Shown: positions 1-64,000 of the stretch, one piece after another
How the letters are laid out: every line of letters begins with the position of its first letter
How positions within the stretch are numbered: the stretch's first letter is position 1
NCBI RefSeq assembly: GCF_034356035.1
Contig: NZ_CP136423.1
Span: 3,038,001-3,102,000 of the forward strand
Direction of reading: 5' to 3'
Origin: Blautia hydrogenotrophica DSM 10507
Lineage (GTDB): Bacteria > Bacillota > Clostridia > Lachnospirales > Lachnospiraceae
Length of the DNA stretch: 64,000 bases
The notes under the pieces: model-generated
What the model saw: only the letters and a program-made list of their open reading frames with translations
Told to the model about the DNA's origin: nothing
The model's database searches: none
Made by a program: the position numbers and the translations under genes

Positions 1-475
1 TCGCAGGCGTTGTGCTGCTCTGAGCGTTTTGCTCTGTACCAGAAGCCGCAGATGTATTGTTCTGAGCAGTATCTGCTGTGCCCTCCGGCGCAGTCTGCGT
101 AATGTACTCTTCCTTCACATAACCATCGGCGCCATCCAGTTGAATACGCACCCATCCATCTTTTGGATTATCCAGCGCAGTCACACTTTCTCCTGGCTGC
201 AAAGACCCCACGATCTCTCCGTCTGTGGCTGCGCTCGCGCGCACATTCACATTATCGTTAGCATAGACCGTCTTATTCGCCAGCTCAGGTACAGGTGTCG
301 GCGTAGGTGTAGGTGTCGCTGTCACCTTGGGCTTAGGTGTCGGTGACGGTGTAGGCGTCGCTGTCACCACTTCAGCAGGTTCCAGTTCATCGTTCTTTCC
401 AAAACCACAGGCAGTCATAGACACTGCCAGAGTAACCACTATCAAACTCCCCAAAATTTTCTTGGATTTGTTCAT
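1..475 (-). CDS. SH3-domain lipoprotein, C-terminus cut by window edge
   Basis: The reading frame starts at an ATG read leftwards from 475 and runs off the left edge without a stop. The first 22 residues are a lipoprotein signal (basic MNKSKK start, hydrophobic stretch, lipobox ending TAC). A low-complexity Thr-Pro linker follows (alternating TP, about residues 38-60), then a bacterial SH3 domain around residues 65-110 with the usual ANDNVNVRAS and DGWVRI signatures. Such proteins sit on the outer face of the membrane and bind the cell wall. What follows the SH3 domain is rich in Ser/Thr/Gln/Ala and looks like another linker, so a further domain probably lies outside the window. The function of the missing part is unknown. 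Confidence 0.85.
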   Translation of the reverse strand, partial: MNKSKKILGSLIVVTLAVSMTACGFGKNDELEPAEVVTATPTPSPTPKPKVTATPTPTPTPVPELANKTVYANDNVNVRASAATDGEIVGSLQPGESVTALDNPKDGWVRIQLDGADGYVKEEYITQTAPEGTADTAQNNTSAASGTEQNAQSSTTPA

Positions 476-656
476 ACTAAATTCTCCCTTTGTCATGATA
501 AGCAAATGCGTTCGGAAAAAATCACTCTCTCCTTGCGCAAATCAAAGCAGATCAAAGACCCACCATGTTACCCGCCTACCTGTATATTATACCATACTCC
601 CACACACTTTGGCTAGTACCAGGAAATTACACGCTCTCAAACTTCCCTTCCATTCC

Positions 657-974
657 TCACCCGAACAGCCCTATCACTCTCTCCGTGATAAAAACTGCCA
701 CACAAGCACAGGCTGCCACTGTAAGAAGACTCTTTTCCCTATAAGCCGCCGCCAAAGCTACCGCAAATCCCACAAATGCTGACCAGATACTAGAAGTAGC
801 CGATAAAATCGCCGGAAACGTCATGGCAGCGAGACAGGCATACGGCACATAAAACAAAAAAGAACGTATAAACGGACTGGTAATCTCTTTTTTCACCAGT
901 GCCAGCGGAAGCATACGAATCAGATAAGTCACTCCCGCCATTACAAAAATCATCAGATAAATATTATTCTCCAC
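657..974 (-). CDS. azlD: AzlD family branched-chain amino acid exporter subunit
   Basis: A 105-residue, very hydrophobic protein with four likely membrane segments and the family pattern TYLIRMLPLALV near the N-terminus. AzlD is the small partner of AzlC; together they export branched-chain amino acids and toxic analogues such as 4-azaleucine in Bacillus. Its start overlaps the end of azlC by 11 bases, so the two are translationally coupled. Length is normal for the family. There is no Lrp-type regulator gene beside it. Confidence 0.9.
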   Translation of the reverse strand: MENNIYLMIFVMAGVTYLIRMLPLALVKKEITSPFIRSFLFYVPYACLAAMTFPAILSATSSIWSAFVGFAVALAAAYREKSLLTVAACACVAVFITERVIGLFG

Positions 975-1686
975 CTGCCGTTCCCTCCTTCTTCTCTTGA
1001 ATCGGATTCAACCATGCGGCGATTCCTGCCGTCATCACTGTAGTGATAATAACGATTAAGCTTGAAGAAATCTGTCTATGCAAGGGCAGATAAGATAGCA
1101 GAGTGCTCATCGCCATCGCTCCCACAACCACTTCCAGAACTGCTGAATTCTTCTTACACGGCGGAATAATCACCGCCAAAAACATTCCATAGATTGCCAC
1201 ACTCAGAGCGCTGACTACAAAATCCGGCAAAAGATTTCCTGAAATTGCTCCCACCAATGTCCCCAAAGTCCAGCCTGGAATCGCTACTGCCATCGCCCCA
1301 TAATTATACCAAGGGCTTACTGCCCCTTCCTGACTAGCACTCACACCAAAAATTTCATCCGTCACACCAAAAGCCACCAGATATCGATGCCCCCACGCTG
1401 CTTTTCTATCCAACTTTTGGGATAGTGAAAAAGACATCAGACAATATCTCAGATTGATAATCAGCTGCGTCAAAGCCATCTCATAATAGGTTCCCCCTGT
1501 GACAATGAGATTCAAACCAGCAAACTGCCCGGCGGAAGTCAGATTCGTCAGAGATATCAACACTGCCTGTCCAATATTCAGTCCCGCGGATACCGCCATC
1601 ATCCCAAAAGTAAAGGCTACTGCAAAGTAACCCAGCGCGATAGGGATTCCATCTTTTAGTCCTCTCTGAAATGCTCTCTTTTCCAT
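964..1686 (-). CDS. azlC: AzlC family branched-chain amino acid exporter
   Basis: A 240-residue multi-pass membrane protein containing the AzlC signature GIPIALGYFAVAFTFG and a later RYCLMSFSLSQKL segment. I start it at the ATG at 1686, which has an AGGGAACT-like ribosome binding site; the open frame continues upstream to 1836 but that extension lacks a site and is not part of the family. With AzlD it forms an export pair for branched-chain amino acids. The overlap with azlD marks a two-gene operon. The substrate is taken from the family, not from the sequence. Confidence 0.9.
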   Translation of the reverse strand: MEKRAFQRGLKDGIPIALGYFAVAFTFGMMAVSAGLNIGQAVLISLTNLTSAGQFAGLNLIVTGGTYYEMALTQLIINLRYCLMSFSLSQKLDRKAAWGHRYLVAFGVTDEIFGVSASQEGAVSPWYNYGAMAVAIPGWTLGTLVGAISGNLLPDFVVSALSVAIYGMFLAVIIPPCKKNSAVLEVVVGAMAMSTLLSYLPLHRQISSSLIVIITTVMTAGIAAWLNPIQEKKEGTAGGE

Positions 1687-1802
1687 AGTTCCCTGTTCTT
1701 CCCTCTCAAAAAAGTATTCAATATCGTTAAGACCACTCTTCTGCGCGGCCTGCCGACCTAAAAAATTGTAACATCGAAACAAAAGATATTCAAGTGGGAA
1801 GA

Positions 1803-1840
1803 CCAAAAGAAAAGACATGCCAGCCCTCACCAACATGTCT
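1803..1840 (-). terminator. Intrinsic terminator after the sugar operon
   Basis: AGACATG (1834-1840 read leftwards) pairs with CATGTCT (1813-1819), followed on the minus strand by a T-rich tract TTTTCTTTT. It lies about 140 bases beyond the stop of the kinase gene and ahead of azlC, so it should separate the two units. Confidence 0.6.
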
Positions 1841-1978
1841 CAGTTTCTTCTCTGTTTCGAATTTTATCTGTCTGTACCACCTTCAGCCGATCGGATAGAC
1901 AAAGATTCCCTTCTCTATCCGGCTCGATACCACAGCCAGTTCACAGCATTGTTATTCGCAGTCCATTACCCGACAAAT

Positions 1979-3451
1979 TTAAGCTTCCAATGTCTGGTAC
2001 AATGCTTTCACTGCTGGATAAATCTCTCGAAACTTCTGGTATCTCTCCTCGTACTTCTGAACCAACTCTGGCTCCGGTTCCACAGTCCCTGCAACTTTCA
2101 CCAGATTCTCAGCAGCAGAGGCGACATCTGGATACTCCCCGCAGCCTACGGCTGCCAGCATCGCCGCCCCTAGAGCCGGTCCTTCTTCATTCTCCAGAAG
2201 TTCCAGTTTTAAGTTCATCACATTTGCAATAATCCTGCGCCAGAGAGGACTCTTCGCACCACCTCCGCAAATTCGACTGCTGCTGATATGATTTCCCAGA
2301 CTCCGAGCTACTTCTAGGGAATCTCTCAGTGCAAAAGCCACTCCCTCCAATACGGCCTGCGTCATATCCTCCCGGGTCGTGTCCATAGACATCCCCAGAA
2401 ACAGCGCTCTGGCCCTCGGATCATTGTGAGGAGAACGCTCTCCCATCAGATAGGGCAGGTAAAACACCCGGTTCTCGCCTAGCCTCCGTATTTTTGACTG
2501 TTCACCTGCAAAATCTGTAGTCTTTAGAATCTGCTCCTCCCACCATTTATTGCAGGATGCCGCGCTCAGCATACAGCCCATGAGATGGTAATGGCCGTCC
2601 GCATGTCCAAACGAATGGAGCGCATTGTGCTCATCAACACCAAAGCTTTTGCTGGACACAAAAATAGTCCCAGACGTTCCCAGAGATAAATTGCATCTGC
2701 TATCTCCGACAGTACCTGTCCCGACAGCAGCAGCAGCATTATCTCCCGCTCCGGCAATCACCTTTACCGCGCCGGACAGTCCCAACTCTTTGGCTGTCTC
2801 TGCTCTGAGTGTGCCAACCACCTCGTAACTCTCATATACTCTCGGCAGCATCTTTTCTGTCACTGAACAAATTTGGAGCATCTGCTGCGACCACTGACGT
2901 TTTTTCACATCCAGAAGTAAAGTTCCAGACGCATCGGAAACCTCTGTACAGAAGCTTCCCGTCAGCCTATATGCCAGATAATCCTTGGGCAGCATAATCT
3001 TAGCAATTCTCCTGAAGTTCTCCGGTTCATGCTTTTTCATCCACAAAATCTTTGGAGCGGTAAACCCTGCAAACGCGATGTTGGCCGTGTATTCTGACAA
3101 CTTTTCTTTCCCAATGACCTCGTTTAGATAGTCGGTCTCCTCAAAAGACCGCCCGTCATTCCACAAAATTGCCGGACGTATCACGTGGTCCTGCTCATCC
3201 AGTGTCACCAGCCCGTGCATCTGTCCACCGAAGCTGATACCCGCCACCTGACTTTTATCTGTGTCCAAGAGTAGTTCCCGGATGCCCTCCATCGTCTGGG
3301 TATACCAATCTTCCGGCTGCTGTTCCGACCAGCCCGGCTGTGGAAAATACAGCGGGTACTCTCTTGAAACAATCTTTTTTATCTGTCCCTTCCCATCCAT
3401 CAGCAAAAGTTTTACCGCAGATGTCCCGAGATCTACTCCGATATATAACAT
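1979..3451 (-). CDS. xylB: FGGY-family carbohydrate kinase, xylulokinase type
   Basis: A full-length (490 residues) two-domain sugar kinase of the actin-like ATPase fold. The N-terminal phosphate loop is DLGTSAVKLLLMDGKG, the xylulokinase-type GGQMHGLV motif is near residue 75, and the adenosine-binding GAGDNAAAAVGTGTVG region is in the second domain. It phosphorylates a ketopentose, most simply D-xylulose to xylulose 5-phosphate, feeding the pentose phosphate pathway. It begins 8 bases after the dehydrogenase stop with an AGGAGG site. The neighbours (polyol-type dehydrogenase, sugar ABC importer) fit xylulokinase, but other ketoses cannot be excluded from sequence alone. Confidence 0.88.
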   Translation of the reverse strand: MLYIGVDLGTSAVKLLLMDGKGQIKKIVSREYPLYFPQPGWSEQQPEDWYTQTMEGIRELLLDTDKSQVAGISFGGQMHGLVTLDEQDHVIRPAILWNDGRSFEETDYLNEVIGKEKLSEYTANIAFAGFTAPKILWMKKHEPENFRRIAKIMLPKDYLAYRLTGSFCTEVSDASGTLLLDVKKRQWSQQMLQICSVTEKMLPRVYESYEVVGTLRAETAKELGLSGAVKVIAGAGDNAAAAVGTGTVGDSRCNLSLGTSGTIFVSSKSFGVDEHNALHSFGHADGHYHLMGCMLSAASCNKWWEEQILKTTDFAGEQSKIRRLGENRVFYLPYLMGERSPHNDPRARALFLGMSMDTTREDMTQAVLEGVAFALRDSLEVARSLGNHISSSRICGGGAKSPLWRRIIANVMNLKLELLENEEGPALGAAMLAAVGCGEYPDVASAAENLVKVAGTVEPEPELVQKYEERYQKFREIYPAVKALYQTLEA

Positions 3452-3459
3452 AACTCCTC

Positions 3460-4512
3460 CTATTCTACTTTTATCACAGCTTTCACCAGGTCGGTCTTAT
3501 TGTTCACCGCCTCGTCAAATGCCTCCTGAATATGCTCCAAATCGAACTCATGAGTGACGATGCTCTTCACATCGATGGCTCCGCTAGCAACTGCCGATAT
3601 TGCCTTCGGATAGATATTGCGGTAGCGGAAAACAGATTTGATGGAAGCCTCTTTATCCATAATTTGAGCAAAATTATAATTGATCTCCTCCTGAGCAGAA
3701 ATCCCCACCAGTGTAATAGTTCCGCCCCTTCTTACCAAGAATGGAGTCTGTGCTATGGTCACCGCAGATCCTGCTGTCTCAAACACCACATCACCGCCTC
3801 TGCCACCTGTCAGCCTCTCCACTTCCTGGAACACATCTTTTTCCTTACTGTTGATCACTGCAGTGGCCCCCAGCTCTTTCGCCTTTTCCAGGCGGGCATC
3901 CACCAAGTCCACGACAATCATCTGTCCGGCTCCATGGGCCTTGCACGCCAGCAGCGTCACCAGACCGATACAACCTGCTCCCAAAATCACTACGGTATCA
4001 CCCGTCTGCACCTCGCCTTGATTCGCTGCATAAAAGCCCACGGACAGTGGCTCGATCAGACACCCCTCCAGAGTCGACATATTTTCTGGCAGCTTAAAGC
4101 ACATATCCTCTGGGAATGCAATGTACTGTTCATAGCACCCCTGAACCGGCGGCGTGGCCAAAAACACGACATCTGGACACAGATTATAGTGCCCGCTCTT
4201 GCAGAACTCACATTTGCCGCAAGTAATGCCAGGCTCCAAAGCAACCCGGTCTCCCACCTTCAAATCCGTTACCTCTTTCCCGACTTCTACGACAGTACCT
4301 GCGCACTCATGGCCCAGCATGAAATCCTCTGATAAGTCCACCTTATACGCACCGCAGCAGCCGTGATGAAAATAATGTACATCCGAACCACAGATTCCCA
4401 CATACTCGATCTTCACTAAAACCTGCTTTCCTTCCGCCTTCGGCACAGGAATCTCTTTGAGTATCATCTTATCTATTCCCTGCATATAAGCGCCTTTTTG
4501 CATTTTCATCAT
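3460..4512 (-). CDS. Zinc-dependent polyol dehydrogenase, MDR family
   Basis: A 350-residue medium-chain dehydrogenase close to sorbitol/xylitol dehydrogenases. Catalytic zinc ligands are seen in GICGSDVHYFHHG and GHECAGTV, structural-zinc cysteines in CGKCEFCKSGHYNLC, and the NAD-binding glycine motif is GAGCIGLV followed by an acidic residue in VVDLVDA, which favours NAD over NADP. It would oxidise a polyol to a ketose that the adjacent FGGY kinase phosphorylates. The start at 4512 has AAGGAGA nine bases upstream; an in-frame upstream ATG at 4554 lacks one. Xylitol, sorbitol, ribitol or arabitol are all possible substrates. Confidence 0.88.
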   Translation of the reverse strand: MMKMQKGAYMQGIDKMILKEIPVPKAEGKQVLVKIEYVGICGSDVHYFHHGCCGAYKVDLSEDFMLGHECAGTVVEVGKEVTDLKVGDRVALEPGITCGKCEFCKSGHYNLCPDVVFLATPPVQGCYEQYIAFPEDMCFKLPENMSTLEGCLIEPLSVGFYAANQGEVQTGDTVVILGAGCIGLVTLLACKAHGAGQMIVVDLVDARLEKAKELGATAVINSKEKDVFQEVERLTGGRGGDVVFETAGSAVTIAQTPFLVRRGGTITLVGISAQEEINYNFAQIMDKEASIKSVFRYRNIYPKAISAVASGAIDVKSIVTHEFDLEHIQEAFDEAVNNKTDLVKAVIKVE

Positions 4513-4559
4513 TCTATCATTCTCCTTTCTTCTTTTCCAGTCTTTTGTTTTCACTATTG

Positions 4560-4593
4560 AGGATGCCCGGCAAGTCTTCTCTCGCCGGGCATC
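4560..4593 (-). other. Strong GC stem-loop inside the sugar operon
   Basis: GATGCCCGGC and GCCGGGCATC form a perfect ten-base-pair stem with a 12-base loop between the binding-protein stop and the dehydrogenase start. There is no T tract on the minus strand, so it is more likely an RNA-stabilising or processing hairpin that raises the level of the upstream transporter mRNA than a full terminator. Confidence 0.7.
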
Positions 4594-4643
4594 TATACTA
4601 CATATTAGATATCAAATCTTACCACCAAGACTCGGCGATCCCA

Positions 4644-5717
4644 TTATTCTGCCGCGAGAGTACCGTCATCTGAGATTTCTCCATTGTCCACATAGATCTG
4701 AATATATTCTTCTACGTTGTCTGCATTGATCTCCGGTGCGTCTACATAGTCATTGACTTCTGTTATTTCCATCTCACCGTTCAATACTTTCTCCGCGTAT
4801 TCCATATTCTTCTCGGCCAGTTCAGAAGCTGACTGAAGCGCAGTGGAAGTCAAAAGTCCTTCTTTAATCAACAAGCAGCCCTGTGCGGTTCCATCCACAC
4901 CATAAGCCAGGAAGCTCGCCTTGCCATCTTTGATATAGTCACTGTCACCGCGAATTGCCTCGATTGCTCCAGCAGCCATGTTATCGTTCATAGAGATAAT
5001 CGCGTCAATATGTTTTCCGGCTTGGACCCAGGATTCCATCAATGTCATCGCCTCATCGCTGTTCCAGTTTGCATAATCTTCATAGAGAATGTTGACATCA
5101 TCCCGTTTGTCAAAGAAATAGGTATCCCATGCCTCGCGACGTTTCTCTGCGTGATAGTTCCCGGATGGCCCACGCAACACCACCACATTCGCATTTTCTG
5201 GAATCTCTTCCACCGCACGTTCTGCACTCACCTGAGCCTGAGCTACCGGGTCTGCATCCACGGTACCCGTCCCTTCCATCACAGAGTCATCATCGCTTCC
5301 GTCCAGGTCACTTTGATGTGTGGTGGGGTTCGTAGTGATTACCGGAATACCTGCGTCTACCAGATTTTTCACATAAGGAGCCTGCGCAGCGTTGTTGTTA
5401 GATTGTACAATCACCAGATCGTATTGTTTTGTGATACAGTCTTCCAACAAACCATTTTCTGTGTTGTCATCTCCTTCACCGCTGACACAGGTCAGTTCAA
5501 TGTCATCATAGCCTTCCGCAGCTTTCTTCATCTCCTCGGTCATCCAGGCTGCAAAAGTATCCGCGCTAGCTCGCGCCACAAAGCAGACTCTCTTCGCGTC
5601 ACCTGAACCAGCCGCATCCGCATCCGTACTTGTCTCTGAACTGTTTCCTCCGCAAGCAGCCATTGACATTACCATCACAGCACCCAACAACACCGCACAA
5701 ATTTTCCTGAATTTCAT
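4644..5717 (-). CDS. Sugar ABC transporter substrate-binding lipoprotein
   Basis: A 357-residue periplasmic-binding-protein-like lipoprotein (RbsB/peripla_BP_4 class). The signal peptide ends with the lipobox SMAAC at residue 22, then an Ala/Ser/Asp-rich linker, then the ligand-binding fold with VCFVARASADTFAAWM, IVQSNNNAAQAPYVKNLVDAGIPVITTN and AIISMNDNMAAGAIEAI, all typical of ribose/galactose-type binders. It captures the sugar or polyol outside the cell and delivers it to the permease encoded upstream. An excellent AGGGAGGAAA site precedes the ATG. The ligand is not readable from sequence. Confidence 0.9.
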   Translation of the reverse strand: MKFRKICAVLLGAVMVMSMAACGGNSSETSTDADAAGSGDAKRVCFVARASADTFAAWMTEEMKKAAEGYDDIELTCVSGEGDDNTENGLLEDCITKQYDLVIVQSNNNAAQAPYVKNLVDAGIPVITTNPTTHQSDLDGSDDDSVMEGTGTVDADPVAQAQVSAERAVEEIPENANVVVLRGPSGNYHAEKRREAWDTYFFDKRDDVNILYEDYANWNSDEAMTLMESWVQAGKHIDAIISMNDNMAAGAIEAIRGDSDYIKDGKASFLAYGVDGTAQGCLLIKEGLLTSTALQSASELAEKNMEYAEKVLNGEMEITEVNDYVDAPEINADNVEEYIQIYVDNGEISDDGTLAAE

Positions 5718-5776
5718 TTTGTTTCCTCCCTTTCATTTTTTATCACTGACACGCTCTTGCGTGCTCAATATGATCT

Positions 5777-6757
5777 TTAAGCCTTCTCTTCTTTTTTCTC
5801 ATCTTTTACAATGACCTTCTGCGATTTTTTGGACTTGCTGACCACGTCAAAGGCCACAGCCAGTACAATGATAAAGCCTTCGATTACCTGCTGGATATAT
5901 GGGTTCACTCCCACCAGATTCATGACATTCTCTAAAAATCCAATGATAAATGCTCCGGCAATGGTTCCACTGACAGTGCCGATTCCACCTGTAAAGGAAG
6001 TTCCTCCGACAATCGCCGCAGTAAGTCCAGTCATCTCATAGCCTACGGCTCCATTCGGAAGGCCCGCATTGTTACGTGCCATAAAGATCATTCCTGCAAC
6101 GCCTACCAAAAGTCCATTGATAATATAGGACTTGTAAATACTCTTCTTAGAGTTAATACCACTGGCTTCCGCAGCGCTTCGGCTTCCACCGATCGCGTAT
6201 AGTCCACGACCATAACGAGTATTGTTCACGATATACCAGATTACAATTGAGATACAGACAACAATGATGACCGGAACCGGAATCGGCCCAATCGTGCCCT
6301 GGCCGACTTTTACAAAATCACCCAACTGTAGAATATTCTGACCACCTGTATAATACAGAGCCAAACCCCTGGCCGCCTGCTGCATACCTAAGGTAGCAAT
6401 AAAAGCCGGTACATTAAAATTCGCCACAAACAAGGCATTGATGAGGTTACACCCTACGGCCACCACCAGAGCAACCAGCACTGCCACGAACATAGATTGC
6501 GTACTCTTATAGGCTGAGACAGACAGTACACCGGCCAAAGCCAGCACCGAGCCTACAGACAAATCCAGAAAACCACTCACAATCAGAAGCATTTCCCCGT
6601 AGGCAATCAAGATTCCCACGCATAACTGGCGTGCTACATTAATTAGGTTACTGCTCTGAATGAAGTAAGGACTTATCAGACTACAGGCAATAAATAAAAT
6701 TACAAGTACAATGTAAATACTAAATTTTTGTAAATAATGTGATGCTTTTGCGTTCAT
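5777..6757 (-). CDS. Sugar ABC transporter permease, RbsC type
   Basis: A 326-residue integral membrane protein with about eight to ten membrane segments and the family segments LIAYGEMLLIVSGFLDLSVG and GLPNGAVGYEMTGLTAAIVGG. The C-terminus is a charged, Lys/Glu-rich tail. I take the ATG at 6757, which has TAGGAGGGG just upstream, over an upstream in-frame start without a site. It lies 10 bases after the ATPase gene. It forms the membrane channel of an importer for a monosaccharide or polyol; as usual in this family one gene gives a homodimer. Confidence 0.9.
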   Translation of the reverse strand: MNAKASHYLQKFSIYIVLVILFIACSLISPYFIQSSNLINVARQLCVGILIAYGEMLLIVSGFLDLSVGSVLALAGVLSVSAYKSTQSMFVAVLVALVVAVGCNLINALFVANFNVPAFIATLGMQQAARGLALYYTGGQNILQLGDFVKVGQGTIGPIPVPVIIVVCISIVIWYIVNNTRYGRGLYAIGGSRSAAEASGINSKKSIYKSYIINGLLVGVAGMIFMARNNAGLPNGAVGYEMTGLTAAIVGGTSFTGGIGTVSGTIAGAFIIGFLENVMNLVGVNPYIQQVIEGFIIVLAVAFDVVSKSKKSQKVIVKDEKKEEKA

Positions 6758-6767
6758 TTTTCCCCTC

Positions 6768-8267
6768 CTACTGTTGATTTCTAAGACCTGTCGCATACAT
6801 CATGATTGTCTCTTGGGAGAATTCACTCTTGTCAATACAACCGCTGATTTTTCCCTGGCACATGATATAAATACGATCACACATTCCCAGCAGCTCTGGC
6901 AGCTCAGAAGATACCATAATCACCGCTTTGTTTTCTTTCACGATCTCCGTAATCAGCTTATAAATCTCAAACTTCGCTCCTACGTCAATTCCACGGGTCG
7001 GCTCATCCAGAATCATAATCTCCGGATTGCAGAGCATCCATCTGGCCAGAAGTACCTTCTGCTGATTTCCACCGGACAGCTTTGAGATCTCTGTCTCCAT
7101 GGAGGGGGTCTTCACATTCATCTTCTGAAACATTTCCAGGACTTCCGTCTGTTCTTTTTTCTTATGTGTATAGCCACCGTATATGTAACGCTCCAAGCTG
7201 GCCAGACTCGCGTTCTCCTGTACACTTCTGACAGGCACGATTCCGTCGTCACGTCTGCTCTCCGATAGCATAATCAGTCCCTTATGTATGCTGTCCGCCA
7301 CACTCTTAATGTTTACCTCTTGCCCGTCGATTTTCACGTTTCCAGATTCATGAGGGTCCAGCCCAAAAACAGCTCTCATTGTCTCCGTACGCCCGGCTCC
7401 CACCAGACCCGCAAATCCCACGATCTCTCCTTTGCGGGCATAGAAACTGACATCCTCAAACACACCTTTTTGAGAGTAATGCTCCACCTCTATCGCTTTC
7501 TCTCCGATCGTAACCTCTTCTTTCGGATAGACATTGGAGATCTTACGCCCAACCATGCGTGAAATCACTGTATCCAAATCTAAGTCTGCGGCCCTGTCTG
7601 TCGACACCACGCTCCCATCGCGCAAAACCGTGATATCGTCAGCAATCTTAAATACCTCCTCCATTTTGTGTGAGATGTAAATAATCGCCACACCTTTGGC
7701 TTTTAATTCCTCGATTTTTTTAAACAACTGCTGTACTTCTCTCTCTGTGATGGAAGAGGTGGGTTCGTCCATGATGATAATCTGTGCGTTATTGGTGACT
7801 GCCTTGATAATCTCCAGCATCTGGATATCAGACACTGTCAATGTCTTTAGCTTCTGTGTCGGAGAATACGGGAGACCTTCTTCCCTTAGAAATTGCTGTG
7901 CCTCTTTTCTCACCTGTTTCCAATTTACTTTCCCAAACTTATTCACTGGAAGACGACCCAAAAATAAATTTTCTTCCACTGACAATTCAGGAACATAGTT
8001 CAATTCCTGGGCAATCATGGAAATTCCCTTTTCTCTCGCCTGAATGGGATTCCTGATATCCACTGGTTTTTCATCAATAAAAATCTGTCCCTTGTCCGCC
8101 TTGTACAGCCCCATGATGATCTTCATCAACGTGGATTTACCCGCCCCATTCTCACCACACAGGGCATGCACGGTTCCTTTGCGAACTGAGAAATCAATGT
8201 TGCTCAGCGCCTTTACACCGGGAAAGGATTTCTCGATTCCAGCAACCCGCATCTTGATCTCATCCAT
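6768..8267 (-). CDS. Sugar ABC transporter ATP-binding protein, RbsA type (two ABC domains)
   Basis: A 499-residue ATPase with two tandem ABC domains, as in RbsA/XylG/MglA. The first has an intact Walker A (GENGAGKST, near residue 39) and Walker B (IIIMDEPTSS); the second has the degenerate Walker A GLVGAGRTE normal for this family, with signature LSGGNQQKV and Walker B IMILDEPTRGIDVG. It powers the importer made with the two genes downstream. It is the first gene of the operon, begins with a GGGAGGAG site, and faces the ROK regulator across a 350-base AT-rich spacer, where the controlling promoter must be. Confidence 0.92.
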   Translation of the reverse strand: MDEIKMRVAGIEKSFPGVKALSNIDFSVRKGTVHALCGENGAGKSTLMKIIMGLYKADKGQIFIDEKPVDIRNPIQAREKGISMIAQELNYVPELSVEENLFLGRLPVNKFGKVNWKQVRKEAQQFLREEGLPYSPTQKLKTLTVSDIQMLEIIKAVTNNAQIIIMDEPTSSITEREVQQLFKKIEELKAKGVAIIYISHKMEEVFKIADDITVLRDGSVVSTDRAADLDLDTVISRMVGRKISNVYPKEEVTIGEKAIEVEHYSQKGVFEDVSFYARKGEIVGFAGLVGAGRTETMRAVFGLDPHESGNVKIDGQEVNIKSVADSIHKGLIMLSESRRDDGIVPVRSVQENASLASLERYIYGGYTHKKKEQTEVLEMFQKMNVKTPSMETEISKLSGGNQQKVLLARWMLCNPEIMILDEPTRGIDVGAKFEIYKLITEIVKENKAVIMVSSELPELLGMCDRIYIMCQGKISGCIDKSEFSQETIMMYATGLRNQQ

Positions 8268-8617
8268 ATTCTACTCCTCCCTTTCTTTATTCTCCTGCTT
8301 TAGTAGTATTCTACCTCCCTCCCCAATCTTCTGTCAATTGTTTTATTTAAGTTTGTGGTATTTTACAATTTTTGTTTTTAATTTTTATGCATTATATACT
8401 ATTTTATCTCTATTTTTCTGTAAATAATTATTTTTTTAACAATCATTTTTATAAATCATTTTATTTATCTTATCCTCTTATTACGGTGTGTCCCTTCTTA
8501 ACGGAGCGTTTATCAAAAAACAGGTTGACGAATCCTAAGACTTACCGTATCTTGTAATTATAATAAATTCTTCGCACAATCACAAATTCCACGCGAAGAA
8601 GGAAGAGGTGAGTACAT
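8268..8617. other. AT-rich divergent promoter region
   Basis: The 350 bases between the importer operon and the ROK gene are strongly AT-rich and hold no gene. A TATAAT box (8559-8564) on the plus strand suits the ROK gene. A segment GTTTTATTTAAGTTTG near 8340-8355 faintly resembles a XylR operator but is not a clean palindrome. A short copy of the dispersed repeat core (ACGGAGCGTTTAT, 8501-8513) is also present. Confidence 0.5.
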
Positions 8618-9733
8618 TTGAACTCCGAACAAGCAAAAACCAAGTTTTTCGGCAATATTTATCGTATTATCTACCAGGATAAGCACACATCCCGCCAAAA
8701 CATCGCTAAAAAATCCGGCATCAGTCTTCCCACGATCGCTTCCAATTTAAACCGTCTCACTGACGCCGGGTTAATTCACACCGTGGGCTCTTTTCAGTCC
8801 ACAGGAGGCAGAAAGCCCAATATCATAAGTTATGTTCCAGATGCCCGCTTTGCACTGGGAATCGACATCACTAAGAACCATTTATCAGAAGTCTTAATCG
8901 ACCTGGATTTAAATATTATCGGCAGCAAAAGAATGTACCTGCCCTTTGAGGACTCAGAAGCTTATTTTCAAATTCTATCTTTTGAAATGCAGCAGTTATT
9001 AAATCAATATCTCATTGACCCATCCAAACTTTTGGGAGTCGGACTTTCTATGCCCGTCCATGTAATGAGAGACCAAAAGACGATCTCCTACGCCACCGTC
9101 GTTAATGTATCCGCGAACATCTATGAACGCCTGACCCCATACATTCCCTATCCTTTTCTCATCTTCAACGATGCTAATTCTGCCGGCTTAGCTGAGAGTT
9201 GGATATCTGGTTCTGAACAGCCAATGATCTACCTCTCCCTAAGCAACAGCGTGGGAGGCGCCAACATGAATGGAAAAGAGATCTACAAAGGTGTCAACTG
9301 TAGAGCCACCGAATTTGGACACATGTGTATTGTCCCCCATGGGCGTAAATGTTACTGCGGTCAACATGGCTGTCTCGACGCCTACTGCTCCGCAAAGCAA
9401 CTATCTGACTTCACCAATGGAAATCTCGCAGAGTTCTTCCATTGTCTGAAAGAAAACAGTAATGTCGGTCTCCAAAGAATCTTTGACGACTACTTAAATC
9501 ATCTAGCCCTCGCAGTCAATAACCTCCGCATGTGTTATGACTGCGACATTGTGCTTGGCGGCAATGTCGGCTCCTATATGGCAGACTATATCGAGCTCTT
9601 TCGTGAAAAAGCTCTCCGCCTAAACCCCTTTGAAAAAAACGGAGATTTTATCCGAATCTGCCATTATCGCACAGAAGCCTCCGCCGTAGGGGCTGCCGCC
9701 TATTACGTCAATGAATTCATTCAGAATCTGTAA
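8618..9733 (+). CDS. ROK-family transcriptional regulator, XylR/NagC type
   Basis: A 371-residue repressor with an N-terminal winged helix (HTH around residues 24-47, TSRQNIAKKSGISLPTIASNL) fused to a ROK sugar-kinase-like domain. The ROK zinc site is seen as GHMCIVPHGRKCYCGQHGC (His235, Cys245, Cys247, Cys252). It starts at a TTG (8618) about eight bases after GGAAGAGG; no better start fits the HTH. Divergent placement from the transporter-dehydrogenase-kinase operon makes it the probable repressor, released by the imported sugar or its product. Effector identity is unknown. Confidence 0.88.
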   Translation: MNSEQAKTKFFGNIYRIIYQDKHTSRQNIAKKSGISLPTIASNLNRLTDAGLIHTVGSFQSTGGRKPNIISYVPDARFALGIDITKNHLSEVLIDLDLNIIGSKRMYLPFEDSEAYFQILSFEMQQLLNQYLIDPSKLLGVGLSMPVHVMRDQKTISYATVVNVSANIYERLTPYIPYPFLIFNDANSAGLAESWISGSEQPMIYLSLSNSVGGANMNGKEIYKGVNCRATEFGHMCIVPHGRKCYCGQHGCLDAYCSAKQLSDFTNGNLAEFFHCLKENSNVGLQRIFDDYLNHLALAVNNLRMCYDCDIVLGGNVGSYMADYIELFREKALRLNPFEKNGDFIRICHYRTEASAVGAAAYYVNEFIQNL

Positions 9734-9777
9734 AAAGTGTGCAAATTAATGGGACAAGATCTTTTCCATAACAAAGT

Positions 9778-9812
9778 GGGACACACCCCTCGATCTTTGA
9801 GGAGCGTGTCCC
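9778..9812. terminator. Hairpin terminator between convergent genes
   Basis: GGGACAC..CCTC pairs with GAGG..GTGTCCC around a short loop, followed by ATTCTTT. It sits between the ROK gene (plus) and the BceB-type permease gene (minus), which converge here. Its sequence also resembles part of the dispersed repeat found elsewhere in the window, so the terminator may be derived from it. Confidence 0.65.
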
Positions 9813-9838
9813 ATTCTTTCATCTTCTATACAATTCCA

Positions 9839-11842
9839 TTACTCTACAATTTTATAATAAACTCTCGCGGTAATCACATAAATAAGCACATACAAAACAG
9901 CAAACACCAGTGTCGTTCCAGCAGTACAGCCTGCGAATAGCCAGACATCACTCATATAGAAGACCTCCATCAATCTTCGTATCAGCTGAAAAGCCACCAC
10001 GATATGACAGACCGCAGCAAACAGCGGTAGGAAGAAAACCATCAAAATCTGGCTTCGTATCGACTGCTGTACCTCTTTTTTATTCATTCCCACCTTCTGC
10101 ATGATCTCATACCGTTCCCGGTCTTCATATCCTTCGGAGACCTGTTTGTAATAAATAATCAGCACGGTTCCCAGAAGGAAGAGACTGCCCAAAAACAATC
10201 CTAAAAATAACAGGCCGCCGTTGAGCTCCCAGGTTCTCTGCACATTTTCTTGCCGAGATGCCACCTGTACCAACCCCTCGTCACCGGAAAAACCTGACTG
10301 TACTGCCAGAGCTCTCAAAGCCTTCTCGATCTCCCTGCTTACGAGCCTCTCCTTTTGGGCTGAATCTCCAGTCAAGTCAACCCACAGATTACACTCCCAG
10401 TTGTTAATGTCCTTCCCTTCCTCCATTTTTTTTGCCTCTTCTATTTCGGCACAAGTGGTATCATTTCCTACTAGAATTACCGAAGGAACGATGTCTCCTA
10501 GTATCCCCCGGAAGGGAAAAGATTCCAGTTTTTGAACGGAATACGTTTTTCCACCCAGTATACAACGATCTTTGATACCGCTTTTTCTCGTCTCGTAGAT
10601 CAGTACCTCCCCATTTTCCAGGGGTTTTCGTTCCTCCCCCGTGATGCGGCTGTACTCTTCCTGGGTAAAAAAATACAGAATTCCAATATTGTCCATCTGG
10701 ACCGCCTGCTCCTGTCTCTCAAACTGGATCTCATCTCCATCCAGAATACAGTCATTGACCATATTTACCTGATATTGTATTTTCCCTTCCATGTTCTGAG
10801 ATTCTAAAACTTGTTCTACGGTATCCGTAATCTGACTCTCCTGCCCTTTTTCAATTTCCTGAAACACTACATTGATCTGACTGGGATATTGAGACTTCAG
10901 AGAATTCTCTGTACCAAAGTACAGGCAGATTGTTGTGGAGATCATCAAAAGTACTCCCGTACTTAAGATACAGATGTTAGCCAGCCCCACCGCGTTTTGC
11001 TTCATACGGTAAATTAACCCGGACACGCTGGTAAAATGCCTCGTCTGATAATAGAATTTTTTCTTTCTCCGAAGAAGCTTCAAAAATACAATACTGCCGG
11101 AAGTAAACAAAAGATAAGTGCCCGCCATCACGAGCAACACTGCCACAAAAAACACATTCACAGCCTTCAACGGAGTTTTCGTCGTCCACGCTATATAGTA
11201 GCCTGCCACCAGACACACCAGGCCGATCACAGCCATCAACCATTTTCCCTTCGGCTCTTTTTCTCCCGCTTTGGACCCTTGAAGCAGCTCAATGGGATTG
11301 ACCAGATGGATTTGCCTCAGATCATTGAGCAACGTCACCCCAAAAATAATTCCAAACAAGAAAAAGGTATGCAGAATCGCCTCTCCCGATATATAGAACC
11401 CAAACTGTACCGGCGCCTGAATCAGCCGAAGCAGCAGTAAAAACAGCAGTTTTCCGCCCAGAATACCCAGCAGAATTCCAGCTCCCAGGCTCATCGCCGC
11501 CGTCAGCAGCATCTCTAAGAGCATCATCCGCCGGATATGGCGTTTTTCCATTCCTAAGATATTGTAAAGTCCCAGCTCCTTTTTGCGCTGTCTCATCAGA
11601 AAGCCATTGCTGTAGACCAGAAAAATCACCGAAAACAGACCGATTACAATACTCCCAACTCCCAGGATTGTCCGAATCGTGACTCCGCCTCTCATATTTT
11701 CCAACTCTGGATTCAGACGCATAAAGTAGATCATATAGTACATGGCGATGGAGCAGATACAGGTCAGAAGATAGGGAATATAGATTTTTCGGTTTTTTAC
11801 CAAATTCGTCACTGCCAACTGAAAGTAAATCCCTCTACGCAT
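9839..11842 (-). CDS. BceB-type ABC transporter permease (peptide antibiotic detoxification)
   Basis: A 667-residue FtsX-family permease with ten likely membrane helices and a large extracellular domain of roughly 200 residues between the seventh and eighth helices, which is the hallmark of the BceB group. The GLYNILGMEKRHIR coupling segment follows the second helix, and the same pattern recurs as IMQKVGMNKKEVQQ near the C-terminus. BceAB transporters free lipid II-cycle intermediates from bacitracin, lantibiotics and similar peptides and also act as sensors for the partner kinase. The chosen ATG at 11842 follows AGGCGGTG and overlaps the end of the ATPase gene. Confidence 0.9.
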   Translation of the reverse strand: MRRGIYFQLAVTNLVKNRKIYIPYLLTCICSIAMYYMIYFMRLNPELENMRGGVTIRTILGVGSIVIGLFSVIFLVYSNGFLMRQRKKELGLYNILGMEKRHIRRMMLLEMLLTAAMSLGAGILLGILGGKLLFLLLLRLIQAPVQFGFYISGEAILHTFFLFGIIFGVTLLNDLRQIHLVNPIELLQGSKAGEKEPKGKWLMAVIGLVCLVAGYYIAWTTKTPLKAVNVFFVAVLLVMAGTYLLFTSGSIVFLKLLRRKKKFYYQTRHFTSVSGLIYRMKQNAVGLANICILSTGVLLMISTTICLYFGTENSLKSQYPSQINVVFQEIEKGQESQITDTVEQVLESQNMEGKIQYQVNMVNDCILDGDEIQFERQEQAVQMDNIGILYFFTQEEYSRITGEERKPLENGEVLIYETRKSGIKDRCILGGKTYSVQKLESFPFRGILGDIVPSVILVGNDTTCAEIEEAKKMEEGKDINNWECNLWVDLTGDSAQKERLVSREIEKALRALAVQSGFSGDEGLVQVASRQENVQRTWELNGGLLFLGLFLGSLFLLGTVLIIYYKQVSEGYEDRERYEIMQKVGMNKKEVQQSIRSQILMVFFLPLFAAVCHIVVAFQLIRRLMEVFYMSDVWLFAGCTAGTTLVFAVLYVLIYVITARVYYKIVE

Positions 11843-12602
11843 ACTGTTCACCGCCTGTGGCTAAAATCGTAAGCGTATCGGAAATTCTCTGATACAGCTT
11901 CTGTTTCGTCATATCACCACGGTAAATCTGGTGAAAGACTTCCCCGTCTTTGATAAACAGCACGCGCCCCGCGTGGCTGGCAGCCGCAATGCTGTGAGTG
12001 ACCATCAAAATGGTCTGCCCATCCTCGTTGATCTCCTGAAACAGTTCCAGTAATTCCCCGGCAGCTCTGGAATCCAAAGCTCCTGTGGGCTCGTCTGCCA
12101 GCACCAGCTTCGGCCCTGTAATAAGCGCTCTGGCAACTGCCGCCCTCTGCTTCTGTCCGCCCGATACTTCATAGGGATACTTATCCAAAATCTCAGAAAT
12201 CCTCAGTTTCGCGGCAATCGGCCTAAGCTTTCGTTCCATCTCCTGGTAGTCCTCCCCTGCCAGAACCAACGGCAGAAAGATGTTATCCCTCAGATTAAAG
12301 GTGTCCAGCAGATTAAAATCCTGGAATACAAACCCCAGATTCTTTCTGCGAAAGGAGGATATCTCTTTTTCCCGGAGATTTACAATGTTCTTTCCCTCCA
12401 ACAATACTTCTCCGCTTGTAGGCTTATCCAGAGAGGCCAGAATATTCAAAAGCGTAGTCTTCCCAGACCCGGATTCACCCATGATTGCCACGTATTCTCC
12501 TTGTTCCACTGAGAAGCTTACATTCTCTAATGCCTGAACTTTATTTTTTCCAAACCTGGTAGAATAAATCTTCTTCACATGATTGACTTCCAAAAATTCC
12601 AT
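11835..12602 (-). CDS. BceA-type ABC transporter ATP-binding protein
   Basis: A 255-residue single ABC domain with Walker A GESGSGKTT (residues 42-50), signature VSGGQKQRAAVARAL and Walker B LVLADEPTGALDS. It belongs to the MacB/LolD/BceA class and pairs with the overlapping permease gene. The start codon has only a weak AAGG site, while a much stronger AAGGAGGAGG lies about 40 bases upstream behind a small hairpin, which is unusual. Expression is expected to be induced by the response regulator encoded upstream. Confidence 0.92.
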   Translation of the reverse strand: MEFLEVNHVKKIYSTRFGKNKVQALENVSFSVEQGEYVAIMGESGSGKTTLLNILASLDKPTSGEVLLEGKNIVNLREKEISSFRRKNLGFVFQDFNLLDTFNLRDNIFLPLVLAGEDYQEMERKLRPIAAKLRISEILDKYPYEVSGGQKQRAAVARALITGPKLVLADEPTGALDSRAAGELLELFQEINEDGQTILMVTHSIAAASHAGRVLFIKDGEVFHQIYRGDMTKQKLYQRISDTLTILATGGEQYA

Positions 12603-12616
12603 ATTGAACCTTGCTG

Positions 12617-12650
12617 TAACCGCGGACTGTCCTGCAGTTACCTCCTCCTT
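12617..12650 (-). promoter_or_regulatory. Strong SD sequence separated from the BceA-type start by a hairpin
   Basis: On the minus strand AAGGAGGAGG (12650-12641) is directly followed by a hairpin, TAACTGC pairing with GCGGTTA, and then a second weak AAGG and the ATG at 12602. No start codon lies at proper distance from the strong SD. Folding of the hairpin would bring the SD nearer to the ATG. A role in translation is inferred. Confidence 0.45.
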
Positions 12651-12683
12651 TCTTTCCCTTCACATACTTCAGTGTATAGGGAT

Positions 12684-12689
12684 ATTATA
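12684..12689 (-). promoter_or_regulatory. -10 element of the BceAB-type operon
   Basis: TATAAT read on the minus strand, about 80 bases before the ATPase start. No good -35 box lies 17 bases upstream, which fits a promoter that depends on an activator bound at the BceR-type box further upstream. Confidence 0.55.
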
Positions 12690-12743
12690 GATTTTTTAGA
12701 GGAACTTCTGCCATAATTTTAGCTTACATTTTCCACAGAAACC

Positions 12744-12757
12744 TTACATCTGTGTAA
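12744..12757. promoter_or_regulatory. BceR-type operator
   Basis: TTACA-N4-TGTAA, an exact match to the published consensus for BceR-like regulators (TNACA-N4-TGTAA). It overlaps the last codons and stop of the kinase gene and its centre is about 60 bases upstream of the -10 element of the transporter operon. This links the two-component genes to the transporter genes. Confidence 0.7.
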
Positions 12758-13745
12758 GGTCAGCCCGCTCTAGCTTCAGATAAACCGCCGTACCTTCTCC
12801 GGGACATGACTCGATTCGTATCTCATGGGATAGTTTGTCCAAAATTTTCTTCACAAGATACAGTCCTATCCCCGTAGAACGCTTGTCTCTTCTCCCATTT
12901 CTTCCGGTAAAGCCACGCTCAAACACTCTGCTGATATCCTCCGGCGCTATCCCAATTCCGGTATCCCGAATCACCAGCGTCTTAGCCTCACTCTCAGCCA
13001 TACAGATGGTGATCTTTCCTCTCGGAGTATATTTCAGCGCGTTGGAGAGAAGCTGCTCCAACACAAAGACCAGCCACTTCTCATCAGTCAGTACGGAAAC
13101 ATTTAAGGGTTCATACTCCAAAGTAATCCGTTGCAAGATAAACAACTTCTTATATTTTCGTACTGCCTGACGGACCAGCCCGTCCAGTTTGTACTGCCGA
13201 AAACTCAAATCTGAGCTCATGCTTTCACAACGCAAATATCCCAGAACCATCTCCACATACTGCTCAATCTTAAACAGTTCCATCTCTAACAGCACATGAG
13301 ACTGCCCCTCTGACTGCATCAAAAGCCTCATAGCCGCGATGGGAGTTTTAATCTGATGTACCCACAACGTATAGTAATCCAGCAGCTCTTCTCTGTGCTT
13401 GGCATATTCGTTGGCTTGTCTTTGGCACTCTTGTCCAAGTTCCATCATCATTTTCTGATAGAGCTCTTCCCCAACACTTGCACTTTTGGGAAATTCCCTC
13501 GGCAATTCCGGTAGCATTTTTTGAAGCTGTGACAGCTGCCATATCTTTTTATAATACCCTACAAATCCCACTGCCAGTAAAACCACAGTCAGAACCAAGC
13601 ATAACAGCAGGCCGTACACGACAGCTTCCAGCGGTTTTCCATACAGCACAAAAACCGTACAGAAAATTGCTAAAAAGGTCAGTAGTCCTCCTATCACAAA
13701 TCTATTTTTCTTCAGATAATCCCACAAAATCCTTCCTGTACTCAT
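12744..13745 (-). CDS. BceS-type intramembrane-sensing histidine kinase
   Basis: A 333-residue kinase with two N-terminal membrane helices (about residues 17-35 and 42-62) separated by only a few external residues, so it has no sensor domain of its own. The phospho-accepting His130 lies in WVHQIKTPIAAM; the ATP-binding part shows N (LLSNALKYTP), G1 (DTGIGI), F (FERGFTG) and G2 (STGIGLYLV) boxes. Kinases of this type rely on the BceAB transporter to detect peptide antibiotics. The ATG at 13745 overlaps the stop of the regulator gene; a GTG three bases earlier is an alternative start. Confidence 0.9.
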   Translation of the reverse strand: MSTGRILWDYLKKNRFVIGGLLTFLAIFCTVFVLYGKPLEAVVYGLLLCLVLTVVLLAVGFVGYYKKIWQLSQLQKMLPELPREFPKSASVGEELYQKMMMELGQECQRQANEYAKHREELLDYYTLWVHQIKTPIAAMRLLMQSEGQSHVLLEMELFKIEQYVEMVLGYLRCESMSSDLSFRQYKLDGLVRQAVRKYKKLFILQRITLEYEPLNVSVLTDEKWLVFVLEQLLSNALKYTPRGKITICMAESEAKTLVIRDTGIGIAPEDISRVFERGFTGRNGRRDKRSTGIGLYLVKKILDKLSHEIRIESCPGEGTAVYLKLERADLTQM

Positions 13746-14416
13746 CACGAAATCCGATACCCCAATCCTTTTTTGGTCAGTATAAAGTCAGCCAATCCAA
13801 AGCTTTCTAGTTTTCTGCGCAGCCTGGTCATGTTTACGGTCAATGTATTGTCATCTACAAAACTGTCATTTTCCCAGAGTCGGTTCATGATCGCATCTCT
13901 GGATACGATCTTTCCCTCATTCTCAAACAAAATCTGAAGAATCCGAAATTCATTTTTGGTCAGCTCCAAAACCTGTTCTTTAAAAGTAAGCGTGGAATTC
14001 CCCAAGTTCAACACCACACCTTTGTGCTCCATGAGATTTCCTGTCATTCCAAATGCATAGGTTCTGCGCAACATTGCCTGAACCTTTGCCACCAACACAT
14101 CCAGGTCAAAGGGCTTTGCTATGAAATCGTCTGCCCCTCTGGTCATGGCCATCACAATATTCATATTATCTGGGGCCGAGGAGATAAAAATCACCGGAAC
14201 CTGAGAATTTTTTCGTATCTCATCGCACCAGTGAAAACCATTGTAAAAGGGCAGCGATAAGTCCAGCAAAACCAGCTGAGGCGAAAACGCCACAAATTGC
14301 TGCATTACGTTCTGAAAATCCGAGACGCATTGAACCTCATAGCCCCAGGATTCCAAATGCTTATACATCGTCCTGGCAATCACCAGATCATCTTCCACAA
14401 TCAAAATCTTATACAT
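13745..14416 (-). CDS. OmpR/PhoB-family response regulator, BceR type
   Basis: A 223-residue regulator: receiver domain with acidic pocket (VEDD, residues 7-10), phospho-acceptor Asp52 in LLDLSLP and conserved Lys in DFIAKPFD, followed by a winged-helix DNA-binding domain (LTKNEFRILQILFENEGKIVSR). Its gene order, regulator-kinase-ATPase-permease on one strand, is the standard Bce arrangement. It should bind the TTACA-N4-TGTAA box ahead of the transporter genes. Preceded by an AGGAGA site. Confidence 0.92.
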   Translation of the reverse strand: MYKILIVEDDLVIARTMYKHLESWGYEVQCVSDFQNVMQQFVAFSPQLVLLDLSLPFYNGFHWCDEIRKNSQVPVIFISSAPDNMNIVMAMTRGADDFIAKPFDLDVLVAKVQAMLRRTYAFGMTGNLMEHKGVVLNLGNSTLTFKEQVLELTKNEFRILQILFENEGKIVSRDAIMNRLWENDSFVDDNTLTVNMTRLRRKLESFGLADFILTKKGLGYRIS

Positions 14417-14429
14417 AATTTTCTCCTAT

Positions 14430-14514
14430 TCATAAAGTGGGCAAGCCCGCTTCAACTCCTCCATTCCCTCGCTCTTGAGGGGTGCGCCCCACTTTACGTA
14501 CCGACGCAACACTA
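14430..14514. repeat. Dispersed repeat, 5' part
   Basis: Copy of the major dispersed intergenic repeat: AAGTGGGCAAGCCC, then CTTCAACTCC, a CTCTTGAGGGG segment, GCGCCCCACTTT and a CCGACGCAACACTAC end. It lies directly upstream of the response-regulator gene and lacks the distal AGCGGAGCGTTTATG part. It is the first of two repeats in the gene-free stretch 14417-14814. Confidence 0.7.
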
Positions 14515-14626
14515 CAAAACAGGGAGTACATTCTGGAAACTCTCCCAACATTGTACTCCCAGTCTTATCTTATCAAAATTTGAGGCTTTTCACAAGGTCT
14601 TATTATCTGCCGTACTCTCCCATAGT

Positions 14627-14699
14627 AACAGTTCAGCCAGCGCCATTCGTAAAACAGCACTGCGTGCTTATCGTGGCTGACGCCACCGTTTTACTCATT
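14627..14699. repeat. 73-base structured repeat, copy 1
   Basis: 73 bases matching 49316-49388 at 66 positions by eye, with no gaps. Both copies contain two small hairpins (GCAC..GTGC and GTGGC..GCCAC) enclosed by an outer GTAAA..TTTAC pairing. Most of the differences fall in loops or at stem ends. Confidence 0.75.
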
Positions 14700-14729
14700 C
14701 TGTAGATGCGTTTTTTATTCCCTAAAATA

Positions 14730-14758
14730 TTGCCTGTCTCTCCTAATACCTGTATACT
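14730..14758 (+). promoter_or_regulatory. Promoter of the amidohydrolase gene
   Basis: TTGCCT, a 17-base spacer, then TATACT, ending about 57 bases before the ATG. This is a good vegetative sigma-factor match. Confidence 0.6.
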
Positions 14759-14814
14759 AAAATTGGTGTGTCTTTTTCACACCGGACACTTTACACATAA
14801 GAGGAGGCTATTGT

Positions 14815-15624
14815 ATGATTATTGATTTTCATACCCACATTTTTCCAGATGCATTAGCTCCAAGAGTGATTCCTAACCTGACACATATCATCAGCGAGAA
14901 CCCCAGCATGAACGGCACGATAAATGGACTTGTAGAATCCATGAGAACTTCCCACATAGATCTCTCCATAGTACTGCCCGTTGTCACAAAACCAAAACAG
15001 TTCCGCAGCATCACTCAATTCGCTCTGGAAGTAAACGAACGCTTTGAGCACACAAAGGGACCTCGCCTGCTCTCCTTTGCAGGCATCCACCCGGATACCT
15101 CTGATTACATGGGCGAGCTCAATACCATAAAGGAGCTGGGCTTTAAAGGTATTAAACTCCACCCCGACGATCAGAAGACATTGATTGACGACATCCGATA
15201 CAAACGTATCATCTCCCGCGCCTGTGAGCTGGGGCTTATCATCACCATTCATTCCGGTTATGACTGTTCGTCTCCCTGTCCAGTCCATGCAGCCCCCAGA
15301 ATTCTCGCCCGTATGTTAGACGATGTAAGACCTCAAAAAGTTATTCTCGCTCACATGGGTGGAAATATCTTCTATGATGAGGTGGAACGTACTTTGATCG
15401 GAAGAGATGTATACTTGGACACAGCTTTCACACTTCGCCATATCGAATCCGATCAGATGCTGCGCATGATTCGGAATCACAGTCCTAAAAAAGTGCTGTT
15501 CGGCTCTGATGCTCCATGGACAGACCAGAAAAAAGACCTGAGGACTTTTCAGGAACTGGAACTTACGCCCATGGAAAGAGAAGATATTCTCTATCGCAAC
15601 GGCAGGCACCTGTTGAACATCTAA
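14815..15624 (+). CDS. Amidohydrolase-2 family TIM-barrel metal-dependent hydrolase
   Basis: A 269-residue protein of the amidohydrolase-2 group. The N-terminal metal-binding pattern FHTHIFPD, the mid-barrel TIHSGYD and VILAHMGGN histidines and the catalytic aspartate in FGSDAPW are all present. Members are decarboxylases or hydrolases of cyclic or aromatic acids; the substrate is not readable here. It is a single gene with its own promoter, an AGAGGAGG site and a strong terminator, with no pathway partners next to it. Predicted cytoplasmic, no signal peptide. Confidence 0.85.
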   Translation: MIIDFHTHIFPDALAPRVIPNLTHIISENPSMNGTINGLVESMRTSHIDLSIVLPVVTKPKQFRSITQFALEVNERFEHTKGPRLLSFAGIHPDTSDYMGELNTIKELGFKGIKLHPDDQKTLIDDIRYKRIISRACELGLIITIHSGYDCSSPCPVHAAPRILARMLDDVRPQKVILAHMGGNIFYDEVERTLIGRDVYLDTAFTLRHIESDQMLRMIRNHSPKKVLFGSDAPWTDQKKDLRTFQELELTPMEREDILYRNGRHLLNI

Positions 15625-15650
15625 ACACATGCAGGTACAGACAGACGGGA

Positions 15651-15701
15651 CTGTCACACGCAGGATTCCTTTCCTGCGTGTGACAGCCCCGTTCGTTTTT
15701 T
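15651..15701. terminator. Strong bidirectional terminator
   Basis: A perfect 15-base-pair stem (CTGTCACACGCAGGA with TCCTGCGTGTGACAG) with a six-base loop, flanked by GGGA/CCCC and followed by TTTTTT on the plus strand. It separates the convergent amidohydrolase and nrdD genes. Confidence 0.9.
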
Positions 15702-15711
15702 CATTCAACGG

Positions 15712-18093
15712 TTACTCATCCCGTTCATCCACATATTTTTGAATATTGGAGGCATTCACATAACGGTGGATATCTCCTCCTTCGTCCATCACGACCAAGG
15801 TGGGTGCTTGGCGGATTCCGTATTTCTTTGCCAGCTCCGGATGCTCCTCCGCATCAATAACCTGTACTTCCACCTCTTCCTCCCGTAGTATCTCCTTTGC
15901 AGCCTTACAGTTCGGACAAGTGCTAGTGGTAAACAGGAACTTGGTGGTCTGTACTGATTCCAGCTGAATCTCATCCTGGTTGATCTTCATCACCGCAGTG
16001 TGCACTTTTTTCATCCTGGAATTCTCTACATCATAGAGCTTTCGGTTTTTGTACTCCTGGGTCTTTCCATCATTCCAGTTCTGTACCGGCCGGTAGTAAC
16101 CAGTAATTCGACTGTAGACTTCCGCCGGTTTTCCGCATTTCGGACAAGTAAAGTGTTCTCCCGACAGATAGCCATGTTCCTGACACACAGAATACGTTGG
16201 GGACATCGTATAGTAGGGAAGACGATAGTTCTCCGCAATCTTTTTCACCAGAGAAGCGGCAGCTTTCCAATCTGGAAGCTTCTCCCCTAAAAATGCATGG
16301 AAGACAGTCCCCGAGGTATATAAAGTCTGAAACTCATCCTGGATATCCAACGCATCAAAAATGTCCTCTGAGAAATCGACAGGAAGATGGGAGCTGTTGG
16401 TATAGTAAGGGGTATCTCCTTCTTTTCCAGCTGTTTTGATATCCGGCCAGCGCTTCTTGTCGTGCTTCGCCAAACGGTAAGTCGTAGATTCCGCCGGCGT
16501 CGCCTCTAGATTAAACAGCTCTCCCTGATACTGTTCCTGGTAATCAGAGAGCTTATCTCTCATGTGAATGAGCACTTCTTTGGTAAACTTTTGAGTCTTT
16601 TCATCCGTCAGATCATGTCCCAGCCAGCAGGCATTCAGTCCCACCTCGTTCATTCCGATCAACCCAATCGTGGAGAAATGATTGTCGAAGGAACCCAGAT
16701 ACCGTTTCGTGTAGGGGTACAATCCCTCATCTAAAAGCTTGCTCACAACTTCTCTCTTAATATGCAAAGACCTGGCTGAGATATCCATCAGATGGTCTAG
16801 ACGGCGGTAAAACTCCTCCGGTGTCCTGCTCAAATACGCAATTCTCGGCATGTTGATCGTCACCACACCTACAGAGCCTGTGCTCTCCCCGGAGCCGAAG
16901 AAGCCTCCGGTCTTCTTACGCAGTTCTCGCAAATCCAGACGTAGACGACAGCACATACTCCGGATATCACTCGGCTTCATGTCGCTGTTGATATAATTGG
17001 AAAAATACGGAGTCCCATATTTCGCAGTCATCTCAAATAACAGGCGGTTGTTCTCTGTGTCTGACCAGTCAAACTCAGAGGTGATGGAGTAAGTCGGTAT
17101 CGGATACTGAAATCCTCTTCCGTTGGCGTCTCCCTCAATCATTGTCTCAATAAACGCCTTGTTAATCATATCCATCTCTTTTTTGCAGTCTTTATATTTA
17201 AAGTCCATCTCTTTGCCGCCCACCAAAGCCGGCAGTTCTGCCAGATCATCCGGCACTGTCCAATCCAGAGTAATGTTGGAAAAAGGCGCCTGCGTTCCCC
17301 ACCTGCTCGGTGTATTCACCCCATAGATGAAAGATTCAATACACTTTTTCACCTCTGGATAAGTCAAATGATCGGTCTTCACGAAAGGAGCCAGATAAGT
17401 ATCAAAGGAAGAAAATGCCTGGGCTCCTGCCCACTCGTTCTGCATAATTCCCAAGAAATTCACCATCTGGTTACACAACACGCTCAGATGCTTTGCAGGG
17501 GAAGAGGTGATCTTTCCCTTAATGCCTCCTAGTCCCTCCATAATCAACTGTTTTAAGGACCAGCCAGCACAGTACCCTGTCAGCATCGACAAATCGTGCA
17601 GGTGGATATCCGCATTTCTATGAGCTTCCGCAATCTCATTGTCATAGATTTCTGACAACCAATAGTTTGCTGTGACAGCCCCGGAATTGCTCAGAATCAG
17701 TCCCCCCACCGAGTAGGTCACCGTCGAGTTTTCCTTGACACGCCAGTCCTCCACTTTCACATAGCTATTGACAATCTCTTTGTAATCCAAAATGGTGGAT
17801 TTCATGTTTCTAACTTTTTCTCTCTGCTTGCGATATAAAATATAAGCTTTCGCCACATCAGAATATCCCGCCTGAATCAGCACATTCTCCACACTGTCCT
17901 GGATATCCTCTACAGAGATCTGCTCGTCCGCTATCTTATCCTGAAAATCCGCTGTGACCCGCAGTGCCAGCAGGCTCATCATGTCCTCACTGTAATGCTT
18001 TTCTTTCGCCTCAAATGCCTTGCAAATCGCGTTGGAAATCTTTTGTAAGTCAAATTCCGCGATCTCGCCGTCTCTTTTCACAACCTGAAACAT
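15712..18093 (-). CDS. nrdD: Anaerobic ribonucleoside-triphosphate reductase with C-terminal thioredoxin-like domain
   Basis: A 793-residue class III reductase that makes dNTPs without oxygen. It begins with an ATP-cone regulatory domain (residues 1-100, VVKRDGEIAEFD), continues with the glycyl-radical barrel, a Cys-rich zinc site (Cys637, Cys650, Cys653) and the radical-bearing Gly665 in RITGYYRPVQNWNDG. Unlike the standard protein, it continues for a further ~80 residues as a thioredoxin/glutaredoxin-like domain with a CPNC active site (Cys726/Cys729) and the cis-proline motif QAPTLVV. This tail probably supplies or recycles the reducing dithiol. No nrdG activase gene lies beside it. Confidence 0.93.
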   Translation of the reverse strand: MFQVVKRDGEIAEFDLQKISNAICKAFEAKEKHYSEDMMSLLALRVTADFQDKIADEQISVEDIQDSVENVLIQAGYSDVAKAYILYRKQREKVRNMKSTILDYKEIVNSYVKVEDWRVKENSTVTYSVGGLILSNSGAVTANYWLSEIYDNEIAEAHRNADIHLHDLSMLTGYCAGWSLKQLIMEGLGGIKGKITSSPAKHLSVLCNQMVNFLGIMQNEWAGAQAFSSFDTYLAPFVKTDHLTYPEVKKCIESFIYGVNTPSRWGTQAPFSNITLDWTVPDDLAELPALVGGKEMDFKYKDCKKEMDMINKAFIETMIEGDANGRGFQYPIPTYSITSEFDWSDTENNRLLFEMTAKYGTPYFSNYINSDMKPSDIRSMCCRLRLDLRELRKKTGGFFGSGESTGSVGVVTINMPRIAYLSRTPEEFYRRLDHLMDISARSLHIKREVVSKLLDEGLYPYTKRYLGSFDNHFSTIGLIGMNEVGLNACWLGHDLTDEKTQKFTKEVLIHMRDKLSDYQEQYQGELFNLEATPAESTTYRLAKHDKKRWPDIKTAGKEGDTPYYTNSSHLPVDFSEDIFDALDIQDEFQTLYTSGTVFHAFLGEKLPDWKAAASLVKKIAENYRLPYYTMSPTYSVCQEHGYLSGEHFTCPKCGKPAEVYSRITGYYRPVQNWNDGKTQEYKNRKLYDVENSRMKKVHTAVMKINQDEIQLESVQTTKFLFTTSTCPNCKAAKEILREEEVEVQVIDAEEHPELAKKYGIRQAPTLVVMDEGGDIHRYVNASNIQKYVDERDE

Positions 18094-18237
18094 ATGATTA
18101 CCTCCATTCTAGACTCGTGTATGTGTCAAAGCGGATAAATACAGTCCGCTTTGCTGTTTAATAAGATCAAATGATTCTCCATATTTTTGCAACGTAGGAC
18201 TATTGTACCAGAACCCCTATGGATAGTCAATAGAAAG

Positions 18238-18282
18238 CACCATATCTTGTGTTCCATAATTTACCAGAAACAAGATATGGTG
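18238..18282 (-). terminator. Terminator of the glmM-hflX operon
   Basis: A 13-base perfect inverted repeat (CACCATATCTTGT with ACAAGATATGGTG) starts four bases beyond the hflX stop and is followed on the minus strand by a modest T-rich CTTTCTATT. It lies ahead of the nrdD leader. Confidence 0.7.
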
Positions 18283-18285
18283 TCT

Positions 18286-19521
18286 CTATACTTTCTCATA
18301 TATTTCCCTGGAAACATAAGCTTTTACGGCAATTCCTTCCGCTAAGTATTCTTCCTCCAAAATCTCTCCTTTTTTTCGAATCAACTGAAGAATTCCAGCC
18401 TTTTGATAAGGATACAGACGCTCGATATAAATCTGTCCACTTCTCAAAATTTCCTCCAATGCAGCTTTCAGTTCTTCCATTCCTTCCCCAGTCTTCGTAG
18501 AGGATAAAATAGAATACTCTGCACGAAAGTCCCGGAATTTCTGTTTTTCTTCCAGCTTGTCTTGCTTGTTGAACAGAGTAATCACAGGCTTGTCGGATAC
18601 CTTGAGCTGACGCAGGGTCTCATAGACCACATGCATCTGTGTCTCTCTCTGAGGATTTGAAGCATCCACCACGTGAATAATAATGTCTGCATAGCACACT
18701 TCCTCCAGAGTACTTTTAAATGCCTCGATCAACTGATGAGGAAGTTTCCTGATAAATCCCACAGTGTCCGTCAGCAAAATTTCCTGCTTTCCTGATAGCT
18801 GTAAGACTCTCGTCGTGGTGTCCAGCGTAGAAAACAACATCTCATCCTCCAAAATGGATGCCCCTGTCAGATAATTCATCGTGGAGGACTTACCTGCACT
18901 GCTGTAACCGACCAAAGCCGCGATCTTCTGGTTCATCCTTTGCCTCTGGTCTCGCACCAGTTCCCGGTGACGTACCACTTCCTCCAGCTCTTTTTTCAGC
19001 TGACTGATTCTAGTCCGAATCAGCCGGCGGTCCATCTCCAGCTTTTTCTCTCCTGGCCCACGAGTTCCGATTCCACCTCCGAGCCTTGAAAGAGAACTCC
19101 CAAGTCCCGCCAGGCGCGCCGCTCGGTACCGAAGCTGCGCCAACTCCACCTGTATCTTGCCCTCCCGCGTCACCGCATGGCTGGCGAAGATATCTAGAAT
19201 CAGTAAGGTCCGGTCCATCACTTTACAGTCCAGCTCCCGCTGCAAATTGTGAAACTGGGCCGGGGACAGCTCGTCGTCACAGATGACTCCGGTTGCATCC
19301 TGTGCCAAAACCAGCATCCTCACTTCCTCTATTTTTCCTTTTCCAATATAGGTGCCCGGGTGAATCTTCTCCCGCCTCTGCACCACTATGCCTGCGACAA
19401 GAGCTCCGGCTGTACGCGCTAGCTCGCCCAACTCTTCTAGAGAAGACTCCACCTCCTCCCCGTCGTTCTCCTGAACGCCGATTAGGACGACCCGTTCTTC
19501 CAATTCTTCCAAATCGTACAA
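18286..19521 (-). CDS. hflX: Ribosome-associated GTPase HflX
   Basis: A 411-residue GTPase. The N-terminal HflX domain shows GTYIGKGKIEE and the Gly-rich linker RLGGGIGTRGPGEKKLE; the G domain has P-loop GYSSAGKS (205-212), DTVGF and NKQD. HflX splits stalled or hibernating 70S ribosomes and rescues cells after stress. It follows the TPR lipoprotein gene by 30 bases in the same direction and its transcript ends at a hairpin just downstream. Length and motifs are normal for the family. Confidence 0.95.
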   Translation of the reverse strand: MYDLEELEERVVLIGVQENDGEEVESSLEELGELARTAGALVAGIVVQRREKIHPGTYIGKGKIEEVRMLVLAQDATGVICDDELSPAQFHNLQRELDCKVMDRTLLILDIFASHAVTREGKIQVELAQLRYRAARLAGLGSSLSRLGGGIGTRGPGEKKLEMDRRLIRTRISQLKKELEEVVRHRELVRDQRQRMNQKIAALVGYSSAGKSSTMNYLTGASILEDEMLFSTLDTTTRVLQLSGKQEILLTDTVGFIRKLPHQLIEAFKSTLEEVCYADIIIHVVDASNPQRETQMHVVYETLRQLKVSDKPVITLFNKQDKLEEKQKFRDFRAEYSILSSTKTGEGMEELKAALEEILRSGQIYIERLYPYQKAGILQLIRKKGEILEEEYLAEGIAVKAYVSREIYEKV

Positions 19522-19551
19522 AATTTTTGCTCCTTTTCACCGCTTGCCCGT

Positions 19552-20592
19552 TCAGGATATACGGCTGTTTAAAAATTCACTCTCCTTCTGGGCAGCTTCA
19601 TCGTCTGGAAACATTTTTAAATACTCAGCAGCCTTTTCCTTCGCCGTCTCAAAATCCAGACTTTTCTCATAGACTACAATCTCATTGAACAGTAAATCCT
19701 GCATTTCCTCAGTGTCCGCCTGCTGAATTCCATTTTGAATATTGTTCAATGCCGACTCATAGTCTCCCTCGGCCAGATCGCACAGTGCCAGACCATTATA
19801 GCCCTGCGCCGCGTCTTCCTCTTCCTGAATGTAGTCTTCATAACTCGCTCTGGCACTCTCCAAGTCATTCTTGGACAGGTACACCTCTCCTAAAAATATC
19901 ATCGCTTCGGTGTTTCCTCCATCTACGGCCTCTGAAAGCCTCTTCTCTGCGTTGTCGAAGTCTTCCATATAGTAGTAGATTTTTCCCTGCTCACACCGCC
20001 CCTTTGCGTCGGATGGACTAGTCTTCAGTGCCTGTTCTAAATAGACGGTTCCATCAGCCTCCATCCCTCGTTCCAAATACGCCTCATAAATTTGGACTGC
20101 CTGCTGATATCCACTGTCCTCTTCTATGACTTTCTGAAAATTCTCTTTCGCCAGATCGTAATCGTCCACCGCCAGCGCTACTCTTCCTGCCAGATAGCAA
20201 CTCTGAGCGTCCTCAGACAATTCCAACAGGCTTTCACTGGTTTTTTGGGCATCCTCGTACTGCCCATTCTTGTACTGGGCTGTCGCCTGATAAGACAGAA
20301 CATCTTTTCGAAATCCTTTGTCCAGTCCCTTTTGGCTCAATGCCTGTTCAAAATAGTCTGCCGCTTCCTCATAGTCTCCCAATTTTAAGCTGGCGATGCC
20401 TGCTCCCCGGCAGGACTCCGCCTTATGGACGTCTCTTTCCATGGCCTCCTGAAAACCTTGAACAGCCTCCTCATAGGCCCCTTGGTCCAAGTCCTTTCTG
20501 GCTTGGTCATATATCGCTTTTTCCTCCTGACAGCCAGCCATCAGGACTGACACACAGCCTGCGGCTAGCAGCCAACCATAAGCCCTTTTCAT
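19552..20592 (-). CDS. TPR-repeat lipoprotein
   Basis: A 346-residue exported lipoprotein: signal peptide with lipobox LMAGC (Cys at about 20), then tetratricopeptide repeats over almost the full length, for example AYEEAVQGFQEAMERD, DYEEAADYFEQALSQKG and DFDNAEKRLSEAVDGG. TPR proteins scaffold other proteins; on the outer membrane face this one may help assemble envelope complexes. It starts five bases after the glmM stop and is followed by hflX, so the three are co-transcribed. No specific function can be given. Confidence 0.85.
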   Translation of the reverse strand: MKRAYGWLLAAGCVSVLMAGCQEEKAIYDQARKDLDQGAYEEAVQGFQEAMERDVHKAESCRGAGIASLKLGDYEEAADYFEQALSQKGLDKGFRKDVLSYQATAQYKNGQYEDAQKTSESLLELSEDAQSCYLAGRVALAVDDYDLAKENFQKVIEEDSGYQQAVQIYEAYLERGMEADGTVYLEQALKTSPSDAKGRCEQGKIYYYMEDFDNAEKRLSEAVDGGNTEAMIFLGEVYLSKNDLESARASYEDYIQEEEDAAQGYNGLALCDLAEGDYESALNNIQNGIQQADTEEMQDLLFNEIVVYEKSLDFETAKEKAAEYLKMFPDDEAAQKESEFLNSRIS

Positions 20593-20597
20593 GGCTC

Positions 20598-21944
20598 TCA
20601 GGAGACTGTCAGGCCTTCAGCCTCAATGACAGAGATCACCTGATCTACGTATTTTCCGCACAGCTCATCGGTGGCGGCCTCCACCATCACGCGGATGACC
20701 GGCTCTGTCCCACTCTCGCGCACCAGAATTCTTCCTTCGTCTCCTAGTTCCTTTGCCACCTGGTCCACTGCCTCGATGACTCTCGGATTTTCCCTCGCAG
20801 TCTTCTTATCCGACACCCGCACATTCTTCAAAAGTTGCGGATAGATTTTCACTTCTTTTGCCAGGTCATGAAGTGTGGATTTCTTCTCCACCAAAGTCTC
20901 CATCAGCATCAAAGAGGTGAGGATACCATCTCCTGTCGCTGAATAACGACTGAAAATAATATGGCCGGACTGTTCCCCTCCGATTCCATAGCCGTTGGCC
21001 AGCATATTCTCGCTGACATATTTATCACCCACCGCGGTCTTTACATACTGCATCCCCTCTCGCTCCAAAGCCTTATAGAGTCCCAAATTGGACATGACCG
21101 TAGTCACAACCATATTGTCTTTGAGTTTGCCCTGCTCTTTCAGGTACTTTCCGCAGATATACATAATCAGATCACCGTCCACCACATTTCCTTCATGGTC
21201 TACAGCAATACAGCGGTCCGCGTCCCCATCGTACGCAAAGCCGATGTCCAAGCCGTTTTCCTTGACAAACTTCTGCAAAACTTCGATGTGGGTAGAGCCG
21301 CAGTTAGTATTGATGTTGGTGCCGTTCGGCTCGTTGTTGATTACATAAGTTTTCGCCCGCAGCGCGTCGAAAACACTCTTGGCAATCGCAGAAGAACTCC
21401 CGTTGGCACAGTCCAGTCCCACCTTGATATTTTTGAAATCCCGGGAGGGAATAGAGATCAGATAACCAATGTAGCGGTTTCTCCCCGACGAAAAATCCAC
21501 CGTGCGCCCAATGTTTTCCTTCACAGCCAACGGAATCTCCTGAATTTCACCGTCGATATATTTCTCAATCTGCTCCTCAATCTCAGCTTCGATTTTCTGT
21601 CCGTTGCCATTGATGATCTTAATTCCATTGTCATAAAACGGATTGTGACTGGCTGAAATCATAATTCCGCAGTCAAAGTCCTCTGTACGAACTGCGTAGG
21701 AAACGCTCGGCGTCGTCGTCACGTGCAGCAGAAAAACATCCGCGCCCGAGGCGGTGAGCCCTGCCACCAAGGCATACTCAAACATATAGCTGCTCCGGCG
21801 GGTATCCTTGCCGATGACGATTCTGGCTTTGTGCTCTTTTCCGTAATACCAGCCTAGAAAACGTCCTACCTTGAATGCATGCTCCACATTCAGCACCACA
21901 TTTGCTTCCCCGCGAAATCCATCAGTTCCAAAATATTTCCCCAT
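20598..21944 (-). CDS. glmM: Phosphoglucosamine mutase
   Basis: A 448-residue alpha-D-phosphohexomutase that converts glucosamine 6-phosphate to glucosamine 1-phosphate for peptidoglycan precursor synthesis. The start MGKYFGTDGFRGEAN is typical; the phosphoserine is Ser99 in ISASHNPFYDNG, the metal loop is DGDADR, and the sugar-binding loop is GEQSGH. The ATG at 21944 has TAAGGAGTT upstream and is preferred over an in-frame upstream ATG. First gene of a glmM-TPR-hflX unit. Confidence 0.95.
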   Translation of the reverse strand: MGKYFGTDGFRGEANVVLNVEHAFKVGRFLGWYYGKEHKARIVIGKDTRRSSYMFEYALVAGLTASGADVFLLHVTTTPSVSYAVRTEDFDCGIMISASHNPFYDNGIKIINGNGQKIEAEIEEQIEKYIDGEIQEIPLAVKENIGRTVDFSSGRNRYIGYLISIPSRDFKNIKVGLDCANGSSSAIAKSVFDALRAKTYVINNEPNGTNINTNCGSTHIEVLQKFVKENGLDIGFAYDGDADRCIAVDHEGNVVDGDLIMYICGKYLKEQGKLKDNMVVTTVMSNLGLYKALEREGMQYVKTAVGDKYVSENMLANGYGIGGEQSGHIIFSRYSATGDGILTSLMLMETLVEKKSTLHDLAKEVKIYPQLLKNVRVSDKKTARENPRVIEAVDQVAKELGDEGRILVRESGTEPVIRVMVEAATDELCGKYVDQVISVIEAEGLTVS

Positions 21945-22049
21945 CTTATTCAACTCCTTATTCATGCTGTCCGGCTGAGTTTCTCAGCCTCCCCACGCTC
22001 TTTACGTGTGGTTGTTACGTCTACAGGATATCACCTTTTTCATCTGCCC

Positions 22050-22973
22050 CTATTTCCGGTACAGATCTTCCGAATATACGCCTCTGTCAACCAGCTCCCG
22101 GAAAGCCTCGACTACCTTTTGCTTGTCTTCCTGATAGGTCACTCCGAACCAGCTATCATGGGTCTTCAACACATCCACCTGAGCGCGTCCTTCTCTCATA
22201 AGACCGTCTATCATGGTGGGCAGCAGATACTCCGCTTTCAAATCACCCGGTTTCACATTTTTCAGGAACTCCACAAAGCCTTCCTCTAGAGCCTTCAGAA
22301 ATTCCGGCGTCAACCCCCACATATTCATAGATACCAGACTCTTGGGGTCTAGCGGTGTGATTGTTCCATCTTCCTTTTTCACCCCTGCCCCTTCAGCAGT
22401 CTTGGCGATCTCATGGGTCTCCGTAATCCCTGTCAGTCTTCCCTGATCATCTCTGCGGCAGATTCCCCTAGTTACCGTTCCATTCTCACTTAGGGTGTTC
22501 TCCAAAATAAAGCCAGCCATACATATCTGCATTTTACTGGAAGGTTCTTTCTCTTCTACTAGGTAATCGTGCACCTTCACAAATGCCTCTTTTCCATAGT
22601 AATCGTCCGCATTGATAACCACAAACGGTTCATCTAGTATCTTCCTACAGGCCAAAACTGCCTGGCAGGTTCCCCACGGCTTTGTACGTCCCTCTGGTTT
22701 TTCAAACCCTTCTGGGAGATCGTCCAATTCCTGAAACGCGTAGCTTACTTCGGTAATCTTCTCAATTCTATTCCCAATGACTCTCTTAAATTCATCTTCT
22801 AAATCTTTTCTTATGATGAATACGACCCGGTTAAATCCGGCCTCCAATGCATCATGTATGGAATAGTCCATGATAATCTCACCACTGGGTCCTACTTTCT
22901 CCAACTGCTTGATACCTTTGCCGTAGCGGCTTCCGATTCCCGCCGCCATAATTACCAGCGCTGTTTTTTTCAT
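22050..22973 (-). CDS. Sugar-phosphate nucleotidyltransferase
   Basis: A 307-residue NTP-transferase with the nucleotide-binding start ALVIMAAGIGSRYGKGIKQ and the metal/substrate motif VINADDYYG. It resembles UTP-glucose-1-phosphate and related nucleotidyltransferases found near cell-envelope genes, and sits 105 bases ahead of glmM on the same strand. The sugar is not determinable. Start choice is open: ATG at 22973, or a TTG two codons earlier (22979) that is better spaced from GGAGGAG. Full length for the family. Confidence 0.82.
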   Translation of the reverse strand: MKKTALVIMAAGIGSRYGKGIKQLEKVGPSGEIIMDYSIHDALEAGFNRVVFIIRKDLEDEFKRVIGNRIEKITEVSYAFQELDDLPEGFEKPEGRTKPWGTCQAVLACRKILDEPFVVINADDYYGKEAFVKVHDYLVEEKEPSSKMQICMAGFILENTLSENGTVTRGICRRDDQGRLTGITETHEIAKTAEGAGVKKEDGTITPLDPKSLVSMNMWGLTPEFLKALEEGFVEFLKNVKPGDLKAEYLLPTMIDGLMREGRAQVDVLKTHDSWFGVTYQEDKQKVVEAFRELVDRGVYSEDLYRK

Positions 22974-23202
22974 CTCCAATTTGCTCCTCCATTTTTCATG
23001 GGATTCGTTCCCTTCTACTAATTATCCGTGATATTTCTTACTATTATAAGGGTTTCCTCTCCCACTTGATCTATGCTGCTGTCATTGTACTTGATTTTAA
23101 AAGTTTTTTCAATACTCTTCCAGCCTGTGTCATAAACGGGCGGTATCCGCGGGTACCGCCTGCGGCTATTATTATAGCACTTCCTGCTTTCTTCTGTCAT
23201 AC

Positions 23203-23245
23203 AAAAAAGACACTTCCTACCACAAAAGTGTCAAGTGTCTTTTTT
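23203..23245. terminator. Bidirectional terminator after the accessory operon
   Basis: AAAAAAGACACTT pairs with AAGTGTCTTTTTT over 13 bases, giving an A-tract/T-tract hairpin that works in either direction. It lies 28 bases past the stop of the LRR gene and closes the long accessory operon. The rest of the space to 22974 holds an imperfect GC-rich inverted repeat (GCGGTATCCGCGGGTACCGC) and no convincing gene. Confidence 0.85.
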
Positions 23246-23272
23246 CGCCTGGCATATGTTCCCTCAGATCGT

Positions 23273-24532
23273 TCAGTCCGTCACAGGGCAACCGTAGAAG
23301 TACTTGCCCAGTTCCTCCTTTTTCATGCTTCTGAATCTTTTCGGCAACCGCACCTTTTCCAAAGCTTCACAGCGGAAAAAGGACTCCTCCTCCAAGATCT
23401 CTGTACTGTCTGGAAGTTCAATCTCTCGGAGATTTTCGCAGAACTTAAAAGCCTCCTTTGAAATCCATCTGAGTCCTTCCGAAAGACCTATATATTCCAG
23501 GCTCGTGCAGCCGTAAAAAGCCTGAGAATCAATCTTAATCACCGTGTCGGGAAGAGAAAGGCTTTTAAGACCAGAGCAGTCCCGGCACATCCCCTCCGGA
23601 ATTTCTTCCAACCCCTTAGGCAAGATCAGGCGGACAAGATTTCGGCAGCTCTCAAAAGCTCCCTTGCCGATCTCTGTGACTGAGTCCGGCAGGTGAATAG
23701 CCGTGGCTTTTGCCAGCCCTAAAAAAGCTCCCGGCCAAATTTTGTACACGCCTTCGGGTACACGACAAACCTCGTTCTCATCTCTGATACACCGGTACAA
23801 AATCCCATCCTTTATCAGCATTCCTTTCTGCCTTGTGTGGACTTCTTCTGTGTGCTGCCTGGCCGCTTGGTGCTTCCAGTATTCCTCTCTCTCCCGCGCC
23901 AGCGTCTCCCGGGCCTGTCTGTATTCCAAGTTCTTAGGTCTCAGCCTCTCAAACTCTTCTCTGGAGTATCCCAGAAAGACATAGGCATAGCGAAAGAACT
24001 CGTCATACATACGGTAATAATATTCTTCCTCCATCCCATACCCGTCCTCGTCTGGTCCCTCATAGCCGGCATAAGTCTCATAATAGTAGGTCTTTTCCTC
24101 CGTCTGTCCCCGCAGTCTGATCCTTCCTTGCGCTTTTATCTCGCTCAGGCCAAGAGCTCTCAGCGTGTCCCCTGTAATGGGGACGCTGTGCTCTCCGCTG
24201 CCAAAAAAGAGAGACTTCACGGGAAGGAAGCCCTGCCAGATGCAGCGGGGATTCTTTTCCAGCAAATCCATGGCCGCCTGACTGCCGTAAAACGCTGCCC
24301 TAGTCAGCCAGGTGTAAGCGGCCCTCAGCCGAAAACCCTCCTGCGGGTTTTGTTCCAACCGCTCCTCCAGCTCCTTTTCACTTTCCTCGCTGCAGCGGGC
24401 CGCATATTGACTGTCCAATCTTTTCAGCTCATCAGGAACTCTACTCCAAAACCACTGATACATCCGCAGCATGGCCTGTGGATCTCCCATTTTACAGCCA
24501 TAGGCCAACTCCTCAAAAACAGAATCCAGCAT
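23273..24532 (-). CDS. Protein with Sel1-like N-terminus and BspA-type leucine-rich repeats
   Basis: A 419-residue protein with no signal peptide or membrane helix. The N-terminal 130 residues are helical and Sel1/TPR-like (ELAYGCKMGDPQAMLRMYQW, AAYTWLTRAAFYGSQAAM). The middle is charged and Tyr/Arg/Glu-rich. From about residue 255 there are five or six BspA-type LRR_5 repeats (CRNLVRLILPKGLEEIPEG, CTSLEYIGLSEGLRWISKEA, CENLREIELPDSTEILEEES). LRRs of this kind bind proteins. Last gene of the operon, starting one base after the Sel1 gene stop with GGAGGAA. Probably a cytoplasmic recognition or scaffold partner; no enzymatic motif seen. Confidence 0.8.
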   Translation of the reverse strand: MLDSVFEELAYGCKMGDPQAMLRMYQWFWSRVPDELKRLDSQYAARCSEESEKELEERLEQNPQEGFRLRAAYTWLTRAAFYGSQAAMDLLEKNPRCIWQGFLPVKSLFFGSGEHSVPITGDTLRALGLSEIKAQGRIRLRGQTEEKTYYYETYAGYEGPDEDGYGMEEEYYYRMYDEFFRYAYVFLGYSREEFERLRPKNLEYRQARETLAREREEYWKHQAARQHTEEVHTRQKGMLIKDGILYRCIRDENEVCRVPEGVYKIWPGAFLGLAKATAIHLPDSVTEIGKGAFESCRNLVRLILPKGLEEIPEGMCRDCSGLKSLSLPDTVIKIDSQAFYGCTSLEYIGLSEGLRWISKEAFKFCENLREIELPDSTEILEEESFFRCEALEKVRLPKRFRSMKKEELGKYFYGCPVTD

Positions 24533-24533
24533 C

Positions 24534-26066
24534 TTATTCCTCCTGTTCCAATTTCTCCTGCATTTCTTTTGTCTTCTTATACTGCTGGTCATTCAGCCTG
24601 CTTATCCACTCCACAGCTTTTCTCTCGTCCTTTTCCACGCCTTTTCCATTCCTATAGCATTGAATCAACTTCTCCTGTGCACTCATATCTCCCTGTTCTG
24701 CCGCCTTCTCGTACCATTCTACTGCAGTCTCATAGTCCTGTTCTACACCTTTCCCATCGTAGTAACAGTTTCCCAGTTCCCTTTGAGCGTCAGCGTCTCC
24801 TTGGTTCGCCGCTTTCTCATACCACTGGACCGCCTTCTGATAGTCTCTCTCTACCCCTTCTCCATCGTAGTAATGTTTACCGAGATTGTACTGGCTTACC
24901 GCATGTCCTTGGTTCGCTGCTTTCTGGAACCATTCTACTGCTTTTGCGGCATCCTCTTCTACTCCTAAGCCGCTGCTATAGCAGGCACCCAACTCGTTCT
25001 GGCCGACAGCATTGCCCTGTTTAGCTGCCTTTTCATACCACTGAGCCGCCTCTTCAAAATTCGCTTCCGTCCCATCCCCAAAAAAATAACAAGTTCCAAG
25101 TCCCACCTGCCCATAAGGATTGTCCTGCTCGGCCGATGCCTGATACCACTTCACTGCCGATTCATAGTCCTGTGTTGCTCCAAATCCGTTGTAATAGCAT
25201 TCTCCCAGCATATACTGACCATAAGAGTTATCCTGGTCCGCCGATTTCTGGTACCATTTCACCGCTTCAGAGTAATCCTGCTCCGTTCCCCAGCCGTAAT
25301 AATAACAGTTTCCCAGATAGTACTGGGCATAGGAATATCCCTGGTCTGCGGATTTTCCATACCACTTCATCGCCGCGGCGTAATCCCGCTCCACTCCGTT
25401 GCCTTCCCGGTAACAGCTGCCTAAGCTGCTCTGAGCATAAAAGTTCTCCTGGTCCGCAGCTTTTTGATACCATTTTGCCGCAGTCTCGTAGTTCTGGGGC
25501 ACTCCCTGCCCCTTGTAATAGCAGTCTCCAAGACTGTTCTGAGCACCGTCATGCCCCTGTTCTGCCGCCTTCTCATACCATTTCGCCGCCTCGGTGTAAT
25601 CCTGGTCCACTTCGATGCCATATTCATAGGCCCGTCCCAGCTGATAACACTCCTCCGGGGTCTCAGCGTCCGCTTCCCGGCTGCTCTCATCCTCTTTCTC
25701 ATCGCTGACTGGTGGGACTTCACTCTTTTTCCCCTGCTGAACTCCCGCTAAAAAGAGCCCTAAGACACCAAGAACCCCAACGGCTACGACCGCCCCGGCC
25801 AGAAGGTATTTCCACCCAGTCCTCGGCTGTTTTGGCTTGGGCGGGTCTGGTTCTGGTGGCTGCGGTTCTGGCGGCTCCGGTTCCGGCGACTCCGGCTCTG
25901 GTGTCTCCGGTTCCGATGGGTCCGGTTCCGGCGGCTCCGGCCCCGGCTCCTCTAAAATCCATTTTCCGTAGATCGTCAAATCCGCGCCGCAGTCGCAGGT
26001 CCCCTCGGCCCTCTCATACTCTCTTCCACAGATCTGACACTGAAACAATTTCTTTTCTTCGTTCAT
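24534..26066 (-). CDS. Zinc-ribbon / Pro-Glu linker / membrane / ten-Sel1-repeat protein
   Basis: A 510-residue protein. Residues 10-26 form a short zinc ribbon (CQICG..CDCG). Residues 41-80 are a rigid Pro-Glu repeat (PEP, EPP units). One membrane helix spans about 86-108. The rest (about 140-500) is ten consecutive 36-residue Sel1 repeats, each like AQxxLGxCYYxGxGVxxDYxxAVKWYxKAAxQG. Sel1 arrays are protein-docking superhelices. The zinc ribbon would be cytoplasmic and the Sel1 array outside, or the reverse; the linker favours a stalk. Start at 26066 has GGGAGGGAG. It lies between the protease and LRR genes. Confidence 0.85.
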   Translation of the reverse strand: MNEEKKLFQCQICGREYERAEGTCDCGADLTIYGKWILEEPGPEPPEPDPSEPETPEPESPEPEPPEPQPPEPDPPKPKQPRTGWKYLLAGAVVAVGVLGVLGLFLAGVQQGKKSEVPPVSDEKEDESSREADAETPEECYQLGRAYEYGIEVDQDYTEAAKWYEKAAEQGHDGAQNSLGDCYYKGQGVPQNYETAAKWYQKAADQENFYAQSSLGSCYREGNGVERDYAAAMKWYGKSADQGYSYAQYYLGNCYYYGWGTEQDYSEAVKWYQKSADQDNSYGQYMLGECYYNGFGATQDYESAVKWYQASAEQDNPYGQVGLGTCYFFGDGTEANFEEAAQWYEKAAKQGNAVGQNELGACYSSGLGVEEDAAKAVEWFQKAANQGHAVSQYNLGKHYYDGEGVERDYQKAVQWYEKAANQGDADAQRELGNCYYDGKGVEQDYETAVEWYEKAAEQGDMSAQEKLIQCYRNGKGVEKDERKAVEWISRLNDQQYKKTKEMQEKLEQEE

Positions 26067-26124
26067 CTGCTCCCTCCCACTCTTCACATACACTTTCATT
26101 TTTTCTAAAAGCACACATCTCTTC

Positions 26125-27798
26125 TCAGTTCTCTATATACAGAGCTCCTCGGGGAATCCCGGCCCCATAGTACTGTTCATCTCCCAGTCTCTCACAGTAA
26201 TCTTTGATATATTTCTCAATCTGCGCCGGAGACGCCTCCGGGACATACATACACAGCATTGCCGACAGCGCCGAGATATGCGGCGCCGCCATAGAGGTCC
26301 CGCTCATGCTCTCAAAGCCTTCCGGCTTGATACTGTAGCTCACCACATCCACACCGGGCGCGCACACGTCCACGGAATCCCCATAATTGGAAAAAGAAGC
26401 GATTTCATGTTCCTGGTCCACCGCTCCCACTACTATACATTCTGTCAAAGCCGCAGGCATTACTCCCGCGGTATCCTCCGGGTTTCCCGCTTCGTCACCG
26501 TTGCCGGCGCTCACCACCACGGTAATTCCCTGCTGCACCGCCTCGCCAATCAGCATCTGCTCCCAATTATGCTCCGCCCCGGCGGGGCCTCCCAGACTCA
26601 TATTAATCACATCCGGAGCCTGACTGATGGCATACTCCAGCCCCGTGCATATACTCGTCGTGCTGGCCAGAGCATTCGCCCCGAACACCCCCACTGGCAG
26701 CACCTTCACATCCAGTCCCTGGGTACAATCCAGAATCGTACCCGCCACATGAGTTCCGTGTCCCACCGTGTCCATGCGTCCGTCGCCGCCGACCACCACG
26801 TCGGTCCCCGCCAAAACCCGGTCTTTCATCGCCTCAGCGGGCAGAACCCCGGTGTCAACCACCGCTACTGTGGCAGACTGCTGTCTGGCGTGACCGGCGA
26901 GATAGTCCGCCAGCTGATCCATTCCCATATCCTGGCAACCCCAGGTGTAATACTGACGGCCTGAGTTTTGGGAGAGGGCATTTTGACCCTCTCCGGCTGT
27001 CTGGCTGGAAACGTCGTATTCATCCATCTCCACGAAGGTAACTTCCTTCATCTTCTCCAGAGACTCCAGGCACTGTCTGGCCTCTTCCTCAGAATCAAAC
27101 TGAATAATCACCATATTGTTTTCCCTGGCAATCACCCGCTTGGCCAGAAAATCCGTCAGGTTCAGCGACTTTCCCTCGAAGTGCAGAATCAGACGGTTCG
27201 TGCTCCTCTGTCCGGCAACCACCAGCTCATCATCGTACTCCTCCAGGAGAGACCGCATGCTCTCATTGAATTCCTCCAGCGTATTCGTCTCCTTCAGCTG
27301 TGTGTCCTTTCCGACCAGAACTTCTCCGCGGCCGCTCACCTGCCCCTGTTCCTCTTCCTGAACCGAAAGCTTTGAACGATACGAGAGAATTGCCAGCACA
27401 GCCCCCACGATGGCCAGACAGATGAGGAGCGCTCCGATACACCGGATTCTCCGCTGCCTTTTCATCCTCCTGAGGGCCTTCCTGGCCTCCTCGTTCCCTG
27501 CTTTGGCCGCGGCCTCATACCACCGCCTCGCGTATTTTTTGCTTTTGCCCACAGCCCAGCCGTATTCTGCCATCTGCCCCATCGCCAGCAACGCCTGACT
27601 GTGTCCTGCCTTGGCGGCTCTCTCCATGCAATAGACCGCGTCTGCGTTCTTATCTCCTCTCTCCGCCTGAGAAAGCAGATAGTCCGCAGCCTCAAAAAGC
27701 GTTTCCGTATCTTCTGTCTGTGCGGCCCTGGCACAGCTCTCCCGGGCCAGCTTCTCATCTCCTTCAAAGACCCATCTGCGCTTTTTGACCTCATACAT
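26125..27798 (-). CDS. Membrane-anchored S8 (subtilisin) protease with N-terminal Sel1 repeats
   Basis: A 557-residue protein: Sel1-like repeats at about 34-115 (VYCMERAAKAGHSQALLAMG, RRWYEAAAKAGNEEARKAL), a basic stretch, one membrane helix 118-140, an inhibitor-I9-like propeptide region about 195-262, and a complete subtilase domain with Asp315 (VAVVDTG), His347 (GHGTHVAG), Asn433 (SAGN) and Ser502 (SGTSMAAP). All catalytic residues are present, so it should be active. By the positive-inside rule the Sel1 part is cytoplasmic and the protease extracellular. Its start overlaps the vWA gene by eight bases. Likely target: another membrane component of this locus; inferred. Confidence 0.88.
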   Translation of the reverse strand: MYEVKKRRWVFEGDEKLARESCARAAQTEDTETLFEAADYLLSQAERGDKNADAVYCMERAAKAGHSQALLAMGQMAEYGWAVGKSKKYARRWYEAAAKAGNEEARKALRRMKRQRRIRCIGALLICLAIVGAVLAILSYRSKLSVQEEEQGQVSGRGEVLVGKDTQLKETNTLEEFNESMRSLLEEYDDELVVAGQRSTNRLILHFEGKSLNLTDFLAKRVIARENNMVIIQFDSEEEARQCLESLEKMKEVTFVEMDEYDVSSQTAGEGQNALSQNSGRQYYTWGCQDMGMDQLADYLAGHARQQSATVAVVDTGVLPAEAMKDRVLAGTDVVVGGDGRMDTVGHGTHVAGTILDCTQGLDVKVLPVGVFGANALASTTSICTGLEYAISQAPDVINMSLGGPAGAEHNWEQMLIGEAVQQGITVVVSAGNGDEAGNPEDTAGVMPAALTECIVVGAVDQEHEIASFSNYGDSVDVCAPGVDVVSYSIKPEGFESMSGTSMAAPHISALSAMLCMYVPEASPAQIEKYIKDYCERLGDEQYYGAGIPRGALYIEN

Positions 27799-28972
27799 GT
27801 CCGTCCACCTCCTCATCCAAATCATAGGTTGTATAAGCCGAAAAAATAAAAACGCAAAACAGTACACAGGACGCAGATAGGCTCCCGACGCCTATCTGCC
27901 CCAGCACCGTAACCAGCACGCACAGCACCAGTCCCGCAGCTGCATTTCCTATCGCCTGTTCCTTATTGAGCCTCCGGTAATAGACTGCTCCCACCAGAAT
28001 GCCGCAGACACTGAAAATCAGCGCTCGAATCAGAAAGCGCAGCAAAAAGCTGCCTTTTATCTTTCCAAAGACCAGCATCCCTTCTCCCATGCCGAATTCT
28101 TTCGCGGCCGAAAACGCCTGCCGAAAGGCCTTTGTCAGCTCGTCGGTGCTGATCTGTCCCTTCTCGTCCACCGGTATCTTCGTGTCAAATCCCCCGGTCT
28201 TCTGTGCAAACTGAACCAGCTGCCTGGCAGTCTCCGTCTCCTGCTCTCCCGCATCCATACGGATGGTATACAGCACCACGTCTTTTTCTTTGTACTCCTC
28301 TTCCAGGGTCTCCGGGAACGGCCCTTCCCCGTCGCTTAACAGAATCACTGCCTGTATCCGCCCTGTTTCCTTTTTCTCTTCCAGCGAATTCAGAGCGAAG
28401 GTCAGCGGCTGTCCAAATTCCGTACCGCCTATGATGTCAGTCCCTTCGACAAACTTAATCAGCGTCTCACGGCCTTCCTCGTCCAGGGGAAGAAGCTCCG
28501 TGTTTCCCAGCACACAGGACGCAAACGCCACAGCCTGGGCCCTGCTCTGCTCATCCATCTGTTCAAGGAGAGCCTCCGTTGCCTGGACACAGGGTTCTTT
28601 CTTGCCCTGCATGCTGCCGGAGCCGTCCAAAAGCAGCACCATATCTACGGCGCTGTGGTTCTCCATAGGGGGAAGCATGTAGAGAAACTGCCCGCCGGCT
28701 CCCACTGCGAAGCCAGTCAAAGCCGCCGCTATCAGTGTGATCGCCCTGTTTCCCCTCCGAAATATCACGAAATTCCGGCGGTGAATCCCCTCCGCCAAAA
28801 AGCTGCCCAGCAGACTGACTACAAACGGAATGCAAAAAAACAGTCCCGTCCACAGAATCTTTCCCCAGTCATCCTGTGCCATCCGGCCGTAAAGCCAGGC
28901 GCAGGCCGCACACCCGGCTCCGCTCAGCAAAAAGGTCAGCGCCAGCATCCAGCGGTCAAATTTTCCTTTCAC
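27791..28972 (-). CDS. Membrane vWA-domain protein
   Basis: A 393-residue protein with three N-terminal membrane helices (about 9-28, 39-59, 77-100), a von Willebrand A domain with a complete metal-ion-dependent adhesion site (DGSGS 116-120, Thr184, SDGEG 213-217), and two or three more helices at the C-terminus. It resembles BatA/B-type vWA membrane proteins, which assemble complexes by metal-dependent ligand binding. No MoxR ATPase, the usual partner of such proteins, is nearby; GTPases are there instead. The start overlaps the preceding gene in an ATGA arrangement. Confidence 0.85.
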   Translation of the reverse strand: MKGKFDRWMLALTFLLSGAGCAACAWLYGRMAQDDWGKILWTGLFFCIPFVVSLLGSFLAEGIHRRNFVIFRRGNRAITLIAAALTGFAVGAGGQFLYMLPPMENHSAVDMVLLLDGSGSMQGKKEPCVQATEALLEQMDEQSRAQAVAFASCVLGNTELLPLDEEGRETLIKFVEGTDIIGGTEFGQPLTFALNSLEEKKETGRIQAVILLSDGEGPFPETLEEEYKEKDVVLYTIRMDAGEQETETARQLVQFAQKTGGFDTKIPVDEKGQISTDELTKAFRQAFSAAKEFGMGEGMLVFGKIKGSFLLRFLIRALIFSVCGILVGAVYYRRLNKEQAIGNAAAGLVLCVLVTVLGQIGVGSLSASCVLFCVFIFSAYTTYDLDEEVDGHV

Positions 28973-30039
28973 TGTCCATCCACCTCTATCCTCTTCGCAC
29001 TGAGGGCCTCACTCTCACAGCAGGGATGAAAAATCTGAGACAATTTGACCATCAGATCATTTCCCTCGCCCGTCTGCAGAAAGTCTGCGCCCTCTCCTTC
29101 TGTGCAGGCATTCACCGTATAAATCACCGGCATCTGACAGCCCACCGGTATATACCTCTGATAGAAACCGCTCTTGCTGACCTCCAGTCTGAGTCTCCCC
29201 TGCTCATCCCACCCGGTAAACTCCAGACCGCCGTAGATTTGAACCTGCAGCATTTCACAGCCTTCTTCCCTCTCTCCTGCGGTCTCTCTCCACAGATTCC
29301 TTATGTATTCTGCCAGCCGTTCCTGGGTCTGGTAAGAGAGGCTGACTTCCTGTTCCAGAACCCGGAACCGTTCCAGGTATTCGAACTGTGACACCAAAAA
29401 CAGCACCGGCGTCTCTCTTCCTGCATTCCTAAGTTTTTCCAAACACTCATATAGGAAATCGTCTCTTCCATCCCTCAGACAGGGTTCCTCCGTCAAAATC
29501 CACACAGAGTCGAAATTTCTTTCTGGGGCCCAGCCCTGTTCCAGACTCTCCCCCGTCAGACAGGTAAATATCAGTTCCAGGCACTTACTCTGCTTTCCAG
29601 CCACAGAAATCCGAAAAGAATATGTCTGTTCTCCTTCCAGCTCTCTCTCCTCCAGCTCATCCTGCAGCTGGCCTCTCCTGTAAAAAATTCCGTCCAATTC
29701 CTTTTTCGCCGCCACCATGCGGCTTATAGTCCGATGATCTTCCGTATAAAAGGCCAGCCCTTCCCTCCCCACGATCTCATTCATATTGATATTCATGGAA
29801 CACAGATAGTTGCAGATCAGGCGCTGAGAGTCTCCCAGCAGGAGGATGGAAATTCGTCCTCCCACCCCATTTGCCCTGCCTGAAAAATCCATTGCCTCCC
29901 CTGCGAAAAACGACGTTTTCTCTTCTTTGTTCGCTCCCGTCTCTTCTTTCACGGGTCTGGCCGCCCCTCGTTTGCTCGGCTTCGCCGGCTCCCTCTCAGT
30001 TCCTTTATTCTTTTTTATCCAAAATGACCCAAATGGCAT
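28969..30039 (-). CDS. Unknown protein resembling a P-loop-less GTPase
   Basis: A 356-residue protein with no family I can name. After a Lys/Arg/Glu-rich, disordered 50 residues it has a core beginning RISILLLGDSQRLICNYL, which has the hydrophobic-strand-then-Gly form of a GTPase G1 region but no GK[ST]; later VWILTEEPCL and TPVLFLVSQFEYLERF look like the Walker B and NKxD strands with the key residues missing. I read it as a degenerate GTPase-like partner of the intact GTPase two genes upstream. It is not secreted. Coupled by a four-base overlap to the vWA gene. Confidence 0.7.
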   Translation of the reverse strand: MPFGSFWIKKNKGTEREPAKPSKRGAARPVKEETGANKEEKTSFFAGEAMDFSGRANGVGGRISILLLGDSQRLICNYLCSMNINMNEIVGREGLAFYTEDHRTISRMVAAKKELDGIFYRRGQLQDELEERELEGEQTYSFRISVAGKQSKCLELIFTCLTGESLEQGWAPERNFDSVWILTEEPCLRDGRDDFLYECLEKLRNAGRETPVLFLVSQFEYLERFRVLEQEVSLSYQTQERLAEYIRNLWRETAGEREEGCEMLQVQIYGGLEFTGWDEQGRLRLEVSKSGFYQRYIPVGCQMPVIYTVNACTEGEGADFLQTGEGNDLMVKLSQIFHPCCESEALSAKRIEVDGQ

Positions 30040-30067
30040 CTTGCGCCTCCTATCTTATTTTTTTAAC

Positions 30068-30760
30068 TCAGCCGGGATTCTTCTCCCATTCGGGAAACAG
30101 TTTTTCAAACAGCTCCCGGTCAATCACACCCTTCGGCGGCTTTTTCCACAGCCAAGGCGGCTGAAAATATCCCGCAGCCTCCTCCCAGGTACTGGTGCAG
30201 ACCGCAAACCGAAACAGATCTCTGCGGGTGATCGGCGCGAGGTCTGTACATGTCAGCCGTTTCCACAGCCGTCCTCCCTTATACTCCTGTACTCTGGAAC
30301 AGTCCTCCGTCCCGCTTTTTTCCGTCAGGCTCTCTCGCAGCTTTTCCGGTTCTGCCTGGAAAACGCCCCCGTCAATCCGAAGGCTCCCAAACAGTTTTCC
30401 GGTATAGAACTCACGGTCTCCCAGAAAATTCAGCGTCACCTCCCCAAGCTGCCCGACCTCTTTCATCTGCCCGCAAACGGCCAGATTCATGGCTGCCTTT
30501 CTGCCGGAAATTCTCCCCTGAAGCCCTCGAATCACCGCCATACTCCAGTCAGGCTGCGGCCGAAAGCCTTTCGCCTTTTGTTCCAGGCAGAAATCCATCC
30601 AGACCACGCGAAACACGTCGTGAAAAAAGAATTCCCTGACCAGACAGATTTCCGCTGATTTCTCATTGGCCGCCGTCTCCCGCAGTCCCTCCTCTTCCAG
30701 CCGGTTCAGCACATACCCCCGCATGGAATTTTCATAGGTTCCAAAGAGATAGATCTCCAT
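30068..30760 (-). CDS. Hypothetical protein of the accessory operon
   Basis: A 230-residue soluble protein of unknown family, starting MEIYLFGTYENSMRGYVL and ending in a Trp/Pro-rich tail (FQPPWLWKKPP). No signal peptide, membrane helix or catalytic motif is visible. The start at 30760 has GGAGGCGAAAAG upstream and comes 14 bases after the GTPase stop; a longer open frame in the same phase only overlaps the GTPase gene. Its constant position between an intact and a degenerate GTPase suggests an adaptor or regulator of that pair; this is context only. Confidence 0.7.
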   Translation of the reverse strand: MEIYLFGTYENSMRGYVLNRLEEEGLRETAANEKSAEICLVREFFFHDVFRVVWMDFCLEQKAKGFRPQPDWSMAVIRGLQGRISGRKAAMNLAVCGQMKEVGQLGEVTLNFLGDREFYTGKLFGSLRIDGGVFQAEPEKLRESLTEKSGTEDCSRVQEYKGGRLWKRLTCTDLAPITRRDLFRFAVCTSTWEEAAGYFQPPWLWKKPPKGVIDRELFEKLFPEWEKNPG

Positions 30761-30774
30761 CTTTTCGCCTCCGC

Positions 30775-31827
30775 CTACACATTCACAGGATTTTGAATGA
30801 TATAATATCCGTCCTGGGGCAAAATCCCGCTGTTTCGTTTCATTTTTTTCTGAATCGTCTCCAACGCCGTATACAGTTCCTGAACACTGCCTCCCAGCCG
30901 CTTGGCCACCTGCTGATACATGCTGTTCTGCCCCGTCTGCGCCCGCAGAGTCTGGGTCAGAATATAGGCCAGTGCATAGAGCATTGGCTGTTCGCAGAAC
31001 CGCGGCCGGTAACCCTTGCGTTCCTCTGGAAGAAACTCTGGTTCCTGGTACAGAGCCACCATCCGCCCTGTCTGTCCGTCTTTTCGAAACCGCACAAAGT
31101 CGATTCCCCCGGCACTCAAAATCGGAGTAATCGCCAGTGTACAGCTCCCGGCCAGCTCCGGTGACCTCAAATACTGAAGAAGATCCCGATAGCCTGCGCT
31201 GATGGTCGTCATCAATTCTCTCATGTATTCCCTTCGGAAAATATTCAGCTTCGGATTGTGCTCCAGATTGTAATACCGCTCGCATTTCAAAGGAACAAAC
31301 AGCACCATTCTCTCCCGTATTTCTTCTGTGGACAGGCTGTTCTTGAAAAAGTTCGCGATTTCCATGGGCTTATTGTACTCCTCATGATATCTGCCGTAGC
31401 CTTGCTCGGTCATCTTCGAGAACAGATAAGGAGTGTCTATGGCGATCAGAATCACCTGGCACTGTCCGATCAGACTGCGAAGACCGCCCTCATACTGGGG
31501 ATCGGTGAGCCACTCTCCGGGAATATCGTGGATAAAAAAGGGGATTTTCCCACCCTTGTCCACAGTCAAGGTAAAATTATAAGACCTGTTGGCGCTGGTG
31601 GGATTGTCGTCGATCTCAATACGAGTCAGCGGAGTCGCAAATTTTCGGATATTCTGCTGAATAATCTCCGCTGCCTGCGCCAGCTCCTTTCTGGTCTGAT
31701 CGTTTCCCACCGACAAACTCAGCCCTGTGCCTGCCAGAATCTTCCCTATCTCCTGATACATGGCGGACAGCACCGTCGTCTTCCCGCACCGTCTTCCGCC
31801 CAGCATCAATATATTTATTGTCTCCAT
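30775..31827 (-). CDS. P-loop GTPase-like protein of the accessory operon
   Basis: A 350-residue P-loop protein. It opens with a classic strand-P-loop, INILMLGGRRCGKTTVLSAM (Walker A GGRRCGKTT, 10-18). A G3-type motif DIPGEW is at 101-106, and VILIAIDTPYLF and MVLFVPLKCERY are where the later strands and base-recognition motif would be. It fits the TRAFAC-class GTPases reported in bacterial conflict-type gene neighbourhoods (the double-GTPase group is my best guess, not confirmed). No membrane segment. Its start overlaps the dynamin-like gene by 13 bases, so the two are made together. Confidence 0.78.
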   Translation of the reverse strand: METINILMLGGRRCGKTTVLSAMYQEIGKILAGTGLSLSVGNDQTRKELAQAAEIIQQNIRKFATPLTRIEIDDNPTSANRSYNFTLTVDKGGKIPFFIHDIPGEWLTDPQYEGGLRSLIGQCQVILIAIDTPYLFSKMTEQGYGRYHEEYNKPMEIANFFKNSLSTEEIRERMVLFVPLKCERYYNLEHNPKLNIFRREYMRELMTTISAGYRDLLQYLRSPELAGSCTLAITPILSAGGIDFVRFRKDGQTGRMVALYQEPEFLPEERKGYRPRFCEQPMLYALAYILTQTLRAQTGQNSMYQQVAKRLGGSVQELYTALETIQKKMKRNSGILPQDGYYIIQNPVNV

Positions 31828-34109
31828 ACGTTATCCTCCATCTCCAGCTCCTTTTTGATATTCTGATACTCTCGTACCAGCTCGTTGGCCTGCTGGTATT
31901 TCTCCGAGCTGGCTGTCCAGAGCTGGCTGCTGTATTCCATGAAAAATTTGCCCCATACATCCTGCATGCTCTCAAATTCACTCTCGTTCAGACTGTTGGC
32001 GAAGGTCAGCCTGTCATAAAACTCTTCCGCCGCCGCGTAAAAAGCCTGGTTCGGCGCATGGTACAAATCCACTAGTACATGCCTTAGATTCTCCTCAATG
32101 ATGGACATACGGGAGGTCAGATAAAAGTTAACCTCTTTTCCTGCGTTATCCCTGTGAAAATCATACAGAGGCTTCGCATACTCCCTGTCGCAAATGGGAT
32201 TGATAATGTAGAGCTGCTTTCTTACCTCCTGAATCAGCTGTGCCCTGGTGTTGAACTCGAACCGATACATAAATCGGAAAGCTTTGTAAATTTGCTCATA
32301 CTGGGGCTTGTCGTTGATCACATGGTCCATGATATTTTTCAGCCATTCCACCATATCCGGCTCCTTCTCCTGACCGCCGTCTTGCTCCTCCCAGGGCAGA
32401 TCTGTAATGCCCTGCGCTTTGGAGAGATTCAAAAGCTCATCGTACAGGCTTCGCACCAGAGAATTTTTGAATTTTCTCGTCTCCTCCTCCAGGATGCTGT
32501 CAATGGCGATGAACCGGTCAGTGACTTCGTTTCTCACATAGTGGAGCGCGTCGTCCCACAGCTGGCCCGGCAGAAGCGAACCGTTTCCGTTTATAGTCAG
32601 CTGCAGCGTCTGGGCATCCGGAACCAGATCGTCCAGGCTGTCCAGAATTTCCTGCACCGCATTCCACAGGATGCTGTTGGGCTGGTTGCGCTCCTGCCCC
32701 CAGTAGATCACGCAGTTGACCAGATCAGCCGTCAATTTCCGGTAGCATTCCTTTCCCTTCTGGGCAGCGCTCAGCCCCTGCTGCACACTGGCGTCAAAAG
32801 TCCGCGCCTCCGGCAGCTCTGACACAAAGACTTCGTATTTTTTCCGAATCACCGCCTCTGTCTCTTCCAGTTCCGTCAGGTAGGCCGCGTCAATGTCGTC
32901 CATATTGCCAAGAAGCCGCTCCAGCAGAGGATTCATGAAGTTATCCCGGACCTCGTCAAAGTCAGAACAGTCCGCGGTCTCACAGTAACACACGGAGAAA
33001 TTCCCCTCTCGGATTCCCTTGACAAAGGCATCTACCCGGTTGTCGCTGACTCCGACATTTTTATTTGCCAGATAAAACAGCCATTTAGACATATCTCTTC
33101 TCTGAAACCGTTCCTTCAGGCTGTTATAAAGCTTCAAATCCGACTCCTGCACCCCTGACATAGGCATTGTCACCACAATCGCCGCGTCGCACTCTTTATC
33201 CACGGTTTCCAGCATTGCTTCTTCAATCCCGTACTGGGTGTCCCCCAGACCAATCGTGTCCACCAATACCAGGCTGCCGCAGTCCTCATAGAACGGGCAG
33301 TAGATATCCGCCTTCTCCACAGCCAGATATTTGTAGTAATCCCTGTGTCCAGAGTCTCCCAGCTTGACTCCATTGTTCTGGGCTACGTACTCGGCAATCT
33401 GTCCTTTGTCCCGGAGCACCAAGTCCCCCTGGCCGTACAAGTCCCGAATTTCCCCAAAATGTTCGATGATGCGGCGCAGATGGTTCAGGGCGACGCCCTT
33501 ATCGGCCTCCCCAGGTTTTACTGCTAACGTGTCCACAGTCAATTTAAAGGATTTCGTTCCCAGCATGTCGAAATCCAGCTGGCGGCCATGGAGACACTCC
33601 GAATCTATGGCGTCCAGATATCCCTTCACGATCTCCAGCAGCTTCTCTCTTTTCCGAAACTTTATGACGGCTTCCACAGTCCCTTCCGGCATCTCTGGTC
33701 TGTTGTAAATCACGGAGGTGGCTCCGGTACAGCTCGTGGAGTTATAGGCGGGGATAATCAGATTGTCCAGATTTCCTACTGCCTGTAGAAAACAGCTCTT
33801 TCCCTGCCTCTCCTTTCCCACAGTGGCGATGCTGATGTAATCTCTGTCAAATCTTTTTACCGCCTCCTCATATTTTCCGACCAATCCTTGAAGCTCTTCC
33901 CTCATCGTGTCGGTGGGCAGGGATGCAAAGAGAGACAAATACTGTCCCCTCAGCTCGCTGTCTGTGATCTGCCTTGCTCCGTTATACAGGTGGTCGCAGT
34001 CCTCCAGCAGGGAGCAGATCTTCTTCAGATGTTCCTTTCTCTCCTTTAATTGACTGACTTTTTCTTTTCGTTTTTTCAGGATAATCTCAATTTGATCTCG
34101 TATCTTCAT
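31815..34109 (-). CDS. Dynamin-like GTPase
   Basis: A 764-residue large GTPase. An N-terminal coiled coil (about 1-85, rich in Lys/Glu) precedes the G domain: P-loop GKERQGKS (98-105), a Thr-rich switch I (STSCTGATS), DTIGLGD (284-290) and NKNVG at the G4 position (about 349-353). The remaining 400 residues are helical, as in the stalk of bacterial dynamins. Family members bind and remodel membranes, and several bacterial ones protect against phage or membrane damage. It is the first gene of the tight operon running to the LRR gene and lies 282 bases from the kinase gene. Confidence 0.85.
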   Translation of the reverse strand: MKIRDQIEIILKKRKEKVSQLKERKEHLKKICSLLEDCDHLYNGARQITDSELRGQYLSLFASLPTDTMREELQGLVGKYEEAVKRFDRDYISIATVGKERQGKSCFLQAVGNLDNLIIPAYNSTSCTGATSVIYNRPEMPEGTVEAVIKFRKREKLLEIVKGYLDAIDSECLHGRQLDFDMLGTKSFKLTVDTLAVKPGEADKGVALNHLRRIIEHFGEIRDLYGQGDLVLRDKGQIAEYVAQNNGVKLGDSGHRDYYKYLAVEKADIYCPFYEDCGSLVLVDTIGLGDTQYGIEEAMLETVDKECDAAIVVTMPMSGVQESDLKLYNSLKERFQRRDMSKWLFYLANKNVGVSDNRVDAFVKGIREGNFSVCYCETADCSDFDEVRDNFMNPLLERLLGNMDDIDAAYLTELEETEAVIRKKYEVFVSELPEARTFDASVQQGLSAAQKGKECYRKLTADLVNCVIYWGQERNQPNSILWNAVQEILDSLDDLVPDAQTLQLTINGNGSLLPGQLWDDALHYVRNEVTDRFIAIDSILEEETRKFKNSLVRSLYDELLNLSKAQGITDLPWEEQDGGQEKEPDMVEWLKNIMDHVINDKPQYEQIYKAFRFMYRFEFNTRAQLIQEVRKQLYIINPICDREYAKPLYDFHRDNAGKEVNFYLTSRMSIIEENLRHVLVDLYHAPNQAFYAAAEEFYDRLTFANSLNESEFESMQDVWGKFFMEYSSQLWTASSEKYQQANELVREYQNIKKELEMEDNVWRQ

Positions 34110-34202
34110 ATTTCTGTGTTTCCTCCCGATACCCGCAATTTGTCGTATTCTTACTATACCAAACCCACCTCTGACTCCACGTCAACTTTTTTCCGGGAAA
34201 CA

Positions 34203-34325
34203 AGGTGGACAAGCCCATTTCAGTTCCCCCTCATTCCCTCAGTCTTGACAGGCGCGTCCCACTTTGTGCGCCACCGCAACACTACTTTGCGGTGCCCTCC
34301 CTTATTGCGGCGTGCGTATCCTTTA
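34203..34325. repeat. Dispersed repeat, near-full 5' part
   Basis: Copy of the major dispersed repeat: AGGTGGACAAGCCCATTTC, then CCCCCTCATTC, GCGCGTCCCACTTTGTGCGCC, ACCGCAACACTAC and GCGTGCGTATCCTTTA. It sits in the 282-base space between the kinase and dynamin genes, next to a hairpin terminator. Confidence 0.75.
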
Positions 34326-34332
34326 ACACAAA

Positions 34333-34378
34333 CAGCCGCTGCTCCACGGATGGTTTCCCATCTGTTTTGCAGCGGCTC
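34333..34378 (-). terminator. Hairpin terminator of the kinase gene
   Basis: AGCCGCTGC and GCAGCGGCT form a nine-base-pair GC-rich stem with a weaker inner pairing, starting 14 bases past the kinase stop, followed on the minus strand by GTTTGTGTT. It suggests that the kinase gene and the dynamin-to-LRR genes are separate or only partly linked transcripts. Confidence 0.6.
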
Positions 34379-34391
34379 TAATTTTCCTTTC

Positions 34392-36296
34392 TCACCCCAG
34401 CTTTGATCTGACGTGCACCAGCATCTGAGTCTTTCTCACTTCCTGGGTATTGCGGTCTTTAATTGTAACAGTGATGGTGGCCTGTCCCTGCCGGTTCGCG
34501 AAAATCCGGCCTTTCTCATCCACCGTAGCCACCTCCGGGTTGTCGCTCTCCCATTTAATATCCAGCAGCGGCTCTAAAAAACCCACCTCTGCGTCCACCA
34601 CCAGCTTGCCTCCGTAAATGTCCTCAAAAGTCTTGACGAAGTCCCCGCACTGGGTGGTCAAAAGGTTCCACTGCCAATTCTCTTCATCAAAATAGAGAAC
34701 ATGGCTACCCTCCAGCTCTGTGATCTCATGGGCCTCTCCCTTGCCGTCGATCAGCGTGCAGTCCTTAATATCCAGCACCACCGACGTTTCCGTGTGGTTG
34801 TGATTCTGAAAAATAATCCCTATATATTCCAGGTTAAAATCATTGGTATCCTGAAAGGGAAGCTCCATGTGTAGGGCATTGTCCTTGGTATAAAAAAAAT
34901 CATAGGTAAGATCAGCGAACTGCCAGCCCCTCTTGTCTCCCTCTCCATTGTAGATGGAAAAAATACCGTAAGTCTCAAAGGCCTCCGAGGTGTCTCTGGG
35001 ATGGGGATAATCCTTCAGGTTAATTCTGGCAGACATGGAACTTTGCACCGGCATCTCCATGATATTGTCCACCAGCGGATGCCGGATATTCTTCTCCGTC
35101 AGCACCACAGAATCATCAGTTTCCAAAGGAAACTGGGTCAAATCCAGCTCCGTATGCTCCATGGACTGCTCTTCTTCCGTTTTCGGCCGCATCGCCTTTG
35201 ACAAAAAAATGCTGCTCGCTCCCCCTATCAAAAAGACACAGACCAAAATCCCTGCCGTAAAGACATGCCTCTTTCTGCTTTTTTTAGCTATCAAAGGCTC
35301 CACCTTGACCGGGGCCGGCTCTCTGTTGATTCCCGCCACAATATCATATAGCTCCTGAATATCCTGAAGCATCTCTCCGATGTTCTGATACCTATTTTGC
35401 GGAAGGAACTGCAGAGCGTTTTTCAAAATCTCATTGAGACGGACCGCCGACCGTTCCTTCTCATGAAGAAGCAGTCTAGAATAGGGCGATACCAGTTCAT
35501 CCAGACTGACCAGTTCTCTGTCCTCCGGGAATTTCTCTCCCGCCAGGATCTCATACCAGAGAACCGCCACAGAATACAAATCGGTCCACGGGCCCAGCTC
35601 TTCCCGTCTGTGAAGCATCACTTCCGGCGCCATATATCCGGTCTTTCCAAAATAATACTGATCTCCAAACTCTTCTTTGCTGTCCATGGAATATGCGCTG
35701 TTGAAATCCAGCAGAAGAAGCCTGGTGGAAAAAGTCTCATGATTCTCAGGGCTCAGCAAAAAGATATTGTCAGGACTGATGTCCAAGTGCAGCAAGTCAT
35801 GATCGTGAAAAGGCTCCAGCGCATGAAGAAGATTTTTGATAAAGAGAATCGTATCCGTCAGGGTCGGAAAATTTACCCCCTTCTCCTCCATTTCCGACAA
35901 AACCTGTCCCTTTTTGGAAGTCAAAACCGTGTAAATCGTATTATTTGCCTCAAAGGAATCCAGATTTTGAGCGATATGCTCGCTCTCCGTCTCCGACAAA
36001 ATCAAATGCGCGTAGTTTCCAGTGATAAAGCTTTTTTTATGATAGTTAAAGAAATTCATATCCTCAGCACTTACCACCAGATTCCAATGTTCATCCCTTG
36101 TGATTTTTCTCTGAGGGTCAAACGGATACAATTCTTTCAAGAGTACAATATGTTTCCGGTCCGGCATAAAAGTGTCGTAATAATACGCCCGGTAGACAAC
36201 AGAATTGGAACCCGCCCCCACATACTCATCAATGGTATATGTCCAGCTCTTTGTCGTAATCGTATAGCCCTTGGGAAGAAAACTTCTCTGACTCAT
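34392..36296 (-). CDS. Membrane Ser/Thr protein kinase with Ig-like ectodomain
   Basis: A 634-residue protein. Kinase domain: Gly loop GAGSNSVVY (about 27-35), ATP-anchoring Lys54 in VLLKE, catalytic loop HLDISPDN (170-177), metal-binding DFNS (197-200, instead of DFG) and APE (223-225). One membrane helix lies near 345-370 after a basic stop. The outer part (about 250 residues) ends in a bacterial Ig-like (Big2) domain with VATVDEKGRI and GQATITVTI. So it is a receptor-type kinase. Start at 36296 has GGGAGG. The changed DFG glycine is seen in some active kinases, so activity is likely but not certain. Confidence 0.88.
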   Translation of the reverse strand: MSQRSFLPKGYTITTKSWTYTIDEYVGAGSNSVVYRAYYYDTFMPDRKHIVLLKELYPFDPQRKITRDEHWNLVVSAEDMNFFNYHKKSFITGNYAHLILSETESEHIAQNLDSFEANNTIYTVLTSKKGQVLSEMEEKGVNFPTLTDTILFIKNLLHALEPFHDHDLLHLDISPDNIFLLSPENHETFSTRLLLLDFNSAYSMDSKEEFGDQYYFGKTGYMAPEVMLHRREELGPWTDLYSVAVLWYEILAGEKFPEDRELVSLDELVSPYSRLLLHEKERSAVRLNEILKNALQFLPQNRYQNIGEMLQDIQELYDIVAGINREPAPVKVEPLIAKKSRKRHVFTAGILVCVFLIGGASSIFLSKAMRPKTEEEQSMEHTELDLTQFPLETDDSVVLTEKNIRHPLVDNIMEMPVQSSMSARINLKDYPHPRDTSEAFETYGIFSIYNGEGDKRGWQFADLTYDFFYTKDNALHMELPFQDTNDFNLEYIGIIFQNHNHTETSVVLDIKDCTLIDGKGEAHEITELEGSHVLYFDEENWQWNLLTTQCGDFVKTFEDIYGGKLVVDAEVGFLEPLLDIKWESDNPEVATVDEKGRIFANRQGQATITVTIKDRNTQEVRKTQMLVHVRSKLG

Positions 36297-36339
36297 AGAT
36301 ACCTCCCTTATCTTAAGTGATGAATTCCTGCTGTTTCTT

Positions 36340-37467
36340 CTATGTGCAGGAATTGTCTTGTTTTTCCAGATAGACCGTCTTTCCGTCATTTCGAAAAATT
36401 TTTCTCAGCATACGTTCCAGCTTCCAGCTCATAAAATCATCGTCATTCTCCAAATTCAGCGACTGGACAACCAAATAATCAAAGGGATTGTGCAGATTCA
36501 GCAACGCCATTCCGCAGGATGCCATCATCATATCCATCCTCTTACAATGCTCCAATACAAAACTTTTTTCCGACACCTCCACCCCCATCCCCTCCGTCAC
36601 AAGATACAAAAGCAAGAGGGTCTTTCGATTCACATCCCGTTTTCTAGAATACATTTCCTGGACCATCTTTGGAGATGGCCAGTGCTTTTTGATAAACTTT
36701 TCCACCTTTGTACACTGCCGATTTTTCTTCTGATATGGAACCCCCATTCTCAAATATTCTTCTGTCACCCTCTCGATACTATATTTCTTCTCCCTGGGTA
36801 CATCCGTAAAAGTATAGTTGTCAGAAACTCCTCGCAGCAGATACTCCAGCATTGCCACAAATTTCCGGTACGCAGTGTTGTGATGAATTCCAAACACACC
36901 TTGGTTATCCCGGATAAACTTCTTGAGCTCATTCGTCTCTGTGATATTTCGAAACTCATTTTTTATAGAGATAGTCAGATGCTGCGTCGGCTCTTCAGCC
37001 CAAGTCTGCCGGACTAATTTCTGATGTTCCAGAGAGCTCTTCGGAGCACCGGTCTGTTCCAAAGCTTCAATCAGCTCTTGAGCTTGCGGATAGTCAAAAC
37101 CTCTCCTGAGACAAAAGGCGTAAATCAGCTCTCTAGGATTTCGATAGTGTATTCCGCTCTCCGCTGTCGATAACAGAAGCTTCTCTGACCTCTCTTCACC
37201 CAAAGACAAGGCAAAACAAATCTTGAATACTTCTTCCCGATTCGCCGGCTGGTTTCTTCCACCGAGCCAGTTCCGAACCTTTCTGGATATCTGTTCCTTA
37301 TTCTCTTCTTTCCCTGCTTCATAGGCTGTCAACTTCTCCGTCAACAGCGTCTGCAAATTCTGCGTTCCTCTGTATAACTCCCGCAATAGTCTCGGAAAAC
37401 ACCAGATTTCCACTTTGCTCTTCAAAAAATCAACAATATGATCTTCATCCATCTGTGTTTTTTCCAC
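36340..37467 (-). CDS. HTH-like hypothetical protein, putative regulator of the locus
   Basis: A 375-residue soluble protein. The segment about residues 60-95 (ISRKVRNWLGGRNQPANREE, then VFKICFALSL) has the spacing of an XRE-type helix-turn-helix. The rest is helical and Lys/Arg-rich with no named family (RNITETNELKKFIRDNQGVFG, RKTLLLLYLVTEGMGVEV). It starts with GTG at 37467, seven bases after GGAGGT. It lies 43 bases ahead of the kinase gene, so the two form one unit. It could be a DNA-binding regulator of the accessory locus or a kinase substrate; both are inferences. Confidence 0.7.
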   Translation of the reverse strand: MEKTQMDEDHIVDFLKSKVEIWCFPRLLRELYRGTQNLQTLLTEKLTAYEAGKEENKEQISRKVRNWLGGRNQPANREEVFKICFALSLGEERSEKLLLSTAESGIHYRNPRELIYAFCLRRGFDYPQAQELIEALEQTGAPKSSLEHQKLVRQTWAEEPTQHLTISIKNEFRNITETNELKKFIRDNQGVFGIHHNTAYRKFVAMLEYLLRGVSDNYTFTDVPREKKYSIERVTEEYLRMGVPYQKKNRQCTKVEKFIKKHWPSPKMVQEMYSRKRDVNRKTLLLLYLVTEGMGVEVSEKSFVLEHCKRMDMMMASCGMALLNLHNPFDYLVVQSLNLENDDDFMSWKLERMLRKIFRNDGKTVYLEKQDNSCT

Positions 37468-37562
37468 TTCGTGGACCTCCGCTTCCGTAATATTACTTCT
37501 ATTATATCCTATTTCCCCACAGCCAACGTAAACTTTTTTCCGTTCTTAAGGAAAGATAACAT

Positions 37563-37595
37563 AAAAAAGAATCCCGCCCCGCAGGATTCTCCGCC
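37563..37595. repeat. GC-rich inverted repeat with A/T flank
   Basis: AGAATCCCGCCCCGCAGGATTC followed by GCCTGCGGCGGG folds into a hairpin that on the minus strand is followed by ATTCTTTTTTATG. Similar AGAATCCTGC..GGCAGGA units occur at about 61969 and, more diverged, at about 47950, so this is a second dispersed element as well as a possible terminator. It is part of the gene-free stretch 37468-37811. Confidence 0.6.
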
Positions 37596-37624
37596 TGCGG
37601 CGGGTTGCATCAGCAACATTTTCA

Positions 37625-37773
37625 TCTCCCCTTCCCCCCAATCTTTGAGAGACGAAGCTTACATTGCGCGCCGCCGCAACATCGTCTTGTGGTACATGCG
37701 CATCCTTAGCGGAGCGTTTATGTCATAGAAAAGAGCTTTCACGTTTCAGCGTGACAATGTCTTTTCTATGACA
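37625..37773. repeat. Dispersed repeat, 3' half with hairpin
   Basis: Copy of the major dispersed repeat: CCCCAATCTTTGAG, GCGCGCCGCCGCAACATC, TTGTGGTACATGCGC, ATCCTTAGCGGAGCGTTTAT and a terminal inverted repeat TGTCATAGAAAAGA..TCTTTTCTATGACA. It is the clearest example of the hairpin end. Confidence 0.8.
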
Positions 37774-37774
37774 C

Positions 37775-37803
37775 AAAAAAGGCGGCCCTTTCGGTACCGC
37801 CTC
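37775..37803 (-). terminator. Terminator of the DUF1385-prmC-prfA operon
   Basis: On the minus strand GAGGCGGTACCGAAAGGGCCGCC followed by TTTTTT; the stem is GGCGG..CCGCC with a GGTACCGAAAGGGCC interior. It starts nine bases after the prfA stop. Confidence 0.85.
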
Positions 37804-37811
37804 TTACTTCT

Positions 37812-38885
37812 CTATTCATTCTGTAGATTACTCAATTTTGCCGCCTGGTCTGCCGCGATCAGACTGTCAATCACCTCATCCAGATCGCCGTTCAAGGTTC
37901 CTTCTAGCCTATGCAAAGTCAACTTAATCCTATGGTCAGTGACACGTCCCTGGGGGAAATTATAGGTTCTGATCTTCTCAGACCGATCTCCGGTTCCCAC
38001 CTGACTTCTTCTGGCCTCCGCCTCCGCGTCGTGCTGTTTTTGCAGTTCCATCTCATAGAGACGGGAACGCAACACTTTCAGCGCCTTGTCCTTATTCTTG
38101 AGCTGAGACTTCTCATCCTGGCAGGAAATCACAATCCCCGTAGGAATATGAGTCAGACGTACCGCAGAGTCCGTGGTGTTGACACACTGTCCTCCGTTTC
38201 CCGACGCCCGAAAGACATCAAATTTACAGTCATTCAAATCCAGATGAAAGTCAATTTCCTCTGCCTCTGGCATAATTGCCACAGTGATTGTGGATGTGTG
38301 AATCCGTCCGCCCGACTCCGTCTCAGGAACCCTTTGCACTCTGTGCACTCCACTCTCATATTTCAGACGAGAGTAAGCACCCTGGCCTTGAATCATGAAG
38401 GTTACTTCCTTGAATCCGCCGATACCATTTTCATTCAGGCTCAACATCTCCGTCTTCCAACGCCTGCTCTCCGCGTACTTCACATACATGCGGTAAATCT
38501 CCGCCGCAAACAGCGCTGCCTCATCTCCTCCCGCACCGGCACGGATCTCCACAATTACATTCTTACTGTCATTGGGATCCTTTGGCAAAAGCAGAATCTT
38601 CAACTCATTTTCCAGTTCTCCCACTCGTCTCTTTGCGTCAGACAGCTCTTCTTTGAGCATCTCCCGCATCTCCTCATCCGATTCTTCTTCCAGCATGGAT
38701 ACGCTGTCCTGAATCGTCTGTTGGTTCTCTTTGTACTCCTTGTACGTATCCACAATGGGCTGCAACTCACTCTGCTCCCGCATCAGTTTTTGAAAACGTT
38801 CCTGGTTGTCAGCGACCCCCGGCTCTCCGAGCTCGCTTAAAACCTCTTCGAAGCGGATAAGCAAATCTTCCAATTTATCAAACAT
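37812..38885 (-). CDS. prfA: Peptide chain release factor 1
   Basis: A 357-residue class I release factor. The stop-codon-reading tripeptide is PET (187-189, the PxT motif of RF1) in [14 protein letters not shown], and the peptidyl-hydrolysis motif GGQ is at 231-233 ([12 protein letters not shown]), which PrmC methylates. It terminates translation at UAA and UAG. It overlaps prmC by eight bases, so enzyme and substrate are made together. A clear AGGAGG site precedes the ATG. Confidence 0.97.
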
Positions 38886-39729
38886 CTCTGTTCCTCCTGT
38901 ACATTCTTCGTCCCAGAACTACACGGTCTCGACCTGCCAGGTCTTTGACTACCTGAAGTTCTCCATATCCCGCATTCTCCATCATATCGCGGACGCATCT
39001 TCCCTGATCATGCCCGATCTCAAATAGCAGCCACCCTCCATCTTCCAGACGAGTGGAAGCCTGCTCCACAATTCTCCGATAAAAGCTGAGTCCATCCTCT
39101 CCTCCATCCAGAGCCAGGTTCGGATCATAACTGCGCACTTCCTCTTCCAAAGTCGGGATAACCCCGGTGGGAATATAGGGGGGATTCGACACAATCATCT
39201 CATATCTGCCCCCAATGTCCGTGAACAAGTCACTCTGCCGAAAATCTGCTGTGATATTCAGCCGTCTTCCGTTCAGTCTTGCCACTTCCAGAGCATCCGC
39301 AGACAGATCTACACCTGTTCCCTTACAGCAAGGCTTCTGACTCAGGATACTCAACAAAATGCACCCAGAACCCGTACACATATCCAAAAGTCTCTGTCCA
39401 TCTTCTAGTCTGCGGACCGCCTCTTCTACCAAAATCTCGGTATCCTGCCTAGGTACCAAAACCCTGCCATCTACATAAAATTCCAGACCCATAAACCAAG
39501 CCTGATGGGTCAAATGCTGAAGCGGAATTCTCCCACACCTGAGGGAAATTAATCTGCGGTATTCTTCCTCCTGGCTTCCAGCCTCTTCGCTCTCCCGTAA
39601 AAAGTAGTGCGCCCGGTCCATTTCAAATACATATTCCATCAAATACCAGGCATCCAAATCCCCGTCAGGGATATGAGCCCGGTTTAATTCCATTCTTCCC
39701 CATCGCAACAAATCACGGTAAGTACTCAT
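38878..39729 (-). CDS. prmC: Release factor glutamine methyltransferase
   Basis: A 283-residue SAM-dependent methyltransferase that methylates the GGQ glutamine of release factors. It has an N-terminal helical PrmC domain (ALHIPDG-like segment [19 protein letters not shown]), the SAM motif [13 protein letters not shown] and the catalytic NPPYIPTG. Four-base overlap with the DUF1385 gene upstream and eight-base overlap with prfA downstream fix the operon. Standard length. Confidence 0.95.
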
Positions 39730-40691
39730 GGTCTGCTCTCTTTCTCTTTTTGAACTTCCTCTACATAGGGCTTCCAGTCAAAGACAGCCTCCACAGCCGC
39801 TATCGCCACTTCCACCATATCCGGCGTCGGCTCCTTCGTCGTCAGTTTCTGAAGCGCCAACCCCGGTTTACTCAGCCAGCACACGACAGAATTGGAACTC
39901 CTGCCCGCCCATTGGATAAACTCATAGGATACCCCGGCGATGATCGGAATCAACAGCAATCTTCCAACCAGTCTTACCCAGAATACCGGCACAAACACAA
40001 AAAAGAAGTGAAAAATAATGCTTACCACCATTACATACAACAGAAAACTCGTCCCGCAGCGTTTGTGCTGCCTGGAACTTTTCATGACATTCTCCACTGT
40101 CAAATCTAGTCCATTCTCAATACAGTTGATGCATTTATGCTCTGAACCATGATACATAAAGGTTCTCTGGATATCTTTCATCCGGGATATCAATCCCATA
40201 TATGCCAAAAACAGCGCAATCTTGACCACGGATTCCACCAGAGTTACGACTGTCTCCGTGGCCCCTACCTTCCGAAGCAGGCTGGCCAACACATAGGGAA
40301 GTACCATGAACAGCCCCACCGCCAGGAGCATGGAAATTACTACGGTAGCCGTCATCAGCAATTTCTCTAGTTTTTCCTGCTTTCTCAGACTTCTCTCTCT
40401 CTCTTCCTCAGTCATTGCATCTAGCTTATCCTTCTCCTCTTCCTCCTCTTCGAAAAAGGCTGCCGAATACATCAAGCATTTTGTTCCGATCACCAGGGAA
40501 TCCACAAAGCTCACAACACCTCTCAGTATTGGAAGTCTCATCACCTTCGCTTTGCCAAAGACACTTCGGTATTCCTGTGTCTTTATCTCAATCTCTCCAT
40601 TCGGCTTGCGCACAGCTATTGCGTACTCATCTTTATGCCTCATCATGATTCCTTCGATCACTGCCTGTCCGCCAATATTTGATGATCTCAT
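39726..40691 (-). CDS. DUF1385 membrane protein
   Basis: A 321-residue protein with the DUF1385 start NIGGQAVIEGIMMRH, the conserved GSEHKCINCIENGLDLTVENV segment and four or five membrane helices. The family (YqhQ in Bacillus) has no firm biochemical role, but it is regularly found next to prmC/prfA and near rpmE in clostridia, as here. The ATG at 40691 has AAAGGAGAAC; the longer in-frame start lacks a site. Overlaps prmC by four bases. Confidence 0.92.
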   Translation of the reverse strand: MRSSNIGGQAVIEGIMMRHKDEYAIAVRKPNGEIEIKTQEYRSVFGKAKVMRLPILRGVVSFVDSLVIGTKCLMYSAAFFEEEEEEKDKLDAMTEEERERSLRKQEKLEKLLMTATVVISMLLAVGLFMVLPYVLASLLRKVGATETVVTLVESVVKIALFLAYMGLISRMKDIQRTFMYHGSEHKCINCIENGLDLTVENVMKSSRQHKRCGTSFLLYVMVVSIIFHFFFVFVPVFWVRLVGRLLLIPIIAGVSYEFIQWAGRSSNSVVCWLSKPGLALQKLTTKEPTPDMVEVAIAAVEAVFDWKPYVEEVQKEKESRP

Positions 40692-40727
40692 ATGTTCTCC
40701 TTTAATAATTCGCTGCACATCCAGGTA

Positions 40728-40762
40728 TTTAAAGAAAGGTTGAGATTTATCCAACCTCAACC
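40728..40762 (-). terminator. Probable terminator of rpmE
   Basis: GGTTGAG pairs with CTCAACC; on the minus strand it is followed by TTTCTTTAAA. Located between rpmE and the DUF1385 start. Confidence 0.55.
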
Positions 40763-40843
40763 TGTTCTGACTTCCCTATGTTCTACTGTATGCAGACTCT
40801 GCCTGTTCTGTAGGAACGACAGCTTCCCCGCTCTGCTTTCTTC

Positions 40844-41044
40844 TTATTTAATACCGTATTTCTTATTAAACTTGTCAATACGTCCACGCGCCTGAGCTGC
40901 TTTCTGCTGACCAGTGTAGAATGGATGACATTTGGAGCAGATTTCCACGTGGATATCGCCTTTAACAGATCTTGTTACAAATGTGTTTCCACAGTTACAG
41001 GTTACAGTAGCTTCTTTGTAATTTGGATGGATTCCTTCTTTCAT
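40844..41044 (-). CDS. rpmE: 50S ribosomal protein L31 (zinc-binding form)
   Basis: A 66-residue L31 with [19 protein letters not shown] at the start and the paired cysteines CNCG and [10 protein letters not shown], so it is the zinc-binding C+ form. It stabilises the bridge between the ribosomal subunits. The ATG at 41044 is spaced properly from AGAGAGGTG; a GTG three codons earlier is less likely. It lies 106 bases after rho on the same strand, a common arrangement. Confidence 0.96.
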
Positions 41045-41150
41045 GTTTTTCACCTCTCTATGTTATAGTCTTTATAGTCGTTTCATTTGCCGATCTCAAT
41101 TTTAAACAGCTTTTGAATTATATCATATTAAAAATTAAAAAGCAACCTAT

Positions 41151-42605
41151 TTAGAAAAATTTCTGTTTTTTTATCATCTGAACGAATTCCGAATTGTTCT
41201 TTGTCCTCGCGAACATATTCAGAATCTGTTCCACCGCGTCTTCCGCCTTCATTCCATTTAACGCTTTTCTCATACTGTAGACAGCTTCCTGCTCTTCTCT
41301 ACTCAACAGCAGATCTTCCCTTCTGGTTCCAGACTTCTGAATATCAATGGCAGGGAAAACTCTTTTCTCTTGCAGCTTGCGATCCAATACTAACTCCATG
41401 TTTCCAGTACCTTTAAACTCCTCGTAGATCACGTCGTCCATCTTACTCCCCGTGTCCACCAAGGCAGTGGCGAGTATCGTCAGGCTGCCTCCCTCTCTCA
41501 TATTTCTGGCGGCTCCAAAAAATCGTTTCGGCATATGAAGAGCCGCAGGGTCCAAACCACCAGACAGGGTTCTTCCGCTGGGCGGAATCACTAAGTTATA
41601 AGCCCTCGCAAGACGGGTAATACTGTCTAGCAGTATCGTCACATCCTTTTTGTGCTCCACAAGACGGCGTGCACGCTCCACCACCATCTCTGAAACTCTT
41701 TTATGATGTTCCGGCAGTTCATCAAAAGTGGAGTAGATAACTTCCACGTTCTCCCCTTGAATTGCCTCCTTGATATCTGTTACCTCTTCTGGTCTCTCAT
41801 CAATCAGGAGAATAATCAAGTGCATCCTCCTGTTGTTTCTCAGAATCGACTTCGCCACATCTTTCAGCAAAGTCGTCTTTCCTGCCTTTGGGGGGGAAAC
41901 AATCATTCCCCTCTGCCCCTTACCAATAGGACTAATCAAATCTACAATCCTCATGGCAGTACTGCCACCTGGGCGTTCTAAGATCAGTCTTTCATTGGGA
42001 AATACCGGCGTCATGTCCTCGAAATTGTGACGCCTCACACTCTCGTTAGGATGAAAGCCATTGACAGATGTCACATAAAGCAGCGCCCGGAACTTTTCCC
42101 CCTGATTTACGCGGATATTCCCCTGTACAATATCCCCTGTCTTCAAATTAAATTTTCGTATCTGTGACTGTGAGACATAAATATCATTCTCCCCAGGCAG
42201 ATAATTTTCGCATCTAATAAAACCATAGCCGTCCGGCAGCACTTCTAGTATTCCGTTCGCTTTCTCCCCGCTGTCTAAAACTTCATTGTTTAAAGTGGGC
42301 TTTCGCTCACTGTTATGGCCGTTCTCATAATTTCTGCCGCCTTCGCCGTAACGCCCATGGTCTAAATTTCGGCTATTTTCATTTGAGCGCTGGCCGTCGA
42401 AAGACGGAACGTATTCATCTTGTTGCTGCTTTCCTTCTTCCTCTTTCATGCCGGGTTCCTGACTCTGTATTTTTTCTTTTTCATCTTCTAGTAACATTTT
42501 CTGTATCAGATCTGCCTTTTTTAACGTAGAAATCCCTCTTAATCCCCGCGCTTTCGCTAAATCACGCAGTACACTAAGAGACAGTGACTCATATTTTTCT
42601 CGCAT
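41151..42605 (-). CDS. rho: Transcription termination factor Rho
   Basis: A 484-residue hexameric RNA helicase. The N-terminal Rho-N SAP-like domain ([20 protein letters not shown]) is followed by a 60-residue Asn/Arg/Glu/Gly-rich insert (about 60-115), a cold-shock-like RNA-binding domain ([20 protein letters not shown]), and the ATPase with Walker [11 protein letters not shown] and Walker [11 protein letters not shown]. Insertions of this kind are common in Firmicutes and Bacteroidetes Rho. It ends transcription at unstructured sites and suppresses antisense transcription. Confidence 0.96.
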
Positions 42606-42717
42606 ATTCTTTATCCTTTCTGCCTATTCACTTACTTAAGTATTCGGATTCCTGTCTGAATTGACAATGACTCAATAGATGTACTAATTCTGAATCGACC
42701 AATTATCTAAGCCAAAG

Positions 42718-42744
42718 AAGACTCTCTCAGCACTTCGGAGTCTT
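42718..42744 (-). other. Small hairpin in the rho leader
   Basis: AAGACTC and GAGTCTT pair about 115 bases before the rho start. It may be part of an attenuator, as rho genes are often autoregulated in their leader, but no clear T tract follows. Confidence 0.35.
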
Positions 42745-42835
42745 ATATCTTTTTTTGAAAACTAGCTTAACTGTATCACATTTATTTTAAAAAAACAAGG
42801 TAAGATATCATAAAATACTGCTTTCTTTGTAACGG

Positions 42836-42966
42836 TCATTACGGTTCACTCACTTGCAAGCCGTAAGCAGTAACGCGCTTATGTCTCGGGATTTATGTAC
42901 AAAATGCAAAAAACACCTCGCGGGATATTGAGGCATGAACCGTAACCAACGATCATTACGGTTCAC
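42836..42966. repeat. Direct and inverted repeats around TTACGGTTCA
   Basis: TCATTACGGTTCAC occurs at 42836-42849 and again at 42953-42966. The second copy also pairs with TGAACCGTAA (42936-42945) to form a ten-base-pair hairpin. No gene is visible in 42606-43080 apart from this and the rho leader hairpin. The 117-base spacing and terminal repeats look like a small non-autonomous element, but no transposase target is evident. Confidence 0.6.
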
Positions 42967-43080
42967 ACAGAACCGTCTCAAAACCCACCAACAAAAGCTC
43001 ACCCTCAAGCCCCTCCTGTGGACGCACATCTCCAACTCAAAAGCATATAATAAAGTCAGGCTATTATTGGAGGAAATAAG

Positions 43081-43374
43081 ATGGAACAGATAACAAACTA
43101 TATCAAACCAGAACTTTTAATCGTAGCATTTGTATTGTACTTCATCGGCGTAGGACTTAAGAAGTCCCAAGCTGTAAAAGACAAGTATATACCATTAATT
43201 CTAGGCGCCATCGGTGTCGTAGTCTGCGCTGCCTGGGTATTTGCCGGGTGCCCGATCTCAACATACAGAGACGTGATCATGGCTCTTTTCACCGCTTTTA
43301 CACAGGGAGTCCTGGTCGCTGGTCTGAGTACTTATGTGCATCAGATAATCAAACAAGTAGGAAAACAAGAATAA
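43081..43374 (+). CDS. Small holin-like membrane protein
   Basis: A 97-residue protein with three membrane segments (about 13-29, 38-56, 66-86) and a Lys-rich start and end, similar in shape to clostridial phage-holin family proteins. It has a strong TTGGAGGAAATAAG site and a TATAAT box at 43046-43051. No endolysin, phage structural gene or integrase is nearby, so it is an orphan chromosomal holin-like gene, not part of a prophage. It may help release or sporulation-linked lysis; function unknown. Confidence 0.7.
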   Translation: MEQITNYIKPELLIVAFVLYFIGVGLKKSQAVKDKYIPLILGAIGVVVCAAWVFAGCPISTYRDVIMALFTAFTQGVLVAGLSTYVHQIIKQVGKQE

Positions 43375-43432
43375 CAACCATATTTCCAAAAGATGTACGC
43401 CAAACGCCAGCCACTTGCTGGGCCTATTACGC

Positions 43433-43474
43433 AAAATCCGAAGCCGTTCCTATCTGAAATCGGCTTCGGATTTT
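43433..43474. terminator. Bidirectional terminator between holin-like gene and tRNA-Leu
   Basis: AAAATCCGAAGCCG pairs with CGGCTTCGGATTTT (14 bp), with A and T runs at the stem ends, serving both the plus-strand holin-like gene and the minus-strand tRNA. Confidence 0.85.
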
Positions 43475-43484
43475 ATGAACCTTA

Positions 43485-43566
43485 TGCGGATAACAGGACT
43501 TGAACCTGCACGCCTATCGACAATAGAACCTAAATCTATCGCGTCTGCCAATTCCGCCATATCCGC
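43485..43566 (-). tRNA. tRNA-Leu (TAG)
   Basis: 82 bases with acceptor stem GCGGATA/TATCCGC, the long variable arm of class II tRNAs, GTTCAAGTC T loop and anticodon loop TTTAGGT in an ATAGA/TCTAT stem. It reads CUA and other CUN codons. CCA is not encoded. Separated from the main tRNA cluster by a terminator and a repeat, but may be read through from it. Confidence 0.93.
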
Positions 43567-43669
43567 CTGCTCCTATAAAGCGATATTTATTATAACATTC
43601 TACTTTTTCATCTGTCAAGCATTAACATAAGAATACACACATCAATTTTATTAGATATGTCAAAACACA

Positions 43670-43790
43670 CCCCTTCAACCTTAAAAGGCGCAGCTTACCT
43701 TGTGCGCCGCCGCAGTAAGATCTCGTGAATTATTGTATGATAGGAAGACATTTTCATGCATCAGCGGGCAATGTCTTTTCAATCGCACAA
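43670..43790. repeat. Dispersed repeat, diverged copy
   Basis: Contains CCCCTTCAACCTT, TTGTGCGCCGCCGCAG and a terminal inverted repeat AGGAAGACATT..AATGTCTTTTC. The AGCGGAGCGTTTATG core is lost. Lies between tRNA-Leu and tRNA-Lys. Confidence 0.65.
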
Positions 43791-43828
43791 AAAAACACTG
43801 ACCTCAAATATCTTTGAAGACAGTGTTC
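43789..43828 (-). terminator. Terminator of the tRNA cluster
   Basis: On the minus strand AACACTG..CTTCA pairs with TTGAG..CAGTGTT and is followed by TTTTTTTG. It begins five bases after the tRNA-Lys end. Confidence 0.8.
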
Positions 43829-43832
43829 TCAA

Positions 43833-43905
43833 TGAAGCATCGGGGATTCGAACCCCGGACAACTTGATTAAAAGTCAAGTGCTCTACCAACTGAGCTAAT
43901 GCTCC
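43833..43905 (-). tRNA. tRNA-Lys (TTT)
   Basis: 73 bases, acceptor GGAGCAT, D arm AGCTCAGTTGGTAGAGC, anticodon loop CTTTTAA in a CTTGA/TCAAG stem, T arm GGGGTTCGAATCCCC. Last gene of the six-tRNA transcript. Confidence 0.96.
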
Positions 43906-43912
43906 ATATAGA

Positions 43913-43984
43913 CTGGGCTAGCTGGATTCGAACCAGCGAATGCAGCAGTCAAAGTGCTGTGCCTTACCGCTTGGCGATAGCCCA
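43913..43984 (-). tRNA. tRNA-Gln (TTG)
   Basis: 72 bases, acceptor TGGGCTA/TAGCCCA with a U1-A72 pair as usual for tRNA-Gln, anticodon loop CTTTGAC in a CAGCA/TGCTG stem, T arm CTGGTTCGAATCCAG. Confidence 0.95.
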
Positions 43985-43992
43985 ATAGGGAA

Positions 43993-44067
43993 GGTGGATA
44001 AAGGGATTCGAACCCTTGGCCTCCAGAGCCACAATCTGGCGCGCTAACCAACTGCGCTATACCCACC
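43993..44067 (-). tRNA. tRNA-His (GTG)
   Basis: 75 bases including the extra G at -1 opposite C73 that marks tRNA-His; anticodon loop TTGTGGC in a CCAGA/TCTGG stem; T arm AGGGTTCGAATCCCT. Confidence 0.95.
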
Positions 44068-44071
44068 ATAC

Positions 44072-44145
<74 letters not shown>

Positions 44146-44169
44146 ATTTCTCCGTATTTAGAACAGAGA

Positions 44170-44240
44170 AGCGGGTGATGGGAATCGAACCCACGTATCT
44201 AGCTTGGAAGGCTAGTGTTCTACCATTGAACTACACCCGC
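44170..44240 (-). tRNA. tRNA-Gly (TCC)
   Basis: 71 bases, acceptor GCGGGTG/CACCCGC, anticodon loop CTTCCAA in a CTAGC/GCTAG stem; reads GGA/GGG. Confidence 0.95.
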
Positions 44241-44274
44241 ATGTCGCTGAAACGGTAATGATGCGAAACAGCAG

Positions 44275-44349
44275 TCGGGGTGACAGGATTCGAACCTGCG
44301 GCCTCCTGGTCCCAAACCAGGCGCTCTAGCCAAACTGAGCCACACCCCG
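44275..44349 (-). tRNA. tRNA-Pro (TGG)
   Basis: 75 bases, acceptor CGGGGTG/CACCCCG, anticodon loop TTTGGGA in a CCTGG/CCAGG stem; reads CCN. First gene of the cluster, next to the promoter. Confidence 0.95.
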
Positions 44350-44396
44350 ATCTCTCTATACTTTTGTCCTGCGCCGCTCCCGCTGACGCAAGACAT

Positions 44397-44425
44397 ATTA
44401 TATTATAGTGTTTTACAAATGTCAA
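44397..44425 (-). promoter_or_regulatory. Promoter of the tRNA cluster
   Basis: Consensus TTGACA (44425-44420) and TATAAT (44402-44397) with a 17-base spacer on the minus strand, followed by a GC-rich discriminator typical of stable-RNA genes and about 47 bases before tRNA-Pro. Confidence 0.85.
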
Positions 44426-44589
44426 CACCTTTTTTCATATTTTTGCTAAAAAATTCCTTACGTTTTTTTCAAGGATTTTTCCTGATAAATACGCAGATAA
44501 TCTTCAAAATTTCTCAGTCTTGAGGAACACGCCTGACAAGAAAATCTGCCATAGAAATAAAAACAGAAAAGCTTTCAAAAATACATTTA

Positions 44590-45075
44590 CTATGCCGTCA
44601 TATATTTAATCTTAAAATGAAATTTTCCCTGCCGGTCAATATCCAAAACAGCATAGCTGGGTGTTCTCCCTTCCTGTCTCGGATAGGAAAGACTTCCTGG
44701 ATTCACCGCAGTAATATTTCCTCTTCTTAAAATTACCGGCTTATGAGTATGTCCAAAAAACACCACAGAAATCCCTCTGGATGCCGCCTCATCAATTAGC
44801 TCTGCCGGGTCTAGTGAGACGCCGTAGTTATGCCCATGGGTAATCAATACTTTCGTGCCGGCCAGATCAATCTCCAATTCTCTGTCCAAATCAGAAAAAA
44901 AGTCATTATTTCCGGCCACAATATAAGCCGGACAGTCCAAAGCGGCCTCGAGATAATCCTCCTGTCCTTCCACATCCCCGCAGTGAATCAGAACATCAAA
45001 CGGTGTCTCCCTCAGCAAAACCTCATCCAACGTATTTTCTTTTCCATGTGTATCACTGACAATCAATACTTTCAT
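44590..45075 (-). CDS. YfcE/MJ0936-family metallophosphoesterase
   Basis: A 161-residue calcineurin-like phosphodiesterase with all metal-binding motifs: VSDTHG, HCGDVEG, GNND, THGH and FGHTHKP, then VNPGSLS. Family members hydrolyse phosphodiesters in vitro; the natural substrate is unknown. It overlaps rdgB by four bases and so is co-translated with it. A second, different member of this family lies 1.8 kb upstream in the same cluster. Confidence 0.9.
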   Translation of the reverse strand: MKVLIVSDTHGKENTLDEVLLRETPFDVLIHCGDVEGQEDYLEAALDCPAYIVAGNNDFFSDLDRELEIDLAGTKVLITHGHNYGVSLDPAELIDEAASRGISVVFFGHTHKPVILRRGNITAVNPGSLSYPRQEGRTPSYAVLDIDRQGKFHFKIKYMTA

Positions 45076-45656
45076 AATAAAACCTCTTTGATTGCCTCCA
45101 AGGCTTTCCCGCGGTGGCTAATCTTATTCTTTTCTTCCATACTAAGCTCTGCTGAGCTGCAGCCATACTCCGGCAGAAAAAAGATGGGGTCATATCCAAA
45201 CCCATTTTCTCCCCGTTCTTCATATCCAATGATACCTTCCATGGTACCCCGGGCTGTCTTCACCGTTCCATCCGGATACGCAGCCGCGACCGCACAGACA
45301 AACCGCGCTGTCCTCTTCTCCTGCGGCACTCCCGCAAGGCGATCAATTAAATTCTGATTCTTAATTCTGTAAGAAGTATCCTCTCCCATATACCTGGCTG
45401 AATAAATCCCCGGTTCCCCATTTAAATAGTCAATCTCCAACCCCGAGTCATCTGCCAACACTACTTCGTTGGTGAGCTCACAGACAGTTTTCGCCTTAAT
45501 GACTGCATTTTCCTCAAAACTGCTGCCGTCCTCCACAATGTCTGCCTGAATTCCTGCTTCCTTTAATGAGAAAATTTCCACATCCAGGTCTTCCATAATC
45601 CTGCGAATCTCTCTCATCTTTCCTTCGTTTCCTGTAGCAAAAATGATTCTTTTCAT
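45072..45656 (-). CDS. rdgB: XTP/dITP diphosphatase (RdgB/HAM1)
   Basis: A 194-residue nucleotide-pool cleaner that hydrolyses ITP, dITP and XTP to the monophosphates. The start MKRIIFATGNEGKMREI, the SFEENAVIKAK segment, LADDSGLEIDYLNGEPGIYSARY and the GFGYDPIFFLPEYG loop are all family hallmarks. ATG at 45656 follows GGAGAAGGAGAC. Upstream neighbour: the RNA methyltransferase gene, 24 bases away. Confidence 0.96.
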   Translation of the reverse strand: MKRIIFATGNEGKMREIRRIMEDLDVEIFSLKEAGIQADIVEDGSSFEENAVIKAKTVCELTNEVVLADDSGLEIDYLNGEPGIYSARYMGEDTSYRIKNQNLIDRLAGVPQEKRTARFVCAVAAAYPDGTVKTARGTMEGIIGYEERGENGFGYDPIFFLPEYGCSSAELSMEEKNKISHRGKALEAIKEVLL

Positions 45657-45680
45657 AAGTCTCCTTCTCCTCGCCATCCT

Positions 45681-46832
45681 CTATTTTGTATTTTTCTTAG
45701 GCGGCTTCGGCCCTAAAAACTGATAAAAATACGTCTTTAACATCCCATTATAGATTTTGCGGTTTTTATCTGCCTGCCGTCCGATATCTCTTTGCGCATT
45801 CTCATAAGATGTAATCAAATACATAGACCACCGGTCCAGTCTTTGAAAACTTTCCCCAATCTCCCTGTACAGCTGTGCTAAGGATTCTTTCTCTTCCAAC
45901 CGTTCCCCATAAGGCGGATTCGTTATCAGAAAGCCAAAGGACTTACTGTGGTGCAGATCTTTCACCGCTCTTTGCTGAAAATGAATCATATGATCTACTC
46001 CTGCCAGCTTTGCATTCTCTCTGGCCGCTCTCAGCACCTGAGGGTCTATGTCAAATCCCTGAATATCCGTCTCAGTATCCAGCTTCGCTCTCTCATTTGC
46101 CTCATCCATTGCCTCATACCAACACTTTCTGGGTATCAAGTGTTTCCAGTCCTCCGCCAAAAATGAGCGGTTCATGCCAGGAGCGATGTCAGCTGCCATC
46201 ATTGCCGCTTCGATGGGAAATGTCCCGCTGCCGCAAAATGGGTCCACTAAGACTCGGTCTGCCTTCCATGGGGTCAGCAAAATCAATGCCGCCGCTAATG
46301 TCTCCGTGATCGGAGCTTTCGCCGTCATTTGGCGGTATCCCCTTTTATGTAAAGATACCCCGGAAGTGTCCAGACCTATCGTAGCCACATCTTTCATAAA
46401 AGCAACACGTATGGGAAATGACGCGCCCTCCTCTGCGAACCATTGAATGCCATAGACACCTTTTAACCTCTCCACAATTGCTTTTTTCATAATAGACTGA
46501 ATGTCAGAAGGACTAAACAGCTTACTTTTGATGGAGTTTGCCTTGGCCACCCAGAACTTTCCATCTTCTGGAATGTAATTTTCCCAGGGCAGATCTTTGG
46601 TTCCCTGAAAAAGCTCCTCGAAAGTCTCTGCATGGACTTCTCCCACTTTAATTAAAATCCGCTCTGCCGTTCTGATAAATACATTTGCGTCAGCAACCGC
46701 CTGAGCATCTCCCCAAAACGTGACTTTTCCATCCTCCACCTTACTGATTTCGTATCCTAAATCCAGAATCTCTCTCTTAAGTACTGCCTCCAGCCCAAAA
46801 TGACAAGGGGCAATCAATTCCCATTTTTCCAT
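45681..46832 (-). CDS. THUMP-domain class I SAM-dependent RNA methyltransferase (RlmL-N/YpsC type)
   Basis: A 383-residue protein with an N-terminal ferredoxin-like/THUMP RNA-binding region (about 1-160) and a C-terminal methyltransferase carrying VDPFCGSGTFPIEAA (SAM pocket) and the catalytic NPPYGERLEE. It corresponds to the 23S rRNA guanine-N2 methyltransferase domain of RlmKL and to Bacillus YpsC. The likely target is 23S rRNA. No second methyltransferase domain is fused. It starts the rdgB-phosphoesterase run. Confidence 0.9.
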   Translation of the reverse strand: MEKWELIAPCHFGLEAVLKREILDLGYEISKVEDGKVTFWGDAQAVADANVFIRTAERILIKVGEVHAETFEELFQGTKDLPWENYIPEDGKFWVAKANSIKSKLFSPSDIQSIMKKAIVERLKGVYGIQWFAEEGASFPIRVAFMKDVATIGLDTSGVSLHKRGYRQMTAKAPITETLAAALILLTPWKADRVLVDPFCGSGTFPIEAAMMAADIAPGMNRSFLAEDWKHLIPRKCWYEAMDEANERAKLDTETDIQGFDIDPQVLRAARENAKLAGVDHMIHFQQRAVKDLHHSKSFGFLITNPPYGERLEEKESLAQLYREIGESFQRLDRWSMYLITSYENAQRDIGRQADKNRKIYNGMLKTYFYQFLGPKPPKKNTK

Positions 46833-46844
46833 GCAATCCTCTTT

Positions 46845-47387
46845 CTATAGTGTAATCTCTTTTATCACATTTCCGTCAAAATCTTTAATAGAAAAAATCC
46901 CGTCCTCATACACTGCATAAGTAGGCGGATTTCCCTCTTTGGGAATGGACACGGAACCCGGATTTAATATCATACAGTTCTCGGTCCTGTCAGCCCGCAG
47001 CACATGTGTATGCCCATGAATCAGGATATCTCCCTTTTTCATAGGCGGAAGATTTCCTTCATTATATATGTGGCCGTGCGTCGCGTAAAAAGTCCTGCCT
47101 TCCAGTTCTAAAATACAGTAGTCTGCCATTACAGGGAACTGCAATACCATTTGATCAACTTCCGCTTCACAATTGCCACGCACCGCATAAAACTCATCTT
47201 TTTTCGCATTGAGCATCGCGATCACTTCTTTCGGCGCATACTCTCTGGGCAGATCATTCCGCGGTCCATGATACAGCAAGTCACCCAAAAGCACCAGCCG
47301 CTTGGCGCCTTCCTTTTCATAGGCTTCCAGCATCTTCCTGCAGTAATAAGCAGAGCCATGAATATCAGAAGCAAACATATATTTCAT
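46845..47387 (-). CDS. YfcE-family phosphodiesterase
   Basis: A 180-residue calcineurin-like phosphoesterase with ASDIHGSAYYCRKML, LGDLLYHGPRNDLP, RGNCEAEVDQ, ATHGHIYNEG and HGHTHVLRA; this is the classic YfcE length and motif set. Shown for E. coli YfcE: activity on artificial phosphodiesters only. It is 12 bases ahead of the methyltransferase gene and shares only general motifs with the shorter phosphoesterase downstream. Confidence 0.92.
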   Translation of the reverse strand: MKYMFASDIHGSAYYCRKMLEAYEKEGAKRLVLLGDLLYHGPRNDLPREYAPKEVIAMLNAKKDEFYAVRGNCEAEVDQMVLQFPVMADYCILELEGRTFYATHGHIYNEGNLPPMKKGDILIHGHTHVLRADRTENCMILNPGSVSIPKEGNPPTYAVYEDGIFSIKDFDGNVIKEITL

Positions 47388-47574
47388 CTGACTGCATCCT
47401 CCTCAAATTATAAATAGAGTAGTATTTATAGACCCTTTCCAAGGGTCTGTATGCCATACCATCGGACAATGCTACGGCTTGCCAAAGACTGGGAAGAGAA
47501 TTTCCCAAATCGAAAATCCTCTTCCAGACAAATCTTTTTACCACTCATATCTTTTGCACTCTATTTTACTATGG

Positions 47575-47883
47575 CTAATTGGAAAATACAAGATTTCTTC
47601 CCCGATATGCCATAAATCCTCCAACGACGGAACAGACCTGGTAACCCTGTTCCGCCAGATACCTTCCAGCTTCCATACTTGCTCCACCTCTGTCACAGTA
47701 TAAGACTAAGAATTTCTCTTCCGGAAAGTACGCCTCTTTTATCTCTTCATAGGGCACATTTACCGCGCCTCTTACATGGGCAGCCCGATATTCCTTTGAA
47801 TCGCGTATATCAACGAGAACAGAATCTACATCATCTACATAGCGGTCTATATCTCTAGGAGAAATCAATTTTATTTCCTGCAT
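47575..47883 (-). CDS. Single-domain rhodanese
   Basis: A 102-residue sulfurtransferase domain with VDSVLVDIRDSKEYRAAHVRG near the start and an active-site loop LYCDRGGASM whose cysteine carries the persulfide. Cytoplasmic, no signal. Such single-domain proteins move sulfur from thiosulfate or protein persulfides to acceptors. No sulfur-metabolism gene lies beside it. Its own transcription unit. Confidence 0.88.
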   Translation of the reverse strand: MQEIKLISPRDIDRYVDDVDSVLVDIRDSKEYRAAHVRGAVNVPYEEIKEAYFPEEKFLVLYCDRGGASMEAGRYLAEQGYQVCSVVGGFMAYRGRNLVFSN

Positions 47884-47944
47884 TTTACTAAACCCCCTTT
47901 TCTTACTAAAATATGCAGACTTCCTCTATCCGTCAACTCACCTA

Positions 47945-48092
47945 AAAAAGAGTCGTGTTTGCAGGACCTTCGCCTACAGTGGGGGGGCAAAGCACCATCT
48001 TCCACTCCGCCACAGTGCGACCGACGTGGAGCGTTTATGTTATATGAAAGGGCTCTCACGAATTTGCGTAACAATCTCTTCCCTATGACATG
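47945..48092. repeat. Dispersed repeat, composite copy
   Basis: Left part (AAAAAAGAGTCGTG..CACCATCTTCCACTC) matches the element at about 61969-62030; right part (GTGGAGCGTTTATGTTATATG and a weak inverted repeat ending TCCCTATGACA) matches the core of the major repeat. It seems that two repeat modules are joined here. Confidence 0.65.
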
Positions 48093-48126
48093 AAAAATGC
48101 CCGGGCCTTGTGCCCGGGCATTTTTA
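48093..48126. terminator. Bidirectional terminator of the small Asn/Ser/Lys-rich protein gene
   Basis: A perfect 13-base-pair stem AAAAATGCCCGGG/CCCGGGCATTTTT with a seven-base loop, starting seven bases past the stop at 48133. Confidence 0.92.
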
Positions 48127-48132
48127 GAAAGA

Positions 48133-48318
48133 TCAATATTTGGAGTCGTAGCTGTTCTCAGAATAATCCTCGCTGTAGTTCTTACCACAGTCGCTGGTCT
48201 TATTCTTATGACAATTCTTGCTGTTCTCGCTGTTTGTCATACGGTTTTTACTGTTCGTGCTGTTTTTGCTATTTTTTACATTTGAACTCTGATATTCGTT
48301 CTTAGAATTTTTAGCCAT
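48133..48318 (-). CDS. Small Asn/Ser/Lys-rich protein
   Basis: A 61-residue protein made almost only of Asn, Ser, Lys, Asp/Glu and Tyr, with repeated NSKN-type units (VKNSKNSTNSKNRMTNSENS) and a C-terminal Tyr/Asp/Ser tail. No hydrophobic core is visible, so it is probably unfolded on its own. The gene looks real: ACAGGAGGAAAAC precedes the ATG, a TATAAT lies about 110 bases upstream on the same strand, and a strong terminator follows at once. The composition recalls small spore-associated proteins, but I recognise no family. Confidence 0.7.
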   Translation of the reverse strand: MAKNSKNEYQSSNVKNSKNSTNSKNRMTNSENSKNCHKNKTSDCGKNYSEDYSENSYDSKY

Positions 48319-48509
48319 AAAAGTTTTCCTCCTGTTTCGTAAACTTTTTTTGTATTACACTCGTTATTATTCCAAAAACAAGAGGGAATATTCAAGAAAG
48401 CATATTGCTTTTTTTTCCAGAATATATTATAATTGGCATGTAAAAAGAATTTACCCTTCAAAAATTTTTTTTACATTAACCCCTTATTTAATTATTTATA
48501 CTCCCCTCG

Positions 48510-48545
48510 AAGACCCCGGTAGCTCCCCTACCGGGGTCTTCTCTT
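48510..48545. terminator. GC-rich hairpin terminator
   Basis: AAGACCCCGGTAG/CTACCGGGGTCTT, a 13-base-pair stem with a five-base loop and TCTTT on the plus side. It lies downstream of the gamma-carbonic-anhydrase-like gene, beyond a dispersed repeat, and may be its terminator. Together with the repeat it accounts for the gene-free stretch 48319-48746. Confidence 0.75.
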
Positions 48546-48741
48546 TCATATAACAGGAAAGACCTTATCACGCTAATGCGTGAAAGCCCTTTCTTATACA
48601 TAAACGCTCCGCTAAGGATGCGCACTCCCACAAGAGGTAGTCGCCGCAGGCGGCTGTGCTCGGCGCGCAAAGTGGGACTGTTCCCCTCAAGATTATAAGA
48701 ATGGGGGGAGTTGAAGTGGGCTTTCCCACTTTATTCCCATG
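48546..48741 (-). repeat. Dispersed repeat, longest copy
   Basis: Read on the minus strand it contains all modules in order: AAGTGGGAAAGCCCACTTC, CTCCCCCCATTC, CTTGAGGGG, GTCCCACTTTGCGCGCC, GCCGCAGGCGGC-type hairpin, GTGCGCATCCTTAGCGGAGC, GTTTATGTAT, and the terminal hairpin AAAGGGCTTTCACGCATTAG..GTCTTTCCTGTTAT. About 195 bases. Use it as the reference for the other copies. Confidence 0.8.
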
Positions 48742-48746
48742 TCCTT

Positions 48747-49265
48747 TTATTCCTCAAACGTTCTCACATACCCGCCTTCGCGCAGTTCCCTCCCCACCTT
48801 CAGATAGCAGTCACTGCTTTCATACAGTTCTTTTCTCTCCTTCTCCGTCAGGGCGCGAACTACCTTCGCTGGATTTCCCAGAACTAAACTTCCATCTGGG
48901 ATTTTCTGATTCTGTAATACCAGACTTCCCGCACCAATCAAGCACTCCTTGCCGACAACTGTCCCATTCATAACGATCGAGCCCATCCCTACTAAGGTAC
49001 CGTCTCCTATCTTGCAACCATGTACCAGCGCATTGTGACCTACCGTCACATAATCCCCTATTACTGCCGGATATCCAACATCCGCATGTACTGTACAGTT
49101 ATCCTGGATATTGCTGCACTTGCCCACCACAATCCTATCTTCATCCCCTCTGAGCACTGCGTGGAATAAAATACAGCAGTCCTCCCCGACCGTCACATCT
49201 CCCAGCAATACTGCCTCCTTTACCACATTCGCAGATTTCGCTACTTTCACTCGATTATAGTCCAT
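48747..49265 (-). CDS. Gamma-carbonic-anhydrase-like hexapeptide protein
   Basis: A 172-residue left-handed beta-helix protein with many hexapeptide repeats (VVLGDVTVGEDC-like, AVIGDYVTVGHNALVHGCKIGDGTLVGMGSIV is the core, cut here for length). The metal-binding histidines of the gamma-carbonic anhydrase class are present (THADVG-type HADVG and VGHNALVHGC). It belongs to the YrdA/PaaY group, whose enzymatic activity varies. Start at 49265 follows GGAGAGAGG. Stand-alone gene. Confidence 0.88.
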   Translation of the reverse strand: MDYNRVKVAKSANVVKEAVLLGDVTVGEDCCILFHAVLRGDEDRIVVGKCSNIQDNCTVHADVGYPAVIGDYVTVGHNALVHGCKIGDGTLVGMGSIVMNGTVVGKECLIGAGSLVLQNQKIPDGSLVLGNPAKVVRALTEKERKELYESSDCYLKVGRELREGGYVRTFEE

Positions 49266-49315
49266 CCTCTCTCCTCTTTTCACCTATGATTTTTCCGACT
49301 CAAATTCTGTCACGG

Positions 49316-49388
49316 AACAGTTCAGCCAGCGCCGTTCGTAAAATCGCACTACGTGCTTATCGTGGCTAACGCCACTGCTTTACTCATT
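49316..49388. repeat. 73-base structured repeat, copy 2
   Basis: Ungapped match to 14627-14699 (66 of 73 by eye). Keeps the GTGGC..GCCAC and GCAC..GTGC hairpins. Sits upstream of tRNA-Gly, while copy 1 sits upstream of the amidohydrolase promoter. Confidence 0.75.
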
Positions 49389-49505
49389 GAAAGGCGCTTC
49401 GCTCATACAGATGCCCGCTCTCAAAAACATCCAAGTATGTTTTATGCTTCCCGTACACTATATGGCTGAACTGATACCTGTCACAAATAAATTTTTCGAT
49501 TTTAT

Positions 49506-49534
49506 TTGAAAATTCATTCAATCTATGTTATACT
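49506..49534 (+). promoter_or_regulatory. Promoter of tRNA-Gly (CCC)
   Basis: TTGAAA, 17 bases, TATACT; the tRNA begins nine bases later, so the transcript starts almost at the mature 5' end. Confidence 0.8.
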
Positions 49535-49542
49535 AAATGCAT

Positions 49543-49613
49543 GCAGATGTAGTTCATCGGTAGAACACCAGCTTCCCAAGCTGGGGAGGCGGGTTCGATT
49601 CCCGTCATCTGCT
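49543..49613 (+). tRNA. tRNA-Gly (CCC)
   Basis: 71 bases, acceptor GCAGATG/CATCTGC, anticodon loop TTCCCAA in a CCAGC/GCTGG stem, T arm CGGGTTCGATTCCCG. The CCC anticodon serves GGG only, complementing tRNA-Gly(TCC) in the cluster at 44 kb. Confidence 0.95.
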
Positions 49614-49618
49614 TTAAA

Positions 49619-49655
49619 AAACTGAAAGTACTGCGCAGACGGTATTTTCAGTTTT
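49619..49655 (+). terminator. Terminator of tRNA-Gly
   Basis: AAAACTGAAAGTAC pairs with GTATTTTCAGTTTT, then ATTTCG; six bases after the tRNA end. Confidence 0.75.
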
Positions 49656-49975
49656 ATTTCGTTGTAGGAATTTCTTCACACGATGCTAAGCTGACTGTTC
49701 TCTGACACAGAAATCCCTGCCGCCTAGTCCAATTCCTCCAACATCTCATTGACTGTTCTGTGTGTTACACGGTTTATAACTCCCCATCCTTATTTGAAGC
49801 ACATAATTACACCGTATAATCACGTCCGCTCCGCACTGCGTTCGCGGATTCTATCTGCTAAGACGACCAAACTGGTATACCGTCACACCATCTAGCAGAT
49901 ATCCTCTAAGTCGTCGTCCCTATCACGCCGCCTCATTCATTAAGTCGCTAAAAACAAAAAGCGCTCCGAACCATG
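49656..49975. other. Gene-free stretch upstream of the DeoR gene end
   Basis: About 320 bases with no gene. Two loose inverted segments (ATCTGCTAAGACGAC..near 49856 and CTAGCAGATAT.. TAAGTCGTC near 49892-49917) could form a long hairpin. I see no terminator with a T tract for the DeoR gene and no match to the repeat families described here. Confidence 0.4.
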
Positions 49976-50764
49976 TCATTCCATCTTATCTACAGTCTTC
50001 TCCGCCAACAACAACTCAATACCACGTTCTCTCAGACCGACAACATATTCTTCCGGCAAATCAGAATCCGTAACTGCGATATTCACACAATTCAAATCAA
50101 AAGTCGCAGAAAAAGCTTTCTTCCCAAATTTTCTGCTCTGAGCCACCAAAATGGTCTGTCTTGCCTGTTCCACCATCGCGACTGCAAGCTCCGTGGCTTC
50201 TGCATTCCAGTCAGTGACGCCTCCTTCCAGGCTGACTCCTCCTGCCCCCACAAATGCTTTGTCCACATAATAGTTTTTCAGGGACTGGCAAGTGACCTGT
50301 CCAAACGCTCCTCTCGCTCTGGAATTAATATGACCACCCAAAATATACAAATTCACCGACGAATCTATCAGTTCATTGATAACGTATACTGAATTGGTGA
50401 GAACCGTTATATTCCTCTTATTCTTAATCTGTTTCGCCACTTCCCAAAGGGTCTGCCCCATACCGATCAAGATCGTATCTCCTTCTTCCACCAAAGAAGC
50501 TGCTTTCTCACCAATCAATGACTTCTCATAAGTATCCATATCAGAAGAAATCACCTCTTCATCTGTGGATTTTACTTCTTCCTCCTCATTAGCCAAAATC
50601 CCCCCATAAACTCTCCTTATCATTTTATTTTTCTCTAAATTCTTGATATCTCTGCGCACAGTCTCATACGAAACATCAAAAATTTCCACAATATCTGCAA
50701 TCTTAACAATTTTATTCTCTCTTAACAACTGCATAATCTTATTTTGTCTTTCTGTCGCTAACAT
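49976..50764 (-). CDS. DeoR-family transcriptional regulator
   Basis: A 262-residue DeoR/GlpR-type repressor: N-terminal winged helix (KIMQLLRENKIVKIADIVEI, then VSYETVRRDIKNLEKN) and a C-terminal sugar-phosphate-binding DeoRC domain (LIGMGQTLWEVAK, VLTNSVYVINELI, DKAFVGAGGVSLEGGVTD). Regulators of this class respond to phosphorylated sugars, which fits the FGGY kinase in the operon it faces. It is transcribed away from that operon across 321 bases that hold the shared promoter region. AGGAGAAGAGGC precedes the ATG. Confidence 0.9.
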   Translation of the reverse strand: MLATERQNKIMQLLRENKIVKIADIVEIFDVSYETVRRDIKNLEKNKMIRRVYGGILANEEEEVKSTDEEVISSDMDTYEKSLIGEKAASLVEEGDTILIGMGQTLWEVAKQIKNKRNITVLTNSVYVINELIDSSVNLYILGGHINSRARGAFGQVTCQSLKNYYVDKAFVGAGGVSLEGGVTDWNAEATELAVAMVEQARQTILVAQSRKFGKKAFSATFDLNCVNIAVTDSDLPEEYVVGLRERGIELLLAEKTVDKME

Positions 50765-51009
50765 GCCTCTTCTCCTACACTGTTATCCCATTTCCCAATT
50801 TATGATTTTTACCATGAACAAACCTTTAAAACCCAAGGTTTTTACTAATTTCCGTCTAAGATAAGACCATACATTTCTTTCCAGTCATCCCAGACCCGGT
50901 GTCTTTATTTTAACGTCTATATTCTTTTTTTTCAATACTTTGTTCTTTTTACTTCCTCTCATCATCACACATTTTCCCGCAATATTTTGTGTGTTTTTGT
51001 GTTTTACTA

Positions 51010-51038
51010 TTGACAAACACACATTTTAATTCTATAAT
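51010..51038 (+). promoter_or_regulatory. Promoter of the aminotransferase gene
   Basis: Consensus TTGACA and TATAAT with a 17-base spacer, about 48 bases before the ATG. Flanked on both sides by TGTGTTT/AAACACA-rich sequence, probably operator sites. The rest of the 50765-51085 space is AT-rich without a gene. Confidence 0.85.
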
Positions 51039-51041
51039 CCA

Positions 51042-51054
51042 CACAAAGAAACAC
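51042..51054 (+). promoter_or_regulatory. Candidate DeoR operator, copy 1
   Basis: CACAAAGAAACAC immediately downstream of the -10 box, over the expected transcription start. The identical 13 bases recur at 52431-52443 ahead of the MFS gene of the same operon. Confidence 0.5.
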
Positions 51055-51085
51055 TTAAACACACTTCAAAGAAAGGAGTTATACT

Positions 51086-52174
51086 ATGAGTGCACCCAAA
51101 CTCTTCAGCCCTGGCCCCGTGATGGTCAAAAGCAATGTGCGAAGCGCCCTGCTCCATTACGACATCTGTCATCGCAGTCCAGAATTCGAAGGCATGTTCA
51201 CAGATACGCAAGAAAAAATCAAAAGACTTTTTGGCGCAGACGACACTTACTACAGCCTGATTGTCTCAGGTTCCGGAACCTCCGCCAACGAGACCGTTCT
51301 CTCCTCACTTTTTCAAAAAGACGAGACCGTGCTTTTGATCCGCAACGGTGTCTTCGGTGAACGGCTGCTGGAGATTATCGAAAAATATCAGATTCCCAAG
51401 GAAGAGGCTGTGTTTCCCTGGGGGACTTACCCGGACTTGGCCGAAATCGAACACATCATAACCCGCAATCCCAAAATAAAAGTCGTGGCCATGGTGTATC
51501 ACGAGACCAGCACAGGGATGATTAATCCTGTCCATGAGGTGGGCCGTCTCTGCGAGAAATACCACAAAATATTCTTCGCCGACACGGTTTCCGCCGCAGG
51601 TGGTGAATACATAGATATGACAACTAACCACATTTCCATTGCCACCTCTGTAGGCGGAAAATGTGTCGGTGCTTTTCCTGGTTCTGCCTATATCTGCGCC
51701 AAAAAAGAGATCTTAGATACTCTCACGGCCGCCCAGTGCAAGAATGTCTATCTGAGTCTGTATAAACATTACGATATAGCAAAGTCCTCCCATCAGACTC
51801 CGAATACACCAAATGTCAATTTATTCTGGCCTTTGAATCAAGCATTGACAAACATTTTAGAGGAAGGATTGGACAAGCGTATTGCCCGATACCAACGATG
51901 TGCCTCTATTATACGCAACGGTCTCCAAAATATAGGACTGCATCTGCTCCTCTCAGAGCATCTTTCCAACACAGTCACCTCCGTCTTTCTTCCAGAAAAC
52001 ATACCCGCTGCTGATTTCTTGGCTAAAATGGAAAAAAGAGGCTATATTTTTTATCTGGGAAAAGGAAAATACGCAGACATGAATATGATTCAAGTAGCCA
52101 ATATGGGAGAAATCTACGAGCAGGATTGCTATAACATGCTAGAAGTGTTCACATCCTGTCTGAACTCCTTTTAA
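51086..52174 (+). CDS. Class V aminotransferase, PhnW/AGXT-like
   Basis: A 362-residue PLP enzyme. The start APKLFSPGPVMVKSNVRSALLHYDICHRS recalls 2-aminoethylphosphonate and serine/alanine-glyoxylate transaminases (shown in part). GSGTSANETVLSSL binds the cofactor phosphate, FADTVSAAGG carries the ring-stacking/Asp region and the PLP-lysine is in SVGGKCVGAFPG. It would transfer an amino group between an aldehyde or ketoacid and an amino acid. No phosphonate genes are near, so phosphonate is unlikely. First gene of the operon; AAAGGAGTT site. Confidence 0.85.
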   Translation: MSAPKLFSPGPVMVKSNVRSALLHYDICHRSPEFEGMFTDTQEKIKRLFGADDTYYSLIVSGSGTSANETVLSSLFQKDETVLLIRNGVFGERLLEIIEKYQIPKEEAVFPWGTYPDLAEIEHIITRNPKIKVVAMVYHETSTGMINPVHEVGRLCEKYHKIFFADTVSAAGGEYIDMTTNHISIATSVGGKCVGAFPGSAYICAKKEILDTLTAAQCKNVYLSLYKHYDIAKSSHQTPNTPNVNLFWPLNQALTNILEEGLDKRIARYQRCASIIRNGLQNIGLHLLLSEHLSNTVTSVFLPENIPAADFLAKMEKRGYIFYLGKGKYADMNMIQVANMGEIYEQDCYNMLEVFTSCLNSF

Positions 52175-52368
52175 AACGTAATCCTACTTTTGCTTCAGCC
52201 TGTTCAAAAACACAGTTCGCTTCGCCCCAATCGTCGCGTTCTGTGTTTTTTTGCTTTTTATTGTATTATTCTTCCTCACAAATCATGAATTTGCACATAA
52301 AGACACAAAAATCTTTAGATATTATTCACAAATCACACATTATTCCTCATATTCCCCACATTTTTTTG

Positions 52369-52397
52369 TTGTATTCACACAAAACCCATGATATAAT
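52369..52397 (+). promoter_or_regulatory. Second promoter of the operon, ahead of the MFS gene
   Basis: TTGTAT, 17 bases, TATAAT, 100 bases before the MFS ATG. The 322-base gap after the aminotransferase is AT-rich and contains several CACA-rich words like those at the first promoter. Confidence 0.6.
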
Positions 52398-52430
52398 TCC
52401 ACTCATAAGAATCGAACCTGCAATTAATTG

Positions 52431-52443
52431 CACAAAGAAACAC
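52431..52443 (+). promoter_or_regulatory. Candidate DeoR operator, copy 2
   Basis: CACAAAGAAACAC, identical to 51042-51054, located 33 bases after the second -10 box. Confidence 0.5.
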
Positions 52444-52496
52444 ACGATGCTATTTGGCGCGCAAATAACATCGCCTATTACTCAAGGAGGAAACAT

Positions 52497-53708
52497 ATGA
52501 ATCAATCCCAGACTAAAGGCGGAAAACTATCCGCACTTATCGGATGCACACTAATGCTTTCTATTGTCTACATGTCACTGACCTCCTGGTCTGTCGCCGT
52601 CAACGAATTAGCCTCCGCTTTTTCCTTGACAACTCCTATGATACAGGCCGGTTCTTCTATGCAGATCGCCGGTTACGTCATCGGCGGCTTCATTGAAGGA
52701 AAACTGATCGCAAAACATGGGTGGAAAAAAGTGTTTACCGTCGTAATCATCGCTTATATTCTGGCTTCTGCCCTGATTCCCGTCATGACTAACTACTACA
52801 TCATCCTTCTCCTGCGTTTTGTCCAGGGATGCGGCTGTATGGTAGGACTAACCAATGTGGTAGTCAGCTCCTGGTTTCCCACCAAAGAACGTGGTCTAGC
52901 CCTCGGAATTCTGTTGGGAGCCATCGGACTCGGTTCCGCTTTAGGCGGTTATGTAGGCGGCCTACTCACGCCAATGATCGGCTGGAAGAACACTTTCTGG
53001 CTCATCAGCGCCCTGGCAGCCGTCGGAGCTCTCATTTTCTACGCGATGGTAAAAGAAGCCCCACCTCTGGAAGAGGAAAAACACGTCGTCCGTCACAGCG
53101 AAGAACTTCAAAAAAATATATTCAAAGAACCAGCTCTTTGGATGCTCGGATTGGCCACTCTCTGCTGCTTCTTTAGCTGTTACGGTATGTACGCATACCT
53201 TGCAGAGTATCTCTATACCTTAGACTATTCCTCCTCACAGGTGGGAACCATGGTCTTCTTGAATGGCTTTATCGCCGTCTTTTCCACACCGATTGTGGGA
53301 TGGATTTCTGATAAAATGGTCGCCAAAAAAGGGGCTCTGAAGGCAAGAACCTGGGCGAATATGTGGCCTGCACTTTTTGTAGCCTTCATAACCTGCATCC
53401 TGCTACCGCATCTTGCTCCTATGAGTTTAGGCATGGCCTTCTTTATCACTTTGGCCGTAGGTTGGGGGGTGCCTGCCACAAATGGTCCTGGTCTCTCTCT
53501 GCCGGCTGACTTATTCGGAAGCGCCGCTGCTGGTCCTGGCGTCGGTCTGGTATTGCTGATCGCAGGTGCAGGCGGAATTATCTCCCCTATCTTCGTTCCT
53601 TGGCTGGCTGGACAAACTAATTGGACCATCGCCTGGTATGTAACTGGCGGATTCGCTCTTTTAGGAATGCTCATCAACTTATACCTCAGCCGTTATAAAG
53701 CTGATTAA
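52497..53708 (+). CDS. MFS transporter
   Basis: A 403-residue carrier with twelve predicted membrane helices. The MFS loop 2-3 signature appears as GKLIAKHGWKKVF and the helix-4/5 part as RFVQGCGCMVGLTNVVVSSWFPTKERGLALG, as in organic-acid and OFA-type members. It probably imports the substrate handled by the flanking enzymes. ATG at 52497 follows CAAGGAGGAAAC; upstream in-frame starts fall in the operator region. It has its own promoter inside the operon. Confidence 0.88.
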   Translation: MNQSQTKGGKLSALIGCTLMLSIVYMSLTSWSVAVNELASAFSLTTPMIQAGSSMQIAGYVIGGFIEGKLIAKHGWKKVFTVVIIAYILASALIPVMTNYYIILLLRFVQGCGCMVGLTNVVVSSWFPTKERGLALGILLGAIGLGSALGGYVGGLLTPMIGWKNTFWLISALAAVGALIFYAMVKEAPPLEEEKHVVRHSEELQKNIFKEPALWMLGLATLCCFFSCYGMYAYLAEYLYTLDYSSSQVGTMVFLNGFIAVFSTPIVGWISDKMVAKKGALKARTWANMWPALFVAFITCILLPHLAPMSLGMAFFITLAVGWGVPATNGPGLSLPADLFGSAAAGPGVGLVLLIAGAGGIISPIFVPWLAGQTNWTIAWYVTGGFALLGMLINLYLSRYKAD

Positions 53709-53726
53709 AAAGAATGGAGGAAAAGT

Positions 53727-55220
53727 ATGATTCAAAAATATATTCTCTCCTTTGACTGCGGCACCACCGCTGTCAAGGCAGTTCTGATCAACTTTGAAGG
53801 AAAAGTCATCTGCAACGCCAAGGCTGAATATTCTCTAATTCAGCTCCATCCAGGCTGGGCCGAACAAAATCCTGAAGAACTTTGGAAAGCGATCTGCAAG
53901 ACTTCCCAAAACGTAATCACAAAAGCTAGTATCAAACCCGATCAAATCATCGGACTTATCTATGCTGCACCGTGGAAAAACATTATACCCATAGACGCAA
54001 ATGGAAACGTACTGCGCAACAGTCTGATCTGGATGGATGCCAGAGCCAGCGCCCAGGCAGAACGTCTGAACCAGGCGGCTGGCTTCTTCGTAGGTACTGG
54101 GCAAGAGTACTGGCCTCGCCTGATGTGGGTAAAGGAAAATGAGCCTGAAATCTGGGAAAACGCCAAGGTAATCATGGGACTGAACACCTATTTTAAATGG
54201 AAGACTACCGGACAGATCGCCACAGAACCTTCCGATGACTTTTTCCATTCCTGCAATCCGTCCATCCAATCTGATTATGACAAAATCATCCATGCCGCCG
54301 GCCTGGATGAAGATTTGGATAAGTTCCCACCGATGAAGCTGGCAACCGAAGAAGTCGGCAAAGTCACCATACAGGCAGCAGAAGAAATGGGACTGGTCCA
54401 AGGAATCCCCGTCTTTGGAGGCTTTGGAGATCTCCCGGCAATCACCATAGGAACAGGATGTTGCCAGGAAAATATGGTACATATCTATTTCGGCACCTCC
54501 TCCTGGCTGGTGGATATCATCCGAAACCGAGAAGACATTGAGGCCCCACAATATTTTACCTTTAACTCTCAATATGAAGGAGGACTGTTCGCACTTCAGA
54601 CCGGTTGTTTCGCCTTCGACTGGGCAGTTGAACAATTCTACCACTCAGAACGCCAAATCCTAGGCGGAGAAGTCTTCGATTTTGTGAACAAAGACATTGC
54701 CGGCATTCCTGCCGGTTCTGACAATCTGATTGCGACCCATTGGCTAAACGGTGAGCTGCCTCCTCTGTCCAAAAACGCCAAGTCCGTCTTCTTCAACGTA
54801 ACTTCCAACCATGATCGCCGCCATCTGGTTCACGCGGTTATGGAAAGCATCTGCTACACCCATCGCAGATATTTGGAACACTATGAAAAAGCTGCCGGTA
54901 AAAAATTGCACAGCATTCGCGTCGTAGGCGGCGGCGCAGTCAGCGATCTGTGGATGCAGATGCTTTCCGATGTTTTGCAGATTACCGTAGAGGTCCCTGA
55001 AAGCCCACGCTACACCGGCGCAATGGGAACCTACTACTGCGCGATGGTTGGCCTTGGATACATCAAAGATTATAACGCAGTCTATGATACCGTCAAAATA
55101 CAGAGAGTTTTTAAACCCAGAAACGAAAACGCTGAAATTTACGATAAACTTTATAAGATCTACTTGGAACTTCACCCTGCTCTTCACAATTTATATGGAA
55201 GCATCAACGGTGTTTACTAA
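53727..55220 (+). CDS. FGGY-family carbohydrate kinase
   Basis: A 497-residue sugar kinase with phosphate loop SFDCGTTAVKAVLINFEGK, a substrate region LIWMDARASAQAERLNQ, and the second-domain FGGFGDLPAITIGTG and RVVGGGAVSDLWMQML motifs. It is only distantly like the xylulokinase at 2-3.5 kb: the MHG-type motif is replaced by IYAAPWKN. Its substrate is therefore probably not xylulose. It lies 18 bases after the MFS gene. The product is likely the effector of the DeoR regulator. Confidence 0.87.
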   Translation: MIQKYILSFDCGTTAVKAVLINFEGKVICNAKAEYSLIQLHPGWAEQNPEELWKAICKTSQNVITKASIKPDQIIGLIYAAPWKNIIPIDANGNVLRNSLIWMDARASAQAERLNQAAGFFVGTGQEYWPRLMWVKENEPEIWENAKVIMGLNTYFKWKTTGQIATEPSDDFFHSCNPSIQSDYDKIIHAAGLDEDLDKFPPMKLATEEVGKVTIQAAEEMGLVQGIPVFGGFGDLPAITIGTGCCQENMVHIYFGTSSWLVDIIRNREDIEAPQYFTFNSQYEGGLFALQTGCFAFDWAVEQFYHSERQILGGEVFDFVNKDIAGIPAGSDNLIATHWLNGELPPLSKNAKSVFFNVTSNHDRRHLVHAVMESICYTHRRYLEHYEKAAGKKLHSIRVVGGGAVSDLWMQMLSDVLQITVEVPESPRYTGAMGTYYCAMVGLGYIKDYNAVYDTVKIQRVFKPRNENAEIYDKLYKIYLELHPALHNLYGSINGVY

Positions 55221-55274
55221 TGTTTCTGCCCTGCCATTCGGCAGGGCAGTCATCGGCAACGAAAGGAGCTGCTT

Positions 55275-56771
55275 ATGAAAATAGCAATCTGTGAATTCCA
55301 TCAGGAGACCAATTCCTTCAACCCCTTTCCTAGTCCTCTAGAAGACTATCTGGTCTTTGGCCTGTGGGAAGGTGAGGAACTGTTAAAAAATGGAAATGGT
55401 TCCAGCGCGCTAGATGGAATGATTCACGTTTTGGAAGAAAACAAAGTTCAGATTGTCCCCACCTGCCGCATGTGGGCCAACGCCGCCGGACCGGTAGAGG
55501 CCCAAGTCGTAGAGGACTACTGGAAAAATCTGTCCCGCCGCCTAAAAGAAGCACTTCCTCTAGATGGCGTGTGCATTTCACTACACGGGGCTACTCAGTC
55601 CACTGCGTCTCAGGACGTATGCGGAGACCTGCTGGAAAAAATTCGCCAGCTCGTAGGCCCCAGTACGATTCTCTCTGCCTCTTTAGATTTGCACGCAAAC
55701 ATCACTGAAAAAATGTTAAAGAACGCTGAATTTCTCTGCGGTTATCACACTTATCCTCATGTAGATTTTTATGAAACTGGATCCCGAGCCGCTTCCCTGT
55801 GTCTCCAGCGTCTAAAAAATCCTCAGAAACCTCTCCACACACGATGCATACACCTGCCCATGATCGCCCCTGCAAGTTCTTATACCACCCTCTTCGGCCC
55901 TTTTTCCGAGCTGATGCGCCATGCCGAACATTTCGTAGAAGAGAAAAAAATTGCCGATTTTTCCATCTTTCAAAGACAACCCTGGCTGGATGTCGGTGTC
56001 GGAGGAAGTGCGGTACTTACTGTCTCTGAATCTGACAGCTCCAAACTTCTTTTGGAACTGGCACGGCGCTTTTTGAATCTGCGACACAGTTTCCATTCTG
56101 ATATAAGAAGTGTACAGGAAATTATACATGTCGCAGAAAATAATGCCACAGGCAAGCCTCTCGTTCTGGTGGACTCCGCAGATTCTACCAACGCCGGTGC
56201 TAATGGCGACAGTGCCTATATACTCCATGAAATCTTGCGCCTGAATTCATCGGTAAAAGCCGCGCTATCTTTGAGATGTGCTCCCGCAGTAAGACAAGCT
56301 TTTCAGACAGGAGTTGGAAAGACGGGCACTTTCACCATCGGCGCTTCGATCAATTCCAGCATGAGCGCTCCCGTCACACTCCAGGCATATGTACAATCTT
56401 TACACGATGGAATCTATACGCAAGAAGGCCCCGCTAAGCGCGGCCTTGTCAATCACCTGGGTCCTACCGCTGTCCTCAAATTCAGAAACACCTCTATCCT
56501 TGTGTCCGAACAGCTCCTAGGAGCCGGAGATCTACAGCTATACCGCCATCATGGAATGGAACCCCTTTTCTACCAGATGGTTGCAGTAAAAACCTGTACC
56601 TCTTTTCGAGCGAGTTACTTGCCCGTAGCCAGTGACATCATTGAAGCAGATACTCCCGGTGCCGCCTCTTCTAATCTGCTTACGCTCCCATTCCGTAACC
56701 TGCCGAAACGCTTTTATCCTTTTGCTGAAATCGACGAATCGGACCTCACTATCCCAAAAAGATTTCGTTAA
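55275..56771 (+). CDS. M81-family (MlrC-like) metalloenzyme
   Basis: A 498-residue protein with the DUF1485/MlrC start MKIAICEFHQETNSFNPF, zinc-binding Asp/His motifs SLDLHANIT and GYHTYPHVDFYETG, and VDSADSTNAGANGDS typical of the family; a C-terminal MlrC domain follows. The founder acts on linear microcystin peptides, but most homologues sit in small-molecule catabolic operons with transporters and kinases, and likely cleave amide or lactam bonds. AAGGAGCTG site, 54 bases after the kinase. Last gene of the operon. Confidence 0.88.
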   Translation: MKIAICEFHQETNSFNPFPSPLEDYLVFGLWEGEELLKNGNGSSALDGMIHVLEENKVQIVPTCRMWANAAGPVEAQVVEDYWKNLSRRLKEALPLDGVCISLHGATQSTASQDVCGDLLEKIRQLVGPSTILSASLDLHANITEKMLKNAEFLCGYHTYPHVDFYETGSRAASLCLQRLKNPQKPLHTRCIHLPMIAPASSYTTLFGPFSELMRHAEHFVEEKKIADFSIFQRQPWLDVGVGGSAVLTVSESDSSKLLLELARRFLNLRHSFHSDIRSVQEIIHVAENNATGKPLVLVDSADSTNAGANGDSAYILHEILRLNSSVKAALSLRCAPAVRQAFQTGVGKTGTFTIGASINSSMSAPVTLQAYVQSLHDGIYTQEGPAKRGLVNHLGPTAVLKFRNTSILVSEQLLGAGDLQLYRHHGMEPLFYQMVAVKTCTSFRASYLPVASDIIEADTPGAASSNLLTLPFRNLPKRFYPFAEIDESDLTIPKRFR

Positions 56772-56797
56772 ACGTGACGAATCCTTTCCTATAACAT

Positions 56798-56830
56798 AAA
56801 AACCAGATTTATAACAAATCTGGTTTTTAC
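56798..56830 (+). terminator. Terminator of the aminotransferase-MFS-kinase-MlrC operon
   Basis: AAAAACCAGATTT pairs perfectly with AAATCTGGTTTTT (13 bp), five-base loop, ending in a T run; 26 bases after the stop. Confidence 0.92.
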
Positions 56831-56861
56831 ATTTTTATTCACTTCTGTCTCTTCGGCATCT

Positions 56862-57299
56862 TCAGCGCCTTTTCTGGAATGCCTTCACAATGACACCCAC
56901 CACTGCCAAACAGAACAGTATGGGAAGCAACGCGCCAATAATTGTAATCAGCACAAATAAAATCAGTGCTGCCGCCAAAATTACAATCAGCTTTCCATAC
57001 CATGTGGTAAGGTCCAGTTTTCTAAAAGTCTTTTTGCTCTCTCTTACAAATTCTCCGTCTTCTTCCTGGACAACGTATTCTCCTGTTTCCTGAGAACTCC
57101 ACGCCCCGGAATCAATCAGCGTTTTGGCGATTAACCATGGGTCTCCAAGCATATCCAAGACTTCCGCCTCCGTCTTTCCGGACGCAATCTCTTTTTCTAT
57201 ATAATCCCGATAGTACTCCACATGACCTCGAAGCTGATTTTCTGAAAGCTGGCCTCTCAAATGCCTCTCCAAACTTTCTAAAAACTCTTTTCTCGTCAT
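56862..57299 (-). CDS. DUF1700/HAAS-domain membrane protein
   Basis: A 145-residue protein with the HAAS start MTRKEFLESLERHLRG and HVEYYRDYIEKEIASGKTE, then LDMLGDPWLIAKTLI, and one or two C-terminal membrane helices (LIVILAAALILFVLITIIGALLP-type segment, about 104-138). HAAS proteins usually work with a PadR-type repressor to control envelope-stress genes; no PadR gene is visible next to it here. AGGAGACGTAACT site. Stand-alone gene. Confidence 0.87.
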   Translation of the reverse strand: MTRKEFLESLERHLRGQLSENQLRGHVEYYRDYIEKEIASGKTEAEVLDMLGDPWLIAKTLIDSGAWSSQETGEYVVQEEDGEFVRESKKTFRKLDLTTWYGKLIVILAAALILFVLITIIGALLPILFCLAVVGVIVKAFQKRR

Positions 57300-57401
57300 A
57301 GTTACGTCTCCTCTTTTTCTCCTGATCGCTTGTTTCCCTCATCTTGGAATAGTATACAAGAACTCGACAAGTTTTTGCAAGGCATTTTATCCTTTCTTAA
57401 G

Positions 57402-57609
57402 AATTAAACGTAACGTTTAGCCTGACACTGTCCCGCTGCATATGCAGCGGGATCCCGAGGACTGCAAGCACCAGACTGAGAGAATTGCAGTCTGTGTGCA
57501 TGCATTTGTGACAGTGAAGCCGAAAAGCTGAATTGATACAATTAAACGTAACTATTCAGCCATAAGCAGCATATGCGGCGATATAAGCTGTTATGGCTGA
57601 ATAGTTACG
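57402..57609. repeat. Structured intergenic element with two AATTAAACGTAAC units
   Basis: AATTAAACGTAAC stands at 57402-57414 and 57540-57552. The first unit is followed by a nested fold: CACTGTC (57426) with GACAGTG (57510) enclosing a 22-base perfect palindrome (57431-57452) and GACTGCAA/TTGCAGTC (57460/57485). The second is followed by a long inverted repeat, 57547-57570 with 57587-57609 (23 of 24 paired, one bulge). No gene is seen from 57300 to the riboswitch at 57895. Confidence 0.65.
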
Positions 57610-57894
57610 GCCGTTCTGAAGGTAGCAGATAGTAATAGCACTTTAATCTGTACAATCCTAGTTCCTTTCTATTTTTTGATATTTCAATATAATAAGGAAA
57701 AAAGTTTAACGATAATAATTTATTTTATTTCCTATTATAGTATTTTTAATTTTAATTAAAAATCACTCTAATCCAGTTACTTTTCTTAAAACTTTGATAA
57801 ATTTTTGACTAAATTCTTGACTTTTATATGCATTAGTGCTAATATATAACCATCAACTAAGGAATCAAAAACAATATCAAAAGATTCCAATCAA

Positions 57895-57975
57895 CCAAGA
57901 GGTTTCTAATTACTGACGGATAATTGTGGAATACCACAGGGGAATTAGAAATCTGAAACGCCGACCGTCTGGGCA
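57895..57975 (+). ncRNA. ZTP riboswitch (pfl motif)
   Basis: The conserved parts are all visible: P1 stem AGGTTTCTAATT with AATTAGAAATCT, the TGACGGA junction strand, the hairpin GTGGAATACCAC followed by AGGGG, and the distal CCGACCGTCTGGGC that closes the pseudoknot (GACGG with CCGTC). ZTP/ZMP signals folate-dependent one-carbon shortage. Ligand binding should stabilise this fold and prevent the adjoining terminator, switching on fhs. Confidence 0.88.
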
Positions 57976-58007
57976 ACATTTGAGCTTCTCGAATGTTGTC
58001 CTTTTTT
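57971..58007 (+). terminator. Regulated terminator of the ZTP riboswitch
   Basis: GGGCAACATTTGAG pairs with CTCGAATGTTGTCC and is followed by TTTTTT. Its first bases GGGC overlap the riboswitch pseudoknot strand, so terminator and ligand-bound fold exclude each other. Confidence 0.88.
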
Positions 58008-58008
58008 A

Positions 58009-58083
58009 TGCAATAGGAAAGCTCTTTTCACGCCAATGCGCGAGAGTCCTCCTATCACATAAACGCTCCGCGAGGATGCGAAC
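58009..58083 (-). repeat. Dispersed repeat, 3' half, in the fhs leader
   Basis: On the minus strand CGCATCCTCGCGGAGCGTTT, ATGTGATAGGAGG and the hairpin end CTCTCGCGCATTGGCGTGAAAAG..CTTTCCTATTG. It is transcribed as part of the fhs leader between the riboswitch terminator and the start codon. Confidence 0.75.
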
Positions 58084-58171
58084 GATGCAGAAGGTATGTC
58101 CACAACAAACCTTTCACATCATATCTAACAGGCGTCGGTATTATGGGGGATCCAGAAAGGAGATCATAATT

Positions 58172-59857
58172 ATGGGATTCAAAAGTGACATCGAAATCGC
58201 ACAGGAGTGCACAATGGAACCGATCACTAAGATTGCTGAGAAGGCTGGGATCGATGACAAATATCTGGAGCAGTACGGAAAGTACAAAGCAAAAATCGAC
58301 TATAATCTGTTAAAAGAGACCGAAGGCAAAGACGGCAAACTCGTTCTGGTAACCGCTATCAACCCGACTCCGGCCGGAGAAGGAAAGACCACCACGACTG
58401 TAGGTCTGGCTGACGGACTTCAGAAATTAGGAAAGAACGTTATGGTTGCTCTGCGTGAGCCGTCCTTAGGACCGGTCTTCGGCGTAAAAGGCGGCGCTGC
58501 CGGCGGCGGATACGCTCAGGTTGTTCCAATGGAGGACATCAACCTGCATTTTACCGGTGACTTCCATGCCATCGGAGCTGCAAATAACCTACTGGCTGCT
58601 ATGATCGACAACCATATCTATCAGGGCAACGCTTTAAATATCGACCCGAGAAAGATCACCTGGAAAAGATGTGTGGACATGAACGACCGTCAGCTTCGTT
58701 TCGTGGTAGACGGCCTGGGCGGAAAGACCAACGGAATGCCACGTGAGGACGGCTATGACATCACCGTTGCCTCCGAGATCATGGCAGTTCTGTGTCTGGC
58801 AAGCGATATCAACGACCTGAAAAATAGACTGGCAAGAATCGTTGTAGGATATACTTACGGAAAAGCTTCCGAGCAGAAACCGGTAACCGCAGGCGACTTA
58901 AACGCACAGGGAGCAATGTGCGCGCTGTTAAAAGATGCCCTGAAGCCAAACCTGGTACAGACCCTGGAGCATGTACCGGCAATCGTACACGGCGGACCAT
59001 TCGCAAACATCGCACACGGCTGTAACTCTGTCATCGCAACAAAAATGGCACTGAGACTGGGCGATTACGCGATCACTGAGGCAGGATTCGGCGCAGACTT
59101 AGGTGCTGAGAAGTTCCTGGACATCAAGTGCCGTATGGCAGGACTGAAGCCAAGTGCAGTGGTAATCGTGGCAACTGTACGTGCACTGAAATACAACGGA
59201 GGAGTACCGAAGGCAGATCTGAACAACGAGAACCTGGAAGCACTGGAGAAAGGACTTCCAAACCTGCTGAAACACGTAAGCAACATTAAAAATGTATACA
59301 AACTGCCGTGTGTGGTAGCGATCAACGCATTCCCAACCGATACCAAGGCAGAGTTAGACCTGGTAGAGAGCAAGTGCCGTGAGCTGGGCGTAAACGTAGC
59401 GCTGTCTGAGGTATGGGCAAAAGGCGGCGAAGGCGGCGTGAAACTGGCAGAGGAAGTCATCAGACTGGTAGAAGAGCCGAACGACTTCACCTACTCCTAT
59501 GAGCTGGAAGGAAGCATTGAGGACAAACTGAACCAGATCGTACAGAAGATCTACGGAGGAAAGAGAGTTGTGCTGACTGCAAACGCTCAGAAGCAGGCAA
59601 AAGAACTGGAAGCGCTGGGCTATGGAAACTGCCCGATTTGTGTGGCAAAAACACAGTACAGCCTGACAGACGATCAGACGAAACTGGGAGCGCCGACCGA
59701 CTTTGAGGTGACGGTACGTAACCTGAAGATCTCTGCTGGAGCAGGATTCATCGTAGCCCTGACCGGAGAGATCATGACAATGCCTGGTCTGCCAAAGGTA
59801 CCGGCTGCTGAGAGAATCGACGTGGACGAGACTGGAAAGATCAGCGGATTGTTCTAA
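58172..59857 (+). CDS. fhs: Formate-tetrahydrofolate ligase
   Basis: A 561-residue enzyme that makes 10-formyl-THF from formate, THF and ATP. Seen: P-loop [10 protein letters not shown] (65-74), [23 protein letters not shown] region (in part), and the family segments [20 protein letters not shown] and [15 protein letters not shown] at 58172 follows AAAGGAGAT; a longer frame runs back into the riboswitch and is not coding. It links to one-carbon or acetogenic metabolism and is under ZTP control. Codon choice is strongly biased (GTA, CTG, AAC), as in highly expressed genes. Confidence 0.97.
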
Positions 59858-59907
59858 AACCTAGCCATAACCTTGTAAAACTTATCGAGTTTTACATCTC
59901 CCATAAT

Positions 59908-59944
59908 TCCGCCAAAGAATTAACTTCTTTGGCGGAGTTTTTTA
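59908..59944 (+). terminator. Terminator of fhs
   Basis: CCGCCAAAGAA pairs with TTCTTTGGCGG, then AGTTTTTTATG; it runs up to the stop codon of the convergent ParB-like gene. Confidence 0.92.
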
Positions 59945-60466
59945 TGTATCTTCGTCCGCAGGAACCCAAGCTTTTCCAAATTTCACATCCTTGAAAAGAG
60001 CTGCCAAGCCTGTGATCTGCTTCAGCCGCAAAATCTCATCCTTATCCATTCCAAGATGCTTAGAAATCCACTCATCAGACCGTCCAAGCTCATGTAGCTC
60101 CTTGACAATATTACTCATCAAATCTACATCGTGGTTTCCTCTGGCACGATTGTGCCGAATCGTACTTGCCATCCTCTGATCTAAAGGTTTCTCTATCACA
60201 GAGACCGGGAGCATTCCTTTCTCGCGTTCATAGATATCCTGATGTTCCTTGATGATTCGATAACGATGAAAACCATCCACAATCACGTACAGGTCCTCTA
60301 CTTTTGCGTAATAACATACAATTGGCATTGTATAGCCATCTTCTTTAATGCTTTCGTACAACAGCTTCATCTCCGGCGGAGCCACCGCATTGGGATTATA
60401 AGTATTTGCCTTTATTTTCTCCACTGGAACTGCAATGACGTTATAAGCAGGACTTTTAAACTCCAT
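59942..60466 (-). CDS. ParB-like nuclease-domain protein, IbrB type
   Basis: A 174-residue protein with a ParB/sulfiredoxin-like domain: VIAVPVEKIKANTYNPNAV, LLYESIKEDGYTMPIV, VIVDGFHRYRIIKE (the GxxR phosphate-binding motif), then a helical segment LGMDKDEILRLKQITGL. It has no chromosome-partitioning partner ParA. It overlaps the PAPS-reductase-like gene by 11 bases. The pair matches E. coli IbrB/IbrA, which activate immunoglobulin-binding protein genes, and related pairs on mobile elements. Biochemical role unknown. Confidence 0.85.
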   Translation of the reverse strand: MEFKSPAYNVIAVPVEKIKANTYNPNAVAPPEMKLLYESIKEDGYTMPIVCYYAKVEDLYVIVDGFHRYRIIKEHQDIYEREKGMLPVSVIEKPLDQRMASTIRHNRARGNHDVDLMSNIVKELHELGRSDEWISKHLGMDKDEILRLKQITGLAALFKDVKFGKAWVPADEDT

Positions 60467-61787
60467 AATTAATCTCCTCGATACTTTTATACTTTCTCCG
60501 GATAATATCTACTCTTTTTTGCTGCTGCCTCGTCATACCAAATCCCATAAATCTACAGATATGATCGTTTTTTAAAATGCAGTAGCACATTCTCTTCCAA
60601 CTGGGAATATCTTTGCTGGACTTGATATCGTCCGTATCATCTGGAATTTTCCCCACAAATACCACCCGTGATTTCTTACTTCTGGTATAGTTAGAAACAC
60701 CATTCCTGCGGATATTGTATCCATGTTCTTCCAATTCCTGAATTACATTTTCATCCAACCCTCCGCCCGTGGTATGCCAAAATTTAATAGAGGTATTAAA
60801 TTTTTTTACGTAATTATTCCTGAGTCTGACCGGTAAAGTATCCAACAAAAACATGGTGTAAGATTTCCAAGTATGCCCCTCTGGCAGAGTAATATTACGA
60901 TATCCCATGGCTTTTGACTTACTGTAGATACACGCGAAATTCGCTCCCTGCACTCTTCCCACCAGCTTAACCCAAATCTCCGGGTCTATGACTCGATACA
61001 AATTAAGGGCATCCTTGGAATAATCATTAAACGGCGAAGCAACCCGCATCTGAGAAACCTTCAGCCCCGCTTTGTAATAGAGCTCATACAACTCATTGTA
61101 ATCGTAATCAAACAGGTAATTGGCATGCCAGACATCATAAGTAGACCAGTCATACAGCGGCGAGGCACACCAGACATTTTTGAAATGCTTGCTAATCCAG
61201 CACTCTCCTTTATACCCATACTTCTTATTCAGAAAACCACTGTATCTTTGAAGAGATTCATCCGCGCGGATTCCCAGCAAACAGACGGTCTTTTTCTTTC
61301 CATGAGATAATTGATACCATCTGCCAAACTGCTTCGCCAAATCCTCCTGATGCATTCGATAGTGATAAGTAGTCATCGGATTATTGTCTAAATTAATCAC
61401 GTACTCCTTTTGAGGCATCTGGCGAACCCAACTATCCTTTTTGGTGTCGTCCCAGGGATACCAATACATCTCATAACTACTCAAAGCCGTTCTAGTCGCC
61501 ATCGGCAGACAAACCCAATAAGGCTCCACTTCATCTTTGATGCGCTCAAAAGTTCTCTCTACATACTCTGTCGTCACCGTATACTGAGCCTCAAAGTCTT
61601 GGTGAAACACTCCCAGTGTTTTTTCTGGATAATACTTTTTCCGATAGTCCATAACCAGATTCAATAACAGACCGCTATCCTTTCCTCCTGAAAACGAGAC
61701 ATATATATTATCAAATTCCTCAAACAAAAATTTCAAGCGGTTCTGGAGGGCTTCAAATACATCTTGCTCTAAATATTCCCTTACCAT
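60456..61787 (-). CDS. PAPS-reductase-family protein with DUF3440, IbrA type
   Basis: A 443-residue protein with the nucleotide-alpha-hydrolase PP-loop VSFSGGKDSGLLLNL (SGGKDS 33-38), the PAPS-reductase fold to about residue 250 and a C-terminal DUF3440 (GYRNITLPEGHTWKSYTMFL). The C-terminal Cys of true sulfonucleotide reductases (ECGLH) is not seen, so it probably adenylates or transfers a group rather than reducing PAPS. The start at 61787 follows AGGGGGATT. Forms a two-gene operon with the ParB-like gene. Confidence 0.85.
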   Translation of the reverse strand: MVREYLEQDVFEALQNRLKFLFEEFDNIYVSFSGGKDSGLLLNLVMDYRKKYYPEKTLGVFHQDFEAQYTVTTEYVERTFERIKDEVEPYWVCLPMATRTALSSYEMYWYPWDDTKKDSWVRQMPQKEYVINLDNNPMTTYHYRMHQEDLAKQFGRWYQLSHGKKKTVCLLGIRADESLQRYSGFLNKKYGYKGECWISKHFKNVWCASPLYDWSTYDVWHANYLFDYDYNELYELYYKAGLKVSQMRVASPFNDYSKDALNLYRVIDPEIWVKLVGRVQGANFACIYSKSKAMGYRNITLPEGHTWKSYTMFLLDTLPVRLRNNYVKKFNTSIKFWHTTGGGLDENVIQELEEHGYNIRRNGVSNYTRSKKSRVVFVGKIPDDTDDIKSSKDIPSWKRMCYCILKNDHICRFMGFGMTRQQQKRVDIIRRKYKSIEEINYGV

Positions 61788-61905
61788 GGCAATCCCCCTA
61801 TGATTCATGATGAATTTTCCAATATTTTCCAGGTACTATTTAAAGGTTAATTTAGCACAATCCGACATGAAATTCAACAAAACACGACAAAATTCACGAA
61901 CACTT

Positions 61906-62095
61906 CCCCAATCTCTTTCACCTTAAAGGTGTGCCTCACTTTGTGCGCCAAGATTTTTCTACAAAAAAAGAATCCTGCTTGCAAGATTCTCCGCTTGTGG
62001 CAGGACGCAAAATTCCATCTTCCACTTTGACGCAATAGCGCAAAAACGATAAAATTTCCATGTTGCGGCGTGTACATCCTACCCAGAGGATTTTT
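61906..62095. repeat. Dispersed repeat with inserted hairpin module
   Basis: CCCCAATC, CCTTAAAGGTGTGCCTCAC, TTTGTGCGCC match the 5' part of the major repeat; AAAAAAAGAATCCTGC..GGCAGGACGC and CCATCTTCCACTTTG match modules at 37563 and 47945; TTGCGGCGTGTACATCCTA resembles the following part. A mosaic of modules in the gene-free space between the IbrA-like gene and tRNA-Arg. Confidence 0.6.
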
Positions 62096-62174
62096 AATTT
62101 TCCTGGAAATCCAACAGATTTTCCTAGTAAACAAAAAATAGGTGTCTAACCTACAGTTAAACACCTATCTACTA

Positions 62175-62248
62175 CGTGCGTTAGAGGATTCGAACCCCCG
62201 ACCTTTTGGTCCGTAGCCAAACGCTCTATCCAGCTGAGCTAAACGCAC
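62175..62248 (-). tRNA. tRNA-Arg (ACG)
   Basis: 74 bases, acceptor GTGCGTT/AACGCAC, anticodon loop CTACGGA in a TTTGG/CCAAA stem; the A34 is presumably changed to inosine to read CGN codons. T arm CGGGGGTTCGAATCCTC is slightly mismatched at its base. Confidence 0.94.
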
Positions 62249-62323
62249 ACATATAATATTTTCATATTGCCCTCGCAACATTAGTTATTATATGGCATTT
62301 ATACTCAGATGTCAAGCATTTTT

Positions 62324-63556
62324 TTAATTTCTTCTCAAAGCTTCAATTGGACTTAATTTTGCCGCTTTTTTAGCCGGATAAATTCCAAAAAAGACTCCGA
62401 CTGCGCAGGCAAACGCCGTCGCGATCAATATCGTTCCCGGGCTGATGCCAGGAGAAATCGCCATCTCCATGGACTGACTGATAATCGAACATATCCCAAA
62501 CGCTGCTGCAATGCCTAGAACAATTCCTATGATACCTCCAATCGCCGTGATAATCGCCGATTCCGCCAAGAATTGCATCATAATCGAGGAAGTTTTTGCG
62601 CCCAGAGATTTTCGAATACCGATCTCTCGGGTACGCTCCGTGACAGACACCAACATAATATTCATAACTCCGATACCGCCTACCAGCAAAGAAATTCCAG
62701 CCACAAAGGAGATAAATGCTGTCACCATTCCCATCATCTGGTTCATAACCTTCAGCACATCTTGAAAACTCTGTACCTGATAATAGTCCTCCCCTGCACT
62801 CTGGTGATTTCTTTCCAGCACATGCAGGGCCTTTTCTGTGACAACTTTAGAATCCACAGACTTATTTCCTATGATGGTCACACTATAGAACTCCTCTATT
62901 CCTTCCATTACGTCTGACAGAGAAGTATAAGGAACTGTAATATAGGAAGGCATCCCTTCATAAGTATAGCTGACAAAAGTACCGTTCTCTTTTTGCTCTG
63001 TGACTCCCACAATCCGATAGGTCTTCGTGATGTCGTAGCTGGTCACGTCTATATCCATTCCCACTACATCATCCGTTCCAAAAAGTCTCTTCGCATCCAT
63101 GTCAGAAATCACGCATACATTTCTGGCCTCTGCCACATCCGCATCGGTGAAATAATTTCCACGCTTCATGGAATCATTGTTCACCATTTTTGCATCTTCC
63201 GTATCGCCGGTGAGATACAGTGAAAAGTTGCCTTTTCCGGTCGTCGTTTCCCCGACTAATGTTGAGGCTACAGATACACCATCTACTTCATCCAGAGCCT
63301 TCAGATCTTCCAAATCGTCTGGGGTAATCCATTCTTCCGCCTTCTGAGCATCTTCGCTGCAATTGATATAGATCTGCCCTACACCCACGTCATTGATCTC
63401 ACTATTCATCTGATTCGTCGTTCCCTGCCCTATAGAGACAATCGCAATGACAGAAGAAATACCAATGATGATACCCAGCATAGTCAGAAATGAACGCCCT
63501 TTATTGGCCAATATATTGTGTATGGCCATTTTTACATATTCTATCATATTACCCAT
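62324..63556 (-). CDS. MacB-type ABC transporter permease
   Basis: A 410-residue permease: one N-terminal helix after KMAIHNILANKGRSFLTMLG, a large extracellular MacB_PCD domain (about 45-270), and a C-terminal FtsX domain with three helices beginning SFVAGISLLVGGIGVMNIML and containing ERTREIGIRKSLGAKTSSI. Proteins of this class, with an HlyD-type adaptor and a separate ATPase, act as mechanotransmission exporters of peptides or lipids. It lies 23 bases after the adaptor gene. The ATPase gene is not in the window; it could lie outside the right edge. Confidence 0.9.
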   Translation of the reverse strand: MGNMIEYVKMAIHNILANKGRSFLTMLGIIIGISSVIAIVSIGQGTTNQMNSEINDVGVGQIYINCSEDAQKAEEWITPDDLEDLKALDEVDGVSVASTLVGETTTGKGNFSLYLTGDTEDAKMVNNDSMKRGNYFTDADVAEARNVCVISDMDAKRLFGTDDVVGMDIDVTSYDITKTYRIVGVTEQKENGTFVSYTYEGMPSYITVPYTSLSDVMEGIEEFYSVTIIGNKSVDSKVVTEKALHVLERNHQSAGEDYYQVQSFQDVLKVMNQMMGMVTAFISFVAGISLLVGGIGVMNIMLVSVTERTREIGIRKSLGAKTSSIMMQFLAESAIITAIGGIIGIVLGIAAAFGICSIISQSMEMAISPGISPGTILIATAFACAVGVFFGIYPAKKAAKLSPIEALRRN

Positions 63557-63579
63557 TGCGGTGCTCCTTTCCGTCTTGC

Positions 63580-64000
63580 CTACTCTTTTTCCTCTGTCGC
63601 AGTCACCGCATCGCCTTCCTCATGATCTCCGATATCCGTGAGTACCTGATCGCCCTTTTTCAGCCCCTTCTTAATCTCTACCTTAGTATCTGAGGAGATG
63701 CCCGTCTTTACATTTTTCTTAACGATCACTCCGTCCTCGATAACATAACAGAAAGAACCTTCTTTTCCGATATTTACGACCTCCACTGGAACCGTAACCA
63801 CATTCTTGGCTTCTTTGGCATGAATCGTCGCCTTCGCGTCCACTCCGATAAAGATGTTGTCGTCTGGATTATCAATATCCACACTCACCGAGATCGTCGC
63901 CGCACCTTTCTCATTCGGAGTTGCTATTCTGCTAATCTTCGTCACAGTTCCTTTATAAGTATAATCACCTATGGTAATAACCGCTTTCTGACCTTCATCC
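63580..64000 (-). CDS. HlyD/RND-type efflux adaptor, N-terminus cut by window edge
   Basis: The C-terminal ~139 residues of a membrane-fusion/adaptor protein: a beta-barrel part (VTKISRIATPNEKGAATISV, FIGVDAKATIHAKEA) and a membrane-proximal domain (VVTVPVEVVNIGKEG, VKTGISSDTKVEIKKGLKKG, DQVLTDIG). The frame is open to the right edge. It bridges the MacB-type permease to the cell surface in Gram-positive exporters. Specificity unknown. Confidence 0.88.
   Translation of the reverse strand, partial: DEGQKAVITIGDYTYKGTVTKISRIATPNEKGAATISVSVDIDNPDDNIFIGVDAKATIHAKEAKNVVTVPVEVVNIGKEGSFCYVIEDGVIVKKNVKTGISSDTKVEIKKGLKKGDQVLTDIGDHEEGDAVTATEEKE

Follow-up and report, generated by a model that had tools for sequence, protein, structure and literature searches.

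Seven consecutive genes, g3–g9, on the minus strand of a 64,000-nucleotide stretch of the Blautia hydrogenotrophica DSM 10507 genome (the window) form a real, conserved system, with g1–g2 as a separable front end and g10 as an accessory. An earlier note on this DNA had taken ten genes as a single unit; this was not borne out, since g1–g2 can be separated and g10 is inconstant. By sequence comparison, the g3–g9 set looks like a relative, built on a dynamin, of the DO-GTPase/vWA membrane systems. An ORF check of 23273..37467 recovered all ten minus-strand genes in the places given to them earlier:

36340..37452, minus strand: g1, HTH-like protein of 370 aa (HTH recognized by eye)
34392..36296, minus strand: g2, membrane receptor Ser/Thr kinase with a kinase domain, one TM (345–363) and a Big_2 Ig-like C terminus
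34199..34323, minus strand: 125-nt interspersed repeat in the g2–g3 gap, outside the system, with at least 46 further matches in the same genome
31815..34109, minus strand: g3, dynamin-superfamily GTPase of 764 aa (P-loop and structure model)
30775..31827, minus strand: g4, DO-GTPase of 350 aa with a P-loop, a DxPGE motif and a PF19993 match
30068..30760, minus strand: g5, third component of 230 aa, directly 3′ of the DO-GTPase, with longin-like topology in the model
28969..30039, minus strand: g6, P-loop-less DO-GTPase paralogue (hhalign to the g4 family)
27791..28972, minus strand: g7, multi-TM vWA protein with a MIDAS motif, the vWA domain predicted outside
26125..27798, minus strand: g8, membrane subtilase with an N-terminal Sel1-like region, a TM (120–138), a juxtamembrane region and an S8 domain
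24534..26066, minus strand: g9, variable passenger with a zinc ribbon, a Pro-rich linker, a TM (88–106) and ten Sel1 repeats
23273..24532, minus strand: g10, accessory BspA-type LRR protein without a TM (LRR_5, 5.3e-32)

The probable starts, read by eye from upstream sequence, shift the longest ORFs only slightly (g1 at 37452, g2 at 36296, g7 at 28972 or 28948, g8 at 27798, g9 at 26066 and g10 at 24532). With these starts, the spacings are 43 bases for g1–g2, 282 for g2–g3, −13 for g3–g4, 14 for g4–g5, 28 for g5–g6, −4 (or 20) for g6–g7, −8 for g7–g8, 58 for g8–g9 and 1 for g9–g10, so that the overlaps or gaps of 1–60 bases described earlier from the dynamin onward hold. A promoter-like TTGACG-17-TATAGT was seen by eye upstream of g3; it is absent from the list given by a consensus promoter scan, in which 13 matches against a shuffle mean of 10.8 represent no excess. 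The idea of a shared operator before g1 and g3 was dropped because both regions carry copies of a genome-wide repeat.

The order of the core is conserved. Among named Clostridia genomes, 17 loci have the genes for the dynamin, DO-GTPase, g5, g6, vWA protein and subtilase in the same order and on the same strand as far as the contigs reach, and only L005 lacks g5. This order is held down to 39% dynamin identity, and the subtilase is constant (15/15 loci whose contigs reach its position). L008/L009 and L011/L012 are near-duplicates with dynamins 96% identical, and the independent cases therefore number fewer than 17. The earlier expectation that the genes stay together and in order across relatives was upheld for g3–g8 and the passenger position (17/17 for the core) and failed for g1–g2 and g10.

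The distribution of the system is sparse. None of 36 congeners searched carried it; this sample differs from the congener samples used for prfA and g1, and G373 lay outside the g3 search. Matches were obtained in 3/299 family genomes, one of them at E 6e-4, leaving two strong ones, and in 5/391 genomes of another sample, one at E 7e-4 (L013 and L023 lie in G793 and G872, respectively). By their titles, most related contigs belong to metagenome genomes from gut or faeces. The block sits between prfA and a nucleotidyltransferase gene, which directly neighbour each other in 28 of the 29 best congener loci (L031–L059), those in which adjacency was read. Insertion of the g3–g9 set at a site left unoccupied by most congeners inspected is strongly supported, and the set is rare in gut Clostridia and probably horizontally acquired. 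A viral origin was considered and rejected, as a dynamin profile found no relative in viral contigs. As a check for a defence island, PADLOC on a subset of 58 flanking ORFs gave mad3 three times, mad2, mad8 and AriA twice each and MzaA once, a pooled tally that was counted neither way; ten flanking ORFs scanned singly gave one borderline match only.

Matches above the Pfam cut-offs were obtained for the kinase, Big_2, DO-GTPase2, vWA, Peptidase_S8, Sel1 and LRR_5 domains and none for g1, g5 or g6, and PADLOC placed none of the ten proteins in a family beyond general kinase and subtilase similarity. The earlier readings of individual proteins were sustained: a kinase with an outside Ig-like domain, a dynamin-like GTPase (through the structure model, Pfam Dynamin_N alone being sub-threshold), two GTPase-type proteins with (g4) and without (g6) a P-loop, and a membrane vWA protein beside a membrane subtilase.

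In the front end, g2 matches Pkinase (9e-21) and Big_2 (1.6e-9) in Pfam, and the kinase residues K, HLD, N and DF are present by eye. Against the NCBIfam equivalog for the MADS kinase MAD6 it scores 81.1 bits, below the cut-off of 460. Its partner g1 gave nothing in Pfam, NCBIfam or PADLOC; all six strong g1 homologues in congeners adjoin a g2-like kinase, and on this evidence g1 forms the leading half of an HTH-kinase front end that can be exchanged. That the pair forms one unit with the core was not supported: it lies near the core in only three of ten core loci with at least 5 kb of upstream sequence, its G+C is host-like (0.458, versus 0.528 for g3–g10), the gap to g3 is 282 bases, and HTH-kinase pairs resembling it stand ahead of other gene sets in congeners. 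In L014, L153 and L154, the kinase is fused to NACHT.

The dynamin identity of g3 is confirmed by its structure model together with its G-domain motifs. The model matches SynDLP (7zw6, E 4.6e-12), BDLP (2j69) and IniA (6j72), and the P-loop is found in 23/23 aligned sequences of the family; the Dynamin_N score in Pfam is 17.2 bits, below the cut-off of 27. For g4, PF19993 (DO-GTPase2) scores 27.5 bits, just over the cut-off of 27, and both GxxxxGK[ST] and DxPGE occur in all 20 aligned family members. The g6 family aligns to that of g4 with a probability of 97.2 (hhalign, E 2.9e-11) and carries the P-loop motif in 0/16 aligned sequences. Sequence comparison thus strongly supports g4 as an active-type DO-GTPase and g6 as its P-loop-less paralogue. 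Solved structures compared with the g4 profile gave no meaningful match.

The model of g5 tentatively suggests a longin-like topology; Foldseek returned nothing at E 0.001 (best match 0.057). Only two g5 relatives were found in the protein database at E 0.001, and g5 therefore evolves fast. A similar N-terminal residue run had raised the suspicion that g5 is GAP1, and this was rejected: Pfam gave no GAP1 match at E 5 on 16 members, hhalign of g5 gave nothing against four GAP1-N2 sequences and, with the branch II relatives of g5 added, no significant match to 24 of them, this set leaving out 7 of 31 GAP1 loci in which the motif was not found. That g5 and GAP1 could both be longin-like is kept as a lead only.

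Of the membrane proteins, g7 matches Pfam VWA (6.7e-12), with DxSxS in 18/19 aligned family members. It aligns with the vWA proteins of both complete GAP1-N2 loci over hmm positions 2–366 and 4–387 of 401, at E 1.3e-38 and 1.1e-37, values that stand without an unrelated-vWA control. Its homology to the six-TM vWA protein of GAP1-N2/DO-GTPase systems is strongly supported at the sequence level. The protease g8 is an S8 subtilase by its S8 domain (Peptidase_S8, 5.7e-40), its Asp-His-Ser triad and its oxyanion Asn, all four residues being identical in 14/14 aligned sequences; like the g7 vWA domain, the protease is predicted outside the cell. Mycosin, the type VII secretion (T7SS) subtilase, is also a membrane subtilase and is the best NCBIfam match of g8, but at 122.5 bits the score lies under the equivalog cut-off of 278.75.

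Directly 3′ of the subtilase, 14/14 loci encode a zinc ribbon-TM protein with a variable C terminus. The C-terminal part of g9 (Sel1, 2.1e-108 in Pfam) is unrelated to its L005 counterpart, and passenger domains elsewhere include LRR_5/DUF285 and a pectate-lyase-like adhesive domain. Swapping of the passenger C-terminal domain between loci is strongly supported by these sequences. Hydropathy gave no TM for g10, which is inconstant among related loci.

The best explanation, held with a confidence a little short of even, is that g3–g9 is a dynamin-based DO-GTPase/vWA relative controlling a surface protease and its passenger. The receptor kinase g2 and the HTH protein g1, as an exchangeable front end, would sense an envelope signal. 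The g4/g6 GTPase pair, under the putatively longin-like g5, would then switch and recruit the dynamin g3 to the inner membrane face; the transmembrane g7 would relay the assembled state outward and license g8, which may cut the outside domain of g9 (or another surface target), leading to its release or activation. The system would thereby respond at the cell surface to a rival, to phage or to a damaged envelope; conflict, envelope stress and surface remodelling are all candidate purposes. A GTPase-controlled sheddase is possible but doubtful: an inside dynamin polymer, gated by the DO-GTPase/pseudo-GTPase pair and a longin-type regulator, would turn on the outside subtilase via the vWA protein and free polymorphic ectodomains, with sensor (HTH-kinase or kinase-NACHT) and passenger exchangeable.

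An anti-phage or inter-bacterial conflict system whose outcome is cell death or dormancy, the role put forward for DO-GTPase systems, is somewhat unlikely. The sparse distribution, the insertion in a core region, the variable passenger, the kinase-NACHT fusions and the prediction of Kaur 2020 for related systems (in the accessible text of PMC7159879) are consistent with it, but a nuclease or toxin domain is absent, PADLOC assigned the ten proteins to no family beyond the general similarities, and the viral contigs held no relative. It is unlikely that the locus is a membrane-remodelling or repair machine in which the dynamin does the actual work, the vWA/GTPase part places it and the protease only matures surface parts. 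This reading follows the interpretation of FtsZl1/vWA/GTPase/kinase operons by Makarova and Koonin; the available part of their account proposes membrane remodelling for these tubulin-built operons (PMC2875224), and that of PMC6104087 speculates that bacterial dynamins repair membranes, both of which were counted in its favour. The dynamin is the most conserved part and its model is nearest SynDLP, BDLP and IniA, but the constant subtilase and variable passenger are left unexplained.

A surface adhesion or host-interaction device, displaying and shedding an adhesin-like ectodomain under control, is improbable. The adhesive passenger domains, the gut origin of most relatives and the outside position predicted for protease and vWA domain point toward it, but Sel1 and uncharacterized ectodomains are not clear adhesins, and the dynamin and two GTPases are poorly accounted for. 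There is hardly any likelihood that ordinary genes are chance neighbours here: g1–g2 and g10 do vary independently, but the shared core order refutes this for g3–g8 and the passenger position.

If the favoured reading of a dynamin-based system controlling a surface protease is true, the tubulin-based DO-GTPase/vWA systems also include a branch built on dynamin, and such systems may terminate in a protease and a swappable cell-surface domain. If the g5 fold holds, TRAFAC GTPases and longin-like regulators are combined in bacteria as well, an arrangement familiar chiefly from trafficking in eukaryotes and Asgard archaea. The seven genes, a defined set whose catalytic residues are clear, offer an entry to the function of the whole class.

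The earlier note knew of no named system with the full set. A literature search found no printed description of it, but relatives are named, with proteins homologous to g4 and g7: DO-GTPase/vWA systems are described in the accessible parts of PMC7159879 and PMC2875224, the first of which does not contain the word “dynamin”. As set out in that portion of PMC7159879, GAP1-N2 systems have a DO-GTPase that carries a glutamate in Walker B and is frequently present as a pair of paralogues, a multi-TM vWA protein, variable components and, in some, kinases. The present locus shares the Walker B glutamate (g4), the paralogue pair, the vWA homologue and variable parts, whereas the dynamin, g5, the subtilase and the ZnR-TM passenger stand in place of the GAP1, tubulin and FNIII given there. 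A search of the genome for GAP1 (PF20013) found none, and no tubulin-/HSP70-type partner or FNIII protein was matched by Pfam among the ten proteins. With the FtsZl1-vWA-GTPase-kinase operons, as far as described in the available text of PMC2875224, the locus has in common a vWA protein, a divergent GTPase, Ser/Thr kinases, a membrane setting and a GTPase of a polymerizing type, which is FtsZ-like there and a dynamin here, with a protease added. Branch II loci (L022–L029 and L138), from Clostridia and Bacteroidales, likewise have a dynamin followed by DO-GTPase(s) and g5-like proteins; they differ in having mostly three DO-GTPases and no g7 or g8 match, and the loci scanned also carry genes for an M48-type peptidase and for DUF445. 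The bacterial dynamin-like proteins SynDLP, BDLP, IniA and Cj-DLP1/2 share the fold and G-domain motifs of g3, but g3 is the lone core dynamin gene, is tied to DO-GTPases and has a helical part too divergent for Pfam. The locus looks like a new, dynamin-based branch within a class of signalling systems of bacteria that is still little understood.

The ten consecutive minus-strand genes that the earlier note had described are borne out in the window, between two ordinary genes, a nucleotidyltransferase gene and prfA:

23273-37467, minus: ten genes, g1-g10
22050-22979: nucleotidyltransferase, left flank
37812-38885: prfA, right flank (name assigned from sequence)

Genes g3-g10 are packed at spacings of -13 to 58 bases, with a gap of 282 bases between g2 and g3. 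Genes g3-g10 have a G+C content of 0.528; that of g1-g2 is 0.458 and that of the flanks 0.450-0.466. Of the 60 genomes sampled from the genus, 59 have the nucleotidyltransferase, and at its best 29 congener loci, where the prfA neighbourhood was read (L031-L059), prfA lies 13-166 bases away in 28. In the exception, genome G015, prfA was not found within the stretch fetched. Unrelated genes, headed by a regulator-like gene and an ORF of 775 aa, occupy the junction in G015 (L064, 8605-14001), which is another species, so the junction receives insertions repeatedly. Searching 36 further genomes of the genus did not turn up the g3 dynamin. By these sequence comparisons, the system is an insertion between nucleotidyltransferase and prfA. 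Variable genomic position, a check proposed earlier, was also found: in the close relative L005, tyrosyl-tRNA synthetase is among the flanking genes, and the insertion site therefore differs from that of the window.

Other elements were also located:

34199-34323, minus: stem-forming intergenic repeat of ~125 nt, in the g2-g3 gap
37620-37681, 14434-14515, 48662-48735: partial copies of this repeat
57899-57981, plus: ZMP/ZTP riboswitch, at the start of a 643-aa ORF (57926-59857)

The repeat has at least 46 further matches in its own genome at 76-84% identity, some paired ~190 bases apart. Rfam gave no match at its sites in the window, and it was not found in the related loci L005-L029. It may be a mobile element or a structured RNA not yet described.

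To judge from gene content and order, the core (g3-g9) forms a conserved system. When named genomes were scanned with an alignment of 23 dynamin sequences, 25 loci emerged. In 17 of these (L005-L021, branch I), whose titles name Clostridia-type bacteria (Lachnospiraceae, Oscillospiraceae, Ruminococcus and similar), the genes for dynamin, DO-GTPase, g5, g6, vWA protein and subtilase keep this order on one strand to the extent of their contigs. Two pairs among the 17 are near-duplicates, and dynamin identity to the window falls from 70 to 39% (best segments). g5 is present in 16 of the 17, L005 being without it; counting contigs that extend far enough, g6 and the vWA gene occur in 16/16 and the subtilase in 15/15. 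A second vWA gene was seen in L013, L018, L019 and L020. The DO-GTPase profile matched 4 of 391 class genomes, the same four that have a strong dynamin match, with the genes adjacent each time; the system is therefore rare, about 1% of these samples.

The gene directly after the subtilase encodes a CxxC-type N-terminus and a TM segment in all 14 loci whose contig extends there, as in the window. Ten of these passengers were scanned for domains: LRR/DUF285 repeats are present in four and a pectate-lyase-like domain in one, and in the remaining five the outside part is unrecognisable. Between the window and L005, whose dynamins are 70% identical, the passenger zinc ribbons are 60-62% identical, but the C-terminal parts have no similarity (Z -1.4 and 0.1). 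Related C-termini are retained in the pairs L007/L008, L011/L012 and L007/L011. No outside domain is present in the L010 passenger or the first of L013, and the one in L018 is short. Comparison of these sequences establishes swapping of passenger domains between loci.

The other eight loci (L022-L029) have, after the dynamin, three DO-GTPases (a single one in L029) and g5-like proteins; scanning showed M48-type and DUF445 genes, in which they differ from branch I. Genome G575 has a further locus of this type; in G252 a dynamin, a DO-GTPase and a g5-like ORF were seen by eye. L022-L029 and L138, a second branch, mostly have three DO-GTPases, with M48-type, radical-SAM and DUF445 genes, and some Bacteroidales loci have two g5-like genes.

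The earlier note proposed checking whether all ten genes stay together in order. The dynamin-to-subtilase order is kept in the 17 loci, but the unit does not extend to g1-g2. Six congeners among the 60 sampled genomes have strongly similar g1-like genes (E below 1e-29), with a g2-like kinase adjoining in all six. Gene sets downstream were read for four of these pairs: HSP70/Sel1/HerA genes in L151; kinase, radical-SAM and FHA-ABC genes in L152; M48 and a different dynamin in L153; and Sel1-kinases in L154. Of the 10 core loci for which upstream sequence of 5 kb or more is available, only 3 have g1/g2 (L005, L014 and L017, in the last with g1 on the opposite strand). The pair is thus a module mixed with different back ends. 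The L151 genes (390-8502: HSP70-Sel1, HSP70 and HerA-type) make up an HSP70-centred set similar to the HSP70 theme in the paper on DO-GTPases. In L153 (10404-15154) a kinase-NACHT front end precedes the M48 peptidase and a Pfam-recognised bacterial dynamin, possibly another dynamin-protease system; the kinase-NACHT fusion is also present in L154 and, beside the core, in L014.

g8 is a subtilase with a TM segment and an N-terminal Sel1-like region, and its active-site positions are invariant in 14/14 aligned sequences. In g7, two sets of TM segments flank the vWA domain, the third segment being weak (1.52). The vWA, protease and passenger domains would lie outside; the kinase would signal, the GTPases gate, the dynamin assemble, and the passenger be cleaved. 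Components, order, motifs, domain swapping and insertion are established at the level of sequence; the mechanism as a whole is tentative, and we rate it slightly below an even chance.

Much greater confidence attaches to kinship of the core with DO-GTPase/vWA systems. In two GAP1-N2 loci, found by Pfam GAP1-N2, a g7 profile built from 19 relatives matched the 6-TM vWA protein with E of 1.3e-38 and 1.1e-37, the alignments spanning positions 2-366 and 4-387 of 401, TM parts included. The g4 profile detects the DO-GTPase of these loci at weak scores (E 3.6e-4 and 8.1e-6); by eye, they also contain a long tubulin-like ORF. In freely accessible literature, text searching found DO-GTPases named in two papers and no publication combining "dynamin" and "DO-GTPase". 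Of the two, PMC11237479 describes the family as having a predicted function in membrane stress, and the family is also treated in PMC7159879. Other papers propose a vWA/GTPase/kinase/FtsZ-like system for membrane remodelling (PMC2875224) and describe bacterial dynamins as mostly paired (PMC6104087). The earlier note, which knew of no named system with the full set, needs qualifying: from the profile matches, the vWA protein and DO-GTPase are common to the window and the GAP1-N2 class, whereas the remaining components differ.
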